DNA of 64,000 bases from Rhizobium sp. NFR03 (GTDB lineage Bacteria > Pseudomonadota > Alphaproteobacteria > Rhizobiales > Rhizobiaceae). A model generated the notes under the pieces. The model made no database searches. It was not told the origin of the DNA and was given only the letters and a program-made list of their open reading frames with translations. Below are positions 1 to 64,000 of the stretch, one piece after another (position 1 is the first letter of the stretch; every line of letters begins with the position of its first letter). The position numbers and the translations under genes are program-made. The stretch is taken from NCBI RefSeq assembly GCF_900111275.1, contig NZ_FOGR01000009.1, forward strand, positions 1 through 64,000. Reading direction: 5' to 3'.

Positions 1-168
1 TCGCTTCTTTGAAACAAGACCAGCTGCACCATAAAGGTCATAGGCCTGCAAAAGCCGATGGACCTGACTTCGACTGAGATCAAGCTGCTCGGCAGCCTGG
101 ACGACGCTCAGGCGGTCGTCACGGATCTTCTGAATGACTTCGAGGCGATGCAATTCTTTCTGCGACAT
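1..168 (-). CDS. ISNCY-family transposase, N-terminal fragment (runs off window)
   Basis: The minus strand reads from an ATG at 166-168 for 56 codons to the window edge without a stop. The translation starts MSQKELHRLEVIQKIRDD and continues through a helix-turn-helix (AAEQLDLSRSQVHRLLQAY), ending in GAAGLVSKKR. This is the characteristic N-terminal DNA-binding domain of ISNCY-family transposases common in rhizobia. The catalytic domain is outside the window, so intactness is unknown. The insertion marks the border of the EPS locus that follows. Confidence 0.75.
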   Translation of the reverse strand, partial: MSQKELHRLEVIQKIRDDRLSVVQAAEQLDLSRSQVHRLLQAYDLYGAAGLVSKKR

Positions 169-320
169 GGTGATCAAACAGGACATGACGACTCCAACCG
201 CTCATGGTCTCGACCAAGCTCGAAGTCGTCATCCTTGCTCCCGACGTTGGCTTTGACCAGTGCATCAAGAGGCGAGGCTGTCGCATCTCTAACTGGCCCG
301 ACTGTCGCATTACTAAATAG
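1..320 (-). mobile_element. ISNCY-family insertion sequence, 5' end only
   Basis: The transposase start of an ISNCY-type element lies at the left edge and reads out of the window. Upstream of it, about 140 bp of untranslated sequence carries two direct copies of CTGTCGCAT (278-286 and 302-310, 24 bp apart), which probably belong to the element's terminal or transposase-binding region. The outer boundary near 310-320 is estimated; no target duplication can be checked because the other end is outside the window. Confidence 0.6.
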
Positions 321-416
321 CCGCTACACCCGCCAGATCAGATAAGCGTAATTATGGAACTAACGTCAGAGCAAGGTGCCTGATGATCCTCACAACGAGC
401 CGACGCGGCTCCGACA

Positions 417-1400
417 TCAGGAAAGGCTTGGCACCTGGCGCGCCTTGTCGCCTTTCAACATGCCGATCAGATTGACGAGTTTTCTGAGGGCAAGTTTACG
501 TTTCACATGCTTCTTGTACGTTGAAATGAAAGGCTCCGGTTCGAAATGGCGGACATCCGATACTGCGATAAACCTCTTGTCGGCCGGAAGGTGCAACATG
601 GCGCTGCCGAGGTGGTGGGACAGTGGCCTCTGGCGAAAGCGCGATCTCGTCGAGAACCACCGGCTGATCCAGCGGTGTTTTTCATCGCCGACGTCCGTCA
701 CCAGAATTTTTCCCTCATCGACCAGTCGGTCGATGGCTGCGGACACGATGATTTCATCGCCGACGTGATGCAGCGATCCGGTTAGCTGCTTGTATGCCGG
801 CCACAGCTCTTCGAGCCGTTCGGACAATATTCCAAACGCCGAACGCGACCCGGCGATAAACTCGCCCCCATACCATTGCGTGGATGTCAGATCGGCAGCG
901 GCGACGCGTTTCAGATCCGCAGAAACCAGCTTTTCTCCATATTCTTCCAGAACGGTTTCGGAGATATCGTATACAAAAAGCCGATCGTCCGTCCACGTGC
1001 TGAAATCGACCGGAGGCGGTGTGAGCATGACCACGTCATTATCGACCAGACCGACGAAATCCCCGAACGCACCGCTCCCGAGCTGACGGATGGCGTCGAG
1101 CTTGAAATGAGCGGCGTAGAAAGGAATGCCTTTCGGCACGTCGCGCGTGAAACTCGTGCCGACGGCAATTTCTCGCGCACCCGAGCGTCTGAGTTGCCCA
1201 TTCACATATTCCGGCTGGTTGGTCAGGATTTCGACCTGAACGCCATTCCGATGGCAGCTTGCCAGCAGGTTCGACGCGCATCTCACGTAGACATCCCTGG
1301 AGGACAGCACTCCCCTTCCAATACTGGAATGCTGGGTCTCCTTTTCGTCGATATAGAGAACCGTGAACAATCTGAGATCACGGAGGTGCTGGTCTGGCAT
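417..1400 (-). CDS. putative glycosyltransferase (nucleotide-diphospho-sugar transferase fold)
   Basis: The 327-residue protein has no signal peptide or membrane segment and looks like a cytosolic GT-A-type transferase. A DND motif (residues 120-122, context GLVDNDVVML) fits the metal-binding DxD motif of GT-A enzymes that hold the nucleotide-sugar through Mn/Mg. I chose the ATG at 1400 because an AGGAG sits six bases before it; an ATG five codons upstream overlaps that site. It lies 54 bp downstream of the Wzy-like gene, same strand, so it probably adds one sugar of the EPS repeat. Donor and linkage cannot be told. The family assignment (GT8-like or a DUF of that fold) is inference. Confidence 0.6.
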   Translation of the reverse strand: MPDQHLRDLRLFTVLYIDEKETQHSSIGRGVLSSRDVYVRCASNLLASCHRNGVQVEILTNQPEYVNGQLRRSGAREIAVGTSFTRDVPKGIPFYAAHFKLDAIRQLGSGAFGDFVGLVDNDVVMLTPPPVDFSTWTDDRLFVYDISETVLEEYGEKLVSADLKRVAAADLTSTQWYGGEFIAGSRSAFGILSERLEELWPAYKQLTGSLHHVGDEIIVSAAIDRLVDEGKILVTDVGDEKHRWISRWFSTRSRFRQRPLSHHLGSAMLHLPADKRFIAVSDVRHFEPEPFISTYKKHVKRKLALRKLVNLIGMLKGDKARQVPSLS

Positions 1401-1454
1401 GGTTGCTCCTGACATTGACTCTGTAAATACAGGTTCTTGATTGATCGGTCGCTA

Positions 1455-2702
1455 CTACGACGGAAGTGCGGATCGATGACGCGAGGGAAGAAGGGTGAAA
1501 GCGAGGATGGGAACGGCGAACAACGCCATGTGCACCCACACCATCAGAATCCAGTCCGTTTTATGGGATATGGCGTGCATCGCCGGAACCACGGAAAGGA
1601 CGTAGACGAACTGACCCGCGAATTCTCCGGAATCCGCCGACGCGAAGATGCGCCGCAATATATAGGCCAGCAGGAAGAACTTGATGGCCCCGAAGTACCA
1701 GAAGGACTGGAAAGCGTCGGCCAGTCCTGTCTCCGTCGTCCCGAGAATGGGATTGTAGTCTTTTGCAACGGACGGCAACGGGATCATCAGATCGGCTTTG
1801 AATTTCGTTCCGAGAAGCTGTGCTGGGACGAACGAGAATATTATGTTGTTCCAGTGGGATAAGCCATAGTCGAACTGCATCGTCTCATTGGTATAGCTGA
1901 CCCTATTGATGGCATTTCTGAATTCGTCGCCTCCTCTCGACAAGACCGCCGACGTGTTGCCGACCAGATCGATCTCGGTGATATCCTGCCATGTCAGGCC
2001 GCTGTCGCTTTTGCTGATGGCGCGGTACTCGCCGACGCTGTTCATCAGGAGCGTACCGAAAACCAGCCCGCATAAGGCCAGCGACCTCGGTATGGCCCGA
2101 CCGCGATAGAACCACCACGCCAGCGCGAATATCATGAAGAGTTCGACCGTATCGGCCCGGCTCCCGCCGCGAACGATCCGGTCCGCGATGAAAGCGACGT
2201 CGAACGTCACGACAGCCAGTGCGGCAAGGGAAAAGCGGCGCACCAGACACAGGACCGAAATGGCCAGGCCGTAGACGAGCAGACGGGAGAAGAAGACGAA
2301 GATAACGGGAATGCCGGTCATCTGGACGGCGATGGTCAACTCGCTCGGCAGCCGGCTCAACGCGAAGTAGAAGTAGGCGCCGATCACGGAAAAACACATC
2401 GCGGCGAAGAGAAGCCGGGTTTCGCTGAACGTCCATTCCAGCAGTGCGAACGGTTTGGCACTGCGCGTCCACCCCAGCCAGCACATGGAAAGGCAGAGGA
2501 TCATGAAGGCGACGGTTTTGATAAACGCCGCGTCGGGCACGAAATAGTCGTGCGCAAGCCCTGGGACCTGGACAAGGATGAAGGCGAACGTCACGGCTCC
2601 AATCTGGAATGGAAATTCGTAGATGCGGCTTTCCTTCGTCATGCCCCACGCCAAGAGCGCGAAGACGACAAGGAAAAGAAGGCCCGTCATCAAATCATTC
2701 AT
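1455..2702 (-). CDS. Wzy-like polysaccharide polymerase (polytopic membrane protein)
   Basis: The 415-residue protein has about ten hydrophobic segments, starting with LLFLVVFALLAW, and a large hydrophilic region at about residues 225-310 that fits the periplasmic loop of O-antigen/EPS polymerases. Wzy proteins join lipid-linked repeat units at the periplasmic face of the inner membrane and are poorly conserved, so the call rests on topology, size and the presence of wzx, wecA, exoP and exoF in the same locus. Start: an ATG at 2702 is preceded by GAGG at a suitable distance; a TTG three codons earlier is less likely. It is the only polymerase candidate in the window. Confidence 0.65.
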   Translation of the reverse strand: MNDLMTGLLFLVVFALLAWGMTKESRIYEFPFQIGAVTFAFILVQVPGLAHDYFVPDAAFIKTVAFMILCLSMCWLGWTRSAKPFALLEWTFSETRLLFAAMCFSVIGAYFYFALSRLPSELTIAVQMTGIPVIFVFFSRLLVYGLAISVLCLVRRFSLAALAVVTFDVAFIADRIVRGGSRADTVELFMIFALAWWFYRGRAIPRSLALCGLVFGTLLMNSVGEYRAISKSDSGLTWQDITEIDLVGNTSAVLSRGGDEFRNAINRVSYTNETMQFDYGLSHWNNIIFSFVPAQLLGTKFKADLMIPLPSVAKDYNPILGTTETGLADAFQSFWYFGAIKFFLLAYILRRIFASADSGEFAGQFVYVLSVVPAMHAISHKTDWILMVWVHMALFAVPILAFTLLPSRHRSALPS

Positions 2703-2915
2703 CGATAGCAACCTCGTTGGCCCGAGCCAATAAAGAGAGCCTGCCCGTCACGAGATCTGTAGGGATCGGCAGTCGGCGTTGCTGCGGATGCAGCTTATCC
2801 TCCTCGAATAATACGTCGCTTCTGGAAAAGACCAATTGAGCCGAAAGGGGTAGTCAACCGCTCCGGTTTTACGAACACACCCTAGCCGGCGGCAGGCCTG
2901 GCCCTCCGATCGACC

Positions 2916-4172
2916 TCAAATGCGCCCGGCGACGTCCGCGATCTCTTCTGCATTTTGCCCGAGGCCCCGAGGTGCCAGCGCAAAGGTCTCTGCTGCAAGG
3001 GCGGTGATGTAATCGGCAATCGGAATTGCCGAGGTTGCGGCGGGGGACGGGGCGTTGCAGACGTGGATCGTCCGGGAGGTCGTGCGAATGAGGAAATCGT
3101 GCACCATGCTGCCATCGCGCATCACAGCCTGCGCCCTGATGCCAGAGGGATGGGGCGTCAGGTCTTCCAGCTCCAGCGTCGGCAGGTATTTCCTGCAGGC
3201 CTTCAGATAGCGTGAGCGGAATGCGGAATTGGCGGTTTCGTCTATCCCGGATCTCATATGGCCGAAGCAGGTTCGCCAGAAGCCGGGAAACGCGACCATC
3301 GCCTTCATGTCCCGGATGTCCATGCCGAGCTTGCCGTATTTTTCCCGCGCCATCGACAGAACGGCGTTGGGGCCGACGGTCACATACCCACCGATCATAC
3401 GCGTCAGATGAATGCCGAGAAACGGCAGGGTCGGGTCGGGGATCGGATAGATCAGATGCTTCACGACATCGTCATGGCGCGCGGCCAGCCGGTAATATTC
3501 GCCCTTGAACGGAACGATGGAAAAATCACCGCCGACGCCACACATTTCCGCCAGCCGGTCGGCCTGCAATCCGCCGCAGACGATGAGGTGACGGGCCTTG
3601 AGGGTGCGCCCGTCGATCAGGGAAACGCTGACGCAGCTTGCCTCTTCCTGGATATCGCCGACAGGCGAGGACGTATGAATGGTCCCGCCCCCGGCGACGA
3701 ACAGTTCGGCCATTTTTCGCACGATTGCCGTATAGTCGGCGATGCCAGTGGATGCGCTGAGGATCGCGCCGATGCCCGATATGTTCGGTTCCCTCTCGCG
3801 CAGCGCGGTGGCATCGAGCCGTGGAAGATGCAGGCCGTTCTCGGCCGCGCGCCGATGCAGCGCGTCCATCCGCGTCATCTCTTCCGGCGAGGTCGCGACA
3901 AGCAGCTTTCCGCATTGCTCGAACGGCAGGCCATGCGCCTTGCAGAAGGCAATTGTCTCCGTAAGGCCACGGCGGGAGAACTCGGCCTTCATGCTGCCGG
4001 GGGCGTAGTAGATGCCTGCATGGATGACACCGCTGTTGCGCCCGGTCTGGTGCGCTGCCAGCCTGTCTTCCTTTTCGACCACGGCAATACCCATGCCCGG
4101 ATAAGCCGCCTGTAGCCTGAAGGCGGTGGCTATTCCAACGATCCCGCCACCGATGATGATGATATCGAGCAT
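2916..4172 (-). CDS. lhgO: L-2-hydroxyglutarate oxidase/dehydrogenase-like FAD enzyme
   Basis: The 418-residue protein opens with a Rossmann dinucleotide motif (IIIIGGGIVG, residues 4-13) followed by the HQTGRNSGVIHAGIYY block (41-56) typical of LhgO and the DAO superfamily. LhgO oxidises L-2-hydroxyglutarate to 2-oxoglutarate with FAD, feeding electrons to the quinone pool in E. coli. Start: the ATG at 4172 follows a good GGGAGG site; upstream in-frame codons lack homology. It lies 213 bp upstream of the wzy-like gene on the same strand and is divergent from gmd. Its role in an EPS locus is unclear. It could instead act on another 2-hydroxy acid; substrate assignment is by family resemblance only. 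Confidence 0.8.
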   Translation of the reverse strand: MLDIIIIGGGIVGIATAFRLQAAYPGMGIAVVEKEDRLAAHQTGRNSGVIHAGIYYAPGSMKAEFSRRGLTETIAFCKAHGLPFEQCGKLLVATSPEEMTRMDALHRRAAENGLHLPRLDATALREREPNISGIGAILSASTGIADYTAIVRKMAELFVAGGGTIHTSSPVGDIQEEASCVSVSLIDGRTLKARHLIVCGGLQADRLAEMCGVGGDFSIVPFKGEYYRLAARHDDVVKHLIYPIPDPTLPFLGIHLTRMIGGYVTVGPNAVLSMAREKYGKLGMDIRDMKAMVAFPGFWRTCFGHMRSGIDETANSAFRSRYLKACRKYLPTLELEDLTPHPSGIRAQAVMRDGSMVHDFLIRTTSRTIHVCNAPSPAATSAIPIADYITALAAETFALAPRGLGQNAEEIADVAGRI

Positions 4173-4499
4173 ATCGTCCTCCCGTCCAACCCGTCGACGG
4201 GTTTCTGAATGGCATGGGCCGGGCTGCCTGTCTCCGTGGTTTTTAAAAGGTAGCACCCATGCTTTGGTTGGGAAACGCCCGGAAGGATGCGCGTTACCGC
4301 TTACGGATATGTCGCCTCCAGCTGCCTTTTCGAGCGGCTCCCCTGCGCAAAGATGCCGTGGGATCGCGGATATACGACTTATGGTGGAGTTCCGGCGTCG
4401 CCTCCTCTCACTTTTGGCAAGCTGCCGTCTGTCCGTGCCTCCCTATACTGGGTCCCGGGCTCTCCAGACGGGCCAAGGGTCAAGACGCGAGGACACGAT
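4173..4499. promoter_or_regulatory. divergent intergenic region between lhgO and gmd
   Basis: This 327-bp gap separates two divergently transcribed genes, so it must hold promoters for both. I see no convincing coding potential. An AGGTAG hexamer (4248-4253) next to a short A/T run (TTTTTAAAA) is one of several CTACCT-type hexamers near EPS promoters in this locus. No palindromic operator could be identified with confidence. Confidence 0.4.
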
Positions 4500-5570
4500 A
4501 TGGCGGACAAGATTGCATTGATCATAGGGGTGACGGGACAGGACGGCGCCTATCTCAGCGAACTGCTGTTATCCAAGGGCTATATCGTCCATGGCCTGAA
4601 GCGGCGATCCTCCTCGTTCAATACCGGCCGGATCGATCATCTCTATGGCGATCCCCACCGCCCGGACACGCGGTTTCATCTCCACTTCGGCGATCTGACG
4701 GATGCAACCAATCTGTGCAGGGTCATTCAGGAAGTCTGCCCCGACGAGATCTACAATCTCGGCGCGCAGAGCCATGTTCAGGTCAGCTTCGAGACCCCGG
4801 AATATACGGCGAACTCGGATGCGCTCGGCGCGCTGCGGATCCTCGAGGCTATCAGGATCCTCGGTCTGGGAAAGACCTGCCGCTTCTATCAGGCATCCAC
4901 GTCCGAGCTGTTCGGCGGTATGGGCGAAACGGCGCAGCACGAAAAAACCCCGTTCTATCCCCGGAGCCCCTACGCCGCCGCCAAGCTCTATGCCTACTGG
5001 ATGACGGTCAATTACCGCGAGGCCTACGGTTTCCACGCCTCCAACGGCATCCTGTTCAACCATGAAAGTCCCCTGCGCGGAGAGACCTTCGTCACGCGCA
5101 AGATCACCCGCGGCGTTGCATCCATCGAACACGGCCTGGCGGACAAGCTGTTTCTCGGCAATCTCGACGTCAAGCGCGACTGGGGACATGCCCGCGACTA
5201 CGTCGATGGCATGTGGCGTATCCTTCAGCAGGAAAAGCCCGACGATTTTGTTCTGGCAACCGGGGAAGCGCATACGGTGCGCGAATTCGTCGAACGCGCG
5301 TTCGGCGCGGTCGACAGGAAGATTACCTGGGAAGGCAAGGGGCTGGCCGAGGTCGGGATCGATGAGAAAAGCGGAAGGGCGCTGATCGAGATCGACCCGC
5401 GCTACTTCCGCCCGACGGAAGTCGAGTTTCTGCTGGGGGATCCGACCAAGGCCCGCCGCGAACTGAACTGGCATCACACGACGTCGTTTGACGATCTGGT
5501 TGCGGATATGGTCCAGTCGGACATGCGCCTCATCACCCGCGAGGAGGGTCGCAATGACATCTTTGCCTGA
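4500..5570 (+). CDS. gmd: GDP-mannose 4,6-dehydratase
   Basis: This 356-residue short-chain dehydrogenase/reductase converts GDP-mannose to GDP-4-keto-6-deoxymannose, the first step to GDP-L-fucose, using bound NADP. Visible motifs are GVTGQDG (10-16) for the cofactor, STSELFGG (133-140) with catalytic Thr134 and Glu136, and the Tyr158/Lys162 pair in YAAAK. The length matches the family. Its stop overlaps the start of the GDP-fucose synthase gene by 17 bp, so the two are translationally coupled. Start ATG 4500 gives the family N-terminus ([12 protein letters not shown]); an upstream open stretch shows no homology. Together with fcl it shows that the EPS contains fucose or a related 6-deoxyhexose. 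Confidence 0.97.
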
Positions 5571-6528
5571 AACATACGACGGTGACTTCTGCCTGAAGGG
5601 GAAACGCGTCTGGGTGGCCGGCCACAAGGGCATGGTCGGATCGGCGCTGGTGCGGCGGCTGGAGCGGGAAGACTGCGAGATACTGACCGTCAGCCGACGC
5701 GAGGTAGACCTGACCCGCCAGTCCGACACCGAGCGCTGGATCGACCACGCCCGGCCCCACGTCATCCTTGTCGCGGCGGCGAAAGTCGGGGGGATCGTGG
5801 CCAATGCCACCTACCCCGCCGATTTTCTCTACATCAACACGATGATAGCGATGAACATCATGAAGGCAGCCGCCACGATCGGTACCGAGCGGCTGCTCTG
5901 GATGGGATCGAGCTGCATCTACCCCAAGCACGCGGCGCAGCCGATAGACGAGCGTGCCCTGTTGACGGGTCCGCTGGAACCGACCAACGAGCCCTACGCC
6001 ATCGCAAAGATCGCCGCGCTCAAACTTGCTGAGGCCTACGCCCGGCAGCACGGCATCCATTCCATTTCCGTCATGCCGACGAACCTCTACGGGCAGAATG
6101 ACAATTTCGACCCGGAGCTTTCCCACGTCATACCCGGAATGATCCTCAGGATGCATCGGGCGAAGACGACGAGAGCTGCCGCCGTCACGCTCTGGGGCAG
6201 CGGCACCCCTCTGCGGGAATTCCTGCATGCCGACGATCTCGCCGATGCCTGCATCTTTCTGGTGAAAAAGCATGCGGATGTGTCGCTCGTCAACATCGGA
6301 TCGGGACACGAACTTTCCATCCGCGATCTGGCGCATCTGGTGGCAGACATCGTCGGTTACGAGGGAAATATAGTGTTCGATCCGGCAAAACCGGATGGCG
6401 CGCCGCGAAAGCTGCTCGACAGCTCTCGCCTTGCGGCAATGGGATGGGCGCCGAAGACGGACCTGCGAAGCGGTATCGAGGATCTCTATCGCCGCTGGCA
6501 ATGCGAGGCGCAGATCGCAGCGGAATAA
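5554..6528 (+). CDS. fcl: GDP-L-fucose synthase
   Basis: This 324-residue SDR performs the 3,5-epimerisation and 4-reduction that turn GDP-4-keto-6-deoxymannose into GDP-L-fucose, using NADPH. It carries the family cofactor motif GHKGMVG (23-29), AAAKVGG (75-80), SSCIYPK (119-125) and the catalytic pair Tyr148/Lys152 (YAIAK). Start ATG 5554 follows GAGGAGGG, lies inside the gmd 3' end and matches the usual N-terminus. It is the second gene of a plus-strand operon with gmd, probably followed by the beta-helix gene 29 bp downstream. Confidence 0.97.
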
Positions 6529-6557
6529 GGCTGCAGGCAGCCTGAGGAAAGGACGAG

Positions 6558-8978
6558 ATGAGGTTTCCCGGTCGCAAAGGTCTGTTCCTATCCATCGGTC
6601 TGCTTGCCCTTCCCCTCTCGTGGGACGGGCATGCGCTCGCGCAGAACCGCGTCGATCCGGCCTCGTTCGGATTTCCGGTGCCGGTTCCCGAGCCGGCGTT
6701 GCCGGAGGGGGTGGATCGTTTCGATCCTCCGTTCCGGACGGCGGACAAGACGGCGCCGGCCATAGCGGAGATGTCCAGCACCGCCGACCGTGGCGAGGTC
6801 GTTTCCATGACCGGCGTCGATCTCCATGGTGGGACGACGTTCGAGGTGTTTTCGCAGGCGCCGCGTGCAGGCGATGGCGTGACCGTAACGGTCGCGCCTC
6901 TGGCGGCCAATGCGACAGCGGCCACCCTCGCGCTGCCGGAGGAGCTGGCGGCATGGTCGATGTATCTGCTCTGGCCCAGGCGTGAAGGCGCGCAGGGCGC
7001 GCCGCTTGCCATTAACCGGACGGAAGCGTGGTGGGTCGGGCCTGAAAAAGGAGCGCCGGGTGAACGGATTTCGATCTACGGCCGAAACCTCGCCACGTCG
7101 AACGGGACCAAGGCTTCTCATGTCTACCTGAAACCTGCCGGCGGGCCGGGCCTCTATCTGAAGCCCGTTGCGGTCAATCCCTTCAAGGTCGATGTGGATA
7201 TTCCCGATCTGCCGGCGGGCACATACGACATCTGGATGCACAACGGCCATGGTGGCCGGTTCGGCTGGAGCGGGCCGCTGAAGCTCGATGTCGTCGCACG
7301 CTCGCGCTGGGCGATGCAGGAGGAGACGGTCGTGGATGTCGCGCGCTTCGGGGCGACGGCAGACGGTGTGACGGACGATACGGGCGCGATCATGCGCGCC
7401 TTGCAGGCAGCCGGGGCCGCGGCACCCGCGACATTATCCTTTGCGGCCGGCACCTATCTCGTTTCGGAGACGCTGGTCGCACCCGACGACGTGACATGGC
7501 TCGGCGCGGGAATGGACAGGACGGAGATCCGGCTTCGGACCCCGCTTGCAACGGCGATGATTGCGAGCACCGGACGCGATGCGCAGTTCCGGCATCTCAC
7601 CTTCAATGCGGATGGCAGGATTGGACGGAGCCCGCTTCTCGTCCTCGGCTCGGCGCGCAATATCCGGCTGGATCATGTCCGGCTTGATGCCTGGGGTGCC
7701 GCCGCACTCGATGCGCAGGATGCGGACGGCCTTGTGATCCAGTCATCGGAACTGATCGAAGACGGATCGTTCTACGGAAACAGTCGGCAGGTGTTCCTGT
7801 CCGATAACCGCTTCAGAATGACGGGCGACGGCGAGTCCGTCGTTGCTCTGTGGGGCGGGCACGATTTTTCCATGACCGGAAACACGCTGACGAATGCGGA
7901 TGAAAGCCGGGAGGACGGACACGGTATCGGCCGCTTCTTTGTTGCCCAGACCCATCGCGGCAGCATGCGAAACCTCTATTGGGGCGGAAACGTCTCGCGC
8001 AATGCCGGGCCGCGGGATTGCGAGAAGGTCGATTGCAACAAGGGCGAACAGATCTGCTTCGAGATATATGGCAGCCGGTTGATGACAACTGACCTCGTCG
8101 GCGCATCCGGCGCGGAGATCACGTTCCGGTCTCTCGCCGACATGCCGGAAGAGGTTCCCGGCGGCCGGGATCTGGTGATCGTCGGTGGCCGTGGCGCCGG
8201 CCAGCATCGGCACATCGTTTCAGGGTCCGGATCGACGGTGCGCCTCGAAAAACCGTGGACCGTGATGCCGGACGCAACGAGCCGGTTTGCCCTTGCGGCC
8301 ATCGCCTCGCGCGCCGCCATCTATGACAACAGCTTCGAGGGCCGCGCGAGCTACAGCGCTCACGATTCGGATACGACAGGCGTGCTTCTCTATGGCAGCG
8401 TCTACGATGTGGTGGTGGACAGCAACCGCATCTCCCGCATGCGCCACGGCATGATGACGGTCGCACTGGATTCTACTCTCGGCCTCAGTCCCTATTTTCT
8501 GCAATATTCCAATAACCTCGTGGTGGACAGCAACAGCGGCCTCTATGTCGGCACGACGTTTGCCGCCGACGGCGTGGCGGGTGTCTGGGGCGGGCTCGGC
8601 AATGTCTATCGCAAGAACCGGTTCGAGCGGATCGCCTATATCGGGATCGAATACGAAACCTGGGATCACGACGGATCGGATTTTGCCGGCACGGTCTTCG
8701 ACCGGAACAGCTTTTCCGACGTGCGCTTCGGCCTTGTGGACGGCTACAAGCTGATGTGGACTCATGACGGCCAGTTCAAGGCGGCACCCGGACACCGCCC
8801 CAAGCGGATCGACACCGTGCTCTATCACAACAGGTTCGAGCGAGGCACCCCCCGCTCTGACGGGAGCCGTGGTTTCGTGACGATGCATCCCGACAACAGC
8901 TGGGTGAACGTCGGCTCGACATGGGATGGTTTCGAAACCGGCAATACCGGCCCAGCTTCCTTGATTCCCGGCAAATAG
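6558..8978 (+). CDS. secreted right-handed beta-helix protein (pectate-lyase-3-like)
   Basis: This is an 806-residue protein. An N-terminal signal peptide (about residues 1-29, ending at an ALAQ site) sends it across the inner membrane. Residues about 60-240 look like immunoglobulin/IPT-type beta domains; from about 258 the sequence DVARFGATADGVTDDT is the hallmark of pectate_lyase_3/tailspike-type beta-helices, followed by repeated turns with Asn-rich steps (for example DSNRISRM, YSNNLVVDSN). Such folds are found in polysaccharide lyases, hydrolases and C5-epimerases. As it follows gmd-fcl by 29 bp, it most likely trims, epimerises or binds the EPS in the periplasm or outside the cell. No specific catalytic residues could be assigned. 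Confidence 0.75.
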   Translation: MRFPGRKGLFLSIGLLALPLSWDGHALAQNRVDPASFGFPVPVPEPALPEGVDRFDPPFRTADKTAPAIAEMSSTADRGEVVSMTGVDLHGGTTFEVFSQAPRAGDGVTVTVAPLAANATAATLALPEELAAWSMYLLWPRREGAQGAPLAINRTEAWWVGPEKGAPGERISIYGRNLATSNGTKASHVYLKPAGGPGLYLKPVAVNPFKVDVDIPDLPAGTYDIWMHNGHGGRFGWSGPLKLDVVARSRWAMQEETVVDVARFGATADGVTDDTGAIMRALQAAGAAAPATLSFAAGTYLVSETLVAPDDVTWLGAGMDRTEIRLRTPLATAMIASTGRDAQFRHLTFNADGRIGRSPLLVLGSARNIRLDHVRLDAWGAAALDAQDADGLVIQSSELIEDGSFYGNSRQVFLSDNRFRMTGDGESVVALWGGHDFSMTGNTLTNADESREDGHGIGRFFVAQTHRGSMRNLYWGGNVSRNAGPRDCEKVDCNKGEQICFEIYGSRLMTTDLVGASGAEITFRSLADMPEEVPGGRDLVIVGGRGAGQHRHIVSGSGSTVRLEKPWTVMPDATSRFALAAIASRAAIYDNSFEGRASYSAHDSDTTGVLLYGSVYDVVVDSNRISRMRHGMMTVALDSTLGLSPYFLQYSNNLVVDSNSGLYVGTTFAADGVAGVWGGLGNVYRKNRFERIAYIGIEYETWDHDGSDFAGTVFDRNSFSDVRFGLVDGYKLMWTHDGQFKAAPGHRPKRIDTVLYHNRFERGTPRSDGSRGFVTMHPDNSWVNVGSTWDGFETGNTGPASLIPGK

Positions 8979-8989
8979 GGCCGAAAACG

Positions 8990-10243
8990 TTAGCGAAGCG
9001 CCTGACGTGTGGGTGAAGATGCGGTGCGCTCGCCGGGACGGCGGGGAACGAGGTTGACGCGGACGACATCGCCGGACTGCAACGTCTCGTGCTCGTCGAT
9101 CACGCTTTCGCGGTAGTCTCCATCGACGATGCGAACAAGGGTATATTCGGTATCGATGGTATTCTCCATGGCGCTGACACGCTTGGCGGCGAGTCCGATC
9201 TCGGCCATGGTCTGGCCGCTGAACGCCATTTTCTGCCGGAGGCGCAGCATGTCCAGCCGGATGTCGCGGATTTCGGTTGCGGCGGTGTTGTGGCGGTTGC
9301 TGGAAAGCTCCTGAAGCCGTCTCTCAACCTCGTTTCTGTTCTGCCGGGCGCGCGCGAGAAACGAGCCGAACTCCAGAAGCTGCTGGTTCATCGCCAGAAG
9401 GTCGCGCTTTCTTTCACGCAGGGCCGCCTGGGTCGCCGCGCCTTTCGCCACAAGCGCCTGCGCCGCCTCCACATCCTGACGGATCAGTTCGAACTGCTCG
9501 TTTCGAAGCTCGCCGGTCTTCGTCAGCGTCTCGATTTCTTCGGCATAGTTCTGTCGCTGGGTCTCCAGATTGACCTGCTCGTTTTTCAGCGCCTCCAGTC
9601 GAAGATTATAGATGCTGGTTTCGGCATTGACGATCTGCTGGACGGACGACGGGTCGCGGCCGGAAACGCTGCCGGCCTTCGCATCGAACGGCGTTTCGTT
9701 CAGTTCCGCCTCCAGCCGCGCCTGCCTGATCTCCATCCCGAGCATCTGGAGCGCCATGTCCTCGTATTCCTGCTGCGCCGCGATGAGTTGCACGCCCGAC
9801 ATATCCGTCCGCGTGGCGGCGTCCCGAAGGCCGCCTCCGAGCGCAAAAAGCTCGAGTGCGATCATTCCGGGCCGGAACTCGTATTTTCCGGGCTTCTGGA
9901 TCTCTCCGACGATGAAGACAGGGGCATATTCCTTGACGGTAACGGCAACCGAAAGGTTGGGCACATGCACCGCAAGCGCCGTGCCGATGGTGTCGCCGAT
10001 CTCGGCCGTGGTCTTGTCGGCCACATCGACGCTGCCGAGGATGGGATAGCCGATCGTGCCTTCCGCACCGACCGGGAAAACGCCGGTCAGACCGGTGTCG
10101 CCATAGACCCAGATCATCAGCACGTCGCCGGCGGCCACGCGGTGCGCGGAGGGGCCTTGCGCAAGGGCGGTGCCGTGCGGAAGTGCTGCCCCGAGCGCAA
10201 TGCCGATCTTCAACATCGATATAAAACCCGAACGCCTGTTCAT
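8990..10243 (-). CDS. ExoF/Wza-like polysaccharide export protein
   Basis: This 417-residue protein has a signal peptide (about 1-28, ...GTALAQ), a Poly_export domain (about 33-100, HRVAAGDVLMIWVYGD) and a following SLBB-like domain (VFIVGEIQKPGKYEF). A long charged coiled-coil region comes next (about 190-330). Size and order match rhizobial ExoF rather than enterobacterial Wza; no lipobox cysteine is present. It should sit in the periplasm/outer membrane and guide the polymer out together with ExoP. Its start overlaps the ExoP stop (ATGA), so the two are co-translated. Its stop lies 11 bp from that of the convergent beta-helix gene. Confidence 0.88.
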   Translation of the reverse strand: MNRRSGFISMLKIGIALGAALPHGTALAQGPSAHRVAAGDVLMIWVYGDTGLTGVFPVGAEGTIGYPILGSVDVADKTTAEIGDTIGTALAVHVPNLSVAVTVKEYAPVFIVGEIQKPGKYEFRPGMIALELFALGGGLRDAATRTDMSGVQLIAAQQEYEDMALQMLGMEIRQARLEAELNETPFDAKAGSVSGRDPSSVQQIVNAETSIYNLRLEALKNEQVNLETQRQNYAEEIETLTKTGELRNEQFELIRQDVEAAQALVAKGAATQAALRERKRDLLAMNQQLLEFGSFLARARQNRNEVERRLQELSSNRHNTAATEIRDIRLDMLRLRQKMAFSGQTMAEIGLAAKRVSAMENTIDTEYTLVRIVDGDYRESVIDEHETLQSGDVVRVNLVPRRPGERTASSPTRQALR

Positions 10244-12429
10244 CTCGCTTCCCCTGCCAATACCGTTGGACGTGGTGACGGTTTCAGCTGGCGGCTGCCG
10301 GCCGTGTCGACAATGACGGAGCTTGCCGTCTTGTCCCGTCCACGCTTGCGCCGGCGAACGCCGTTCACCACCATTCCGACCACCTGTTCGCCATTGGCGC
10401 GCAGCCGGGCGACGGCATTTTCCAAGTTCTTCCTGTCCGCGCGCTCCCGGTCGACCACGAACGCCACGGCATCCGCCATGCCGGCAAGCCGCATCAGGTC
10501 CAGCTCATAGGTGGCGGAGGGGCAATCGATCAGCACCAGATCGTAGCGATGTCGCATCTCGGCGATCAGGGCCGCGAAGCTGTCCGCCCCGAGAATGAAA
10601 TCGGGCGGCGTGGCCTGGCGTTCGGAGACGATCACATCGACCGGAGACAAGGGATCGTGGTGAATGACGTCGTCGAACGGCGTGGCGCCCTGCATGGCGC
10701 GTGCCAGATGGTAGGCGCTCTGGATGCCGAAGGCATCGCCGATGGAGGGGTCCCGCAGGTTGGCGTCGATCACCAGCACGTTCAGCCCGCTCGACGCAAG
10801 CGAACGCGCAAGGTTGGTGACGACGAAGGTCTTACCTTCGCCGTCCACGGAGGACGTGAAGGCGATGACCTGGCTCCGGCCGTTCGCCTTTGCCTGATTG
10901 AGCTGGATGGACGTCTGGATGTCGGCGACCGCGCAATGGAAGTCGGCGGCCGATCCGCTGAACATGCCGGGTCCGGCCTTGATCTCGCCGGTCCGCATGC
11001 GCGGCACGCGCCCGATCACGGCAAGGCCCGTCTGCTGCTGGAGCGTGCCGATGGAGCCGACGGACCTGCTGTTGACCCCCATCAGAAGTGCTGCGCCCGC
11101 GCCCGATATCGTGCCGAGCAGCAGCGCGCCGAGCGCCCACAGCATCCGGTCGGGGCTGGTGGGCTTCGTGCCAGGCATGGCTTGTGTGATGATCCTTGCC
11201 TCGGCGGTGGCGATACCGTCCTGTTCGATCATCTGCTTGTAGCGGGCAAGATAGGTCTCGTAGATCGAGCGGTTGGCGTTGGCCTCGCGCTCCAGCTGAC
11301 CGGCATGGACCGTTGCAATGCTGGCCGCCGACATGGCGCGCTGGACCTCCTGAAGGTTCGCGTAGACTTCGCGCTGCTGCTTCTGGTTGATGTCGATCTC
11401 GTTGCGAAGGCTTGAAACGATCTGCGAGACTTCCTCGCCGATCTGCGTCTTGAGGGACGCGAGCTGGGATTCGAGCTGCGGGCGCTGGGGGTTCATCCGG
11501 GCGCCGCTCTGGTTGATGTCGGCGATGACGCGGATGACGCGCGCCTCTTCGGCTCGCAGAAGCTGGATGGCGGGCGAGGACAGAACCTCGACCAGACCCA
11601 CACCTTCCCCGGTTCGCAGGACCTCGGTGGCCGTGGCCAGCCGCGCCCTGGTTCCTGCAAGGCGCGCCTGCAATGCCGTCAGTTCGGTGTTGAGGCCTGA
11701 CAGCTGCTGGGCCTGAAGGCTCGTGCCGCCGGTGTTGACCAGCCCTTCCTTCTCGCGGAATTCGGCGGCGCCGCGCTCGGATTGCTCCAGCTTCTTCTGG
11801 AGGCTGACCAGACGTTCGCCCAGCCATTCGCTCACGCGTCGGGTCGCCGTTGTCTGAAGGTCGATCTGGTAGTCGATGTAGGCTGCGGCAAACCCATTGG
11901 CGATGGTCGCGGCCAGAACCGGATCCGTTGCCGTGTAGGAAATATAGATCGTGTAGGAACGGCCGTCGTTTATCACGCGGACATTGTTCAGAATCTCGTC
12001 GATTGCTTTCCTGTACACGTCCGGATTGCCGCCGGCCACGATCCGGTCGTTCTTGCCGCCGGTGTCGATAGCGGACGGTCCGAGCCGCAGATTCGCATAG
12101 ACCCGCTCGGCCATCGACCGGGACCCGATGATATCGATTTCCGTGCGCAGGACCGGGCTTTCCTGTGGAAGCGGAGACATCACGGACTCGCTCGGAAGCG
12201 CCTGAAGCTTGCGGACGTCGAGGGCGACCACGGCCTCGGAATGATAGCGTTTGGGCGCGCGCGCAAAGCCGATGGCCGCGACCAAGGCGCTGAGGAGGAG
12301 GCAGGCCGTAAAAACGGCCCGGTGCTGCCAGATAAGTGTGACAAGACGGGACAGGCCCTCTTGCGCGGTCGATGTCTGCTCGGTTTTCCTGATCATGCTC
12401 TTCCCGCCGAAACCTGTGTTGCTGGACAT
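10240..12429 (-). CDS. ExoP/Wzc-like chain-length regulator with BY-kinase-type ATPase domain
   Basis: This 729-residue polysaccharide co-polymerase has a first membrane segment (about 35-53), a Wzz-type periplasmic domain with coiled coils (to about 420), a second membrane segment (about 430-455, LWALGALLLGTISGAGAALL) and a cytoplasmic P-loop domain. Walker A is SSVDGEGKTF (about 525-535), Walker A' VLVIDANLRDPS and Walker B YDLVLIDCPS (about 630). In the family the C-terminal Tyr cluster is autophosphorylated to cycle oligomer state; here the last 45 or so residues contain no Tyr. It lies 13 bp after a LuxR regulator gene and overlaps the ExoF gene. The start could also be Met12. Confidence 0.9.
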   Translation of the reverse strand: MSSNTGFGGKSMIRKTEQTSTAQEGLSRLVTLIWQHRAVFTACLLLSALVAAIGFARAPKRYHSEAVVALDVRKLQALPSESVMSPLPQESPVLRTEIDIIGSRSMAERVYANLRLGPSAIDTGGKNDRIVAGGNPDVYRKAIDEILNNVRVINDGRSYTIYISYTATDPVLAATIANGFAAAYIDYQIDLQTTATRRVSEWLGERLVSLQKKLEQSERGAAEFREKEGLVNTGGTSLQAQQLSGLNTELTALQARLAGTRARLATATEVLRTGEGVGLVEVLSSPAIQLLRAEEARVIRVIADINQSGARMNPQRPQLESQLASLKTQIGEEVSQIVSSLRNEIDINQKQQREVYANLQEVQRAMSAASIATVHAGQLEREANANRSIYETYLARYKQMIEQDGIATAEARIITQAMPGTKPTSPDRMLWALGALLLGTISGAGAALLMGVNSRSVGSIGTLQQQTGLAVIGRVPRMRTGEIKAGPGMFSGSAADFHCAVADIQTSIQLNQAKANGRSQVIAFTSSVDGEGKTFVVTNLARSLASSGLNVLVIDANLRDPSIGDAFGIQSAYHLARAMQGATPFDDVIHHDPLSPVDVIVSERQATPPDFILGADSFAALIAEMRHRYDLVLIDCPSATYELDLMRLAGMADAVAFVVDRERADRKNLENAVARLRANGEQVVGMVVNGVRRRKRGRDKTASSVIVDTAGSRQLKPSPRPTVLAGEAR

Positions 12430-12442
12430 CTCCGGCTGGCCA

Positions 12443-13210
12443 TCATCTCTGGGTGGCCATGGAACCGATCTTGCAGGCGACCTCGGTCCTGTTGGTCGCG
12501 CCGAGCTTCTTCATGATGTTGCGGATGTGAACCTTGATCGTGCTCTCGCAGAGGTTCAGCTCATGCGCGATGTCCTTGTTCGCCTTGCCGCACCGGAGGG
12601 CTTCGGCCACGGCCGACTGGCGATCCGTGAATGCGAGCGCCGACAGGGATTTCTGCTCCGACAGACCAAGCAGATCCCGAACGCCGAGGAGGCTGCTGAC
12701 GGGGATGAAGCGCCCGCCGGCAATGGCAAGGCTGATGGCCTGAATGCAGACCTCGATGGAGACGCTGCTGGGGATATAGCCGCGGACGCCGAGCGCGATG
12801 ATGTCCAGAATGACGTTGATGTCCTGATTGTCGGACAGGATGACCACGGCGGCCGGGGACATGGCATTGACCAGCTCGGAGATCTCGGCCACGAGCTGCT
12901 GCGGCGCGATGGCCGCATTGCCCGCATTGAACAGCACCGCCGACGGCGCGCCGACCGTGCGGCTGGCCGCCCGCCATTCGCCAAGGCTGGAGAAGGTCAG
13001 TACCTTTCGGTCGATCCGGTGATATTCCAGACTATGGGAAAGGCATTCCCGTTCCAGCACCCGCTTGTCGATCAGCGCGACGTAGCCGGCATCGGTTTGC
13101 GGAGCGGCGTCGTGATCGCCGTCGTCAATACGGGCGAGAAGAGAAGGATCGAACTGCATCGAATTGATAGCAGGCATTGTAATGTGCGAACGGGCGATCT
13201 CGACACTCAT
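12443..13210 (-). CDS. LuxR-family regulator with degenerate receiver domain
   Basis: This is a 255-residue protein. The C-terminal part (about 190-250) is a LuxR/NarL helix-turn-helix (FTDRQSAVAEALRCGKANKD, then STIKVHIRNIMKKL). The N-terminal part is receiver-like (YVALIDKRVLERECL to GVRGYIPSSV), but the position of the phospho-acceptor Asp is Asn (PSAVLFNAGN) and the conserved Lys is replaced (GYIPSS). It is therefore unlikely to be a classical phosphorylated response regulator. It is 13 bp upstream of exoP on the same strand, so it is probably co-transcribed with the export genes and may control the EPS locus. It is a paralogue of the regulator at 20966-21706. Confidence 0.85.
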   Translation of the reverse strand: MSVEIARSHITMPAINSMQFDPSLLARIDDGDHDAAPQTDAGYVALIDKRVLERECLSHSLEYHRIDRKVLTFSSLGEWRAASRTVGAPSAVLFNAGNAAIAPQQLVAEISELVNAMSPAAVVILSDNQDINVILDIIALGVRGYIPSSVSIEVCIQAISLAIAGGRFIPVSSLLGVRDLLGLSEQKSLSALAFTDRQSAVAEALRCGKANKDIAHELNLCESTIKVHIRNIMKKLGATNRTEVACKIGSMATQR

Positions 13211-13284
13211 TGGAATGAACTCCGCAAGTCATCTGACGGGAAAGATTCTGGGTGGAGGGTATCTGCCGCGCCCGCAAGGATGGC

Positions 13285-13938
13285 TTATGCGAGCGTCATC
13301 TTTCGAACGGTGAAGGCCTCGGCGAAGCGGGCCGGAGCCCGGCATTCGACGCCCCGCAGACGCGCGAGACCCCGGAACGTTTCCGCATCGAACCAGTCCT
13401 TGGACCTTTGGGTGCCGAAGTGATCGAGAAGGAGAGCAACCTTGGTGTCGAGCGCATGCTCGCTGAGAGGCACGTAGATGTTGGGCTTCCCGAGGTCCCC
13501 GTCCCATTTGGGGATCTCGTATTCCATGATCAGGTGATCGCGGAACACGTTGCTCGTCAGCTGGCTTATTTCGCGGTGATCCTGATGTGCATCGTCGCGG
13601 GCATGGGTGAAGATGAGGTCGGGATTGCATCTGTCGCGCAGAGCGAGCAGCCACGCCTTGATTTCGCGGCTCTGGCTCGGAAAAAGGCTGTCGTCGAAAT
13701 TGCCGAACGCGATGGACGAGGAGGCGGCTCCCATGAGGAACGCCGCCGCCGAATCCTGAGCCTCCGCCACACGCTGGTTTCCAGCGCTCAGAACGCACCA
13801 GGTGACGTCGAGGAGGACGCCGCGGGCGATCAGGTCCAGGATCGTTCCCCCCGCCCCGATCTCGATGTCATCGGAATGCGCGCCAAGGCAGAGGATCGAC
13901 AGGCGCTCTCCCGGTGAGGCGACCAGCAGCGGTTTCAT
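13285..13938 (-). CDS. PIG-L family deacetylase
   Basis: This 217-residue protein has the PIG-L/LmbE zinc site: AHSDD (20-24) and HQDH (118-121). Members remove N-acetyl groups from GlcNAc-containing substrates or nucleotide-sugar derivatives. Start ATG 13938 overlaps the stop of the cytidylyltransferase gene (ATGA), indicating translational coupling, and gives the family N-terminus (RLSILCLGAHSDD). A longer upstream reading lies inside the neighbouring gene. Being third in the methyltransferase-cytidylyltransferase operon, it probably deacetylates an amino-sugar intermediate or a glycan of this cassette; the substrate is unknown. Confidence 0.88.
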   Translation of the reverse strand: MKPLLVASPGERLSILCLGAHSDDIEIGAGGTILDLIARGVLLDVTWCVLSAGNQRVAEAQDSAAAFLMGAASSSIAFGNFDDSLFPSQSREIKAWLLALRDRCNPDLIFTHARDDAHQDHREISQLTSNVFRDHLIMEYEIPKWDGDLGKPNIYVPLSEHALDTKVALLLDHFGTQRSKDWFDAETFRGLARLRGVECRAPARFAEAFTVRKMTLA

Positions 13939-14747
13939 GGCAGCGTCACCGATGCCGTCACGCTCGTGCCGGTCGTGGACACGCGGCTCATCCATGGCAT
14001 GTCGCCGCGCTCGACCATCGCCTCCAGCGTCTGCCAGTCGCGCAACGTGTCCATGGACCGCCAGAAGCCTTCATGCTTGTAGGCCATCAGCTTGTCGTCG
14101 GCGATCAGCCTGGTGAAGGGCTCGAGAACCAGCTCCTCCCCTTCCCGCATATAATCGAAGATCTCGTTGCGCATGATGAAGAAGCCGGCATTGATCCACA
14201 TGTCGGAGGTTTCCGACGAACGGAACTCCCTGACGCGCCCGGAAGGGTCGATGTCCGCCAGGTGGTAGGTCAGTGGCGGCCGGACGGCGAGGAAGCAGGC
14301 GAGCTTGTCGCTGGCACGGAACGTCTCGATCATGTCGTCGAGATCGACGTCCGTCAGTCCGTCGCTGTAGTTCGCAAGGAAGATCTCCTCGTCGCGAACC
14401 TGGTCGCGGACGGCCCACAGCCGCTCCCCGATATTGCGCCAGATGCCGGTATCGATCAGCGCGACGCGCCAGTCCCTGGTCGGCGCCTTCATCATTTCCA
14501 CATGGCCGGAGCCGGAAACGATGCAGTCGGCGTAGGTTTCGGGTTTGCTATTGAGGAAGAAGTCCTTGATGACATTGGCTTTGTAGCCAAGGCAAAGGAT
14601 GAAGTCCTCATGGCCGTAGCCGGCGTAATACTGCATGACGTGGCGCATGATCGGCTGAGAGCCGAGGGGGATCAGCGGCTTCGGCACGCTTTCGGAATAT
14701 TCCCGGATACGGGTGCCGCGGCCGCCGCAGAACAGAACGACTTTCAT
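13935..14747 (-). CDS. glucose-1-phosphate cytidylyltransferase-like nucleotidyltransferase
   Basis: The 270-residue protein starts with the sugar nucleotidyltransferase signature CGGRGTRIREYSESVPKPLI, closest in pattern to RfbF/glucose-1-phosphate cytidylyltransferase (GTRI...PKP, then HVMQYYAGYGHEDFILCLGY). NYSDGLTDVD is the metal/substrate loop. The reaction would be CTP plus glucose-1-phosphate to CDP-glucose. No CDP-glucose 4,6-dehydratase (RfbG) is in the window, so the true sugar or nucleotide may differ. Start and stop each overlap the neighbouring genes by four bases (ATGA), forming a tightly coupled methyltransferase-transferase-deacetylase operon. Confidence 0.85.
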   Translation of the reverse strand: MKVVLFCGGRGTRIREYSESVPKPLIPLGSQPIMRHVMQYYAGYGHEDFILCLGYKANVIKDFFLNSKPETYADCIVSGSGHVEMMKAPTRDWRVALIDTGIWRNIGERLWAVRDQVRDEEIFLANYSDGLTDVDLDDMIETFRASDKLACFLAVRPPLTYHLADIDPSGRVREFRSSETSDMWINAGFFIMRNEIFDYMREGEELVLEPFTRLIADDKLMAYKHEGFWRSMDTLRDWQTLEAMVERGDMPWMSRVSTTGTSVTASVTLP

Positions 14748-15994
14748 GATGCCAGCTCCTTCGGGTCGATTTCAGCCACATGCGGTATCGGGACGATGAA
14801 TTTACCGCCCCAGTCGCCGATAACCTTCATCTGCGCGACGATCTCCGTCTTGAGGTTCCAGGGCAGGATGAGCACATAGTCGGGCCGCGCCCGTGCAAGC
14901 TCCTCGACCGGCCTGATCGGGATATGCATGCCGGGGGTGAAACGGCCGTGCTTGTAGGGATTGCGATCCACGGCGAAATCGATGAAGTCGGTGCCGATGG
15001 CGCAATAGTTCAGCAGCGTGTTGCCCTTGCCGGGTGCACCATAGGCGCAGATCGATTTTCCGGCGGTCTTCAGCCCGATCAGGAAGGACAGGAGATCCTT
15101 CTTGCTCCGGCGAGCCGCGATCCCGAATGCGGTGTAGGTCTCGAGCGCATCGAGCCCGGCGGCCTTCTCCTGTTCGAGCAGCAGATCGACACGCGCCTCG
15201 CGCGCCAGCGGGTTGCGCTCATGAGCCAGATAGACGCGCAGGGAGCCGCCATGGGTAGGAAGCTGATCGACGTCGAACACCTTCAGTCCATGGCGGGCCG
15301 CCATCTTCTCGATCGTCAGCAGCGAGAAGTAGGAAAAGTGCTCGTGGTAGATCGTATCGTACTGGCTTTCCGCGATCAGCTTGGCGACATGCGGGAACTC
15401 CAGCGTGATCACGCCGTGCTCCTTCAGAAGCAGGGTCATCCCCGCGACGAAGTCGTTGAGATCCGGCACCTGTGCCAGCACATTGTTGCCGATGATCAGG
15501 TCGGCCTGATCGCCGTTCGAGACCATTTCGCCCGCAAGAACCGTCCCGAAGAACTGGGTGATGGTGGGGATGCCCTTGTCGATGGCGACCTGCGCCACGT
15601 TGATCGCGGGCTCGATGCCGAGGATCGGGATGCCGTCCGCCAGCATGTGTTGCAGCAGGTATCCGTCATTGCTCGCAAGTTCGACGACGAAGCTCTGCGA
15701 GCCGAGCGAGAAGCGCGGGATGACGGCGTCGCAGTAGCTTTTGGCATGGGCGACCCAGCTGTCGGAATAGGACGAGAAGTACGCGTACTCCTCGAAGATA
15801 TTCTCCGGCGAAACATGTTCCGGCAGTTGCACGAGGAAGCACGCCTCGCAGACGAAGGCATGCAGGGGATAGTAGCTTTCCATGCTGTCGATGGCGTCGG
15901 CCGTCAGGAAACTCTCGCAGGGCGGTGACATGCCGAGATCGACAAACGTGTGGTGAAGCGGCTCATCGCAAAGGCGGCATCGCCTTGTTTGCAT
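14744..15994 (-). CDS. SAM-dependent sugar C-methyltransferase (TylC3/TcaB9-like)
   Basis: The 416-residue protein has the three parts of nucleotide-sugar 3-C-methyltransferases: an N-terminal zinc finger (Cys6, Cys9, Cys49, Cys52; CRLC...CEAC), a central Rossmann methyltransferase (SAM motif VVELASNDGY, about 103-112) and a C-terminal domain with APGKGNTLLNY. The YHEHFSYFS block (216-224) holds the Glu/His pair needed for catalysis in the family. It would place a methyl branch on a 4-keto-deoxysugar. Start: ATG 15994 is preceded by AAAGAG; an ATG 14 codons upstream is also possible. It is the first gene of the operon with the cytidylyltransferase and PIG-L genes. Confidence 0.88.
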   Translation of the reverse strand: MQTRRCRLCDEPLHHTFVDLGMSPPCESFLTADAIDSMESYYPLHAFVCEACFLVQLPEHVSPENIFEEYAYFSSYSDSWVAHAKSYCDAVIPRFSLGSQSFVVELASNDGYLLQHMLADGIPILGIEPAINVAQVAIDKGIPTITQFFGTVLAGEMVSNGDQADLIIGNNVLAQVPDLNDFVAGMTLLLKEHGVITLEFPHVAKLIAESQYDTIYHEHFSYFSLLTIEKMAARHGLKVFDVDQLPTHGGSLRVYLAHERNPLAREARVDLLLEQEKAAGLDALETYTAFGIAARRSKKDLLSFLIGLKTAGKSICAYGAPGKGNTLLNYCAIGTDFIDFAVDRNPYKHGRFTPGMHIPIRPVEELARARPDYVLILPWNLKTEIVAQMKVIGDWGGKFIVPIPHVAEIDPKELAS

Positions 15995-16335
15995 TATTTT
16001 CTCTTTCGTCTTTCCGAAATCCGCTCTCACATCCATGTGACATCCCCCGGTTTTACTTGTCTTGAAAAGCCAGCCTTTGTTGTGAAATCAGGCTAGTACG
16101 AACAACCGGAACGGGCGAGGGTGATTAGAGGCTTAGGCTTTCATCCAAAAGCCGTACCCCATACGCTCCTTTTCCGCGCTTCTACCTATAGCTTTACTCC
16201 TGCCGGCAAATAGACGGATGGCCGTGACGCATCGGACATGTTCCGGGTGTTCAAAGCGACCAATGTCGGTGTTTTCAACGAGCCGCCAATCGCGGAATGT
16301 CGGCTTGTCCGACGGCTTGAAACGGGGGGTAATCG
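15995..16335. promoter_or_regulatory. divergent intergenic region between methyltransferase and rfbC-like gene
   Basis: This 341-bp stretch lies between divergent genes and should hold promoters in both directions. It includes a CTACCT hexamer at 16182-16187 followed by TATAGC. A short open frame crosses part of it on the minus strand, but it has no recognisable homology. I find no clear operator. Confidence 0.4.
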
Positions 16336-16878
16336 ATGATTTTTACCGAAACGCGAATCACCGGTCTCTGGATCGTGCAGCCTGAAAAAATTGAGGATTA
16401 TCGGGGATCTTTCGCGCGCACGTTCTGCGCCGCCGACTTTGCCGCCCGCGGTTTGCCGCACAGCTTCGTCCAGCACAGCATGTCGATATCGACGCGGAAG
16501 CATACGCTGCGTGGCCTGCATTTCCAGAAGCCTCCTCATGGGGAGGTCAAGCTCGTCTCATGCGTGCGGGGTGCGATCTGGGACGTCGCCGTGGATCTGC
16601 GCCGCCGTTCCCCGACCTATCTTGCCTGGGTGTCCACGGTCCTGTCGCAGGAGAACGGCGCGCAGTTTCTCATACCCGAGGGCTTTGCTCACGGCTTCCT
16701 GTCGCTGACGGAGGATGTCGCCGTCGCCTATATGATCTCGGCGCCCCATGTTCCCGACAGCGCCGGCGGCTTGCGCTACGACGATCCGGCCATCGGCATC
16801 GAATGGCCGGCGCTGCCGTCCGTCCTGTCGTCCCGCGATCTCGACTGGCCGCCGCTGGAGCGTCCCGTACCGGTATGA
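16336..16878 (+). CDS. dTDP-4-dehydrorhamnose 3,5-epimerase-like protein
   Basis: The 180-residue cupin matches RmlC/RfbC: RGLHFQ with the catalytic base His62, a conserved basic residue in EVKLVSCVRG, PEGFAHGF (114-121), and Tyr132 in the AYMIS block followed by GLRYDDPAIGIEWP. The family epimerises C3 and/or C5 of nucleotide 4-keto-6-deoxysugars. No rmlA, rmlB or rmlD is present in the window, so its substrate is probably the 4-keto sugar of this cassette rather than dTDP-rhamnose; related epimerases act on CDP- and GDP-linked sugars. It alone reads on the plus strand inside a minus-strand cassette and ends 2 bp before the convergent DUF4910 gene. Confidence 0.9.
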   Translation: MIFTETRITGLWIVQPEKIEDYRGSFARTFCAADFAARGLPHSFVQHSMSISTRKHTLRGLHFQKPPHGEVKLVSCVRGAIWDVAVDLRRRSPTYLAWVSTVLSQENGAQFLIPEGFAHGFLSLTEDVAVAYMISAPHVPDSAGGLRYDDPAIGIEWPALPSVLSSRDLDWPPLERPVPV

Positions 16879-16880
16879 CG

Positions 16881-18212
16881 CTACTGTCTGGAGAAGCCGA
16901 GATTTGCGACGAGGCCCACGGTCTGAAGCGCTTTTGCGGCGGCAGTGATCTCGGTGAAGGGCATGCCCGACCTTTCCGAAATGTCGAGCAGCGAGTGCGC
17001 CCCATCGGCCAGATTGAGCACCCAGAGATAGGCCATCACACGGTCGCTATTGGTCTTGTGACCGCCCATCGGCGAGAACAGCCCGTATCGCCCCAGCTGC
17101 GGCTCCCCCTTTGGCGAAAGGTTGAGCGGTGTCCAGTTGGTTTCCAGGATCTGCAAAATGTCCTGAACCAGCCTGAAGGACGACCCGAGATGCTCCGGGC
17201 GAATGAAATCGAGATCGTCGGCGGACGTGTGATATTGCGGAAACGTGCCGAAGGCGCTCCTTTGCAACAGCCCGACCGGCAGGTCGAAGCCGGGAGAGCA
17301 GAACTGGCGCTCGTCGTAACCGTAGGGAATGAAGTCGTGCAACGTCGGGGAAACATCATCCGCACCGCAGCGCACGCAGGCCGCCGCGCGGTCGATCATC
17401 GTTTGACCGTTGCGGCTGCGTTTGTAGTTCGGGCCGCCGCCATCCCCGACGCAGGAGAGCACCAGCCCGTGTCTGATCCTGCCCAGCCCCGCTTCGTTGC
17501 GTTGCAGCCAGGCCAGCGATCCGATGGTTCCCGGCGCAAAGACGAAGCGGTAGCTGAAATGGGTGGCCACCGACCGCATGCTTTCCGCCAGACAGGCCAG
17601 GAGCGCGAGGCCCGAGCAATTGTCATTGGCAAGGCTCGGGTGACAGATGTGGGCATAGAGCAGCACCTCGTCTTCGACCTCGCCCCGATGCAGATGCTCG
17701 GCATATGAAAGGTGTCCCGGCACCTTTTCGGTGTCGATGAAGACCTCGTAATCGCCATCCTCCAGCGTCGTCAGCTGATCGTGCCGCATGCAGAAGCCCC
17801 AGGCGTCCGTGTAATATGCTGTTTTGTAGGGGATGACGTGCGGCTGGTCTGGCAGCGTATGAAGGTGCGGTTTCAGCTCTTCGAGCGACATGCGCGCCTT
17901 CATCGGCGTGCTGTAGTTGACGACATGGAGATTGTGGTCGGCGAAATCGAGGATCTTTTGTCCGTTTGCATCCCTGAGGCTTGCGCCGCGAACGATCCAT
18001 TCCGGGGGCACGATCCAGTCGAACACCTTCGTTCCCGAGGGGACCCGGTGCACATCGAGATCGATATGCTCCCTGAGAATGTCGATCGTATCCAGAACCC
18101 CCTGCCCCGTTATGCTGCGGCAGATCGGATAGAGGCGAGCGGCCAGCGCGTGGATGGCCGTGCCCATGTCCTGCGTTCCGGACGAAGCGGGCGCCACGCT
18201 TGTGAGATCCAT
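16881..18212 (-). CDS. DUF4910 (M28 aminopeptidase-like) protein in sugar cassette
   Basis: The 443-residue protein begins with a domain containing LYPICRSITG and the family signature VPSGTKVFDW...PPEW, and continues into an M28-like fold. Candidate zinc ligands are in HICHPSLANDNCSG (His and Asp) and in the later YHTSADDLD. The C-terminal part from about residue 370 resembles a winged-helix domain. Proteins of this type are typically found in polysaccharide or natural-product loci and have no established reaction that I can name. It is three bases downstream of the SDR epimerase gene, so it belongs to the same operon. A hydrolytic or amide-forming step on an amino-sugar is plausible but not shown. 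Confidence 0.8.
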   Translation of the reverse strand: MDLTSVAPASSGTQDMGTAIHALAARLYPICRSITGQGVLDTIDILREHIDLDVHRVPSGTKVFDWIVPPEWIVRGASLRDANGQKILDFADHNLHVVNYSTPMKARMSLEELKPHLHTLPDQPHVIPYKTAYYTDAWGFCMRHDQLTTLEDGDYEVFIDTEKVPGHLSYAEHLHRGEVEDEVLLYAHICHPSLANDNCSGLALLACLAESMRSVATHFSYRFVFAPGTIGSLAWLQRNEAGLGRIRHGLVLSCVGDGGGPNYKRSRNGQTMIDRAAACVRCGADDVSPTLHDFIPYGYDERQFCSPGFDLPVGLLQRSAFGTFPQYHTSADDLDFIRPEHLGSSFRLVQDILQILETNWTPLNLSPKGEPQLGRYGLFSPMGGHKTNSDRVMAYLWVLNLADGAHSLLDISERSGMPFTEITAAAKALQTVGLVANLGFSRQ

Positions 18213-18215
18213 GGA

Positions 18216-19289
18216 TCACACAGCCTCTTGCAGGCGCACGGCATGAGGCACTTCTGCGATGCCGACGCGCCGAAGCTCATGGTCGATGTCTCCGTTTGCC
18301 AGAAGCAGCTGGAGCTGGCCGATGCGCTGGTATCGTGGCCCTTCGAAATCCGCCATGACAAGGCCGGCAGCGGTATAGGCCCGGTAGAGTTCGCCCGCGC
18401 CGTCCCTGGCGTTCCATGTTGGCTTGAAGGCCGGCAGCGCTTTGGCGATCTTGCTGAAATCGACCCGGTAGGACCGCGTATCGGGACTTGCACCCTCGGC
18501 ATAGACCAACCTGCATTCCGGCACGGTATCGGCGACGATCTGCGCGATATCTCTGATCTGGTAGTTGTGCGCCTCCTGCCCGACATTGAAGGCCTGATTG
18601 TGCACCACATCCACGGGCGCTTCGAGGGCTGCGAGGAAGGCGCGGGAAATGTCTGCGATGTGAACGATCGGCCGCCATGGCGTACCATCGGATTTCAGCA
18701 GGATCACGCCCTCCGTCACCGCCCAGGCCATCAGATTGTTAAGGACGATATCGAAGCGCTGCATGGGTGACAGGCCATAGGCTGTCGCCGGGCGCATATA
18801 GACCGGGCAAAAGCCATCTTCGGCGAGATCCGCGATGGCGCGTTCCGCAAGCACCTTCGAGCGGCCGTAATCGGTCACCGGGTTGAGGTCTGCGGTTTCA
18901 TCGACGAGACCAGTGCCGGCAGCACCGTAATTGCTGCAGGACGATGCGAAGAGGAACCGGCGGACGCCCGCCTTCTTCGCGGCGGCGGCCACCCGCACGC
19001 TCCCATGGTAGTTGATGGCGTAGGTGTTCGCCGGGTTGAGGTTGCTCAACGGATCGTTCGAGAGCGCGGCGAGGTGGATGACTGCATCGAAACCGCGCAG
19101 GTCCTCATCGGTGATATCCCGCACGTCCTTCAGGAGACCGGATACCTCCGGCATCGGGCCGCCCGGTGCGTAGGTGCAGCGATGATAAAGCTCGCAGTCG
19201 AACCCATGCACATCATGGCCGGCCGCCCTGAGAATAGGCACCATGACCGAGCCGATGTAGCCGCGATGCCCTGTTACCATGACCTTCAT
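18216..19289 (-). CDS. NAD-dependent sugar epimerase/dehydratase (SDR family)
   Basis: The 357-residue extended SDR has GHRGYIG (7-13) at the N-terminus, FASSCSNYG (114-122) and the catalytic Tyr141/Lys145 (YGRSK). It resembles nucleotide-sugar epimerases and reductases. In the cassette it could reduce or epimerise the C-methylated 4-keto-sugar; no separate 4,6-dehydratase is present, so it might also perform that step. It is followed after 3 bp by the DUF4910 gene and lies 111 bp from the upstream aminotransferase gene on the same strand. Confidence 0.85.
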
Positions 19290-19400
19290 TGCCGTCTCCT
19301 CCAGATTTACGGGATGGGAAACCTACCGCCCCGATGCGACAACCGGGAGCGACGCATGCGGCGGTCCGCGGCATGCCAAGGTGGAATGCGCGCTGCGCGA

Positions 19401-20819
19401 TTACGTCTTTCGGGCCATCATGTCCGCAGCCGGCATTGCAAAGCCGACGCCGGCGCCGTCCAGACGAGGCAATGGCGGGGCGGATGTCGACGGGCCGTTG
19501 AAGCGGCGGAATACGGGATCGGACGGGCGTCCGACCAGAAACGTCTCGACCCTTCGGTCGAGCGCGCGCTTGTAGACGGACAGCGCACCATCGATGGCGT
19601 CGATGGTCTTCTCGATATCCTCGTCGGAATGCGTGTAGCTGACAACGAGCGACGGCGCGAGAACGCCGCGTCGTATCGTTTCCTGAAGAAACAGAGACCG
19701 GAACATCTGCGACGGCTGGCCGGCCGCATCGAGGGTCGCATAGGTCAGGCAGGCGGGGTGCCCCGAAACCTTGAAATGGTTCTGCAGGCCGTGTACCGCG
19801 GCCACCTGCGCCAGCGCCGTCTTGAGCTTCGTACCCTGCTGGATCAGATGCTCGATGACGGGTTCATGCCTGTAGACCTGCATCGTCGCGATTGCCGCGG
19901 CCATCGCATGGGTTTCGGCGCCATGCGTGGTCGAAAGAAGGAACACGCGGGGCGCGCTTGTCTGTTCGATGCCGCCAAGATCCATGAACTCCCGCTTTCC
20001 CGCAAGCGCGGAAATGGCAAAGCCGTTGCCAAGCGCCTTGCCGAAACAGGAGAGGTCCGGCACGATATCGTAGGCCTGCTGCGCCCCGCCGCTGTGCCAC
20101 CGGAAGCCGGTGATCATCTCGTCGAGAATGAAAAGCGCGCCATTCTCATGGCAGAGGTCCTTCAACCTGTGCAGATACTTGTCTTTCGGAGCATCCCCCC
20201 GCGACGGCTCCAGAATGAAGGCCGCGATCCGGCCGGGATGCCGCCGCAACAGGTCCCGTGCGCTGTCGAGGTCGCCATATCGGAACCCAAGCGTCAGGTC
20301 CCGCACGGCATCGGGAACGCCGGCATTCATGGGGGTCGTGCCGATGAACCAGTCGTCGGTGGAAAAGAAGGGATGATCGCGGCAGATTGCGATGAGATCC
20401 CGGCCCGTTGCCGCGCGCGCCAGACGGATCGCGGCCGACGTCGCGTCCGATCCGTTCTTGCAGAATTTCACCATTTCGGCCGATGGCACAGTTTCCAGAA
20501 AGGCGGACGCGCAATCGATTTCTACTCTCGACGGTCGCGTGAAATTGCAGCCGCGCTCCAGTTCCTCCATCACGGCCTGAACGACATGCGCATAGGCGTG
20601 GCCAAGGCCAACGGCGCGATTGCCCATGCCGTATTCTATATACTCATTGGCATCGACGTCCCAGACATGGCTGCCATAGCCGCTGGCGATAAAGCCCGGC
20701 GAAAGCATGGGATACTGGTCGTCCCCCTTGGCGTAGGTATGAGCGCCGCCGGGAATGAGGCGGTGCGCGCGCATGCGAAGGCGGTTCGAGTTCTCGAAAT
20801 TCTGTATCAGATGTCCCAT
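19401..20819 (-). CDS. class III PLP aminotransferase (glutamate-1-semialdehyde aminomutase-like)
   Basis: The 472-residue fold-type I enzyme resembles HemL-type proteins. PLP contacts are visible: CKNGSDATSAAIRLAR (120-135), Asp233 in ILDEMITGFR, and the Schiff-base Lys261 in SCFGKALGNG. Such HemL-like proteins in polysaccharide loci are thought to aminate or move an amino group on a sugar or linker, and are distinct from housekeeping hemL. Start: the ATG at 20819 has GAGGA upstream; a GTG seven codons earlier is an alternative. It is the first gene of the aminotransferase-SDR-DUF4910 operon. The C-terminal 40 residues are low in homology. Confidence 0.85.
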   Translation of the reverse strand: MGHLIQNFENSNRLRMRAHRLIPGGAHTYAKGDDQYPMLSPGFIASGYGSHVWDVDANEYIEYGMGNRAVGLGHAYAHVVQAVMEELERGCNFTRPSRVEIDCASAFLETVPSAEMVKFCKNGSDATSAAIRLARAATGRDLIAICRDHPFFSTDDWFIGTTPMNAGVPDAVRDLTLGFRYGDLDSARDLLRRHPGRIAAFILEPSRGDAPKDKYLHRLKDLCHENGALFILDEMITGFRWHSGGAQQAYDIVPDLSCFGKALGNGFAISALAGKREFMDLGGIEQTSAPRVFLLSTTHGAETHAMAAAIATMQVYRHEPVIEHLIQQGTKLKTALAQVAAVHGLQNHFKVSGHPACLTYATLDAAGQPSQMFRSLFLQETIRRGVLAPSLVVSYTHSDEDIEKTIDAIDGALSVYKRALDRRVETFLVGRPSDPVFRRFNGPSTSAPPLPRLDGAGVGFAMPAADMMARKT

Positions 20820-20965
20820 TCGCCGCGTCCTCTGGTTCACGATCCCGAAGATCGAGGATTGCCCCAGATGGAAGCGGCGTCATTCTGACAGTTCGTCAGC
20901 GCGACATGACCGAAAGGCTTAGAGACCGCCTGTAAACCAAGCGGCTGAGAGCCCGCGCACGCTCG

Positions 20966-21706
20966 TCAGGCGTCGAACATCGCGGATATCTTGAAGATGA
21001 TTTCCGTCCTGTTGCGGGCCTGAAGCTTCTTCATGATGTTGCGCACATGCACCTTCACGGTGCTTTCCCGAAGGTTCAGCTCGTAGGCGATGATCTTGTT
21101 CGGCTTGCCCTTGGTCAGGGCGTCGATGACATCCACCTCCCGGTCCGTAAAGATCTCAGCCCGCCTGCGCTCCCTGTTCTCGGCAACGACGAGCAGCTGG
21201 CGCAGATCGTCGAGGTTCTCGGCGGAGATGAAAACGCCGCCGGCAACAGCGAGCGATATCGCGCCGACACATACGGAAAGCCCTATCGCAGAGGAAATAT
21301 AGCCGCGAACGCCCAGTTCGAAAGCTTGCATGATCTGGCGAAGATCCCTGTTTTCGGCAAGGATGACGACGGGCAGGCCTGGATAATCCGCGACCAGCTG
21401 GCGGACATCGGAGACGAACGACGCCTCGCAGAAATTGCCGCGGCCGATGTTGATGAGGATTCCGGCATGGGTGGGGTCCGGCGCCTTGCGCCACATCGAG
21501 ATCGTCGAAAACAGCTCGACATTCATGTTAAGGCCGTGCGCGATAAGGCTCTGGGCGAGACATTCACGATCCAGCGCCCGATCGTCGATGATCGCCAGCC
21601 TGGAAACAGAAGCTTGCTGAAGCCCGGATGCTGCAATGTCACGCGGAACGACGCGGAACGGTTGTGCCTGCGATAGATGACCAATGGTTGAGACTGCTAC
21701 TGACAT
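20966..21706 (-). CDS. LuxR-family regulator with degenerate receiver domain (second copy)
   Basis: This 246-residue protein is a paralogue of the regulator at 12443-13210. The receiver-like domain keeps the fold (LAIIDDRALDRECLAQSL to LGVRGYISSAIG) but has Asn at the phospho-acceptor position (GILINIGRGN) and no conserved Lys after GYI. The C-terminal LuxR helix-turn-helix (about 185-245; FTDREVDVIDALTKGKPNK, then STVKVHVRNIMKKL) is intact. It is divergent from the hybrid histidine kinase across a 613-bp AT-rich region and lies 147 bp upstream of the aminotransferase gene, so it may be autoregulated and drive the sugar cassette. Confidence 0.85.
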   Translation of the reverse strand: MSVAVSTIGHLSQAQPFRVVPRDIAASGLQQASVSRLAIIDDRALDRECLAQSLIAHGLNMNVELFSTISMWRKAPDPTHAGILINIGRGNFCEASFVSDVRQLVADYPGLPVVILAENRDLRQIMQAFELGVRGYISSAIGLSVCVGAISLAVAGGVFISAENLDDLRQLLVVAENRERRRAEIFTDREVDVIDALTKGKPNKIIAYELNLRESTVKVHVRNIMKKLQARNRTEIIFKISAMFDA

Positions 21707-22046
21707 GTGTCCTCCGCGATCGTTTATGTGAATGGCTGAACCGATATCTTTTAAAACCCGTATTGAATGGAATGAGCATCATTTCATCCAGATGCTGATC
21801 GATGGATCTCTGATGCCCTACTGCTCCAAACGCCCTCTACCTCAAATAGTGGCAGGCCTATTTCGGTGGAAATTAATATGAAATGAATTATGTTAGTAAC
21901 GACACAATTATAACAAAATAAACCACGATAAAAGCATCGGAATATACCTATTATGTTATTTTACTGAATTTAGATATAAAGATTTGGTATGTGTAAATTT
22001 TTGAGATGGACAATTTTGAATCGTCGATTCTAAGGAGTTAGGTTTG

Positions 22047-22133
22047 ATGACTTGTGTACGATTCAGACACAACAACACGTGCAATAACTTCGCTGTTATA
22101 GTGGTATCCAGTGGGGGGTTCTTCTTTCGGTAA
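22047..22133 (+). CDS. possible 28-residue small ORF in AT-rich control region
   Basis: An ATG is preceded by AAGGAG at a proper distance and opens a 28-codon frame ending in TAA. The peptide has no recognisable family; it is rich in Asn, Phe and Val. It could be a leader peptide or chance. The only support is the ribosome-binding site and the position upstream of the kinase gene. Confidence 0.2.
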   Translation: MTCVRFRHNNTCNNFAVIVVSSGGFFFR

Positions 22134-22146
22134 TTCAGCAGTATTT

Positions 22147-22156
22147 CGCACGTGCG
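22147..22156. promoter_or_regulatory. 10-bp palindrome CGCACGTGCG, candidate operator
   Basis: This perfect 10-bp palindrome with a CACGTG core lies in otherwise AT-rich DNA, about 165 bp before the likely kinase start. A second CACGTG core occurs 71 bp upstream (22076-22081). Symmetric GC-rich islands in an AT-rich control region are typical of regulator sites, and a LuxR-type dimer is a candidate binder. This is inference from sequence shape only. Confidence 0.35.
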
Positions 22157-22319
22157 GTACGGAAACGTACAAATAATTTTCAGCATTGCAGTTTCTATCA
22201 CGTTATGGTTGCGTTTCGACTGGTCTATCTTTCGCTGGGGGGGTGAAAGTCAGTGCATTTGGTCCCTCGTCCCGGTCGTCGGTGTTAGCCGTCAACAACC
22301 GCTTAATCGAGAAACCCGT

Positions 22320-24767
22320 ATGGCAAAACGTCGCGCAAGAGTGCGGGGGATGGTGCCTTGGTCCGGCATTGGTCCCGGCCGCGATACTGTCTCCGGAAGC
22401 ACTTCCAACAGGAGGAAGAGCGACCCCGATCCGCGGCTGGCGCCGCCGAATGTGGGACTGCGCTTTCACGCGGACTGGTCGCCGGGACTGCGTAGCCTGC
22501 AAGACCGTATCGACGATATCAGCCGGTCGCTGGACCGCAGCGGAACGGGAGTGTCTGCCAAAAAGGGATTTCCCGCCCAAAGCCAGCGCGTAGCGGCGCT
22601 TCTGCTCGATGCCCTCGATCGGCAGCGCAACGCAATGACGACGCTTGAGGCCGTCATGACCTGTTCCGGTGTCGCGACGCTTCTGCTGGATACAGCCTGT
22701 CGGGTCCGTTTTTTCACCGCCGCCGCCGCTTCGTTCCTGAGGATCGCTCCGGGCGATATCGGCCAGCCGGTCGCCAGCATCGTCGAATTGACAAGCGCCC
22801 ACCCCCTCCATGCCGATGCTGCGAAAGTTGTTTCGACCGGCGAGACGGTCGTTCGTGAGATGGCGCTGTCCGAGACAGTCTGGTGCGTGCGCAGGGTTGC
22901 CTTGTGCGAAACGCTGCATGGCGAAAACGAAGGCGTCGTCGTCACCTTCACCGATATCAGTGAACAGAAAGGGCGAGGCTTGAGCAGCGACGGTGCCCGC
23001 GCCGTGGCAGAGGCCGAGAATGCATGGAAATCACAGGGACTTGCAGCCGCCAGCCATGACCTGCGTCGCCCCGTGCAGGCCTTGCGATTGCTGCATGGCC
23101 TGCTGGAGAGGAACCACCCGGACGATGCGTCGAGCTGGCTGCTTCGACGCATGAAAGATACGCTCTGTACGATATCGAGTATTCTCGATACCGTGTTCGA
23201 TGTGGATGGAATCCTGACCGGTGACCTGCCGCCGGACCTGGAGCAGTTCCCGGTTTCCGCCGTTCTGCAACGGCTGGAGCGAGAGTTTTCCGAGATCGCG
23301 CAGGCTCGGAAGCTGGAGCTTCGCATCGTCCCGTCCAGCCTGTTCGTCAAAACCGACCGCCGCATGATCGAGCAGATCCTGCGAAATCTCGTGTCCGCCG
23401 CTGTCAAATCTACCGCGGGTGGAAAAGTCCTTGTGGGATGCCGGCGGCGTGGCGGAGTGTTGCGGATCGAGGTCCGCGATGCCGGCGCCGGCATGCCGGA
23501 GGACGAGAACTGGCCCGCTGATGGAAACCGGCAAGACGAATGTCCGGGCCAGGATTCAAGTCTTGTCATCGTCAGGCGGCTCGCCGACCGTCTGGGATCG
23601 AACCTCGCTTTCCAGTCCGCTCCCGGCAAGGGCACCATTGTCTCCATCCATGTTCCCATGGTGGACATTCCGGCAACCGGCCCTCCCGAGACCATGGACC
23701 CTCTCCCCCGTCCGCATCGTTCCCCTGCAACGACCGCTCCGAAAGGTGGCTCCATTCTGGTGGTCGAGGAGGACGCAGATGTGCGCGAGCTTCTCAGCCT
23801 TGGACTGGCAGGGGCCGGCTACCGTGTCGCGACGGCAGTCGATGGCGTCGAGGCGCTTGGTCATATCGAAGAGAAAAGGTTTCTGCCCCACCTCGTCATC
23901 GCCGACAGCAACCTGACGCGCGGGATGGCCGGACGGGATGGCACGGATGTCATGGAGAAGATGCGGGCCCTGCTCGGCTACCACGTGCCGGCTCTCAGCC
24001 TGTCCGGCGAAATATCGGCCGACGGTGCGCATCGTCGGGTTTCGCAGCTGAAAAAGCCGGTCGGGCTGGATGAAATGCTGCGCCGCGTGGCCGACCTTCT
24101 GACCTACCCCGCAGCTTGCGAACAGTTGGACCATGGCGGAGAGCCGGGTTTTCCGGCAGAAGATTTGCCCCAGACGGTGGAAATCGTCAATGACGAGACG
24201 ACCGTTCGCGATACGCTGCGGGCCGGGCTCGAAGGTGCAGGTATGACCGTCGTCGCGCACACGAGCGGCGAAGACTATCTGGAATCCTACGATCCGTCCC
24301 GGACGGGCTGCGTCGTAATCGATATGGACCTGCCGGGGATGACGGGACTGGATGTCCTGCGTGCCCTGAAGGCCCGGAAGCACGGGTTTCCCGTCATCGT
24401 CATGACCGGCCGCAACGATATGTCCAGCGCTGTGGAAGCGATGAAGCTCGGTGCCGCCGATGTCATCGGGAAGCCCTTTTCGACCGATGTCTTTCGGCGC
24501 AGCCTGTGCGCCGCCCTGCGCAGCATACCGACCGGCGGCCAGAGCGATCATCGTCGCCAGAGCGCCCGTAGCCAGCTGGCGCTTCTGACGGCACGTCAGC
24601 GGCAGGTGCTCGATCTTGTCGTCAAAGGCTGCTCCAACAAGATCATCGCCGCCCGGCTCGGCCTCAGCCAGCGGACCGTCGAAAATCATCGCGCGCAGAT
24701 CATGACAAGGACGGGCGCGATCTCGCTGTCTGCCCTGATGCGCATCGTGGTTTCGGCGGAAGAATAA
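22320..24767 (+). CDS. hybrid histidine kinase with two receiver domains and FixJ-like LuxR output
   Basis: This is an 815-residue soluble protein. A PAS-like sensor lies at about 100-215 (ATLLLDTACRVRFFTAAAASF), with HisKA at about 235-300 (phospho-His near 245 in ASHDLRRPVQALR). HATPase follows at about 350-455 (N box LRNLVSAAV, G1 VRDAGAGMP). Receiver 1 is at about 478-595 (Asp near 528 in VIADSN; Lys in KKP) and receiver 2 at about 619-735 (Asp near 666 in VIDMDLPGM; Lys in GKPF). A LuxR helix-turn-helix covers about 757-815 (LTARQRQVLDLVVKGCSNK). It joins sensor, phosphorelay and DNA-binding output in one chain. The start is uncertain: ATG 22320 is used; an earlier ATG at 22152 would add AT-rich-coded residues without homology. 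Confidence 0.88.
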   Translation: MAKRRARVRGMVPWSGIGPGRDTVSGSTSNRRKSDPDPRLAPPNVGLRFHADWSPGLRSLQDRIDDISRSLDRSGTGVSAKKGFPAQSQRVAALLLDALDRQRNAMTTLEAVMTCSGVATLLLDTACRVRFFTAAAASFLRIAPGDIGQPVASIVELTSAHPLHADAAKVVSTGETVVREMALSETVWCVRRVALCETLHGENEGVVVTFTDISEQKGRGLSSDGARAVAEAENAWKSQGLAAASHDLRRPVQALRLLHGLLERNHPDDASSWLLRRMKDTLCTISSILDTVFDVDGILTGDLPPDLEQFPVSAVLQRLEREFSEIAQARKLELRIVPSSLFVKTDRRMIEQILRNLVSAAVKSTAGGKVLVGCRRRGGVLRIEVRDAGAGMPEDENWPADGNRQDECPGQDSSLVIVRRLADRLGSNLAFQSAPGKGTIVSIHVPMVDIPATGPPETMDPLPRPHRSPATTAPKGGSILVVEEDADVRELLSLGLAGAGYRVATAVDGVEALGHIEEKRFLPHLVIADSNLTRGMAGRDGTDVMEKMRALLGYHVPALSLSGEISADGAHRRVSQLKKPVGLDEMLRRVADLLTYPAACEQLDHGGEPGFPAEDLPQTVEIVNDETTVRDTLRAGLEGAGMTVVAHTSGEDYLESYDPSRTGCVVIDMDLPGMTGLDVLRALKARKHGFPVIVMTGRNDMSSAVEAMKLGAADVIGKPFSTDVFRRSLCAALRSIPTGGQSDHRRQSARSQLALLTARQRQVLDLVVKGCSNKIIAARLGLSQRTVENHRAQIMTRTGAISLSALMRIVVSAEE

Positions 24768-24901
24768 CCTCGCCGCTCGCGCCGGCAGCCGGTACTCCTA
24801 AAGACTTATATCGCCGTTTTTCACCATCCAAAGCTGCGATAGGATTTGCCGCCGCGCCTTGTAGACTCAGCCCCGATCATGGATCGAACGGGGGATCTCG
24901 C

Positions 24902-26725
24902 ATGTGCGGACTGGTTGGAATTGTCAGTGGAAAGCCTGTTGCCGGCCGGTTGGTGGATGCGCTCCGGCGGCTGGATTACCGGGGATACGATTCCGCCGGC
25001 ATCGCGACCATCGAAGGCGACAGGATGGAGCGTCGCCGGGCGCCGGGCAAGCTCTTCAACCTCGAGCAGCGTCTGGATGCCGACCCGATCGGAGGCGCGA
25101 TCGGCATGGGACATACGAGATGGGCGACACATGGCATTCCCAACGAAACGAACGCCCACCCGCATTTCGTCGGAGACGTTTGCGTCGTTCATAACGGCAT
25201 TATCGAGAACTTCGCCGAGCTTCGGCAGGAACTGGCCGAAGACGGCGCGCTGTTCGAGACCCAGACCGACACCGAGATCCTCGCGCATCTGATGGCCCGC
25301 TACACTGCGGAGGGACACAAGCCCGTCGCCGCCATGCTCGAAATGCTGCGGCGGCTGCGCGGCGCCTATGCGTTCGCGATCATGCTGAGATCGCATCCCG
25401 GCATGATGATGGCGGCACGGTGCGGCCCGCCTCTCGCCATCGGTCACGGCGATGGCGAGATGTTCTTCGGCTCGGACGCCATTGCTCTTGCCCCCTTCAC
25501 GGACGAGGTGACCTATCTCGCCAACGGCGATTGCGCCGTCATTACTCGCACTGACGTAACGCTTTTCGATTTCTACGGCCTGCCAGTCCAACGCACCCGG
25601 CAGATGACGCAGACATCCAGCTACCTCGTAGACAAGGGCAACCACAGACATTTCATGGAGAAGGAAATCGCCGAGCAGCCCGAGGCCATCTCGCATGTGC
25701 TGGCCCGCTACGTCGATTTCACGTCGAAAAGCGTCAAGGCCTGCAACGCTATCGATTTTTCGGGAACGGACAGCCTTCACATCGCGGCCTGCGGAACGGC
25801 CTATCTCGCGGGCTGCATCGGTAAATCCTATCTGGAACGTTATGCCGAAATCGCGGTGGAGGTCGATGTCGCATCCGAGTTCCGGTATCGCACCCTGCCC
25901 TTCTCGAAGCGGCAGGCCGCCCTGTTCGTCTCGCAATCCGGCGAGACCGCCGACACGCTGGCCGCATTGCATATTTGCCGGAACAACGGCGTGGTCACCG
26001 GCGCCATCGTCAATGTCGAGGGCTCGACGATTGCGCGCGAGTCCGATGCGGTGTTTCCCATTCTCGCAGGACCGGAAATCGGCGTTGCCTCCACCAAAGC
26101 CTTCACCTGCCAGCTGGCCGTGTTCGCCTGCCTTGCCATTGCCGCCGGGCGACGCCGGGGGACGATCGATAGCGCGCAGGAGCAGGCGCTCGTCGGGCAT
26201 CTCATCGAAGTCCCGAGGATCATGAGCGACGTGATTGCGAGGATTCAGCCGCAGATCGAGGATCTGGCGGCCCGTCTCGCCCGTGTCCGGCATGTCATCT
26301 ATATGGGGCGCGGCACCAGCTATCCTCTCGCCATGGAAGGCGCGCTCAAGCTCAAGGAAATCGCCTATATCCATGCAGAAGGTTATGCGGCCGGCGAGCT
26401 GAAGCATGGGCCTATCGCGCTCATCGACGACAGCATGCCCGTGATCGTCATCGCGCCCTATGACCGTTTCTTCGAAAAGACCGTCTCCAACATGCAGGAG
26501 GTCGCCGCGCGCGGCGGGCGGATCATCCTGATCACGGATGAGAAAGGGGCTGCAAAGTCCAGTCTCGCGACCATTGCCAGGATCGTCCTGCCCCATGTCG
26601 ACGACATCATCTCCCCGCTGATCTTTGCGTTGCCGCTTCAGATGCTGGCCTATCACACGGCCGTGATCATGGGGACAGATGTGGACCAGCCACGCAACCT
26701 GGCAAAATCCGTCACGGTGGAATAG
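24902..26725 (+). CDS. glmS: glutamine--fructose-6-phosphate aminotransferase (isomerising)
   Basis: The 607-residue protein matches the usual length of GlmS (about 608). Cys2 (MCGLVGIV) is the N-terminal glutaminase nucleophile; RLDYRGYDSAG, GHTRWATHG and HNGIIENF are class II amidotransferase blocks. Two SIS domains follow, with ACGTAY and SQSGET in the first and the isomerase motif EGALKLKEIAYIHAEGY in the second. It makes glucosamine-6-phosphate for UDP-GlcNAc. A second, chromosomal glmS is expected in the organism, so this copy probably boosts precursor for the WecA-initiated EPS. It has its own 134-bp upstream gap with GGGGGA before the ATG, and is followed by a strong terminator hairpin. 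Confidence 0.97.
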   Translation: MCGLVGIVSGKPVAGRLVDALRRLDYRGYDSAGIATIEGDRMERRRAPGKLFNLEQRLDADPIGGAIGMGHTRWATHGIPNETNAHPHFVGDVCVVHNGIIENFAELRQELAEDGALFETQTDTEILAHLMARYTAEGHKPVAAMLEMLRRLRGAYAFAIMLRSHPGMMMAARCGPPLAIGHGDGEMFFGSDAIALAPFTDEVTYLANGDCAVITRTDVTLFDFYGLPVQRTRQMTQTSSYLVDKGNHRHFMEKEIAEQPEAISHVLARYVDFTSKSVKACNAIDFSGTDSLHIAACGTAYLAGCIGKSYLERYAEIAVEVDVASEFRYRTLPFSKRQAALFVSQSGETADTLAALHICRNNGVVTGAIVNVEGSTIARESDAVFPILAGPEIGVASTKAFTCQLAVFACLAIAAGRRRGTIDSAQEQALVGHLIEVPRIMSDVIARIQPQIEDLAARLARVRHVIYMGRGTSYPLAMEGALKLKEIAYIHAEGYAAGELKHGPIALIDDSMPVIVIAPYDRFFEKTVSNMQEVAARGGRIILITDEKGAAKSSLATIARIVLPHVDDIISPLIFALPLQMLAYHTAVIMGTDVDQPRNLAKSVTVE

Positions 26726-26745
26726 GCGCCGTTCGTTTCACGAGG

Positions 26746-26781
26746 CCGGCGCCCGGCGACCAGGGCGCCGGACAGCCTTTT
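26746..26781 (+). terminator. rho-independent terminator after glmS
   Basis: A perfect 9-bp stem (26746-26754 with 26763-26771, CCGGCGCCC/GGGCGCCGG) has an 8-base loop and is followed six bases later by TTTT. It lies between the convergent glmS and glycosyltransferase genes. The short T run makes it most useful for glmS; the minus-strand direction lacks a T run, so bidirectional action is uncertain. Confidence 0.75.
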
Positions 26782-27772
26782 ACGACAGGCGACGGTTCTG
26801 CTTCTTCGGGCCTGCCAAAAAGACCCGGTACAAGCGGCCCCATCTGTCGGGGCGGCTTAGGAGGTAGTCGATGGGCGGCAGCACGACGGAGATCGGCGAG
26901 ATACGGAACGCCAGCCGGAAGAAATCCCGTGCTTTCCGGTTGCGCTGCAGCAGGTTCGCGATACCGCACCAGTAGGCGCGATTGGCGATGCCCTGCAAGG
27001 CGAGCCGCCGCATGGACCGGCTGCCCCGCAGACCGCTGCCCTCGTGAGCGAAGAAGGATTCGACAGCTGCCGCGGTATGCACGATGTGCTGCATCTGGTC
27101 GGCTGCGATCTCCTTCGACCGGTTGGCGTCATGTGAGCGGATGCCGGCCTGGATGCAATCGAGTTCCGCCACGGGACCGTACATCGCCAGCCGCAGCCAC
27201 ATTTCGTAATCGTCTGTATGCGGCAAGGCCTCGCGATAGTGGCCGGCCTGCTTCTGCGCGCTGGTCCTGACGATGACGGTCGGGCTTGAGATCCGGAAAA
27301 CTCCCATCCGGCAGAAACGCTTGATGAAGGCCCTTCCGCTGATCAGGCGGTGGGGCGGCATATCGGGTTGCCGCGCGATCCGGGGCACGGGCATCCGATC
27401 CCGTATGGCGAGATCCCGGCCGTGACAGAACGAGATCGAGGGATTCATCTCCATCACGGTCAGCGCGCGCCTGAGGGCGCGGGGAACGAGAACATCGTCC
27501 GCGCACAACATGAGGAAGCAGTCCGCCTCGGCCCAGTCGATCCCTTCGTTGAAGGAGGCATGCGGGCCGATATTGCGGGGCCGCAGGATGATTTGCACAC
27601 GGTCGTCCTCGCTGGCAAGCGCCCTTGCAATATCGGCGCTGTCGTCGGTCGAGGCATTGTCGATGATCAGCACGCGAACCGTGACGTCTTCCTGATCCAG
27701 CACGCTTTCCACGCAGGACCTGAGATACCGGCCATAATTATAGTTGGGGACGACGACATCGATGCTGGACAT
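26780..27772 (-). CDS. glycosyltransferase family 2
   Basis: This 330-residue inverting GT-A enzyme begins IDVVVPNYNYGRYLRSCVES, the classic GT2 N-terminus, followed by LIIDNASTDDS (nucleotide binding) and LCADDVLVP (metal-binding DxD region, about 90-98). The acceptor region has DDYEMWLRLA. No membrane segment is present, so it works on the cytosolic face and adds one sugar to the lipid-linked repeat. It starts three bases after the stop of the Wzx flippase gene, so the two are co-transcribed. Donor sugar cannot be predicted. Confidence 0.9.
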   Translation of the reverse strand: MSSIDVVVPNYNYGRYLRSCVESVLDQEDVTVRVLIIDNASTDDSADIARALASEDDRVQIILRPRNIGPHASFNEGIDWAEADCFLMLCADDVLVPRALRRALTVMEMNPSISFCHGRDLAIRDRMPVPRIARQPDMPPHRLISGRAFIKRFCRMGVFRISSPTVIVRTSAQKQAGHYREALPHTDDYEMWLRLAMYGPVAELDCIQAGIRSHDANRSKEIAADQMQHIVHTAAAVESFFAHEGSGLRGSRSMRRLALQGIANRAYWCGIANLLQRNRKARDFFRLAFRISPISVVLPPIDYLLSRPDRWGRLYRVFLAGPKKQNRRLS

Positions 27773-27775
27773 GAT

Positions 27776-29257
27776 TCACGCTCCAAGTGCCGGAAAGTGC
27801 CGCCGTAGCCAGGGCATGGCGCCCAGTAGCCTCAGCGCGATGAAACGAACCTCGTCGAGGAAGGGATGCTGCGCCAGCACCAGTCCCGGTAGCCATCCGG
27901 CAAGGGCCAGCAGGAATGTGACGCCGAGCGTGATCAGCCCCATGTCCATATCCCAGCCATGGAACGCCAGCAAAGCCAGCGGCCCGGCCATGGTGAAGGC
28001 GGTGACGACGACGCTCGGCATGATCGCCAACCAGAGTTCGGACAGTGTGAAGCCCAGATGCCGTTTTGCGAATGCGAGCGAGATGATCATCTGGATGGGC
28101 AGCGACACGAACTGACTGAGGGCCATCGCCGTCACCCCGTAGACGCTGGCAATACACAGCAGGATGGTGGCGATGCATCGGCAGAAGAGGCTGGAAAGAA
28201 AGGCATCCCTGTTTTCGCCGAGTGCCAGAAGCAGCGGGTTCGTGACGATAACGGCAAACCAGAAGACGGCTGCGAGCGACAGGATGTGCACCAGATGGCC
28301 GGCCTCGTGCCATTGGGGGCCGAGCACGAGATTGACGATCGGCTCGGAGGTCACGGCGATCAGCAGCACGCCCGGCCAGTAAAGGCAGGAGATATAGGCG
28401 AGCGTCTGGAGATATGCCTGGCGGATGTTGCGGCCCTCCCGCACGCTGGCGCTGAGGGCGGGAAACGCCATCGCGTAGAAGGCCGACATGATGATCCTGT
28501 CCGGGATGCCGCAGACGGTGTTGGCCCTGTTGTAGAGACCGACCGAGGACATCGAGATGATCTTGCCGAGCAGGAGTTGCGGCACGGTTTCGTAAATCCG
28601 GTCGATGAGCTGGGACGCGCCCTTGTAGCGCCCGAAGGCAATGGCCGCATCGAGGGAGGCAAGGCTCGGACGGCAGATCGTTGATAGCGGATAGGGGGAC
28701 ACGACCACAGCAAGCATGGCAAGCGAGATCGCGCCGGCCAGCATGCCCCAGGCATAGCTCATATAGCCGACGTCGAGATAGCCGAGCAGCATGGTGACGA
28801 TGGCGGATATGACGAGCGAGACGGTGCGGATGTTCGCCAGCCGCCCGAACGCCATGTCCCGCCGCATGATGGCGATGATCGGCAGCGACAGGATCTCCGC
28901 GAATGCGGACATCAGCACAAGGAACAGGAAGAACGGAAGTTCCGGGAAATCGTAGAACCGCGCGATCCACCCGGCCGCCGCCATGACGCAGGCGGTAACG
29001 AACACCGTAATACCCGCCAGCAGCGTGAAGGCGGTCCGGATATCCTTCACATCTATCGTCTGCTTCTGGATTAGGAACTCCGGCGTGGCGAATTCGCGGA
29101 TCGAGAGTGCGACGGCGCCGATGCCGATGCCGGTGACCATGTGACCGATACCGTCCGTGGTCAGCAGACGCGCCATGGTCGCGACGACGGCGACATTGAT
29201 CACGATCGCCAGATACTGTTCGACGGACGACATGATGAAGGCGCGCCGTGCTGTCAT
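27776..29257 (-). CDS. Wzx-type oligosaccharide flippase (MOP superfamily)
   Basis: The 493-residue polytopic protein has about 12-14 membrane helices and the MOP/polysaccharide-synthesis pattern (LLTTDGIGHMVTGIGIGAV near the N-terminus; later AIAFGRYKGASQLIDRIYE, GKIISMSSVGLYNRA). It flips the finished undecaprenyl-pyrophosphate-linked repeat to the periplasm for the Wzy polymerase. It resembles ExoT-like flippases of rhizobia. It is the second of three minus-strand genes (pyruvyl transferase, flippase, GT2), with a 126-bp gap from the first. Confidence 0.9.
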   Translation of the reverse strand: MTARRAFIMSSVEQYLAIVINVAVVATMARLLTTDGIGHMVTGIGIGAVALSIREFATPEFLIQKQTIDVKDIRTAFTLLAGITVFVTACVMAAAGWIARFYDFPELPFFLFLVLMSAFAEILSLPIIAIMRRDMAFGRLANIRTVSLVISAIVTMLLGYLDVGYMSYAWGMLAGAISLAMLAVVVSPYPLSTICRPSLASLDAAIAFGRYKGASQLIDRIYETVPQLLLGKIISMSSVGLYNRANTVCGIPDRIIMSAFYAMAFPALSASVREGRNIRQAYLQTLAYISCLYWPGVLLIAVTSEPIVNLVLGPQWHEAGHLVHILSLAAVFWFAVIVTNPLLLALGENRDAFLSSLFCRCIATILLCIASVYGVTAMALSQFVSLPIQMIISLAFAKRHLGFTLSELWLAIMPSVVVTAFTMAGPLALLAFHGWDMDMGLITLGVTFLLALAGWLPGLVLAQHPFLDEVRFIALRLLGAMPWLRRHFPALGA

Positions 29258-29383
29258 GATTGTCTCCCGGCCGGCAGGGCCACCGCCGGCGGTTGCGGAT
29301 CCGGCTGTTTTCTCGGCTGTGGGATCAGGGACATCGCGATCGCTCCATCTAAATCGTTGGCCTATATCGGCGGTGGCCGGCGC

Positions 29384-30640
29384 TCATTTGAGCAGGACGG
29401 GCTCGCCATCCGGCAAGTCCGGCATCGCGCGCTGCCAGGGTTCGGACAGGAACATGCGCTGCAAAAGGTCCTGCTGATCTGCCAGTTGCAGTCGCACGCG
29501 GGCGTTGACGAGGTCGATGGCGAGACCCGCACCCTGCCTGTCGGCGATCAGCCGCCGCACGAGCGCCAGAAGTTCGTCCGGGTCGAAGGTTTCGATATGC
29601 CGGCAGTAGACCTGCTGGTCGAAGGCCTGCATCAGGTCGTCGTTCTTGCGGGCGTAGCCGAGTGAAATGGTCGGTCGGCCCATTTTGAGCGAGCAGACCA
29701 GATTGTGATAGCGCGAGACGACGGCGAGATCGACGCGCGCGACCAGCGCCATGATGTCGTGCAGCGACACGCTCGAAGGCGTCTCGATGCGGCTTCGCTC
29801 CGATACGGATACCATGTGCCTCAGGGCTTCCAGAATGTCGTCGCGGGCGTGCTCGTCGGTGACGTCTCCCATGAAAAGGGAGATGCTGTGCCCCTCCCTC
29901 AGAAGGCCCGCGACGAGATGGGAGATCTTGCCGATATAATCGGCATAGATCCGACCGGCCTGCGGGTCGCCGGCTCGCCATCCGCGATATTGCATGATCC
30001 CCACGCCGATGTTCAGCGATGTGCCGGGCACCGCCGGACGCGGGCCTGGTACGGGAGCCGGAAGGCTGAAGGCGATATCGGGGTAACGATGGTCTTTCGC
30101 GACATCGATGCCGAGCGACGTCATGAAACGGAGCGACGTGTCGTCGCGATACGAACGATAGGTGCCCATCCTTGCCGCCGCCGACAGCAGCCGGCGGCTG
30201 AACCGGCCTGTGATCGGGCCGGCTCCGATGCTGACGAAGGCTATTTTCGTGTTGCGGAGCCGGGCCGCAAGGCACCAGAAGAACAGCACGAGAGGCCAGC
30301 CGAACGCGTGTTCCTGAAAGTCATCAAGGATGCCGGTGCCGGGGACGATCATGAGATCGATGCCGTTGAACCGCGAGAGCGCTGTGCAAAGAAGCATGAG
30401 ACGGCGCGGCACGTTGAACAGGATCCTGTTCACCAGCCTTGCGGCGGGGGCCGACAGGACCGGTCCGCCGACGCTCATCGAGGGAATGCCGTACCGCGCC
30501 GAAACGACCTTCGGATTTGAGCAGATGCAAAGGAGTTCGGCATCGGGTCGCAGCTTGCGCAGCGAAAGGATCATCGCCTCCAGAGAGCCGTCATTGCCGG
30601 TGTTGCCGGAACCGAATTGTCCGATCAGGCTGATTTTCAT
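29384..30640 (-). CDS. polysaccharide pyruvyl transferase family protein
   Basis: This 418-residue protein has the PS_pyruv_trans pattern: GQFGSGNTGNDGSLEAM at the N-terminus, VPGTGILDDF, FVSIGAGPITG, and a later VVSRYHNLVCSLKMGRPTISLGY block. Members transfer a ketal pyruvate from PEP to EPS sugars (CsaB/ExoV types), though some relatives have other roles. Start ATG 30640 follows GGAG at the right spacing; a longer upstream reading shows no homology. Pyruvylation would give the EPS negative charge. It is divergent from a GT4 gene across 386 bp. Confidence 0.85.
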   Translation of the reverse strand: MKISLIGQFGSGNTGNDGSLEAMILSLRKLRPDAELLCICSNPKVVSARYGIPSMSVGGPVLSAPAARLVNRILFNVPRRLMLLCTALSRFNGIDLMIVPGTGILDDFQEHAFGWPLVLFFWCLAARLRNTKIAFVSIGAGPITGRFSRRLLSAAARMGTYRSYRDDTSLRFMTSLGIDVAKDHRYPDIAFSLPAPVPGPRPAVPGTSLNIGVGIMQYRGWRAGDPQAGRIYADYIGKISHLVAGLLREGHSISLFMGDVTDEHARDDILEALRHMVSVSERSRIETPSSVSLHDIMALVARVDLAVVSRYHNLVCSLKMGRPTISLGYARKNDDLMQAFDQQVYCRHIETFDPDELLALVRRLIADRQGAGLAIDLVNARVRLQLADQQDLLQRMFLSEPWQRAMPDLPDGEPVLLK

Positions 30641-31026
30641 CGGATCTCCATAAGCGCCAGCGGGAGGACCAGACTGGGGAGCCGGCATGAGGGAGGGGCG
30701 CGCCAGAACGGAAAACGCCGGATACCAGGCACGTGCGGGAGGCTCGAAAAACAGAGGCTGACCCACGGGATCGGCCACGAAGCAACGGTTAGCGCTCATC
30801 CAACGATATTCCCATGCCCCTCTTTGGCGGGTGGGCTACCTCGAAGGGAGAGGCTGTACGCCCCGGATCGGTCGAAGGAGGCGGCCTTTGCGCCCGGAGT
30901 GCGACTACACCCGTCGGGCAGCGGCCTTACTATCAGGCAAGACGAGACGGCTGCGCCTGTTCTGCGGCCAGTTTCCGGTCGAACGACGCGTTCGCCCCTC
31001 GTTGGAAGAGAAAGAAGGGGGGTCCG
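30641..31026. promoter_or_regulatory. divergent intergenic region between pyruvyl transferase and GT4 genes
   Basis: This 386-bp gap must hold promoters for two divergent EPS operons. It includes a CTACCT hexamer at 30836-30841. Frames open through parts of it on both strands, but they lack ribosome sites and homology. No defined operator was found. Confidence 0.4.
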
Positions 31027-32226
31027 ATGAAGCTTGCCTATTTCGTCATTCCGCATATCGGCGGAACCTATTCCGTGTTCACGGCGCTGCGCAAAGGGCT
31101 TGCCCCGTACGGCGTCGATGTCCGGTGGTTCGGCCTCTGCGAAGAGACCCACGATGTGCCACGGGGCATTGGCAATCAGGACGAGACCGGCCTGATGCTG
31201 CGCCTGCCGCGCCACATGGGCGAGAAGGAGCGGGCAAGGCTCGTCGCGGACGAGATCCGCAAGCAGGGCTATGAAGGCGTCTTCGTCAACGTCCTCGGCG
31301 ACCGCTTCCAGACCAACATCGCGCGTTACCTTCCGCCGGATATCCTGCGCGTCGTCATCGTCCACAACATCACGCCGGGCACCTATGCGGCGGCAAAGGC
31401 GATCCGGGACTATACCCACATCACCATCGGCGTTTCCGAGCGCTGTCAGGAAGACCTCGTCGAGCGCCATGGATTTCCGCGCGACAGGACCTTTGCCGTG
31501 CCCAATGGCATCGACACGCAGGCGTTCATCGCGCTCGGGCAGCAGCGAAAGCCGGCGCCGGCGGAGCTTCGGACGCTGTTCGTCGGGCGCATAGAAGACG
31601 CTTCGAAAGGCGTTCTCTGGTTACGCGAAATTCTGGATGCCGTGCCCGAAACGGTCGGCCTGACCGTGGTCGGCGACGGACCCGATCTGCCAAAGCTGAG
31701 GCGGCGGCTGACGAACCATGCCGCGCGCGTCCATTTCACCGGCGCCGTGGACCCCGCCCGCATACCCGCCATCATGGCCGAACACGACGTGCTGATCATG
31801 CCGTCGCGGTTCGAGGGGCTTGGCATGACGATGATAGAGGCCATGGCCGGCGGCTGCGTTCCGGTGGTCTCGCATATCCGGGGCGTCACCGATACCGTTG
31901 TGGACGACGGGAGGAACGGCATTCTTTTTCCGGTTGGAAACTACACAGCCGCAGCTCAGGCCATCGGCCGGCTCAATGCCGACCGTGAGCTTCTTGCAAG
32001 GATGTCCACCGCCGCTCAGGAGACCGCGCCCGACCGCTTCGGTATCGATACGATGGGCACCCGTTACAACGCCATCATCACCTCGGCGATAATCAATCGT
32101 CCGAAACTCTCGCCGGTCCTCGATCTCGACGCATGGTCGATCCCGAACGGGCTTCGGGCGGGGCTGCGCACGGTCATCCCGCTTCCTTTGAAGAACTACC
32201 TGCGGGTGGTGCGTGAACGACTGTAA
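31027..32226 (+). CDS. glycosyltransferase family 4
   Basis: This 399-residue GT-B retaining transferase has the N-terminal domain MKLAYFVIPHIGGTYSVFTA, the hinge PNGIDTQAF, then LRTLFVGRIEDASKGVLWL and the donor-binding EX7E region in SRFEGLGMTMIEAMAGGCVP. A GGGGGG-containing ribosome site precedes the ATG. It is first in a plus-strand run with wecA and the acetyltransferase gene. Sugar donor unknown. Confidence 0.9.
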   Translation: MKLAYFVIPHIGGTYSVFTALRKGLAPYGVDVRWFGLCEETHDVPRGIGNQDETGLMLRLPRHMGEKERARLVADEIRKQGYEGVFVNVLGDRFQTNIARYLPPDILRVVIVHNITPGTYAAAKAIRDYTHITIGVSERCQEDLVERHGFPRDRTFAVPNGIDTQAFIALGQQRKPAPAELRTLFVGRIEDASKGVLWLREILDAVPETVGLTVVGDGPDLPKLRRRLTNHAARVHFTGAVDPARIPAIMAEHDVLIMPSRFEGLGMTMIEAMAGGCVPVVSHIRGVTDTVVDDGRNGILFPVGNYTAAAQAIGRLNADRELLARMSTAAQETAPDRFGIDTMGTRYNAIITSAIINRPKLSPVLDLDAWSIPNGLRAGLRTVIPLPLKNYLRVVRERL

Positions 32227-32294
32227 TCGCCCGGGCGCGCGCTTCCCTGCGATGCAGCGCGTCAGGCTCCTTGTCGACTTAACGGAGGACCGCC

Positions 32295-33449
32295 ATGTCC
32301 TGGATGCTTCTTGAAACCGGCGCGACATTTCTTCTCGGCGTCATCTTCGTCGCCACCGGACGACGCCTTTGCGTCGCCTTCGGGCTCGTTGACCGCCCGG
32401 ATTTCGCGAGAAAGCGTCACAGGGGAAGCATTCCCCTGTGTGGTGGCGTCGCGATTTTTGCGACCTTTGCCTGCGCATCGCAGCTCGGGCCGGGCTCGTC
32501 TCTCCTGAGCGTCCCGTTCTGGCTCGGGCTTGCGCTGATCGTCGGCATCGGCGTGCTGGACGACCGCCTGTCGCTGTCGGCGGGAGGCCGCCTCACGGTG
32601 CAGCTGCTCGTGTCGATCCTGATCGCCGGAAGCCTGCAGACCGGCTCGCTCTCCTTCGGCGTTCTCGACCTGCCGGATACGGTGGTTCTCCTGCCGGTGC
32701 TTTTCCTCATCTGCGTGGTGTTCATGACAGGGCTGATCAACGCCTGGAACATGCTGGACGGCATCGACGGGCTTGCCGGGGGAACGGCGGCTGTCAGCCT
32801 CGTATGGCTGATCGTCATCGCCACCTTTGCCGGCATGCCGGATCTCATCCGGTCGCTGGAAACCCTGCTCGTCTGCATCTGCGCATTCCTCGTCTTCAAC
32901 ATGCGCAGCCCGTGGCGGGCGCGCGCCAGCGTCTTTCTCGGCGATGCCGGCAGCACGGCGCTCGGCATGGTCATCGCCTGCGCTATCCTGATGATTGCCA
33001 CGGCAAGCCCGGTCGTTTCCTTCTCCGCCCTGCTATGGGTGGTTTTCCTTCCCATTGCCGATACGCTGAGCCTGATCGTCCGCCGGATCCTTGCCGGACG
33101 AAGCCCGATGTCGGCCGACCGCTGGCACCTGCACCATCTTCTGCTGGATCACGGCCTGACGACCTCGTCGGCCACGCATACGCTGATGATCGTGTCCGCC
33201 CTTTGCGGCGGCATCGGCTATGCCGGCATCCGGCTGGGGATCGCCGGAGAGATCATGGCGGCGGCCCTTGTCCTGCCGATCTGCCTGCACACGCTCTTCG
33301 TCCTTGTTTCCACCGGTTACCTCACCCGCACGCGTCTGGTGCATCTGCGTGCCAAGGCACGAAGCGCTGCCTCGGGGCATGATGTCCTCGGCGCACGCGC
33401 ACCGGTCGGGGCCTTCACGCACGTCGGCGAAGCCGACAGGGATGCGTGA
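32295..33449 (+). CDS. WecA/TagO-type undecaprenyl-phosphate sugar-1-phosphate transferase
   Basis: The 384-residue polytopic protein of the MraY/WecA family has about 10-11 membrane helices. Cytosolic motifs are visible in order: RKRHRGSIPLCGG, GVLDDRLSLSAGGR (DDxx site), NAWNMLDGIDGLAGG (catalytic Asp region), LGDAGSTALG and the HLHH-type motif RWHLHHLLLDHG. It starts EPS repeat synthesis by moving HexNAc-1-phosphate (probably GlcNAc-1-P) from UDP-sugar to undecaprenyl phosphate. The nearby glmS supports a GlcNAc start. It lies 68 bp after the GT4 gene and 61 bp before the acetyltransferase gene. Confidence 0.93.
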   Translation: MSWMLLETGATFLLGVIFVATGRRLCVAFGLVDRPDFARKRHRGSIPLCGGVAIFATFACASQLGPGSSLLSVPFWLGLALIVGIGVLDDRLSLSAGGRLTVQLLVSILIAGSLQTGSLSFGVLDLPDTVVLLPVLFLICVVFMTGLINAWNMLDGIDGLAGGTAAVSLVWLIVIATFAGMPDLIRSLETLLVCICAFLVFNMRSPWRARASVFLGDAGSTALGMVIACAILMIATASPVVSFSALLWVVFLPIADTLSLIVRRILAGRSPMSADRWHLHHLLLDHGLTTSSATHTLMIVSALCGGIGYAGIRLGIAGEIMAAALVLPICLHTLFVLVSTGYLTRTRLVHLRAKARSAASGHDVLGARAPVGAFTHVGEADRDA

Positions 33450-33510
33450 AGCCCGCTTCGTCCACCTCTCCGCAACCGTGAAATTTTCCCGCCTGAACAA
33501 GGATGCAACG

Positions 33511-34119
33511 ATGCGTTCCAGATATGACGATCCGTCTTTCAATCCGGCAGGCGTGGCGCTGCCCCGCTTCGGAGGGCCGACCTACGCGCTGCGCTTCCGG
33601 CTTCTCCGCCTATTCTGGATGGCTGCCTGGCTGCTTCTGGCGGCATGGACGCCGCCGCAGCTTCGCCGCTGGCGCAATGCGCTGCTGCGCATTTTTGGCG
33701 CGCGGATACACGAAACGGCGACCGTCCACGCCAAGGCCCGCATCTGGTGGCCGGCGCATTTGGTAATGGAGGATTACGCATCCATGGGGCCGGGCGTGAT
33801 CTGCTACAATGTCGCAACCATCACGATCAGGTCCTTCGCCTCCGTCTCGCAGCGCGCCCATCTCTGCACGGGCACGCATGACGTTCAGGACAGTACCTTT
33901 CCTCTGGTGTCCCGCCCGATCGTCATCGGCGCGAACGCCTGGATCGCTGCCGAGGCTTTCGTCGGACCCGGCGTCATGGTTGGGGAAGGCGCGGTTCTCG
34001 GGGCACGAGGGGTCGCGGCCCGCTCACTCGAAGCCTGGACGATTTATGTGGGAAACCCGGCAAAGCCGGTCCGGGCGCGCCGGCCCGAGGCGGGTGCCGC
34101 ACATGCGCTCGCCTCGTAA
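33511..34119 (+). CDS. WcaF-like acyltransferase (left-handed beta-helix)
   Basis: This 202-residue protein has an N-terminal hydrophobic stretch (LFWMAAWLLLAAW) and hexapeptide repeats typical of LbH acetyltransferases: GARIHETATVHAKARIWWP, LVMEDYASMGPGV, TIRSFASVSQRAHLCTGTHD (His in the catalytic position), VIGANAWIAAEAFVGPGV, GEGAVLGARGV and the end YVGNPAKPVR. WcaF acetylates colanic acid; here it would acetylate one EPS sugar. The ATG has AAGGA at a suitable distance. Its 3' end overlaps the convergent glycosyltransferase gene by 76 bp, which is unusual. Confidence 0.88.
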   Translation: MRSRYDDPSFNPAGVALPRFGGPTYALRFRLLRLFWMAAWLLLAAWTPPQLRRWRNALLRIFGARIHETATVHAKARIWWPAHLVMEDYASMGPGVICYNVATITIRSFASVSQRAHLCTGTHDVQDSTFPLVSRPIVIGANAWIAAEAFVGPGVMVGEGAVLGARGVAARSLEAWTIYVGNPAKPVRARRPEAGAAHALAS

Positions 34120-35252
34120 GCGCGGAGCGTCATGTCCGCGATACGGGGCCAGGTGAACGTCTCGAAAATCATCCGCCGCCCGTTCTCGCCCATCTGCCGG
34201 GCGAGGATGCGATCCCCGAGGATGGCATCGAGGCCTTTTGCGACCTCGACGGGATCGAGCGTGACGACCATGCCCGCCTGGGCGGCCGCCACTTCTGGAA
34301 AATGACACTGGTCGGAAATCACCACCGGCGTGGCGCAGGCCAGCCCCTCGAGGATCGCCATGCTGAACCCTTCCTGACGGCTTGGAAGGCAAAAACAGTC
34401 CGCCTCCACGATGGCCGCCAGCTTGGTGTCGCCATAGATCGGCCCTGTCATATGCACCCTGCCGCCAAGGCCATGCCTCTCGATCAGGGCCGTAAAGCCC
34501 GCTTCCGCGCCATCGGCCGGGCCGGCGACCACGAGATCGACATCGGGATGCTGCGCGGCAAGGACTGCGAAGGCGTCCGCCAGAATATCGAGCCCCTTCT
34601 TGAAATGCAGGCGCGAGAGAAAGAGGATGTAGCGACGTTCCTGGGGAAGGCCGATCTGCGCGCGGAAGAGATCCTTTGCCGGCAGTGGATCGAACTCGTC
34701 CGGAAAGACGCCATTGGGGATGATGATGTTCGGTGCGCGGAACCCGAGCGGCTTGACCGTTCGAAGCTCATCGATGTTGAGAACGTGGATGAATGCCGCG
34801 TTGTTCAGCATGCCGGAATAACAGAGGCGCAAGGCGATCTTCTTCTTCCATCGCTTCTGGGCGAGGCTCCAGTGATCGAGCATTCCGGCCGGGCAGACGC
34901 AATAGGGAATCTTGCCCGCCAGTTTCGAGGCATAGAGCAGGAAGGGCTCCCAGATGCCATGGATATGGATGAACGACGTGCCGGGAAACAGCTGGCGTAA
35001 CCGCCGCTTGCCCTGGATGCAGAAGATACTTTCAAACCGGCCGGGAAGGGTCAGGACATGCAGCCGGACATCGGAAAAGCCGGGTATCGCCTCGCCTAGT
35101 TCGATCACCTGCCGATGCGCCTCCTCGCTGCCATAGGCAACGATATGGACCTCCGACCCCATGGCGGCTTGCGCTGCGGCAAGCCGCATGGCGACAGCCT
35201 GGAGGCCGCCGTTCTTCGGATCGATGGAAGCAATGACATGAACGATCTTCAT
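34044..35252 (-). CDS. glycosyltransferase family 4
   Basis: This 402-residue GT-B enzyme begins MKIVHVIASIDPKNGGLQAV. It has IIPNGVFPDEF at the hinge, ILFLSRLHFKKGLDILADAF, and the donor-site EGFSMAILEGLACATPVVIS. The ATG at 35252 lies after a clear GGGGAGAGCGCC region. It is the last of three consecutive minus-strand GT4 genes. The C-terminus overlaps the convergent acetyltransferase by 76 bp; the family core ends earlier, so the last 20-25 residues may be an addition. Confidence 0.9.
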   Translation of the reverse strand: MKIVHVIASIDPKNGGLQAVAMRLAAAQAAMGSEVHIVAYGSEEAHRQVIELGEAIPGFSDVRLHVLTLPGRFESIFCIQGKRRLRQLFPGTSFIHIHGIWEPFLLYASKLAGKIPYCVCPAGMLDHWSLAQKRWKKKIALRLCYSGMLNNAAFIHVLNIDELRTVKPLGFRAPNIIIPNGVFPDEFDPLPAKDLFRAQIGLPQERRYILFLSRLHFKKGLDILADAFAVLAAQHPDVDLVVAGPADGAEAGFTALIERHGLGGRVHMTGPIYGDTKLAAIVEADCFCLPSRQEGFSMAILEGLACATPVVISDQCHFPEVAAAQAGMVVTLDPVEVAKGLDAILGDRILARQMGENGRRMIFETFTWPRIADMTLRAYEASACAAPASGRRARTGFAGFPT

Positions 35253-35301
35253 CGGCGCTCTCCCCTGTTTGCTGTTCGGGAGGGCATCCCGATGTTGAGG
35301 C

Positions 35302-36519
35302 CTACAGTTGCGAAAGTGCGGCCAGCAGGCGCGTTCCATATTGCTCCACGGTGAATTCCGCGGCCCGGCTCAGGGCATTGCGCGACATGTCGGCCCGCAA
35401 TTGCGGATCCTGTGAAAGACGTTCGACGGCAAGAGCGATCGCAACCGCATCACCCGTTGGAACGATGAAGCCCTCGACGCCGTCCCGCACGACGCTGCCG
35501 GTATTCTCCGTGGTTATCACCGGCAGACCGGCCGCCAGCGCCTCGTAGACCGACGTTGCCGACCCCTCGCAGATCGAGGGCAGGAGGAAGACATCCGCCC
35601 AGCGAAGCTCCGCTCCGATTTCGGCACGCGGCACGATGCCCCTCAAGGTCACCCATTGCGAAATCTCCCTCTGGATCTCGTCCGACAGGAAGGTTCGGCC
35701 CACCATGCGAAACAAGGCCGAGCCTTGTGAAAGCCTCGCGGCCTCAACCACATAGGGCGAGCCCTTGCGCAGGCCGACTTCCCCGACCGTGAGGACGCGG
35801 AGCGGGCCGGGCATGCGGTGCGTACGCTCTGCCGCGACGGGTGCATTGACCCCGTAGGGTACGACGACGCAGCGCTCGGCCGGGCCGCCGCAGGCAACCA
35901 CATGGTCCCGCACGAAGCGTGAAGGGCAGACGATGGCGTCCGCAATGGCCCATTCGGCTTTTTCGCGCTCGGCAAAGACGGAGGCGAAGGCATTGCTGGC
36001 TTGCGGGCCGGCCCATTTGGGAAAACGCTCGACCTCCGCGTCGATCAGCCTCTCCACCACGTCACGCGGCGCGATCATCTGCTCGACGGCCGTCCAGAGC
36101 CCCTGTTTCCGCGCCGCCTGCATCTGTTCCAGCGCATCGCCGCTGAAGGCATAAAGCCCTGCTGCGCCATGAAAGCCGCGATCCGCGACCAGATGCGAAA
36201 ACCGCGCGCCTGCCCATAAGGCGTGAGACGTCTCGCTGACGACGTCTTTCGATATCATGCGGCGGAGCGCGGAGCGGATGCCGAAGCCGGGGAAGACGGT
36301 GATCAGGTCGCTCGGTACACCGTTCGTGCGCCGGCCGGCAAGCCGCCTGATGGATGCCGGCAGCGCCTTTTGCGGCAGCGCCGTCAGGATGCGCGGCCAG
36401 CCTTTGGTGGCGCAGATATCGGTGTAGAAGTGCGCAAGCCTTCCCCGTGAGCCGAAGATCTTCGGAACGGCATAGTGCATGCGGGCACCCAACTGGCTGA
36501 CGACGACTTTATCGTTCAT
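35302..36519 (-). CDS. glycosyltransferase family 4
   Basis: This 405-residue GT-B transferase has VVPYGVNAPVA at the hinge, LRVLTVGEVGLRKGSPYVVE, and the EX7E-type donor site ICEGSATSVYEALAAGLPVI. The start ATG 36519 overlaps the stop of the upstream GT4 gene (ATGA), which fixes the start and shows coupling; a longer upstream reading is inside that gene. The N-terminal domain (HYAVPKIFGSRGRLAHFYTD) resembles GTs that act late on branched repeats, but acceptor and donor are unknown. Confidence 0.88.
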   Translation of the reverse strand: MNDKVVVSQLGARMHYAVPKIFGSRGRLAHFYTDICATKGWPRILTALPQKALPASIRRLAGRRTNGVPSDLITVFPGFGIRSALRRMISKDVVSETSHALWAGARFSHLVADRGFHGAAGLYAFSGDALEQMQAARKQGLWTAVEQMIAPRDVVERLIDAEVERFPKWAGPQASNAFASVFAEREKAEWAIADAIVCPSRFVRDHVVACGGPAERCVVVPYGVNAPVAAERTHRMPGPLRVLTVGEVGLRKGSPYVVEAARLSQGSALFRMVGRTFLSDEIQREISQWVTLRGIVPRAEIGAELRWADVFLLPSICEGSATSVYEALAAGLPVITTENTGSVVRDGVEGFIVPTGDAVAIALAVERLSQDPQLRADMSRNALSRAAEFTVEQYGTRLLAALSQL

Positions 36520-37772
36520 GACGACACACCCTGACTGAGGACCGCGACGGAAGGGGTTTCCTGTGCAAGCGTCGAGATCAACCCTGACCAGGCATCGATG
36601 GCGCCATCGCGCGAATAATCGGTCGCCAGAAGCTGGCGCGCCCGCTGGCCCATGGACCGGCAGATCTCCGGGTTTCCGGCAAGGTATGAAATGGCCCTCG
36701 TCAGCCCCTCGATATCGCCGATGGCGACATGCAGGCCGCACCCCGCTCTGGCGATGATACGCGCCACTTCGCCATCCTCATCGCCGATGAAGATCGTCGG
36801 GCGTCCCGCTGCAAGAATGCCGTAGAGCTTGCTCGGCACGATGCAATGCTCAAGCTTCGGGAGAAGCGAAACCAGGTGAACATCGGCCGCGCCAAGGCTT
36901 TCGGACAGCTTGTCGATCGGTTGCAGCGGATGAAAGACGACGTTGCGCAGATCTTCCTTTCGGGCACGGACCGTGACCATTGCATGCTGGTGACCGCCGC
37001 CGATCATGAGAAAGCGGATCGTTTCATCGGCGCGATACCGCTCTGCCGCCCCGAGAACGGTCTCAAAGTCATGCGCCCGACCGAAATTTCCGGAATAGCC
37101 CACCACGAATGTGCCACCAAGACCCCATTCGGTGCGCAGGCTGTTGCGGGCCGGCTCGACCGGGCGAATTTCCTCGCCGTCCGACCAGTGATGCATCGCA
37201 ACCACCCGATCTCGCGGCAACCCCTGGCGAAGGATATAATCCGCCATCGTTCCCGTCGGGCACACGCAGATCCCCCGCGTCCGCAGGGACCAGTTGCGCA
37301 AGGCGACCGTGGGCCCAGCAAGACGCTTCAGGCGGGAGAAGTAGCCGAGTTCGATGGCGGTTTCAGGAAACAGATCCATGATCCAGTTGACCATCGTGGC
37401 GTTTTTCAGCCTGAGCGCGAGGCCGCTGGTCACGGACAGCAGGGGAGGATCGGTGCACACCACGGCGATGTCGCCTGCCGAAACATTGGTGACAATCCAG
37501 AAGAAGGTCATGATATGGTAGAGCAGGTAGTCGATGCCTCTGCCCATAAGGTTCTGGCGTCCGAAGCGCGTGGTCGACACTCTCCGGATTTTCACGCCGG
37601 AGACGATCTCCTCGGCGGGAAGCACGATATCGCGCCGGTTATGGATGTCGCGGCTCGCAATCACAGCGACATCGAAGCCCCGTTTTGCCAGACCGAAGGC
37701 AACGGATGACACCATCCGGCTGGTCGCCGACTGGTCCGGGTAGAAATACCGGTTTGCGAAGACGACCTTCAC
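36516..37772 (-). CDS. glycosyltransferase family 4 (WcaI-like)
   Basis: This 418-residue GT-B transferase has the N-terminus VVFANRYFYPDQSATSRM, typical of the WcaI/colanic acid fucosyltransferase-like group. YSGNFGRAHDFETVLGAA and PSKLYGILAAGRPTIFIGD follow in the donor domain. Given gmd and fcl in the locus it is the best candidate for a fucosyltransferase, though that is inference. It is the first gene of the minus-strand GT4 operon, divergent from the bluB remnant. Confidence 0.88.
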   Translation of the reverse strand: MKVVFANRYFYPDQSATSRMVSSVAFGLAKRGFDVAVIASRDIHNRRDIVLPAEEIVSGVKIRRVSTTRFGRQNLMGRGIDYLLYHIMTFFWIVTNVSAGDIAVVCTDPPLLSVTSGLALRLKNATMVNWIMDLFPETAIELGYFSRLKRLAGPTVALRNWSLRTRGICVCPTGTMADYILRQGLPRDRVVAMHHWSDGEEIRPVEPARNSLRTEWGLGGTFVVGYSGNFGRAHDFETVLGAAERYRADETIRFLMIGGGHQHAMVTVRARKEDLRNVVFHPLQPIDKLSESLGAADVHLVSLLPKLEHCIVPSKLYGILAAGRPTIFIGDEDGEVARIIARAGCGLHVAIGDIEGLTRAISYLAGNPEICRSMGQRARQLLATDYSRDGAIDAWSGLISTLAQETPSVAVLSQGVSS

Positions 37773-38199
37773 TGCACTCTCCCCCGCCTTGTCATTTTCG
37801 CGGGCATATCAGCATCAGGACGGTGAAGACCGCAATATGATCGAAAGCGGTAGAGGCTGCCTCTTCGGTGCATGTACGGCTTCGCGTGCAGCATGCGGTG
37901 TCGGTACGGTTTCTCACCGAGAGGCCCGGTTCGCGCGGCAAGTACGGCCGCACGCTGGAAATATCCGTACATCGGTGCCTCTCGTTTCCAGGCTGAAGAA
38001 ATTCAAAGCCTTGAATGCACCAGAGCTCAGACGTGCTTGATGGGACCATACCGTCGAGAAGCACCGGATCGCGTGCCTGCAACCCCGAGTGAGGCGAGGA
38101 CCGCCCGGTCGGCATGCCCGCATGGACATCGCGGCCGGCGACCGGTTATGACCTGTCTTTGCTGATCCGCAGTCGGCTGTTGATGCAAGGGCTAGCTGG
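37773..38199. promoter_or_regulatory. divergent intergenic region between GT4 operon and bluB remnant
   Basis: This 427-bp gap should hold the promoter of the GT4 operon and any former bluB promoter. I looked for a cobalamin riboswitch (B12 box) ahead of bluB and did not see one. No coding region is supported here; small overlapping frames lack ribosome sites and homology. Confidence 0.4.
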
Positions 38200-38926
38200 A
38201 TGAAGGAACGGGTGGTTTTCGGCAAGGATTTCGGTGCGGGGCTCCTCGATGTCCTGACATGGCGACGGGATGTCCGGCAATGTCGCACCGATCCGCTGGA
38301 GCCGGGAACGGTCGAGCGGCTGATCGATATCGCCTGCTTCGCGCCGTCCGTCGGTCGCAGCCAACCATGGCGGTTCGTGCTGGTCGAGCGGGCGGAACCG
38401 AAGACCGGCATTCGTCGTATCTTCGAGACCTGCAATGCGACAGCGCTTTCGGGCTCTTCGCGCGGAGCGGGCGGCACAATATGCCCGGCTCAATCTTGCG
38501 GGGCTCGATGCCGCGCCCTGCCAGTTCGCCGTATTCTGTGACCGGGATGCGCGCCAGGGGCACGGGCTCGGACGCGCCACCATGCCTGAAACCCTCGATT
38601 ATCCCGTGGTTCTGGCCGTGCACACGCTGTGGCTGGCGGCCCGCGCGCAGGGGCTTGGCCTCGGCTGGCTGCCGATCCTCGATCCCGTCCGCATCACGGC
38701 GATACTCGATGTGCCCGAACCGTGGCATTTCATCGGCTATTTCTGCCTCGGTCGTCCCGCGACAGAAGACGACTGCCCGGCGCTAGAGCGCGCCGGGTGG
38801 GAGCATCGCGCATCCGCCGAAAGCACGATCTTCCGGCGTCAAGGCGGATGCAAGCCGCCTGTCAGGCGGCCCTGCGTTTGCCCGGCGCTGGCCGCCGCAT
38901 CTGCGTGTCGTCCTCGCCAAGGTTGA
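38200..38926 (+). pseudogene. bluB: 5,6-dimethylbenzimidazole synthase, frameshifted
   Basis: BluB breaks down reduced flavin to make the lower ligand of vitamin B12. Here the N-terminal half (WRRDVR..., IACFAPSVGRSQPWRFVLV) and the C-terminal half (ERAAQYARLNLAGLDAAPCQ, GLGRATMPETLDYPVV, AARAQGLGLGWLPILDP) are in different frames. Removing one base near 38453-38457 restores the family sequence (...CNATALSGLRAERAAQY...), so a one-base insertion is the simplest explanation. It could be real decay or a sequencing error. Other family positions also look altered (RRDVRQCR). The readable end extends 65 bp into the convergent chemoreceptor gene. Confidence 0.8.
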
Positions 38927-40961
38927 ACTGTGAAAGAAGATCGTTTAGCGCGGCGGCTTCCGCTGCCAGGCCGTGGCTTGCCGCCGTCTGCTCTTCCACC
39001 ATGGCAGCGTTCTGCTGCGTGCCCTGATCCATCGTGTTGACGGCGGTGTTGATCTCCTGAAGGCCTGTCGATTGTTCGCGGCTGGCCGTGACGATGGCAG
39101 CGATGTGGATGTTGATGTCCTGCACCTGTCCCGCGATCCGCTGCAACTGCTGGCCGGTCTCGCCGACCAGCGCCACACCGGCGCGCACCTGCTCGCTCGA
39201 CGTGTTGATCAGCACCTTAATTTCCTTGGCGGCATTCGCGGACCGCTGGGCAAGTTCGCGCACTTCCTGGGCGACGACGGCGAAGCCCTTGCCGGCCTCC
39301 CCTGCCCGCGCCGCCTCGACGCCGGCATTGAGCGCCAGCAGGTTGGTCTGGAAGGCGATATCGTCGATGACGCCGATGATGTTGCCGATTTCACCGGACG
39401 AGGTTTCGATGCCCTGCATCGCATCGACCGCCTTGCTAACGACCTCGCCGGATTTCTCGGCTCCCGCACGGGCGCGGGCGACGAGCTGGCCGACCTCTTC
39501 GGCACGATGTGCGCTGTCGCGAACCGTGGTGGTGATCTCCTCCAAAGCGGCCGCCGTCTGCTCCACGGAGGCCGCCTGCTGTTCGGTCCGGCGTGCCAGA
39601 TCGTCGGCGGCAACACGGATTTCGCTGGCGCCGGCGTCTATGGCGCGGGCGTTGGTGCCGACGGCCTGAAGCGCGTCGTGCAGCTTGGCGACCGAGTGGT
39701 TGAAGTCGCTGCGCAACCGGTCGAGGTGAAGCACGAAGGGTGTGGAGATACGGTAGCCGAGATCGCCATCCGAAAGCCGGCCGAGACCCAGAGCAAGCTG
39801 TTCGACGGCATGCTGGATATCCGCGGTTTCCTTTTCCTTCGCCGCTTCGCGGTCCCGCTGTTCCCGCTCCGACAGCGAACGCACGCTGTCGGCCTCGGCT
39901 TCCAGGCGCACGCGGTCGATGGCATTTCTGCGGAATACCTCGACGGCGGCGGCCATGGATCCGATCTGGTCGCGACGCTCCCGTCCGGGAATATCCGCCT
40001 TGAGGTCGCCGGCAGCAAGGCTCTCCATGGCGCGCGTCATATCCGTGACAGGACGGATGACGAGGCGGCTGAGGAGGCTTGCAAGGAACACGATCATCGC
40101 GCCGACCGCCAGCACTGTGGCGACGGTGGCGGCAATCCGAAACTGTCCGATGGCGGCATAGACCAGATCGCTGTCGAGCGCGAAGCCGACATACCACTCG
40201 ACTGTCGGCAAGCCGGCAACCGGCACGAAGCTGACCAGCATCGGCCTGTCGGCCAGCTCGGTTTTCATGATGCCGCTGCCGATGGACGGCGTCGCGACGG
40301 GAAAGGCATCGGCCAGCGACTTCGTCACGAGCTTTGCATCGGGATGCACCAGGATCTGGCCGGATTTGTTGACGAGAAACGCAAAGCCGCCCTGACCGAC
40401 GTCGACCGACGTGATCATGGAGACCAGCGTCTTCAGCGAGAAATCGCTTCCCGCAACGCCGGAAACGGCGCCGTTCCGGAGGATGGGAACCGCCGCGCTG
40501 ATGATGAGGTCGCCACTTGCGGCGTCGATGTACGGGTCGGTCAGAACGTCGCCTTTTGCTGCAACGGCGCCCTTGTACCAGGGCCGCTGGCGCGGATCGT
40601 AACCGGCCGGCATGGCGGAGTCGGGCCACATGGTGAATGTTCCCGCCTCGTCGCCGACATAGGTCGACAGGAATTCCCGGACGAGAACATCGTTCTTCAA
40701 CACGCTCCTGATACCCGCCGTATCGGTTGTGCCTGCGGCGGCATTGGCTGCCATGGCGGTCAGCGTCACGCGGCCGTTCAGCCAGTTGGCGACACTCTGC
40801 GCGGCCTGTTTGCCGGAGAAGGCGATGTTCTCCTCGACGGCGCGCGTGGTCGAAGCACGCTGGAGCGTATCGATATAATAGGAGAAGCCGGCAAGAGAGC
40901 TGGCAACGACGACAGACGCGGCGAGAAGAATGCGCGTCATCAAATTCGATTTCTGGGACAC
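38862..40961 (-). CDS. methyl-accepting chemotaxis protein with periplasmic Cache domain
   Basis: This 699-residue receptor has an N-terminal membrane anchor (about 8-28) and a dCache-type sensor (about 35-275; DEAGTFTMWPDSAMPAGYDP, QRPWYKGAVAAKGDVLTDPY). A second membrane helix is at about 280-303, HAMP at about 305-355, and a second HAMP-like region precedes the signalling domain (about 440-680; VQEVRELAQRSANAAKEIK hairpin-type block). dCache sensors often bind amino or organic acids. The C-terminus has no WxxxF-type CheR tether. Start is a GTG at 40961; an ATG seven codons later is possible. A chemoreceptor beside an EPS locus may link ligand sensing to motility or biofilm, but that is inference. 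Confidence 0.92.
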   Translation of the reverse strand: MSQKSNLMTRILLAASVVVASSLAGFSYYIDTLQRASTTRAVEENIAFSGKQAAQSVANWLNGRVTLTAMAANAAAGTTDTAGIRSVLKNDVLVREFLSTYVGDEAGTFTMWPDSAMPAGYDPRQRPWYKGAVAAKGDVLTDPYIDAASGDLIISAAVPILRNGAVSGVAGSDFSLKTLVSMITSVDVGQGGFAFLVNKSGQILVHPDAKLVTKSLADAFPVATPSIGSGIMKTELADRPMLVSFVPVAGLPTVEWYVGFALDSDLVYAAIGQFRIAATVATVLAVGAMIVFLASLLSRLVIRPVTDMTRAMESLAAGDLKADIPGRERRDQIGSMAAAVEVFRRNAIDRVRLEAEADSVRSLSEREQRDREAAKEKETADIQHAVEQLALGLGRLSDGDLGYRISTPFVLHLDRLRSDFNHSVAKLHDALQAVGTNARAIDAGASEIRVAADDLARRTEQQAASVEQTAAALEEITTTVRDSAHRAEEVGQLVARARAGAEKSGEVVSKAVDAMQGIETSSGEIGNIIGVIDDIAFQTNLLALNAGVEAARAGEAGKGFAVVAQEVRELAQRSANAAKEIKVLINTSSEQVRAGVALVGETGQQLQRIAGQVQDINIHIAAIVTASREQSTGLQEINTAVNTMDQGTQQNAAMVEEQTAASHGLAAEAAALNDLLSQFNLGEDDTQMRRPAPGKRRAA

Positions 40962-41132
40962 TTGTCAGGTTCTCAACTTCTGGCGCAGCAGCGACATGCC
41001 GTTCAGGCGGGAACAGGCCAGCTTCATGCTGCCTCCGGAGGAGGTTTAAAGACCTCTAAGGTAAGCACAAAGTAACGAAGCAGGCTTAAACTTCGGTTAA
41101 GCGGATCTACCGGATTCATCGATAGGGAATCC

Positions 41133-42011
41133 GGCTTGTCGCAAGCTTCCTCAGAGGCTGAGGCTCTCTCTTGACTGATGCCATTTTCGCGATTTTTTAA
41201 CCTTTGTAAGTCGAAGAAGCGCGCAAGCAAATCGTTCTGATCATTGACGGTCCAGCCACCGGAAAAGCCGAAGCCTCTTCTCAGCCACAGCATGCCTCGA
41301 AATCAGCAATCGTTCGTCGCGCGGTGTTGAAGGATTGAAAGCCGCAGATCTTCGGCATGTTTTTCTTCACACGGAAATGGTCACGCTCAACGCCTTGCTG
41401 TAAATGCTTGGTGACGTAATGCACGGGATCGGCCTGTAGAAGCCCGTCTTCAATCGACGCTTTGATTGCCGAGGGAAATGTATTGGCGCCATCGGTGCCT
41501 ATCTTGCTCGGCGCCAGCAGGGGCCGATCTTTCAGCATCTTGCGAAAGAAACGCTTGGCTGCGTCGAGATCGCGCTTTGCGATCAGCAGGAAATGCACCG
41601 GGTTGCCCGATGGCCCGGTATACATAGCGCCACTTGCCGCGTATCTTGACGTAGGTTTCGTCAATCTGGACCGATCCACGATGCGGCCGCCGAAACTGGC
41701 GAAGCCGATTTCTGATCATAGGCGCATACGCCAGGACCCAACGATTGATTGTCCTGTGGTCGGCCTCGAACCCACGCTCTCGGAACATCCTCCTCCAGAT
41801 CCCGATAGCTGAGTGGATATCGCAGGTACCAGCTCACCGCCTGCACAATCAGCCATGCCTCGAAATGCCGTCCCTTGAAATCGTCCTTCGACTGGCGTTT
41901 TAGCTTTTCGGAATGGCATTCACAAACATCGGCACGCTCCACAACATCCGGAGCGGAAACTTCTCTTCCGACGGTTAACATACCGTTGAGCGCAGAAATT
42001 TGCGACAAGCC
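41133..42011 (-). mobile_element. degenerate IS6-family insertion sequence
   Basis: An 879-bp element is bounded by inverted repeats: GGCTTGTCGCAA at 41133-41144 and its complement at 42000-42011. The size and repeats fit IS6-family elements of rhizobia. The 8 bases outside each end do not match, so no target duplication is visible, as expected if the element mediated a deletion or the flanks diverged. The transposase inside is broken by several frameshifts, so the element is inactive. Confidence 0.8.
41180..41981 (-). pseudogene. IS6-family transposase, multiply frameshifted
   Basis: Four fragments in shifting frames together rebuild an IS6-family DDE transposase. They are SWYLRYPLSYRDLEE (N-terminal HTH side), then DHRTINRWVLAYAP...SVQIDETYVKIRGKWRYVYRAI (first catalytic Asp), then AKRDLDAAKRFFRKMLKD...IGTDGANTFP (second Asp) and HLQQGVERDHFRVKKNMP (Glu), and finally MLWLRRGFGFSGGWTVNDQN (C-terminal tail). 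At least three frame changes are needed, so it is non-functional. It lies between the chemoreceptor gene and the azlD remnant. Confidence 0.88.
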
Positions 42012-42014
42012 CGA

Positions 42015-42331
42015 ATGAACATATCGATGATCGCCGTCATCGGGGCTACGCGCTTGTCACCATCGCCGTCCGCTCGCTTCCGATCCTGTTCCTGTCCCGT
42101 TTCGAGATGCCAATCCTGGTCAGGCGCTGGCTCGCCTTCAACCCGGTTGCTATCATGACCGCCCTGATCATCGCCGATCTGCTCGCCGACCCGGAAATCG
42201 CGCCGCCCGGCATCAGCATCGCGCTGGTTTCTGCCGTGGCAGCCGGGATCGTCGGTCTGATCTCGCGCAGCCGGTTCCTGACGCTTTTCGTCGGCGTCGC
42301 CGGCTTCATGGGTTTCAGCCTCATTCTGTAA
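42015..42331 (+). pseudogene. azlD: AzlD-family branched-chain amino acid exporter subunit, frameshifted
   Basis: AzlD is the small partner of the AzlC permease. The C-terminal 90 or so residues (GYALVTIAVRSLPILFLSRF, then AIMTALIIADLLADP and AVAAGIVGLISRSR) are in one frame. The N-terminal MNISMIAVIG is in another, broken at the GGGG run at 42042-42045. One missing G would restore the reading. The start lies 4 bp after the IS6 end, and no azlC is next to it, so the insertion probably removed the partner gene. A sequencing error in the homopolymer cannot be excluded. Confidence 0.7.
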
Positions 42332-42422
42332 GCCGAAGCGTGAGCTTAAAGCAATCCTCGCTAACGGTTCGTGCTTCGTCTGGCTCCGTATCCAACCTCC
42401 CTCCAACCGACAGTCAGGCGCT

Positions 42423-42748
42423 ATGATCGAAGGCGTGATGTTTGTTGCCGAACTGAATTGTCGAAACACCGATCTTTTGCTTGATCGGTTTCAGAAATTG
42501 ATCCCATCGATAGCCGACGCTGTCGACATTAACGAGATGGGTTATCGCATCAGGTTCGCATGCGGCGAGGGGAAACGCGGATTTCCGGAGAGGTGTCATT
42601 CGTCTCGGTCGAAGCGGACAATCTCATGATGTGCGATGGCATCCAGGCGATCCTGGCCGTCATCTTTCTCGACCACTTGTCGGGGCCACAACATTTCGTC
42701 TGGCAACGTGAGCAATTTTCCTGGATGCACTTCCGAGAGTTTGTGTGA
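42423..42748 (+). other. possible hypothetical ORFs, perhaps one frameshifted gene
   Basis: Two overlapping plus-strand frames follow the azlD remnant: one of 68 codons starting MIEGVMFVAELNCRNTD and one of 62 codons containing ISGEVSFVSVEADNLMMCD. Read together with a frame change near 42575 they would give one protein of about 108 residues, but I recognise no family. They lie 93 bp before the end of the virB operon, on the opposite strand. Support is weak. Confidence 0.25.
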
Positions 42749-42840
42749 TCACGGTCCGCGCTTGCTAAGCGCTTCAGCGCCCGTGATGCCTTGAAGCTGG
42801 ATTATGCCATCGTTCTCGTGGGCCTTTCAGTGAGTTGCGG

Positions 42841-43863
42841 TCAGGTACGTATTCCCGTGCGTTCACGAGAGGGATCGAAGGCGACTTCAGCGACTTTGAA
42901 GCGCCCGCCGACGCGCTTGCACTGAACCACGATATCGACCAGCTCCGTCAGAAGGCCTCGAATGTCGGCGCGCGCGAGATCGCGCCCACCTTCGGACTCC
43001 TTCACCAGAAGCGTTAGCTGTTCGAACGCGAGCCGAGCGGAGTCCGCATGGACGGTGGTGATCGAGCCGGGATGGCCAGAGTTCACGTTGCGAATGTAGT
43101 AGAATGCCGTGCCGTCGCGCAGTTCCTGCAGGAGGATGCGGTCCGGTCGCATGCGCAGGCAGGACTCCAGCAGGTCCTTCGGCCCGACCTTCGACAGCCC
43201 CTGCCCGCCCTTGGAGTAGAACAGCCGGACGTGGTTGGGCTGGGGCACGACAAGCTCCGGCGTGTCCTCAATGGTGATGATCCGCTCGGAAGTCGGGATG
43301 TGCTGGATCAGGGCCTTCGACAGCGTCGTCTTGCCGGAGCCGGTCGCCCCGGAGATGATGATGTTCTTGCGCGCCAGCACGGCCTTTTCGAGGAAGGCGG
43401 CGATCCGGCCTGATTGGTGAAGATCGCGGAGTTCCGCGTCGTCTCTGGCGATCTCGGAGGTCATGGGCGCGACGTCAGAGAACAGACCGGCATCGTCGAG
43501 CTCGCTGAGGCTGAGGGAGACCGAAGAAGGTTTTCTGAGCGTGAGACTGACGGTCCCCTTGGTCACCGCCGGCGGGATGACGATCTGGATGCGCTCCTCG
43601 TCCAGAAGGGTGGCAGACAGAAGCGGATGCGCCTCATCGATGGCCTGGTGGGAGTGGCTGGCCACCGCCCGCGCAAGCCGCATCAGCCTGTCGAAGGTGA
43701 GCTCCGGCACCTCGTGGCGCGTCCACCCTCCGGCGCCCTCGGTCAGAACCTCGCCCGGCCGGTTGACGACGATCTCGTAGAGCGACGGATCGTTCAGGAA
43801 CGCGGACAGCGGCGCGAGCAGCTGTCGGACGACGCCGACGTCGGAAGCGGCGCCACCGGTCAC
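42841..43863 (-). CDS. virB11: VirB11 type IV secretion ATPase
   Basis: This is a 340-residue hexameric traffic ATPase. An N-terminal domain (FLNDPSLYEIVVNRPGEVL) precedes the ATPase core: Walker A GATGSGKTTLSKAL (about 168-181), Asp box ITIEDTPELV, Walker B RILLQELRDGTAFY and His box GHPGSITTVHAD. It powers pilus assembly and substrate transfer at the inner membrane. The start is a GTG at 43863 that overlaps the VirB10 stop (GTGA); an upstream in-frame ATG lies inside virB10 and gives no homology. It is the last gene of the operon. Confidence 0.95.
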   Translation of the reverse strand: MTGGAASDVGVVRQLLAPLSAFLNDPSLYEIVVNRPGEVLTEGAGGWTRHEVPELTFDRLMRLARAVASHSHQAIDEAHPLLSATLLDEERIQIVIPPAVTKGTVSLTLRKPSSVSLSLSELDDAGLFSDVAPMTSEIARDDAELRDLHQSGRIAAFLEKAVLARKNIIISGATGSGKTTLSKALIQHIPTSERIITIEDTPELVVPQPNHVRLFYSKGGQGLSKVGPKDLLESCLRMRPDRILLQELRDGTAFYYIRNVNSGHPGSITTVHADSARLAFEQLTLLVKESEGGRDLARADIRGLLTELVDIVVQCKRVGGRFKVAEVAFDPSRERTGIRT

Positions 43864-45044
43864 TTGGTCACGAGGTCGGAATGACGGCTGAAGTCGCCCG
43901 AGACCGCGCGGTCGTAGATCGTGTTGCGCGGTTCGATGACGCGAAGGCGGTAGATACCGGAGAAGTCGAGATCGCGGGCGACGAAGATCGAGACAAGTGA
44001 TCCCTGGTGCTTGTTCAGCGTCGGCGGGATGTTGATCGACTGCTCGACGGCGATGCCCGCGGCATCCTTGCCCGCGCTCGTTGTCCCTTCCATGTCGATA
44101 TCCTGGTCCTGCAGCTGCTGCGACAGAACGGATGTGGCGTCCCCGACGATCGACAGAAGGAGCGCGCTGCCAAACCGCTCCCACCAGTGGGTATCGACAT
44201 GACCGTCAAAGCCGGCGCGGCCGAGCGGATCGGTAGCCGGCGAGGCGAGTGTGACGATGACGCCGGTCGGGGTCTTCGCCCGGTTCCACAGGACGAACAG
44301 CCGGTTCTGACCACGGCGCAGGCCGCCGCGATACTCGCCGACGATCTGGGTGCCTTTCTCCATCAGCACGACGCGACCGTTGTCGGAAAGAATGTCGCGG
44401 TTGGTAACGCAGCTGACGAAGCCGGGCTGGTCGGAGGCCATGGCCGTCTCGAGCACGCAGGGGATCGAAGTGCCCATGGCGACGATGAAGTTGCGGTTGC
44501 CGAGGTGGCCGGCGCGCGAGCCCTCCAGCTGCGTCGGCGTCAGCATGCGGTTGAAGCGCTGGTCCTCGTTCTCGCCTCGCGCCTCGCCGCCGAAGCCCGC
44601 AGCTGGAAACGGCTGGAAGGCACTGTCTGCGCTTCCGTCGGCGTCCGTCGGCGCCGCATCCCGTCTAGACGAACTGCCCGCACTGCCTCCGCCGAAGGCC
44701 ATGACTGGAGCGCGGCGTGCCGAGTCCAGCAGTTCGTCGGTGACGGGGGCGGACTGCGGTTCCTCCATCGGCGTCGGTAGCGGAACGGGTAGCGCGGCCG
44801 GAGTAACCGGCGCCGGTTCCGGCTTTGCCGGTTCGAAGTCGCGGGTCTGGCGCTGGACGACCCGCTCGGGCGGCGCCTCGTCGGTCTTCGGAGCGCCTGG
44901 GCGCATCGACCACGCCGCAAAGCCCATGAAGGCGACAACGGCGAGAACCACGAGCCCTCGTTTCGCCAACTTGTTCTCGGCCGGGCGTGCGGTCGGCGTC
45001 TCCGCGCGCTCGCCGTTGATCGTGGTTTCGGTCTGTTCAGCCAT
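43860..45044 (-). CDS. virB10: VirB10 (TrbI-type) core complex protein
   Basis: The 394-residue protein has a short cytosolic tail, one membrane helix (about 30-47, LVVLAVVAFMGFAAWS), a Pro-rich periplasmic linker (PAKPEPAPVTPAALPVP-like) and the C-terminal beta-barrel domain with GNRNFIVAMGTSIPCVLETA and LMEKGTQIVGEY. It spans both membranes and links ATPase energy to the outer-membrane pore with VirB7 and VirB9. Its 3' end overlaps virB11 and it lies 18 bp after virB9. Confidence 0.95.
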   Translation of the reverse strand: MAEQTETTINGERAETPTARPAENKLAKRGLVVLAVVAFMGFAAWSMRPGAPKTDEAPPERVVQRQTRDFEPAKPEPAPVTPAALPVPLPTPMEEPQSAPVTDELLDSARRAPVMAFGGGSAGSSSRRDAAPTDADGSADSAFQPFPAAGFGGEARGENEDQRFNRMLTPTQLEGSRAGHLGNRNFIVAMGTSIPCVLETAMASDQPGFVSCVTNRDILSDNGRVVLMEKGTQIVGEYRGGLRRGQNRLFVLWNRAKTPTGVIVTLASPATDPLGRAGFDGHVDTHWWERFGSALLLSIVGDATSVLSQQLQDQDIDMEGTTSAGKDAAGIAVEQSINIPPTLNKHQGSLVSIFVARDLDFSGIYRLRVIEPRNTIYDRAVSGDFSRHSDLVTK

Positions 45045-45062
45045 GGTTGTCCCTCCCCTTCC

Positions 45063-45923
45063 CTATCGCCGTGCCGCTGACGGCAGGGCGACAACCCGCT
45101 CGACCGAAGGCGACGTCGTGTTGGTTCCGGGGTTGATGCCGGTCGGCGACCAGGCCTCGTTGAAGATGCAGAGTATATCGCCGCCGCGACGCAGGATGAA
45201 CTTTTGGCTGACGGCGTGGACGAGCACGAGATCGCCGGTCACGGATTTCGGCACGAGCGTCTCTACGCCGTCGCTGTTCTCGATGTAGATCGCCGGCATC
45301 TCCTGGTTTCCGGAGAAGGCGAAGGTGGTGATCTTGCCGTTATCGTAGACCGCCTGCGGCTCGATCGCGACGGAGCCCTGCGCGGCATAGCGCCAGTTGC
45401 GCGGCCCGTACTGCTCGTGGATCCCGAGCACAGCGTCCGCCTTGCCGGCTTTCGCGGCCTCCGCACGCGCGGCTGACGCCAGCCGCTTTTGCGCAGCCTC
45501 GTCGGCGGGATAGCGGTATTTGACGTAGAAGTAGGTGTTCTGCCCGGCTTCGACCGAGCCCTCCCGGACCATCAGCTCCATCTGGTAGCTGCGCTTGGAG
45601 CCGTCACGGCGCGTCGTGACGACGGATATGTTGGTGACCGGTTGGTTCTCGCGCGGTTTGAGGAAGAGGATGTTGCCGGCGGGGGCGACCTCCCAGGCCA
45701 CCGTGTTGCCGAGCGCCACATGGGCGATCTCCTCGTCGGGGGAGAACTCGACCTGCACGGACGAGCGCAGCGAGCCGACGATGCGGGTGATGTCGTAGGG
45801 CTGGTAGTTGACAAAGCGCACGCGGCTGTCGCCGTCGGCGCCGCGGGGAACTTCAAGGGCATGCGCCGGTCCTGCTAGGAGGACGGCTGCAAGCGCCGCG
45901 ATGATGATCGGTTTTTGCCTCAT
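45063..45923 (-). CDS. virB9: VirB9 outer-membrane core protein
   Basis: The 286-residue protein has a signal peptide (about 1-22, ...GPAHA) and the CagX/VirB9 fold: [40 protein letters not shown]-like block, YQMELMVR and C-terminal [19 protein letters not shown]. It binds the VirB7 lipoprotein and VirB10 to form the core channel. Start ATG 45923 overlaps the virB8 stop (ATGA); upstream codons lie within virB8. Confidence 0.93.
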
Positions 45924-46591
45924 TGCGTGACCTCCGGATCGGCCCGGTATTCGCTGACGACGAAGCCGAGCGGGTTCGTCAGGCGGTCCGTCGAGGACAT
46001 CGGGGCATTGGTATAGGCATAGGTGAGCGTCGCGACCCAATGGGTCATCGTGGTCTCCTCGCCGCGCGCGACAGTGCGGATGTAGCGGACGGAGACGACG
46101 TCCGCGGAGATCAGCGAGATCGATTTCACCGTGATCTCTGAAGTCGCGTTACGGCCATAAAGGTTCTGCGGCGAGTCCGGGTTGCTGCCGCTGTAGAGGT
46201 TAGCGAAGCGGGTCTGCTCGGCCGCACTCGACAGCAGCGAGACGGTCCTGAAGTTCTCCTCGGCCTCCGACTGGACGTAACCCTCGCGCGCCCGGACATA
46301 GCGGGCGGCGAAGTATTTGGTTACCGCCTCGTCATAGGACCCGGCCGTCGAGGTGAGCGCCGAGACGACATCGACGATACCGGTGGAGTTGTCGACGCGG
46401 ATCACGAAGGGCTCCACCGTCTTCAGCGGCGTGAGCGCCGCCACCGAGAAGACGGCGAGCGCCGCGACGACGCTGGCGGCGGTCGCGATGCACCATGCGA
46501 TCCGCGCCGAGCGCTCGACGCGCAGAAGCCGGTCCTGGTCATAGCGGCGAGCCTTGTCGAAATAGCTCTTGAGGGTGTCGGAGGTGATCAT
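45920..46591 (-). CDS. virB8: VirB8 inner-membrane assembly protein
   Basis: This 223-residue bitopic protein has a cytosolic N-terminus ([15 protein letters not shown]), one helix (about 28-52, [21 protein letters not shown]) and the NTF2-like periplasmic domain ([44 protein letters not shown]). It nucleates the apparatus by contacting VirB9 and VirB10. Start ATG 46591 follows the VirB7-like gene by 4 bp. Confidence 0.93.
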
Positions 46592-46595
46592 CGCC

Positions 46596-46898
46596 CTACC
46601 CCGCCCTGCAGGCGCGGCGCGAGCCCGCCTCGTCGAATGAGGCAAAGGCCGGAAGGTCGGCCGCCCGTGCCGTCACTGTCTTTGCATAGTTGAGGGGCGT
46701 GATAGCAGCGCCCGGGGTCATTTGTGCTGGCTCCGCAGTTTGGCGGGCGACCCCTGCCCTCTCCTCCTGCCATTGCCACATGGATCGGTTGAGAGGTCGC
46801 TTGGCGGCGCCGTCGCATTTGGGAAGTGGATAGGAGAGCGACGCGCAGCCGGTGAGGATCGATGCGGTGCAGACGAAAAGTAGTTTTTGAAACGGCAT
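46596..46898 (-). CDS. VirB7-like small lipoprotein
   Basis: The 100-residue protein has a lipoprotein signal with lipobox LTGC (Cys18; [19 protein letters not shown]). The mature part has a second Cys (PKCDG) and a C-terminal Cys, and is otherwise poorly conserved. Position between virB6 and virB8 is that of virB7, whose lipoprotein anchors VirB9 in the outer membrane. It is longer than classical VirB7 (about 50 residues). Start ATG 46898 gives the signal peptide directly. Confidence 0.65.
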
Positions 46899-46932
46899 GA
46901 AGAACTCTGGACTCCGAACTGCGGGCATGGGG

Positions 46933-47874
46933 TCAGGCGACCCCCCTGGTGAGAAGTTTACGGACGGCCGCACGGGCTCCGCGACCGGCGGCGACCGTGC
47001 CACGGCCCGCCAGAACCGCGCCGCGGGCGATCGAACCCTGATGGGCATCGCGCGCCGTGCCGTAGCCGTAGGTCAGCGACGCACCGCCGGCGGCGAGCGC
47101 CGAGGCGATGCCCGGCAGCTGGTAGAAGACGTAGAGGGCGGAAAGGCAGATGGCGCAGAGCGCGATCGGCCGCATCAGCACGTCGCTATAGGCCTCGATC
47201 GCGGTGAAGGTCGTGTCGATGCTGGAGATCAGCAGCGAACCCACGGCGACGACTAGAACCTGAAGGAGGACGAAGTTGACGAGCTGCCCGAGCCAGGCCT
47301 CGGTGAACCGACGCGTCGCCTGGAACATGGCGAGCGCGACGAAGATCGGGCCGATCGCGAGTACGATGGCGAGCGCCAGTCGCGCATAGAGCGAGACGAT
47401 GTAGCCGATGGCGGCGACGACGAAGCTCGCCCCGATCACCAGCATGCCGCCAAAGCCCGTCACGATGTCGACCGGCCAGGAGCCGCGCGACCAGATGTCG
47501 TGGGCCGACTTCTGGCCCTTGTCGAGGAGACCGTCGAAGGTGCTGGCGCTCGGGGCCGTGCCCGCGTTCAGCGCGGTCGAGATCTCGCGCGGCAGGCTCT
47601 CGAAGAAGAGATCGGTGACGTAGGTCTGGTAGTCGCTGGCATTGCGCACGAGCATCAGGATGATGGCGAGCTTGATGGCGCGAAAGGCGAAGTCCATGAT
47701 CGGCTCGCTGATCGAGCCTTTCAGGATCAGGAAGCCGTAGAGGACGACATAGAGCGTCAGTGCGACGGTGAGCGGTCCCGCGATCCAGGCGGCGATGTTC
47801 GAGGTGCCGGTCGAGACGAACGTCTCCAGCGGCGTTCGGAACTGGTCGTCGAGGAAGGCGAAGACGGTGTACAT
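46933..47874 (-). CDS. virB6: VirB6 (TrbL-type) inner-membrane channel protein
   Basis: The 313-residue protein has about six membrane helices (IAGPLTVALTLYVVLYGFLI, AIKLAIILMLVR, GGMLVIGASFVVAAIGYIV, ALAIVLAIGPIFVALAMF, LVNFVLLQVLVVAVGSLLIS, IALCAICLSALYVFYQL) and the conserved family block IGPIFVALAMFQATRRFTEA. It forms part of the inner-membrane channel for DNA or protein. The C-terminal 45 residues are Ala/Arg/Gly-rich. Start ATG 47874 lies 2 bp after the eexN stop. Confidence 0.92.
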   Translation of the reverse strand: MYTVFAFLDDQFRTPLETFVSTGTSNIAAWIAGPLTVALTLYVVLYGFLILKGSISEPIMDFAFRAIKLAIILMLVRNASDYQTYVTDLFFESLPREISTALNAGTAPSASTFDGLLDKGQKSAHDIWSRGSWPVDIVTGFGGMLVIGASFVVAAIGYIVSLYARLALAIVLAIGPIFVALAMFQATRRFTEAWLGQLVNFVLLQVLVVAVGSLLISSIDTTFTAIEAYSDVLMRPIALCAICLSALYVFYQLPGIASALAAGGASLTYGYGTARDAHQGSIARGAVLAGRGTVAAGRGARAAVRKLLTRGVA

Positions 47875-47876
47875 CG

Positions 47877-48119
47877 CTATCCCTCGAGCGCCTTGCGCAT
47901 GCGCTCCAGCCGCGACTTTCCGTCGGCGGCCTCGGCGTTGCGGCAGTTGGGCGTGTCGCGCAGCGTGCCAGGATTGTTCCGGCATTTGGCGATCTGATCG
48001 GCGAGCAGCGTCTGGTCAGCAACGAGTTCGTCGACCGTGTAGACCCGCTCCGGCGGCGTTGCCTCCGAGCATCCGGCGAGCCCCAGGGCGAGCATGACGA
48101 TGGCGGTGGACGTTCTCAT
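47877..48119 (-). CDS. eexN: EexN-family entry-exclusion lipoprotein
   Basis: This 80-residue lipoprotein has the lipobox LAGC (ALGLAGCSE) and the EexN motif of regularly spaced residues (LLADQIAKCRNNPGTLRDTP, then NCRNAEAA). In IncN plasmids EexN blocks entry of related plasmids into the host cell. Its presence inside the virB operon indicates that the system is, or was, used for conjugation rather than only effector secretion. The start overlaps the virB5 stop (ATGA). Confidence 0.8.
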   Translation of the reverse strand: MRTSTAIVMLALGLAGCSEATPPERVYTVDELVADQTLLADQIAKCRNNPGTLRDTPNCRNAEAADGKSRLERMRKALEG

Positions 48120-48820
48120 TTGAACGCCGCTCCCATTGTGTCCATGCGCTTGCGCCAATCCTCGGCCTTGCGCTGTTCGTCCACCTGGGCCTGCGCCTGC
48201 TGCATCATCTGCAGGCCCTGCATGCGCAGGACGTCCGTCTGCAGGAAGGCGCTCTCCGCCTGAAGACGGGCCTGAAGGTCGGCGATCTCCTTGGCGTCGC
48301 CTGCCGTTCCGATCTTCTGGCGAAGCTGGTCGATGCCGTCGATGCGTTTGGTGGCCGCATCGTAGATCTGCTCGCCAAGCGTGATCTGCCCGGCATTGCG
48401 CTGCTGGGTCCGCGTCAGTTCCCTCGCGTAGAAATCCTCGGCTTCCGATCGATAGGTGGCGTTCTCGTCGAGATGCCGGGCGGCGCTTTCACCGAAGGCG
48501 CCCTCCCCCGATCCGTTCAGAAGATCCTCGATACCGGCGAAGTCTTCCGGAAGGGCCTTGCGGATCTCCGGCCGGTTGAGGAGGCTCGCGACATCGGCCA
48601 TGTCGGTCAGTTTGTTCAGCGAGCCGTAGAGCTGCTCGGCTTGGCTGATCTGCTGGTTCAGAGCGTCTAGCTGGCTCTTGAGCTGGGTAATGGATTCGAT
48701 CTGCTTCAGGATCGCGGCCTGGTCGATGACCGGGATGCCCTGCGCGGCAACAGGTCCGACCGGAGCTGTGAAGGTCGCGACCATCATGGCCGCAACGAGG
48801 GAAAGCTTCGTTCGTCGCAT
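48116..48820 (-). CDS. virB5: VirB5-type minor pilin
   Basis: The 234-residue protein has a signal peptide (about 1-27, ...GPVAAQG) and a long helical body (QAAILKQIESITQLKSQLDA; RMQGLQMMQQAQAQVDEQRK) as in VirB5, which tips the pilus and contacts recipient cells. Start ATG 48820 has AGGAG at good spacing; a TTG immediately upstream is less likely. It shares TGATG with the virB4 stop. Confidence 0.9.
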   Translation of the reverse strand: MRRTKLSLVAAMMVATFTAPVGPVAAQGIPVIDQAAILKQIESITQLKSQLDALNQQISQAEQLYGSLNKLTDMADVASLLNRPEIRKALPEDFAGIEDLLNGSGEGAFGESAARHLDENATYRSEAEDFYARELTRTQQRNAGQITLGEQIYDAATKRIDGIDQLRQKIGTAGDAKEIADLQARLQAESAFLQTDVLRMQGLQMMQQAQAQVDEQRKAEDWRKRMDTMGAAFK

Positions 48821-51204
48821 CAACTTGCACTCCTTCTCTTCTGGAACAGCGGCAGCCAGTCCTCCGGCCGGTCCCCGACCTCGGCGCGGATGGTCTCGGC
48901 AAGTTCGACATTCGCGGTGCGCCCCGACAGGATCGCGAGCTCGTCGTCGAAGCCGGACAGGTTCAGCTCGGCAACGACGCTGTCGTGCCCCTGCTTGACG
49001 ATGAAGCGCCGGCTGTCGGCGGACAGCTCACGAGCCAGAAGCTCGAACTCCGTCTCCGTCAGCTTGAAGCCCTCGACATAGTCGGCCCGATTGCCACGCG
49101 GGTTCGGCATGAAGACCTGCGTCGGGCACTGCTCGATGATCGTGTGGGCGATCGGCGAGGCAATCGCGTCGCGCGGGCTCTGGGTCGCAAACAGCATCAA
49201 CCCGTTCTGCTTGCGGATCGTCTTCAGCTTGTTCTGCGCGAGATCGCGAAACCCCTCGTCGGCCAGCGCCTTCCAGAACTCGTCGATGACGATGATGATC
49301 CGCCGTCCGTCGATCAGCTGCTCGACGCGGTGGAAAAGATAGGCCATCAACGGCGTGCGGATTTCCTCGTTGTCGAGGAAGTCAGTCATGTCGTAGCCGA
49401 GGAATTTTGCGCCGATGCCGATGTCGTCGGTCTCGTTGTCGAACACCCAGCCGAGCGGCCCTCCCCTCTCCCACCGCCGCAGACGGGCGGCGATGCCCTC
49501 CGGATCGGTGTTGTTGAGAAAACTGCGCAGCGCGCCGATGGTGCGGTTCTCCGGCGCGAGATCGGCGAGGCCGTCGATCGCGCCGGCAATATCGCGGGTC
49601 TCAGTGACCGACAGCTCGCGCGACCGCGAACCGACGAGCTTGGCCACCCATTGGGCGAGGAAGATCCGGTTCGCGGGCGTCAGCTCGAGGCCCTTGAGCG
49701 GTGCGCAGCCGGTGGGAACGCCGTTCTTCAGCGGCAGATAGGTGCCGCCGGCGGCGCGCACGAAGAGATCGGCGCCGCAGTCCTTGTCGAAGAAGACCAT
49801 GTGCGGGTCGTGCTTCTGGAGCTGGGCCAGCATGAAGTTGAGGATCACGGTCTTGCCCGAGCCGGACGGGCCGCAGACGAAAGTGTTGCCGAGATCGCCA
49901 TGATGGAAGTTGAAGTAGAACGGCGAGCCCGACGCGGTCTTCAGCATGGCGACGGCCGGACCCCATTCGTTGCCATCGGCGCTTCCCGAGGGGTAGCCGT
50001 GGAAGGGGGCGAAGGCCGCGAAGTTCTTCGACGTGATCGCGCCGGAGCGGGCGCGGTAGCGGAAGTTGCCCGGCAGCTGCGCCCACCAGGCGGCTTCCAG
50101 CCCAAGATCCTCCCGAGCGACGACCGCGCCGCCATTGGTCAGATGCGAGCGGGCCTTCGCGAGATTGTCGGTGAGCGCCTTCACCGTGGTCGCGAAGACC
50201 GCGAGCGTCAGATGATGCTCGCCGAGCACGAAGCGATTGGATTCCAGATCGTCGAGGGCGTCGTCCAGATCGTCGAGCTGCGAACTCGCCCGGTCGCCGG
50301 CGCTGACCATCTGGTTCTGCTTTCGCGCCATGATCGCTTTCGCATCCGACTTCGACGCGAAGGCGAAGCTCTGGGACAGGATGAACTCGAAAGGTGCGGT
50401 CAGCAGCCCGTCGAGCATGCCCGGCCGGGTACGCGCCGGATATTCCTTGAAGCCGAACATGCCGGCATAGCGGCTCATACCCTCATGGCGGATCTCGATC
50501 GTCTCGCGGCCGATGATGACCCGGTCGGAATAGATGGCCGAGGAAATGCGGCCTTCGGTAAGCGGCACGGGCTCGCGGCGGCCTCCGACGAGCTGATGCA
50601 GGATCGCGCTCGGCTCGGAGAAGACGATCCCGTCGTTCTCGACCAGCGACAGAACGCGCGGCGAGAAGCGCTTCAACCCGGCCGTCACGTCGATGACGGC
50701 ATCGTGCAGCTTCTTCAGCGCGTCCTGGTCGAGCTCCCTCCCCTGCCGGTGCGTGCCGCGCAGGCGCGCCATCAGGGTCACGAGTTTCTCGGCGGGATCT
50801 CGGCCAGGATGCCAGACAAGGGTGAGGACGAGCTCGTTGCGAAACAGCTCCTCGCCGATCATCCGCTCGCGGTAACGCGCATCGAGGCGTGCCGAGAAGA
50901 AATTCGCGAAGGCTCCTTCCGGAAAGGCATTGTCCCGCCGCCGAATGACGTGCGTCCACAGCGCCAGGCGCTCGTCGGCGATATTGCGATAGAGCGTGTT
51001 GAGATGACGGTGCAGCGCGTTGAGATCGACAGGGTCCGCGGTCTCGAAGGCGACGCCCTCGATGGCGATCATCACCATCAGCGCGCGGCTGTCGAGCGCG
51101 ATGACGCTGTCGTCGACATGCCGGACATAGGGGATGAAGGTCTCTGGCTCCAGTTCCCGGGCTTTGATCGCGGTGGTGCTAGGCAAGGCCGAGATCCCTT
51201 GCAT
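48820..51204 (-). CDS. virB4: VirB4 (CagE/TrbE) ATPase
   Basis: This is the 794-residue largest ATPase of the system. The N-terminal VirB4 domain (residues 1-250; IPYVRHVDDSVIALDSRAL) leads to the C-terminal P-loop domain: Walker A CGPSGSGKTVILNF (about 440-455), HMVFFDKDCGADLF, Walker B RIIIVIDEFWKAL (about 635-647) and FATQSPRDAIASPIA. It energises pilus assembly and contacts VirB3. It overlaps virB3 by 26 bp and virB5 by a base. Confidence 0.96.
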   Translation of the reverse strand: MQGISALPSTTAIKARELEPETFIPYVRHVDDSVIALDSRALMVMIAIEGVAFETADPVDLNALHRHLNTLYRNIADERLALWTHVIRRRDNAFPEGAFANFFSARLDARYRERMIGEELFRNELVLTLVWHPGRDPAEKLVTLMARLRGTHRQGRELDQDALKKLHDAVIDVTAGLKRFSPRVLSLVENDGIVFSEPSAILHQLVGGRREPVPLTEGRISSAIYSDRVIIGRETIEIRHEGMSRYAGMFGFKEYPARTRPGMLDGLLTAPFEFILSQSFAFASKSDAKAIMARKQNQMVSAGDRASSQLDDLDDALDDLESNRFVLGEHHLTLAVFATTVKALTDNLAKARSHLTNGGAVVAREDLGLEAAWWAQLPGNFRYRARSGAITSKNFAAFAPFHGYPSGSADGNEWGPAVAMLKTASGSPFYFNFHHGDLGNTFVCGPSGSGKTVILNFMLAQLQKHDPHMVFFDKDCGADLFVRAAGGTYLPLKNGVPTGCAPLKGLELTPANRIFLAQWVAKLVGSRSRELSVTETRDIAGAIDGLADLAPENRTIGALRSFLNNTDPEGIAARLRRWERGGPLGWVFDNETDDIGIGAKFLGYDMTDFLDNEEIRTPLMAYLFHRVEQLIDGRRIIIVIDEFWKALADEGFRDLAQNKLKTIRKQNGLMLFATQSPRDAIASPIAHTIIEQCPTQVFMPNPRGNRADYVEGFKLTETEFELLARELSADSRRFIVKQGHDSVVAELNLSGFDDELAILSGRTANVELAETIRAEVGDRPEDWLPLFQKRRSAS

Positions 51205-51517
51205 CGTAACGGCGGGCGAGCTTGAGCGGCGTCACCGTCGAGCCGCCCCAGATCGCGCCGTTGCGCGCCCTGCCCCGTGTATCGACCCAGGCCAGCAGAA
51301 CCCGGAACATGTTGTGGTCGTGCTTGACGACGGCCTTGAAGACGATGTGGACGACGACGCCGATCAGTGCGTAGACGACCGAGCCCGCGACGATGAACAA
51401 CACCGTCGTCAGGATCACATTGATCCCCATTGCCTCCATCGTGACGCCGGCGATCATCGCCGGCCTCGTGCAGGCGAGGAACAGCGTGTCCTCTTCAAGC
51501 GCGATCCTCTCCGCCAT
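51179..51517 (-). CDS. virB3: VirB3 inner-membrane protein
   Basis: The 112-residue protein has the VirB3 pattern: LFLACTRPAMIAGVTMEAMG followed by a hydrophobic segment (NVILTTVLFIVAGSVVYALI) and a C-terminus with the R/D-rich tail. It is needed for pilus assembly and acts with VirB4, with which its gene overlaps. It starts three bases after the virB2 stop. Confidence 0.9.
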   Translation of the reverse strand: MAERIALEEDTLFLACTRPAMIAGVTMEAMGINVILTTVLFIVAGSVVYALIGVVVHIVFKAVVKHDHNMFRVLLAWVDTRGRARNGAIWGGSTVTPLKLARRYDARDLGLA

Positions 51518-51520
51518 GTC

Positions 51521-51823
51521 TCAGCCTCCGGCGATCGTGTTGACGATCTCGGTTGCGCCGAAGATGATGCCGATGCCGAGCACCACGAAGGCGGCCTTGC
51601 GCAGGTCGAGATAGCCGAACATCCAGGCGATGCCGACGACGACGGTGGCGATGATGGCGAGCAGTCGGGCGACATTGCCGGTCAGCAGTGTGACGACGTT
51701 CTGAAGTGTCGCCTCGATGCCGCCAGCGGCCTGCGCATAGGCAGGTTCGGACAGGACGAGTCCAAGCAGGACAGCCGTGACCATGACGGTGGCGAATGAT
51801 GTCGGTCGGGTTCCCTTGAACAT
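51521..51823 (-). CDS. virB2: VirB2 major pilin precursor
   Basis: The 100-residue precursor has a long signal peptide (cleavage near AYAQA, about 29-31) and a mature pilin of about 70 residues with two hydrophobic helices (VARLLAIIATVVVGIAWMFG; AAFVVLGIGIIFGATEIV). It forms the conjugative pilus. The ATG at 51823 has AGGAG nine bases ahead; the GTG three codons upstream overlaps that site and is unlikely. Confidence 0.9.
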   Translation of the reverse strand: MFKGTRPTSFATVMVTAVLLGLVLSEPAYAQAAGGIEATLQNVVTLLTGNVARLLAIIATVVVGIAWMFGYLDLRKAAFVVLGIGIIFGATEIVNTIAGG

Positions 51824-51850
51824 GGGGCTCACTCCTTCTGTTACTGGATG

Positions 51851-52525
51851 CTATCGAGAAAAGATCAGGACGGTGGATTGCCGGGCCTGGCCGAACACGT
51901 CCCAGGCTTGAGACGCCGCGACCGGTTCATCCGGTGGCGTCACCGCCTCCGCTGAAATCGTGACGTCTTCGGGTGTTTGGGGCGCAAGTGACGCTGGCGC
52001 TGCCAGCTCTCGTGCCTGCAAGCTCCCTGCTCCGCCGCCGTCATCGAGGGTCAGCGACGAAAGTCTGTCGGCCAAACGCCGCTGCTCCTCGGCAATTCGC
52101 CGGTCGTAGCCGGCCATCGCGCCGACCGCGGTGTCACCTCGTCCATAATAAGACTGGAGCATCGCGGCCTCGGCGTCTCCACCCGTCGTAACAGCGGCGC
52201 GGTAGTAGCGGTCGAGGAGCGTGCCCGTGGCTTCGAGATTGAGGCAGGGTTCGAAGAGGTCGGACACGGACAACCCGAGCCGGGGAAGATCATCGGTGCT
52301 GATGCCACCGAGTCCGAGATCGATGCTATGGCCTTTGGCCACAAGCGTCGTGGCGATTTCGATCGCTTCAGTTTTGCTCCGCGGCCGATCGAGCCGTGGC
52401 ACATCGCTGTTGATCCGGATGGCGAGCGGATCGAACCCGCTCTCGACACTGACGACGGCGGCGAGGACCTCGATCTGGATCATGGGCGCGCAACTTAGCG
52501 CGATGTCTGCGAAGGCCATGGACAT
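51851..52525 (-). CDS. virB1: VirB1 lytic transglycosylase
   Basis: The 224-residue protein has the SLT/GH23 catalytic motif (VVSVESGFDPLAIRIN, catalytic Glu28) and LGLGGIS with a later YYGRGDTAVGAMAGYDRRI. It opens the peptidoglycan for assembly of the secretion channel. The C-terminal 60 residues are a Pro/Ala-rich linker. No obvious classical signal peptide is seen in this reading, which is common among annotated VirB1 proteins. The start is ambiguous between two nearby ATGs. Confidence 0.88.
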   Translation of the reverse strand: MSMAFADIALSCAPMIQIEVLAAVVSVESGFDPLAIRINSDVPRLDRPRSKTEAIEIATTLVAKGHSIDLGLGGISTDDLPRLGLSVSDLFEPCLNLEATGTLLDRYYRAAVTTGGDAEAAMLQSYYGRGDTAVGAMAGYDRRIAEEQRRLADRLSSLTLDDGGGAGSLQARELAAPASLAPQTPEDVTISAEAVTPPDEPVAASQAWDVFGQARQSTVLIFSR

Positions 52526-52529
52526 GGCG

Positions 52530-53060
52530 TCAGAACCAGACGCGCTGCTTGCCAGCGCCGTCGATGGTCACATCGACGAACCGGGGCTTCTCCCGCCGGT
52601 TCGGCGCTGTCGTAATCGTCGCCTTGCAGACCATGCGATCACCGTCGCGGACCCAATGGGCGAGCGATTGCTGGCCGCCCCGGTCGCGGTCGCCAAAAGT
52701 GCATCGGGAGCTGCGGACCTCCCGAGGCTTAACCGAGACGCAAGCAGCCTCCCGACGACGGTCGCCATAGCGGGACGTCAGGCGAAATCCCGTATCGCAG
52801 TAGTAGGGCTCGTAACCGGGTTGCGATGCGGAAAAGCCGACGCCGCCGCAGGTCGGGAACGGGTGGCCCTTGGCGAGTTCTCTCCAAAGCTTCTCGATCG
52901 GGGGGTGGCAGGCTTCGAACTGTGTCGGGCCGCCGGGGTTCGAAAGGCATAGAATAACCTCGCAACCCCAGTTGTCGGCATGGGCATGACTGGTCGGAAT
53001 GAGATATAAAGCCGCTGTCAAAAGGACAGGAGAAAGCGTCTTGAGGACAGCTGTTTTCAT
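52530..53060 (-). CDS. KikA/TrbM-family conjugal transfer protein
   Basis: This 176-residue secreted protein has a signal peptide (about 1-28, ...SHAHA) and a Cys-rich N-terminal domain (WGCEVILCLSNPGGPTQFEA, then FPTCGGVGF and PYYCD), as in TrbM/KikA/MpfK. These proteins are encoded at the head of VirB operons of conjugative plasmids and aid the mating apparatus; the exact role is unclear. It is the first gene of the operon, four bases before virB1. Confidence 0.82.
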   Translation of the reverse strand: MKTAVLKTLSPVLLTAALYLIPTSHAHADNWGCEVILCLSNPGGPTQFEACHPPIEKLWRELAKGHPFPTCGGVGFSASQPGYEPYYCDTGFRLTSRYGDRRREAACVSVKPREVRSSRCTFGDRDRGGQQSLAHWVRDGDRMVCKATITTAPNRREKPRFVDVTIDGAGKQRVWF

Positions 53061-53146
53061 GTTTGCGACACCCTTTAACCAAAGGCGGGCCCCTGCGTTG
53101 CACCACAGGCTTCCGCTTGAATGTCTTATAGCGGGCGTTTAAACAC
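53061..53146. promoter_or_regulatory. divergent promoter of the virB operon and its regulator gene
   Basis: The 86-bp gap separates the kikA-virB operon from the divergent winged-helix gene. AATGTCTTATA at 53120-53130 recurs at 53545-53555 on the far side of the regulator gene. A regulator binding both copies is plausible. No clear -35/-10 pair could be fixed. Confidence 0.5.
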
Positions 53147-53500
53147 ATGCCAAGTCGTTTCGATAGTCACTGGCACAGTCTGTCCTTTGCAGCCATGATC
53201 CTCCGTGAAATTATGGATAACCCCCTTAAAAACGAGACAGCTTCGTCGCGCCTGAAGCAAATCGGACTGATGAGTGTCCTTTATTACATGCACTTGGCGA
53301 ATAAAAAGCTGACGATTGCCAATATAATCGAGGAGACTGGATTGACGCGGGGGGGCATATGGGAGGCGGTGGACTTCCTGATTCAGCGTAAGTTGCTCAC
53401 GGAGACCCAGATCAAGAACTCTCTGGGGCGTGGAAGAGCTCGTCAGTTCGATATTCCGCAGACGATTTTCGACAAACTTCGCCACTTCGAGAACACCTGA
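53147..53500 (+). CDS. small winged-helix (MarR-like) transcription regulator
   Basis: The 117-residue protein has an N-terminal helix and a winged HTH (LTIANIIEETGLTRGGIWEA, recognition helix) followed by a wing (QIKNSLGRGRARQFDIP). It has no sensor domain. It is divergent from the virB operon with 86 bp between them, so control of conjugation genes is the likely job. The ATG follows GTTTAAACAC without a strong ribosome site. Repeats flanking the gene (53120 and 53545) may be its operators. Confidence 0.7.
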   Translation: MPSRFDSHWHSLSFAAMILREIMDNPLKNETASSRLKQIGLMSVLYYMHLANKKLTIANIIEETGLTRGGIWEAVDFLIQRKLLTETQIKNSLGRGRARQFDIPQTIFDKLRHFENT

Positions 53501-53544
53501 TATGAGACGATCACGTATTTTGTGGGGAAGGACCAACCACGTTT

Positions 53545-53555
53545 AATGTCTTATA
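53545..53555 (+). repeat. second AATGTCTTATA box
   Basis: This is an 11-base exact repeat of 53120-53130, 45 bp after the winged-helix gene stop. The core CTTATAAG here is palindromic. It may be an operator for the neighbouring regulator, shared between the virB and repABC control regions. Confidence 0.4.
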
Positions 53556-53957
53556 AGAGACAGTCTTGCGAGGTGTGCGCGAGTTGCGCATAGTTGCAAC
53601 GTGATTCGATTAGCATCGCGTCAGGGCCGGGTGCGTTGTCGGGATCTGGGATTGGCTCCGGAAAGCGCAATGCCGCCCGTATTTCTCGGGCGCGACGGTC
53701 ATTATCCCCATGATGATCTCCGCATGAACAAGGTCATGCGGACAAGCATCATCTCCTTGAGCGGGTGCTTATATCCAGATCTGCACCTCGGGTGATTCTA
53801 ACGAGTCGCTGGTCCGGCTCATAGAAAGTGAGCGTGAGTGAGCCAGGCAGAGGAGATACGTGCGCAAATCTGCGCTTTGCGGAAAATAGGCGAAAGAACG
53901 AAAACCTTACTAACCTACGGTAAACGATCGTAAATTCGGCTTGAGCGATGGAACCTG

Positions 53958-53975
53958 GAAGTTCGCTTTAACTTC
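53958..53975. repeat. inverted repeat GAAGTT-N6-AACTTC
   Basis: This perfect 6-bp inverted repeat with a 6-base spacer lies about 100 bp before repA. It could be part of the repABC operator or a partition site. It does not match the 16-bp parS consensus that I know for repABC plasmids. Confidence 0.4.
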
Positions 53976-54020
53976 GTCTTAACCTTAAATCCCTTGCCCA
54001 GATTTGGGAATCGAGCAATT

Positions 54021-54059
54021 GTCACGATAATTGGATTACTTCCTGGAAATTATCGTGAC
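54021..54059. promoter_or_regulatory. perfect 12-bp inverted repeat just upstream of repA
   Basis: GTCACGATAATT (54021-54032) and its exact complement (54048-54059) flank 15 bases, ending 17 bp before the repA ATG. In repABC operons RepA (helped by RepB) represses its own promoter by binding an inverted repeat in this place, so this is the best candidate operator. It could also form a hairpin in the leader. Either reading is inference. Confidence 0.6.
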
Positions 54060-54076
54060 TAAAGGCGAATAGCTGA

Positions 54077-55264
54077 ATGAACGTGAAAATGGCGACTTCG
54101 GAGAAATTGTCGAGTTTTGCAGATATTATCCTCGCGCAGGGCGGAGATATATCATCGAAACTCGACATGCTGCGGCGCGAAAAATTTCCGCCCAGCGCGC
54201 AGAAATCGCTTCGCCAATTCTCATTAGCGGAAGTCGCGGACTTCGTCGGCGTCTCGCAGAGCTATCTTAAGAAGCTGCACCTCCAAGGAAAGGGCGTAGA
54301 GCCAAGCACGACCACGACCGGCCGACGCTACTATACCGCGGATCAGGTGAACGAACTTCGTCAGCTTCTTGATCGGGTTCCGCACCGGCAGGCTCACGAG
54401 AAACTGCAGGTTATTGCAGTCGTCAATTTCAAAGGCGGTTCGGGTAAGACCACGACGTCGGCTCACCTAGCACAGTTCCTGGCGCTGAAGGGCTACAGGG
54501 TTCTAGCTGTAGATCTCGATCCTCAGGCATCCTTGACTGCGCTTTATGGCATCCAGCCTGAGTTAGACGAGAAGAAATCCTTCTACGAAGCGTTGCGTTA
54601 CGACGACGGGCGCAAGTCGATCAAGGACATCATCCAGCCTACCAATTTTCCAAACCTCGATGTCGTGCCAGCCAATCTTGAACTGCAAGAGTATGAGTAC
54701 GACACACCCATTGCTATGCAGCGAAAAGATTCGACCGCCGGCAAGATGTTCTACACCCGTATCGGCGACGCGTTGGCAGAAGTCGACGATCACTACGATG
54801 TCGTTGTTGTCGACTGCCCTCCCCAGCTTGGTTATCTGACGCTCACTGCGCTGACGGCAGCAACATCGGTTCTCATCACCGTGCACCCGCAGATGCTCGA
54901 CATCATGTCCATGTCCCAGTTCCTGCTCATGTTGGGCGAAATCCTGAAAAGTGTCGAAGGCGTCGGCGTTGATGTATCCCTTGACTGGTTCCGCTATCTG
55001 GTCACGCGGTACGAGCCAACCGATATACCGCAGCAACAGATGGTCGGCTTCATGCAGTCGATGTTCGCCGAGCACATGATGAAAAATCATATGGTCAAGT
55101 CGACAGCCGTGTCAGACGCAGGTCTGACCAAGCAGAGCCTGTATGAAGTTGAGCGTGCTCAGTTCACGGCTGCCACATATGACCGAGCCCGTGAGTCGAT
55201 GGACGCCGTCAACAACGAAGTAATCGAGCAACTTCAAAAGTCATGGGGGCGTCGCAATGCATAA
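54077..55264 (+). CDS. repA: RepA partition ATPase of repABC replicon
   Basis: The 395-residue ParA-type ATPase has the usual RepA length. An N-terminal winged/HTH region (FSLAEVADFVGVSQSYLKKL, GRRYYTADQVNELRQLL) precedes the deviant Walker A KGGSGKTTTS (about 118-127), LAVDLDPQASLTALYG and VVVDCPPQLGYLTL. It positions plasmid copies with RepB and represses the operon. Only a weak ribosome site precedes the ATG. repB follows after 74 bp. Confidence 0.96.
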   Translation: MNVKMATSEKLSSFADIILAQGGDISSKLDMLRREKFPPSAQKSLRQFSLAEVADFVGVSQSYLKKLHLQGKGVEPSTTTTGRRYYTADQVNELRQLLDRVPHRQAHEKLQVIAVVNFKGGSGKTTTSAHLAQFLALKGYRVLAVDLDPQASLTALYGIQPELDEKKSFYEALRYDDGRKSIKDIIQPTNFPNLDVVPANLELQEYEYDTPIAMQRKDSTAGKMFYTRIGDALAEVDDHYDVVVVDCPPQLGYLTLTALTAATSVLITVHPQMLDIMSMSQFLLMLGEILKSVEGVGVDVSLDWFRYLVTRYEPTDIPQQQMVGFMQSMFAEHMMKNHMVKSTAVSDAGLTKQSLYEVERAQFTAATYDRARESMDAVNNEVIEQLQKSWGRRNA

Positions 55265-55338
55265 GCCGTTGTCATCCGTACAAACTGCAACTTTCCATAG
55301 AGAAATCATAAACATGACCAAACCCGGAGTGTGGGTCT

Positions 55339-56325
55339 ATGGCTCGTAAGAACATTTTCGCGAATATAACGTCTCAGTCAAACGCAGGTACAGAGCGCAA
55401 GGCAACCCCTGGATACGCCACACATGGTGCTTCGAGGTCGATGATCAGTTCCTTGAGCGAGCTTCGAGACAAGGTTGAACAGGCTGCGCAACAGGTTCCA
55501 GGCGAGACGATCATCGAGCTCGATCCCGAGGCGTTGGATTCCTCCTTCGTCTCAGACCGCATGGGCATCGATGACGTCGCTTACATCGAGCTCCTCGACG
55601 CGATCCGTGAGCGGGGACAAGACACGCCGATACAGGTCCGCCCTCACCCGACGGCAGAAGGTCGCTACCAAATTGTCTTCGGGCACCGTCGCGCCCGCGC
55701 GGCCAAGGATCTCGGACGCCCGGTCCGCGCTGTCGTAAAAGCTATCTCAGACGCAGACCACGTCATCGCGCAGGGGCAGGAAAACTCGGCGCGAGAAAAT
55801 CTGTCGTTCATCGAGCGCGCAATGTTCGCGCAGCGCTTGGTAGAATTGGCCTACGAACGGACGACGATCCAGGCCGCTCTCTCCGTAGATGCGCCGATGT
55901 TGACCCGGATGCTGTCGGTATCAGGTCGCGTCCCTGCGGAAATCGCGAATGCGATTGGTGCTGCGAAGTCCGTGGGCCGTGATCGGTGGACCGAGTTGGC
56001 GCAGCAGATCGAAAGACCGACAACGCTTGAACTGGCGCGGGTCCTAGTCTCCGATCAAGCATTCCTGTCTCTCGAATCGGACGCTCGTTTTGAGTTTCTA
56101 GCTCGAGGCATCAAGAATGCAACGAAGCCTTCGAAGCGGTCCAGCAATGGAAGTGAGTGGCGCGCAGATGACTCGAGTGTACGGGCAGAGTTTAAAGGAA
56201 GCGGGAAAAGCTACTCTATCGCGCTGAAAGCGAACGACGCAGCAAGGTTTGGTCGTTTCATCGCCGAAAACCTAGGTCGTCTTCATCAGGAGTTTCTGAA
56301 ATCAACTGAAACAGAAGGAAAATAA
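55339..56325 (+). CDS. repB: RepB partition DNA-binding protein
   Basis: The 328-residue ParB-family protein has the N-terminal ParB/Sulfiredoxin fold (LLDAIRERGQDTPIQVRPHP, YQIVFGHRRARAAKDLGRPV), the ENSARENLSFIERAMFAQRL block and a HTH region (ERTTIQAALSVDAPMLTRML). It binds parS sites and works with RepA; no parS of the known consensus was found in the window. GGAG lies nine bases before the ATG. The short repA-repB gap of 74 bp has no clear signal. Confidence 0.95.
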   Translation: MARKNIFANITSQSNAGTERKATPGYATHGASRSMISSLSELRDKVEQAAQQVPGETIIELDPEALDSSFVSDRMGIDDVAYIELLDAIRERGQDTPIQVRPHPTAEGRYQIVFGHRRARAAKDLGRPVRAVVKAISDADHVIAQGQENSARENLSFIERAMFAQRLVELAYERTTIQAALSVDAPMLTRMLSVSGRVPAEIANAIGAAKSVGRDRWTELAQQIERPTTLELARVLVSDQAFLSLESDARFEFLARGIKNATKPSKRSSNGSEWRADDSSVRAEFKGSGKSYSIALKANDAARFGRFIAENLGRLHQEFLKSTETEGK

Positions 56326-56332
56326 CGGCAAA

Positions 56333-56384
56333 AGAAAAAGGCCCCCAAACGTCGCCGTCGTGGAAGCCTTCCTCATGTCTAAGC
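56333..56384 (-). ncRNA. repABC antisense RNA (incA/ctRNA)
   Basis: In the 154-bp repB-repC gap the minus strand has a promoter-like TTGACT (56414-56419), a 17-base spacer and GATTCT (56391-56396). A transcript of about 50 bases would then end in a stem with AAGGC...GCCTT pairing and a T-rich end (56333-56340). This is the conserved place and form of the ctRNA that blocks RepC translation and sets copy number and incompatibility. The ends are estimates. Confidence 0.75.
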
Positions 56385-56390
56385 AGCCTG

Positions 56391-56419
56391 AGAATCGCAT
56401 TTCCATGAAACACAGTCAA
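56391..56419 (-). promoter_or_regulatory. promoter of the repABC antisense RNA
   Basis: TTGACT and GATTCT hexamers with 17-base spacing on the minus strand, facing repB, match the sigma-70 consensus well in the -35 box. The start point would be near 56384. Confidence 0.7.
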
Positions 56420-56479
56420 GAGTCTTTGGCGCCAATTTGGTGGGCGGATTTCTTTTGCCTTTAGAAAGGTGAGAGGGAA

Positions 56480-57976
56480 ATGCGAATAGGAAATGTGACG
56501 ACGCCATTTGGGCGGCGGCCGATGACGCTTGCCTTGGTGAAAGCTCAGCTTTCCACGGCAAACATCAAGGCGGGTAAGTCCGTCGACAAGTGGAAGGTTT
56601 ATCGCAGCGCCTGCGAGGCAAGAACAATACTAGGTCTGCGTGACCGTGCTTTAGCTGTTTTGAATGCCTTGCTGACATTCTACCCAGAACAGGAGCTGAG
56701 CGGAGAGAGCAATCTCGTTGTCTTTCCATCGAACGCGCAGCTGGCGATCCGAGCGAACGGCATCGCGGGAACAACGCTACGCGAAAACCTTGCTATTCTT
56801 GTCGAGGCTGGGCTTATCCAGCGGAACGATAGTCCAAACGGCAAACGTTACGCTCGGAAAGGAAACGACGGTGCGATCGAGACCGCCTACGGTTTCAGCC
56901 TCGCGCCGCTCCTCGCCAGGGCAGAAGAACTCGCAATCATGGCTCACCAAGTCGCCGAGGAGAGCAGGCGGCTGCGCGTCATAAAAGAGCGCATCACGAT
57001 AACTCGCAGAGATATCCGTAAGCTCATCAGCGCTGCGGTGGAGGAAGGCGCGGCGGGAAATTGGCAAGCTGTCGAAGGCGCTCTCGTGTCCGCAATTGCT
57101 CGTCTCAAGACTGCAAAGACAGCAGCTTCCCTTGAAACTTGCCTCGACGAACTCACGTTGTTAAGCGAAGAAGCTACCAACATGTTGGAAACACAATTTA
57201 TTTCCACAGAAACCGATACCAATGATAGCGAAAATCGCTACCACATACAGAATTCAAATACCGAATCCCTAAATGAACTTGAACCTAGCTCCAGAAACGA
57301 GCAGGGCGAGAGACTGCTACGAGAACGGAGATCGAGTGCCGAGCCGATAAAAGCTTTTCCGTTGGGTATGGTGCTGCGGGCTTGCCCTCAAATATCGGAT
57401 TACGCGACAGGTGGCGCAATCTCACATTGGCGGGATCTGATGACTGCCGCAGTGGTCGTGCGAACCACACTCGGCGTCAGTCCGTCGGCCTACCAAGAGG
57501 CATGTGAGGCGATGGGACCCGAAAATGCCGCGGTCGCAATGGCCTGCGTGCTAGAGCGGGCAGGGAACATCAACTCACCGGGGGGATACCTGCGTGACCT
57601 GACAAGGCGGACCGAAAGAGGCGAATTCTCCCTTGGGCCGATGCTGATGGCATTGCTTCGAACGCAGGAGGCAGATAGCCGGAAGTCTGCAGGAGCCATG
57701 GACAGTTCCAATGTCATAGTAGCCACGGCGGCGGCTTCCTCCGGCGAGGCAGCAAAATTGCCAGCCGTACAAACGTCGGTTTTGTTGAATAAATTCATTG
57801 CATTGAGAGGGAACGCACATCGCTGCTCGGATTCCATAGGTGTCACATCGAGCGAGTTCGCTTCGTCCGAAATGGATGCAACGTCATTGGCATTCATCAA
57901 GATTCAGCGAATTAATACGGCTTCCCAACAGTTCGTTGAATCACTCGTGGCTGCGCCGCGGACGGGTTTGGCGTAG
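56480..57976 (+). CDS. repC: RepC replication initiator with C-terminal extension
   Basis: The protein has 498 residues. The N-terminal part (TPFGRRPMTLALVKAQLSTA, VYRSACEARTILGLRDRALA, LRENLAILVEAGLIQRNDSP) and the C-terminal core block (GGYLRDLTRRTERGEFSLGP, ending LMALLR near residue 393) are typical of RepC. Usual RepC proteins end about there (roughly 400-440 residues); this one continues about 105 residues with Ser/Ala-rich sequence of no recognised family. RepC initiates replication at an origin inside its own gene. The ATG follows GAGAGGGAA. Codon use of the extension should be compared with the core. Confidence 0.93.
   Translation: MRIGNVTTPFGRRPMTLALVKAQLSTANIKAGKSVDKWKVYRSACEARTILGLRDRALAVLNALLTFYPEQELSGESNLVVFPSNAQLAIRANGIAGTTLRENLAILVEAGLIQRNDSPNGKRYARKGNDGAIETAYGFSLAPLLARAEELAIMAHQVAEESRRLRVIKERITITRRDIRKLISAAVEEGAAGNWQAVEGALVSAIARLKTAKTAASLETCLDELTLLSEEATNMLETQFISTETDTNDSENRYHIQNSNTESLNELEPSSRNEQGERLLRERRSSAEPIKAFPLGMVLRACPQISDYATGGAISHWRDLMTAAVVVRTTLGVSPSAYQEACEAMGPENAAVAMACVLERAGNINSPGGYLRDLTRRTERGEFSLGPMLMALLRTQEADSRKSAGAMDSSNVIVATAAASSGEAAKLPAVQTSVLLNKFIALRGNAHRCSDSIGVTSSEFASSEMDATSLAFIKIQRINTASQQFVESLVAAPRTGLA
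57185..57290 (+). other. probable origin of replication (AT-rich segment inside repC)
   Basis: An AT-rich stretch occurs in the middle of repC (encoding FISTETDTNDSENRYHIQNS). In repABC plasmids the origin lies within repC in an AT-rich region, so this is the best candidate. The limits are approximate. Confidence 0.5.
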
Positions 57977-58158
57977 CGCGTCCTTCGTGTCAGTTTTTTT
58001 CAGATATGCAACGAACCCTTGCCGTCTCTAAAATGCTGCGGATATCTGACGAAAAATGTTTCAACTCTCGGAGGATAGGAGAAGAAGTCTGGACACTCAG
58101 TTGATCAAGCGAACGCAAATTCGGGGCGGGTCGCATACCCTTGGAAATGGGAGCTGGC

Positions 58159-58560
58159 ATGTTCAGTCACATCATGATCGGCGCCCGTGACCTTGAGACA
58201 ATGGTCGTATTTTACGATGCTATTTTGACGCCACTCCAACTGCAGCGCGTCGTTGAGTTAGAGGGTATCAATGAGACAGGCGTCATCTGGCGTAGAGGAT
58301 ACGGCGTCGGCCTCAGTTCGCCCTCCGGCACCCGATCAATGGGTTGCCGGCAACATGGAGCAAGGGCGTGCAAATTTGTTTCTTAGCGCCGTCGAGAGGA
58401 GCCGTCGATCTTGCCTTGACCGCAGCGACCGGGAAAGGTGCACTTCACGAAGTGGGCGCCCGCTCTAGGGAACGTATGCGGAAGATTTTCTGCCGCCTAT
58501 TGCCAAGACCATGAGGGAAACGAACTCTGTTTTGTTCACGCGCAGGGAGTTCCTGCCTGA
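58159..58560 (+). pseudogene. VOC/glyoxalase-family protein, frameshifted
   Basis: The N-terminus (MFSHIMIGARDLETMVVFYD) starts a vicinal-oxygen-chelate protein with a GGAG site upstream. A middle part (PATWSKGVQICFLAPSRGAV) is in a second frame. The C-terminal AAYCQDHEGNELCFVHAQGV, ending at TGA 58558-58560, is back in the first. At least two indels are needed (near 58300-58340 and near 58470), so the gene is broken. It follows repC by 182 bp. Confidence 0.75.
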
Positions 58561-58679
58561 TAGCCGTCCGGTAGCGCAATGGCGCAGATGGGCATGAGTC
58601 TTCGGGCCAACCAATGCGGTATCGGGAAAGCCGCCTTTATAGTACCCTCGCACCAAAGACCACGCGAGGAATTGCGGAG

Positions 58680-58961
58680 ATGCTCAAGACCGATACCCGG
58701 CAAGCGAACTGGCGCCGTGCCAATTCTGACAAGTACGAAGCACATCTCGCTGTACAGCGGGCCGTCAAGGCGGGTGGCCTCGACAAAGAGAGTTGCGAGG
58801 TATGCAGCGTTGAAGCGGTCGATGCCCATCATGATCAATACGACGAACCTTTGCGGGTGCGATGGCTATGCCGTCGCCACCATACGCGCCTTCATCACTA
58901 CGGCGAGGATATGTTTCCGGTGAGGATTTCTACCAAAACGCAGGGGGGGGTTGCTGACTGA
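58680..58961 (+). CDS. small HNH/zinc-finger-like protein
   Basis: The 93-residue protein has a Cys-X2-Cys (CEVCSVEAVDAHH) and a later Cys/His cluster (WLCRRHHTRLHH), a pattern of small zinc-binding or HNH-like proteins common on phages and plasmids. An in-frame ATG 22 codons upstream (58614) is possible; the chosen start begins MLKTDTRQANW and is closer to the usual form. GGAG touches the ATG, so initiation is uncertain. Function unknown. Confidence 0.55.
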   Translation: MLKTDTRQANWRRANSDKYEAHLAVQRAVKAGGLDKESCEVCSVEAVDAHHDQYDEPLRVRWLCRRHHTRLHHYGEDMFPVRISTKTQGGVAD

Positions 58962-59064
58962 TCGTTTGAGCGCCTCGGCGGGTGAGGCGGCTTTTAGGTA
59001 TTGGATTCAGCAAATTTAAAGTCATCTGGATCCATATAAACTGATAACGCTGGCGGTGATATCG

Positions 59065-59805
59065 ATGCGTCGTGTTGTTCAGAAGTCTGTTTTGACTGGC
59101 TTTCTTTCCGTTGCCGCCTCGCTGGCGCTTTCGTTCAGCGTCGTACCGTTTCTGGGCGGGCGCGTAGAAGGCGCCGGCCCGTTCATGACGATCTTCTGCC
59201 CACTGGCGATATCGATCCCCGCCTCGGCACTGCATTTTTGGCAATCGGAAAAAGTGCGGCGGGCTGAGGCCGCAACAAGGGAGGCATTGCAAAGGCTAGC
59301 AGATGCCTATGAAGCCCTTCGCCTTCAATCACGAACAGACGGTCTGACGGGAGTGCTAACACGAACCGCGTTCATGGATGATCTTGAGGCCGCAAGTCAT
59401 CAGGGCCTGTCTGGAGCGCTGCTTTATCTGGATCTCGATCATTTCAAGGCGATCAATGACCGCTATGGTCACGCTGCGGGTGACGAGGCGCTTCGCTGTG
59501 TCGGTCTGATCCTCGCACGCTATCTGATGCCGTCGCATTCCATCGTTGGGCGACTTGGCGGCGAGGAGTTTGGCGTATTTCAAAGTGGCTTGATGTTCGA
59601 TGAAATGCTTGGCCATTGCGAGCAGCTTCGAGAAGAAATCGCGGGAATTATACTGCATGCGCCCTCCGGCTCACGTGTGATGATGTCTGCGAGCATCGGT
59701 GCCTGTCATTGCCCAAGAGGATTTGATTCATCCGATTGCCTGAAGGCCGCGGATGAAAACCTCTATCAAGCAAAAGCTCTTGGCCGGAACAGGGTCGTCG
59801 CGTAA
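59065..59805 (+). CDS. GGDEF diguanylate cyclase (GGEEF) with N-terminal membrane helices
   Basis: This 246-residue protein has two membrane segments in the first 60 residues (VLTGFLSVAASLALSFSVV; TIFCPLAISIPASALHF), a short coiled linker, and a GGDEF domain with YLDLDHFKAINDRYGH and the active site GGEEF (165-169). It should make c-di-GMP, which promotes EPS and biofilm in rhizobia. The inhibitory RxxD site is absent. Start: ATG 59065; a GTG three codons earlier is possible. It is convergent with the DUF305 gene. Confidence 0.9.
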   Translation: MRRVVQKSVLTGFLSVAASLALSFSVVPFLGGRVEGAGPFMTIFCPLAISIPASALHFWQSEKVRRAEAATREALQRLADAYEALRLQSRTDGLTGVLTRTAFMDDLEAASHQGLSGALLYLDLDHFKAINDRYGHAAGDEALRCVGLILARYLMPSHSIVGRLGGEEFGVFQSGLMFDEMLGHCEQLREEIAGIILHAPSGSRVMMSASIGACHCPRGFDSSDCLKAADENLYQAKALGRNRVVA

Positions 59806-59866
59806 AGCCCAGAGGAGGGGTGCGCGCTCGACGTCCGCTGTAGTAAGCGCAGCTCTTGGCGTTCGC

Positions 59867-60376
59867 TCACTCCGGCGTCGGTGCCCCTCGCTTGCGGTAA
59901 GACAGAAGATCCGGTGCGTCGTCCGGAGCGGGATGCGCTTCCAGATCGGCGATCAGCGATTTCATCTGGGCGATTTCGCGAACCTGGGCTTCGATGATGC
60001 CGTCCGCCAGCTTTCGCACCCGTGTTTCCCGGATATGGGCGCGCTCGCTGGTCATGATCGCGATCGAATGATGCGGGATCATCGCCTTCATATAACTGAC
60101 GTCGTAAACCGTCTTCTGGCTGCGGACCAACCAGAGCGAAGCGGCGAATACGACGACGCTCGCCGCGATAATGGCAGCGTTTGTCGCCTTCTTTCTGTAC
60201 ATCGACCACATGAATATCATCATGATGATCGCCATGACGGCACCCATCAGCAGGGCCATCCATGTCCTTGTCTGGCTGTAAGTCACATGATCAAGAGCGT
60301 AGGTATTAAGGTACATCAACCCGAACATGACCACGGTCGAGGTGACGATCATTGCGGCAAAGCGACCGTATGACAT
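59867..60376 (-). CDS. DUF305 domain membrane protein
   Basis: The 169-residue protein has three membrane helices (FAAMIVTSTVVMFGLMYL; ALLMGAVMAIIMMIFMW; AAIIAASVVVFAASLWLV) and a periplasmic DUF305 domain with the signature MKAMIPHHSIAIMTSER (96-112). DUF305 proteins are often found with copper or heavy-metal genes, but none is seen here. The start ATG 60376 has a textbook AAGGAGG. The C-terminus (SYRKRGAPTPE) is charged. Function unknown. Confidence 0.88.
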   Translation of the reverse strand: MSYGRFAAMIVTSTVVMFGLMYLNTYALDHVTYSQTRTWMALLMGAVMAIIMMIFMWSMYRKKATNAAIIAASVVVFAASLWLVRSQKTVYDVSYMKAMIPHHSIAIMTSERAHIRETRVRKLADGIIEAQVREIAQMKSLIADLEAHPAPDDAPDLLSYRKRGAPTPE

Positions 60377-60644
60377 GGTTGCCTCCTTTCGCGAGATAAG
60401 GCGAACTCGTGCCGGGGATGATCGTTCCAATCGCGTAAGGTCTGGCAGCGCCAGCGTCAGGACTGCTGATCCATCGATCAGACCACGAGCCGGGCGGCGC
60501 GTCCCATCTTCCGTTCGGTATTGTTGTCGTATCCCGAATCTCGAGTGACCGACTTTGTGCAGGGATTGCTGCATAGCTTTCGGCAAGGGAATGCCGCGGT
60601 TCGCCACCTCGGTGAGATATCCGGAGCGTAACCCGTGGGCAGGC

Positions 60645-60895
60645 TAGGGGAGGGGAGGGGAGGGGAGTACCTGGCGCCAGTACGCACCATCCCTCCAGAT
60701 AGGCGAGATCGGACGTCAGCGCCGGCATGGTGTTGTCGCCCATGCCTTCGCTGCGAGTTGCTTGAGCGTGGCGACATCGTCGTCGGTCAGAAGCTCGGCG
60801 AGCTGGTCTCTGCGATCAAAGGCCAAGATGGCGTCGAGGGCATCCAGTTCCTCGGCGCGCCGCAACATATCAGGGAACACTGCAGTTGAGACCTG
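60645..60895 (-). pseudogene. tyrosine recombinase (integrase), N-terminal remnant, frameshifted
   Basis: In one minus-strand frame, MLRRAEELDALDAILAFDRR with LAELLTDDDVATLKQLA, and in the next frame GDNTMPALTSDLAYLEGW, match the N-terminal domain of rhizobial integrases. The frame change falls near 60735. The catalytic domain is absent, as the sequence decays into the G-rich repeat at 60647-60665. It suggests a former integrated element next to the FitAB pair. Confidence 0.65.
60647..60665 (+). repeat. G-quadruplex-type repeat (four GGGG runs)
   Basis: GGGGAGGGGAGGGGAGGGG gives four runs of four G with single-A loops, the shape of a very stable parallel G-quadruplex on the plus strand. It is at the broken end of the integrase remnant. 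It may be a slippage-made expansion or a functional element. Confidence 0.7.
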
Positions 60896-60908
60896 GTTGC
60901 TAACGCCA

Positions 60909-61331
60909 TCAACTGTCCATCCATGGGTTGATGATCGAAACTCCCACGCCTTCGAAATCAGAAACATTGCGGGTTGCGACCGATGCACCGCGCGACAAAG
61001 CGATTGCCGCGATCTGTGCATCGAACTGACTGATGGGCCGGCCCGCGCTACGACGACGTGTGGCGATGGTGGCATAAAGGTCCGCGGCATCACGATCAAA
61101 CGGCAGCACGCGCCCAGACAGATCCTCGTCAAAAATCGGCGAGATGGCTGCTTCCAGATCACGGCGGCGCTGGCCTTCCGGCAAGAGTCGGAGCCCATAG
61201 AGGATTTCGGCCTCGGTGACTGCGGTCGTGAACACTGAAGGAGGGTGCTGGAGCGCCAACCATTCAATGACAATCTTACTGGGGGCTGAGGTGAGCAGCT
61301 CCGAGAGGACGTTGGTGTCGAGAATGATCAC
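60909..61331 (-). CDS. FitB/VapC-type PIN-domain toxin
   Basis: The 140-residue PIN RNase has MIILDTNVLSELL (catalytic Asp5), an internal acidic FDRDAADLYATIA and GRPISQFDAQIAAIALSRGA, with the last acidic residue in TRNVSDFEGVGV. As a VapC-type toxin it would cleave RNA and halt growth unless bound by its antitoxin. The start overlaps the antitoxin stop by four bases (ATGA). Confidence 0.9.
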   Translation of the reverse strand: MIILDTNVLSELLTSAPSKIVIEWLALQHPPSVFTTAVTEAEILYGLRLLPEGQRRRDLEAAISPIFDEDLSGRVLPFDRDAADLYATIATRRRSAGRPISQFDAQIAAIALSRGASVATRNVSDFEGVGVSIINPWMDS

Positions 61332-61576
61332 CGGCCGAAATCCGGCGCGTCACGAATAGCCTCGCGTGCAGGGATTTCCAGATCGATACCGCCGACTGAC
61401 GCCAGCCGAGCGCGGATGGATTCTGAAAGATTGCGAGCCGGCTTTTCGCTGGCAGCCAGTGCGACGCGGAGAATATCGCGCGCTTCGTCTTCCATCGAAC
61501 GACCATGGGTGGCAGCGCGCACGCGCAGACGCTGCTTTAGGGCGTCGTCGATGTTGCGAATCGTCATGCTTGCCAT
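61328..61576 (-). CDS. FitA/VapB-type ribbon-helix-helix antitoxin
   Basis: This 82-residue RHH protein begins MASMTIRNIDDALKQRLRV with GRSMEDEARDILRVAL, typical of FitA-like antitoxins; the C-terminal tail would cover the PIN active site. The ATG at 61576 has GGAG upstream; a longer reading has no homology. The operon has a clear promoter 25-55 bp ahead. Such pairs help to keep plasmids in the population. Confidence 0.88.
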   Translation of the reverse strand: MASMTIRNIDDALKQRLRVRAATHGRSMEDEARDILRVALAASEKPARNLSESIRARLASVGGIDLEIPAREAIRDAPDFGR

Positions 61577-61601
61577 TGGAGCTCCAGTCATCAATGATGT
61601 C

Positions 61602-61630
61602 ATTGTAGTCAATGATTGCAGAACATTCAA
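61602..61630 (-). promoter_or_regulatory. promoter and possible operator of the FitAB pair
   Basis: On the minus strand TTGAAT (61625-61630), a 17-base spacer and TACAAT (61602-61607) match the sigma-70 consensus well. The start would fall near 61595, giving a leader of about 19 bases. TCAATGAT occurs twice around the -10 (near 61591 and 61610), a likely site for FitA autoregulation. Confidence 0.65.
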
Positions 61631-61859
61631 CGCCACCTTCCATTTCCCACCCGTCTGAATGGTCACAGAATAGCTCAAGGACTGGCGGCGCATTCACACC
61701 CGCTACGACCGCTGTGCGCATACCTTCTTCTCAAGCATTTGCATCGCAGCCGCTGTTATCTTCTGGCTCTGAATTTTATGATGCCTGAGCCTAGGAAATC
61801 CGCGACATGCTGCTGCCTGTATATTTCGGGTCTCCAAAGGACTTTTGGAAGGCGGCTTG

Positions 61860-62161
61860 TCATTTCCGCGTTGCTGCCTCGTCACAATCAGTTCCTCCAA
61901 TGAGGCGACCTGTAAATTCAGCAGCAACTATCCTCGCCGTCTCGATCTGCTCGAACATATGTTCCAGATTGAGGAAACATATCGTTCCGTCCGCTTGGGC
62001 GATGATGCCATCAGCATAGCGCGTGCCAGGAGAAATGCTTATCTCCGGCACCTGCTCATGCGGAATGGGGATAGAGGGTCCCATCCGCGACTTTCGCGGA
62101 TGGTCGTCGTGCGCACGCAGGACTCTTGATCGGGCAAACGGAAGGCAATGATCTCAAGCAT
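61860..62161 (-). pseudogene. cheW: cheW remnant, frameshifted and internally deleted
   Basis: A start with GGAAGAG ahead gives MLEIIAFRLPDQESCVRTTTI, close to the CheW N-terminus. A frameshift (one G missing in the GGG run near 62086) follows, and IPIPHE leads directly into the C-terminal CheW part RYADGIIAQADGTICFLNLE, so the middle beta-barrel is missing. It lies 40 bp after the chemoreceptor gene on the same strand, so the pair was once a chemotaxis operon. Confidence 0.7.
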
Positions 62162-62201
62162 CTCTTCCGTGCCTGTCCTCGTCAAAGGGCGCGAGAGCTC
62201 A

Positions 62202-64000
62202 TCAGAAGTCTTCCCATGTTTCCTTCACTGCGGCGTTGCCGGAAAACGCCCTGACAACCTTGCCGGCGAGCTTCTGGACCGGTGACGGAAACGGTCGATG
62301 GGCTGGACCCGCGGCCATGATGGACGAAGTCTGGCGCGGTGTGCTGCTCATCTGGAACTGCGAAATCAGCTCACGCAGTCTGCCGCTCTCGCTGGCAAGC
62401 GTTGCACCCGCAGCGCTGGTCTCCTCGACCATCGCCGCATTCTGCTGAGTCACCTGATCCATCTGGTTTACCGCGGTGTTTACCTCGGCAAGACCAACGG
62501 ACTGCTCTTTCGCCGACGTGGCGATGGCGTCCATATGCTGGTTGACCATCACGATATAGCTTTCAATGGCCTTCAAGGCTTCGCCCGTATCGCTGACAAG
62601 CTTGACGCCGCTATGGACCTCGATGGAAGAGGTGCGGATCAGATCCTTGATCTCTTTTGCAGCCTGTGCCGATCTTTGCGCGAGTTCGCGCACTTCCTGT
62701 GCGACGACGGCAAAGCCCTTGCCAGCATCGCCGGCGCGAGCCGCCTCGACACCTGCGTTCAGCGCCAGCAGGTTGGTCTGGAAGGCGATCTCGTCGATCA
62801 CGCCAATGATATTCGAGACCTGATTGGACGAAGACTCGATTTTCTGCATGGCGTCAACCGCGTTGGCGACGACGCGGCCGGACTGAGCCGCGCTTTCATT
62901 CGCCTGCACTGCTATTTTACGTGCTTCTTCGGCGCGTTTGGACGAATTGGCGACGTTGACAGTAATCTGGTCGAGCGCGGCGGCAGTTTCTTCCAAGGCC
63001 GCTGCCTGCTGTTCCGTGCGTTTGGACAGGTCATCGGCGCTTGCGCTGACCTCACGGCTTCCGTTGTCTATGGCACCGGTTGCTTCGGCAACAGATTGCA
63101 GGGTTTCGGATAGTTGTCCAACTGCTGCATTGAAATCGGCGCGCAATGTTTCGAAATCGGGTGCAAACGGATCCGCTAGCTGGAAGGTGAGGTCGCCGCT
63201 TGCCAGATGTTTCAGGCCTTCACCCAGACCAGCCGTTGCCTGCGCCATTTCCTCAGCCCGAAGCCGGTCGGCTTCCAATGTGCGTCGGCGTTCTTCTTCC
63301 GTGGTGTTTCTGTTGGCTTCAGCTTCGGACTCAAGCTTCTTGTTGGCGATGGCGTTGGCCCGGAACACTTCGACGGCCGAAGCCATGTCGCCGATCTCGT
63401 CAGCACGGCCTTCGTAAGGAATGGCAGTGGCGTTGTCGCCTTCTGCGAGCTTCTTCATGGATGAGGTGATGTTCTGGATCGGACGCGCAATCCCGGATAC
63501 AGCGAACCAAATAGCAGTGGCAACAACGAGCATAGTAAATAATATCGAAAATACAGTTAACGTAATTGCTGATGAATATACCTGTTTGCTGGCATTATAA
63601 GCCACATCCATGCCACTTTTGTTGATTTTGACAAGCTCAGCCGAGGCTAACGTTATTTTCTCGCCAATAGGAGAAAGTTTATTATACAAAATATCTTTCG
63701 CGCCATCCACGTCACGTTTTTGGGAAATTGCAAGCAAGTTCGTACCGACGCGGTCGTAATCCTCCAAATTTGCGAGCATATCTTTGACGATGTCGGTTTC
63801 AATCTGGGAAGGCTGCATGCTTTGATAGTCGGAGATCGTATCGCGAAGTGCCTTCATGACATCCGAGATACGCTTCTCGAACTTATTCATATTGGCTTCG
63901 TCCGGTGAGAGAATATGGTCACGGTAAGCACCCCGGAGTTGTGATACATTCAGGGTGATTGTTTGTGCCGCGCTCAGGCTTGGCGTCCAGTTTGTCGCGA
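62202..64000 (-). CDS. methyl-accepting chemotaxis protein (5' end outside window)
   Basis: The reading frame stays open to the right edge, so the N-terminus and first membrane helix are missing. The visible part starts in a four-helix-bundle sensor (SLSAAQTITLNVSQLRGAYR), then a membrane helix (LTVFSILFTMLVVATAIWFA), HAMP, and the signalling domain with VVAQEVRELAQRSAQAAKEI. The C-terminus ends TWEDF, an xWxxF-type pentapeptide that tethers CheR/CheB. An internal ATG (63888-63890) is not the real start. A cheW remnant follows. Confidence 0.92.
   Translation of the reverse strand, partial: ATNWTPSLSAAQTITLNVSQLRGAYRDHILSPDEANMNKFEKRISDVMKALRDTISDYQSMQPSQIETDIVKDMLANLEDYDRVGTNLLAISQKRDVDGAKDILYNKLSPIGEKITLASAELVKINKSGMDVAYNASKQVYSSAITLTVFSILFTMLVVATAIWFAVSGIARPIQNITSSMKKLAEGDNATAIPYEGRADEIGDMASAVEVFRANAIANKKLESEAEANRNTTEEERRRTLEADRLRAEEMAQATAGLGEGLKHLASGDLTFQLADPFAPDFETLRADFNAAVGQLSETLQSVAEATGAIDNGSREVSASADDLSKRTEQQAAALEETAAALDQITVNVANSSKRAEEARKIAVQANESAAQSGRVVANAVDAMQKIESSSNQVSNIIGVIDEIAFQTNLLALNAGVEAARAGDAGKGFAVVAQEVRELAQRSAQAAKEIKDLIRTSSIEVHSGVKLVSDTGEALKAIESYIVMVNQHMDAIATSAKEQSVGLAEVNTAVNQMDQVTQQNAAMVEETSAAGATLASESGRLRELISQFQMSSTPRQTSSIMAAGPAHRPFPSPVQKLAGKVVRAFSGNAAVKETWEDF

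Follow-up and report, generated by a model that had tools for sequence, protein, structure and literature searches.

The 64,000-nt stretch of Rhizobium sp. NFR03 analyzed in this study (hereafter, the window) belongs to a 173,565-bp contig (C9) and contains repA, repB and repC (54077-57976) as well as trb-type conjugation genes (42841-51204). Judged by this gene content, the EPS cluster of the window rides on a repABC plasmid, which is probably conjugative. The left part of the cluster comprises genes for an export protein, wzc, luxR2, PIG-L, a nucleotidyltransferase, a SAM methyltransferase, rfbC, DUF4910, an SDR and an aminotransferase; then come luxR1 (20966-21706, minus strand), the divergent gene of a hybrid regulator (22320-24767, plus strand), a glycosyltransferase and a flippase. 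A second glmS (24902-26725), located between the hybrid and the glycosyltransferase, is 67% identical to glmS on contig C15 of the same genome; no glmS was found in the related loci (12 stretches compared), and the best 10 of 481 plasmid records with DNA matches to 20900-26800 match over glmS only. The plasmid of the hybrid also carries a gene for a methyl-accepting chemotaxis protein with HAMP (62202-63890).

The hybrid, as we refer to the product of 22320-24767 (plus strand), is translated from a single frame of 815 aa with zero internal stops, and its open frame, Pfam matches and relatives together lead us to read it as a kinase-dead regulator. Above Pfam cut-offs it contains PAS_10 (aa 111-213, 22650-22958; PF13596, E 2.4e-14), a degenerate HATPase_c (aa 346-447, 23355-23660; PF02518, E 5.6e-15), two Response_reg stretches and a LuxR-type HTH (GerE, aa 755-809, 24582-24746; PF00196, E 2e-14), all encoded on the plus strand, as is a HisKA domain (aa 238-294, 23031-23201; PF00512) that retains His246 at 23055-23057 and scores below cut-off (23.5 vs. 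26.9 bits). By Pfam and alignment, the receivers are REC1 (aa ~476-595, 23745-24104, plus strand), with Asp529 retained at 23904-23906, and the FixJ-like REC2 (aa ~617-735, 24168-24524, plus strand), with Asp668 retained at 24321-24323. REC2 and HTH together resemble FixJ, scoring 191.9 bits against NCBIfam PRK09390 (cut-off 255) and matching the FixJ structure 5xso at E 4.8e-38. The sequence-only reading had described one protein of the order PAS-HisKA-HATPase-REC-REC-HTH with both receiver Asp residues kept; Pfam confirmed its coordinates and domain order, HisKA being sub-cut-off, and both Asp residues are indeed in place. The cytosolic location suggested by that reading is also probable: the maximum 19-residue Kyte-Doolittle mean is only 1.46, and hydropathy revealed no membrane-helix-like stretch.

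Alternative gene models were considered and set aside. A frameshift or an assembly join of two separate genes, raised by the sequence-only reading as a way in which it could fail, is contradicted by six family relatives, each of which aligns with the hybrid without a change of frame, beginning at residue 79-94 and ending at residue 811-815. An upstream GTG start at 22152, the frame of which is open too, is unlikely on composition: GC3 is 0.52 in the stretch that begins there and 0.69-0.78 in the gene. Translation therefore more probably starts at the ATG at 22320, and the ribosome-binding site before this ATG is weak at most.

The divergent partner, luxR1, encodes a LuxR-type regulator with a pseudo-receiver (GerE E 6.5e-19; Response_reg below cut-off), which agrees with the earlier description of the pair, and by our reading of the alignment its acceptor Asp is absent, as it is in the aligned orthologs. 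By the same reading, Asn, Ser or Tyr takes the place of the acceptor Asp in both luxR1 (20966-21706) and the related luxR2-type gene (12443-13210), aligned orthologs included (16 rows, one of which, G081 luxR2, duplicates G081 luxR1); phosphate-free receivers thus seem to be the rule at this locus. The 613-bp intergenic region of the pair (21707-22319, 41% GC) is a likely control region. When the corresponding intergenic stretches of six loci were searched for a common operator, no 10-mer was present in at least four of them including the window, and only one AT-rich 9-mer emerged.

The same cluster is found in N. petrolearium, A. pusense, G194 and G1125 and, in the part viewed, in Rhizobium sp. 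Y9. In a record named Roseateles sp. XES5 (L130, NZ_CP084754) the cluster is the same with its right side changed, a CheB-type hybrid standing beside luxR1, and G081 is similar. G108 keeps the divergent pair in a different gene order, and G1066 keeps the pair and luxR2, the only other match to window genes within 20 kb being a 27% match to the export protein. By position, nine of the ten plasmid records with luxR1 (E 1e-60) have a divergent hybrid adjoining it; in the tenth, Shinella sp. HZN7 (L132, NZ_CP015739 107639-109623), luxR1 is followed after 308 bp by a GDP-fucose synthase gene, so that no hybrid fits between the two, at the place occupied by the CheB-type hybrid in the XES5 record. 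In G098, luxR1 and glycosyltransferases are present, and no hybrid was found within 20 kb. Proteins of the luxR1 kind, present in 72/247 family genomes at E 1e-25, are far commoner than the hybrid. From these comparisons, the divergent pair is a conserved feature of close locus copies, most luxR1-like genes being without such a hybrid. As to the compact local circuit for EPS that had been suggested for this pair, the location in an EPS cluster and the divergent arrangement hold, and the regulation of EPS by the hybrid is something that we infer from position alone.

Searches of other genomes place the hybrid in a broad family. At E 1e-60, matches were detected in 0/6 other genomes of the genus and 6/296 other genomes of the family (10/393 in a larger overlapping draw), and at 1e-80 in 16/384 other genomes from the class and 20/396 from the order; 27 of 72,556 plasmid records matched at 1e-40. 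Core identity of the hybrid to any match is at most 44%. More than half of the open frames from the family, class and order searches (29/44) exceed 1,400 aa, and 13 of the best 20 of the 27 matching plasmid records carry a CheB or CheR annotation, members of the CheB-CheR family being annotated as "chemotaxis protein CheB" or "CheR family methyltransferase". A Pfam scan of 14 relative frames detected CheB and CheR ahead of the core in L022, L086, L121, L129 and L025, which are also the five longest members scanned, and CheB without CheR in L128 (N. petrolearium, WP_227705865.1). The remaining eight frames, including L021 (G194) and L122 (G1125), have neither domain in-frame, and some of these absences may be contig or frame effects. 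The PAS_10 domain of the hybrid is, by Pfam, of the kind that stands after CheR in CheB-CheR relatives, at the equivalent place. The hybrid itself contains no CheB or CheR domain detectable by Pfam, and a search of the window for leftovers of CheB-CheR gave nothing convincing, the best match (E 0.11) lying over the PAS region; elsewhere in the genome CheB is found in three places, in open frames on contigs C20 (669 aa), C29 (363 aa) and C14 (438 aa). A search of genome contigs for close homologs of the hybrid returned three loci (L012-L014), the best at ~40% except for a 57-residue HTH match at 58%.

Since a homologous core, from PAS to HTH, is common to the hybrid and this family, the domain comparison identifies the hybrid as a shortened representative of a CheB-CheR-PAS-kinase-REC-REC-LuxR family that is widespread among the Alphaproteobacteria. 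Its architecture is the core of that fusion family and, therefore, no new combination. The proteins of A. pusense pAt1 (WP_262622975.1) and N. petrolearium (WP_227705865.1) share with it the PAS-HTH core, the EPS locus and a divergent orthologous LuxR gene, whereas the hybrid is without CheB-CheR, has a degenerate ATP site and is only 43-44% identical to both. Among curated families, NahK/ErcS (NF041832) is its best NCBIfam match, with the best stretch at aa 232-581 and an H box of SHDLRRPVQAL, but the score of 206.1 bits is well short of the curated cut-off of 400. NahK is not known to have a LuxR output. In the open PMC papers among the matches listed, we found no description of CheB-CheR-PAS-kinase-REC-REC-LuxR fusions or of a kinase-dead one-chain version.

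The feature that sets the hybrid apart is its ATP site. For GHKL kinases, the N-box Asn, the lid and the G2 glycines matter for ATP binding in phosphotransfer. We aligned the core of the hybrid with 44 relatives and then with 49, the latter table comprising 44 of the 46 places from the family, class and order searches (two of G883 left out), three of the four new places of the larger family draw (G1098, a 451-aa fragment, omitted) and two of the 27 plasmid records. The N box (aa 356-365, 23385-23414, plus strand), mostly NL.SNA.KYT in the relatives, is NLVSAAVKST in the hybrid, with Ala360 where 49/49 relatives have Asn and Ser364 where 49/49 have Tyr. In the adjoining stretch of F box, ATP lid and G2 box (aa 395-418, 23502-23573, plus strand) seven residues are gone, and the F-box region (IF.EY.Q or near in relatives) falls inside this gap; G2 is GQDSSLVIV vs. 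GLGLGLSIV or near, positions 412-414 being G, L, G in 49/49 relatives and D-S-S in the hybrid. The G1 box is intact (D387, G389, G391). Outside the table, L064 and L066 (the two omitted G883 places) and L131 keep the N box and G2 (Rhizobium sp. Y9, L131, was checked separately and has an intact ATP site), and G2 is intact in the fragment L108 (G1098). L012-L014 stand outside the alignment; the motif patterns of the ATP site went unmatched in the fragment L012, and L013 gave no match at all. A degenerate ATP site has been seen in one sequence only. A sequencing error or frameshift as the source of this damage was considered and rejected: the remaining two frames over the lid give no motif, and the changes are scattered over the N box, lid and G2.

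Because the N-box Asn, lid residues and G2 glycines are lost, self-phosphorylation by the hybrid is unlikely, and these losses would leave it very probably without autokinase activity; weak ATP binding is possible, as HATPase_c is still recognized by Pfam and G1 is intact. The hybrid is therefore probably unable to start a phosphorelay by itself, and the designation of a one-chain phosphorelay in the sequence-only reading, which mentioned neither the ATP-site damage nor the unusual receiver residues described below, does not survive the comparison with 49/49 aligned relatives that keep all three elements. A self-contained relay, in which an unusual working ATP domain would pass phosphate from ATP to His246 and on to D529 or D668, would agree with the complete domain order, the kept His and Asp residues and the intact G1, but in view of the same three losses we consider it very improbable.

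The acceptor residues tell a different part of the story. His246 of the hybrid is His in 49/49 aligned relatives, D529 is Asp in 49/49 and D668 in 48/49; both receiver Lys residues are present in the hybrid and in 49/49 relatives, and the full set of receiver Asp, Thr/Ser and Lys is present in both of its receivers. REC1 has Ser where 43/49 relatives have Thr. The acidic pair of REC1 is Glu-Glu, the second place being Asp in 47/49 relatives, and that of REC2 is Asn-Asp, the first place being Asp in 48/49. These positions are Glu484 and Asn624, which by CheY numbering stand at the D13 place of REC1 and the D12 place of REC2, respectively. With the acidic pocket unusual at one residue in both receivers, phosphate may go unused in the hybrid. 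Overall, the hybrid is a cautionary case, in which retained His and Asp residues are not proof of a working phosphorelay.

We have further compared how losses are distributed over the domains, calling a column near-invariant if 95% or more of the 49 rows other than the hybrid share one residue (leave-one-out). The hybrid departs at 10/31 such columns in HATPase, where any other row departs at no more than two, at 5/19 in HisKA, at 5/18 in PAS (L084 has more, 8/19), at 2/10 in REC1 and 2/18 in REC2 (L101 has more in both, 3/10 and 10/22), and at 0/18 in HTH. The excess in HATPase is supported against HTH (Fisher p 0.008) and against receivers plus HTH (p 0.014), and is not significant against all other domains together (p 0.12). 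When the 50 rows are ranked by their mean identity to all others, the hybrid comes last in HisKA, HATPase and HTH and last but one in PAS and REC2. As we read these counts, there is drift throughout the hybrid, the ATP site is minus key residues, and the HTH is altered only where others vary.

In a quick tree, the hybrid groups with L128, L121, L021, L122 and L129 (SH-aLRT 99). Its terminal branch measures 1.99 changes per column (median 0.46), and that of L101_3 is nearly as long (1.86); with so long a branch, placement of the hybrid leans on synteny as much as on this tree. Identity between the window and N. petrolearium is 43.9% for the hybrid gene, vs. 63.9% between A. pusense and N. petrolearium. 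For its neighbors, the same two comparisons yield 69.3/72.0% (luxR1), 70.5/72.2% (luxR2), 78.7/81.0% (GSAM), 76.0/83.8% (SDR), 74.8/75.8% (SAM methyltransferase), 81.1/85.9% (nucleotidyltransferase), 69.0/72.6% (DUF4910) and 57.8/67.5% (wzc), so that wzc and SDR show some excess divergence in the window, smaller than that of the hybrid. By these pairwise values, the acceleration in the window lineage is mainly of the hybrid gene.

Such an acceleration would be expected under early decay, the main rival to the reading that we favor: the EPS cluster would no longer need this sensor, and the frame would be open by chance or after a recent loss of selection. Besides the fast evolution mainly of the hybrid (43.9 vs. 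63.9%), decay could account for an HTH whose overall identity is also the lowest of 50 rows and for the absence of a hybrid beside luxR1 in Shinella sp. HZN7 and G098. It is less easily reconciled with about two changes per column having introduced neither a stop nor a frameshift (2.4% of single-base changes in the hybrid gene create a stop), with the coding composition kept in this open frame (GC3 0.69-0.78), with the 0/18 near-invariant HTH columns lost or with the kept acceptor residues, and we regard it as rather unlikely. We lean, with modest confidence, toward the hybrid being a kinase-dead, His-retaining DNA-binding regulator that would be phosphorylated by another protein or work phosphate-free, and that is possibly on its way to loss.

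In the mechanism that we propose for such a kinase-dead regulator, the ancestor would have been of the CheB-CheR-PAS-kinase-REC-REC-LuxR type, and the hybrid has lost both CheB-CheR and the ATP-holding residues. Phosphate, if used, would come to one of its receivers from another kinase or a small phospho-donor, and His246 would at most pass it between receivers or remove it; REC2 would then control how the HTH binds DNA at promoters of EPS genes, with the 613-bp region between the divergent genes as a possible site. A conformational effect of the PAS domain on the protein may persist, and in an alternative mode the hybrid would act via its unphosphorylated shape only. Our judgment is evenly divided on whether the hybrid would still be a phosphate-dependent regulator. 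The most specific version, an ATP-free His-Asp relay node in one chain (foreign kinase to REC1, His246, REC2 and HTH), we consider distinctly unlikely. If true, it would turn the cluster's own sensor into an input port for another signaling pathway, and the relay node would represent one stage in the gradual dismantling of sensor-regulators of the CheB-CheR type at an EPS locus that is mobile.

Phosphate might also reach the hybrid in trans, if it formed mixed dimers with a second kinase of the NahK/ErcS-like kind in the same cell. His246 is intact, and the genome encodes kinases that align with the HisKA-HATPase-REC1 part, namely C20:524449-525471 (34% over aa 224-568 of the hybrid), C14:442453 (35%) and C12:15506 (30%), in which a pattern search detected the N box, G1 and G2 (C20) or the H box and G2 (C14, C12). 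However, these candidates are only 30-35% identical to the hybrid, the H-box pattern is unmatched in the C20 kinase and the N-box pattern is unmatched in C14 and C12, making dimers of this kind highly doubtful.

Several known systems resemble parts of the favored reading of a kinase-dead regulator. According to one paper (PMC5964349), Caulobacter PhyK with G1 or G2 mutated is phosphorylated through MrrA, phosphorylates PhyR and complements in vivo, in the role of a phosphotransfer protein, and Sphingomonas PhyP has a degenerate CA domain. The likeness to the hybrid consists in a histidine-kinase shape with an ATP site that is dispensable (PhyK) or degenerate (PhyP), whereas PhyK hands phosphate to a separate PhyR and the hybrid has receivers and HTH in its own chain. 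By sequence, the hybrid would be compatible with a PhyK-like His-retaining phosphotransfer pseudokinase, which would accept phosphate from a phosphorylated receiver with no need to bind ATP. A title cited in PMC2688746 presents EnvZ N347D as kinase-minus/phosphatase-plus with reverse phosphotransfer, and in PMC3868531 the D663A form of CheA3 charges REC1 of CheS3, i.e., a hybrid receiver is fed by another kinase. With regard to architecture, the hybrid combines a sensor kinase, receivers and a DNA-binding domain in one polysaccharide-linked chain, and it has no strongly hydrophobic stretch; its output is of the LuxR/FixJ kind and its ATP site is damaged. The output of Bacteroides HTCS is of the AraC type. 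In PMC11253607, HTCS are one-chain two-component regulators linked to polysaccharide genes, and so are like the hybrid in domain content and linkage and unlike it in having a membrane sensor.

Placed side by side, the loci of the window and of other Rhizobiaceae display a hybrid with CheB-CheR (A. pusense), without CheR (N. petrolearium), without both (G194, G1125) and without CheB-CheR and the ATP site (window), as well as no hybrid adjoining luxR1 (Shinella sp. HZN7, G098). These differences are states, and the order of events among them is unproven. Nature here provides a test of whether the core of a histidine kinase can persist, once its kinase activity is gone, in the role of a transcription factor that accepts phosphate. 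Damage of the reverse kind is observed in L101 (G878:C24, frame 7352-11140), in which the ATP site is intact and REC2 is degenerate (10/22 columns lost).
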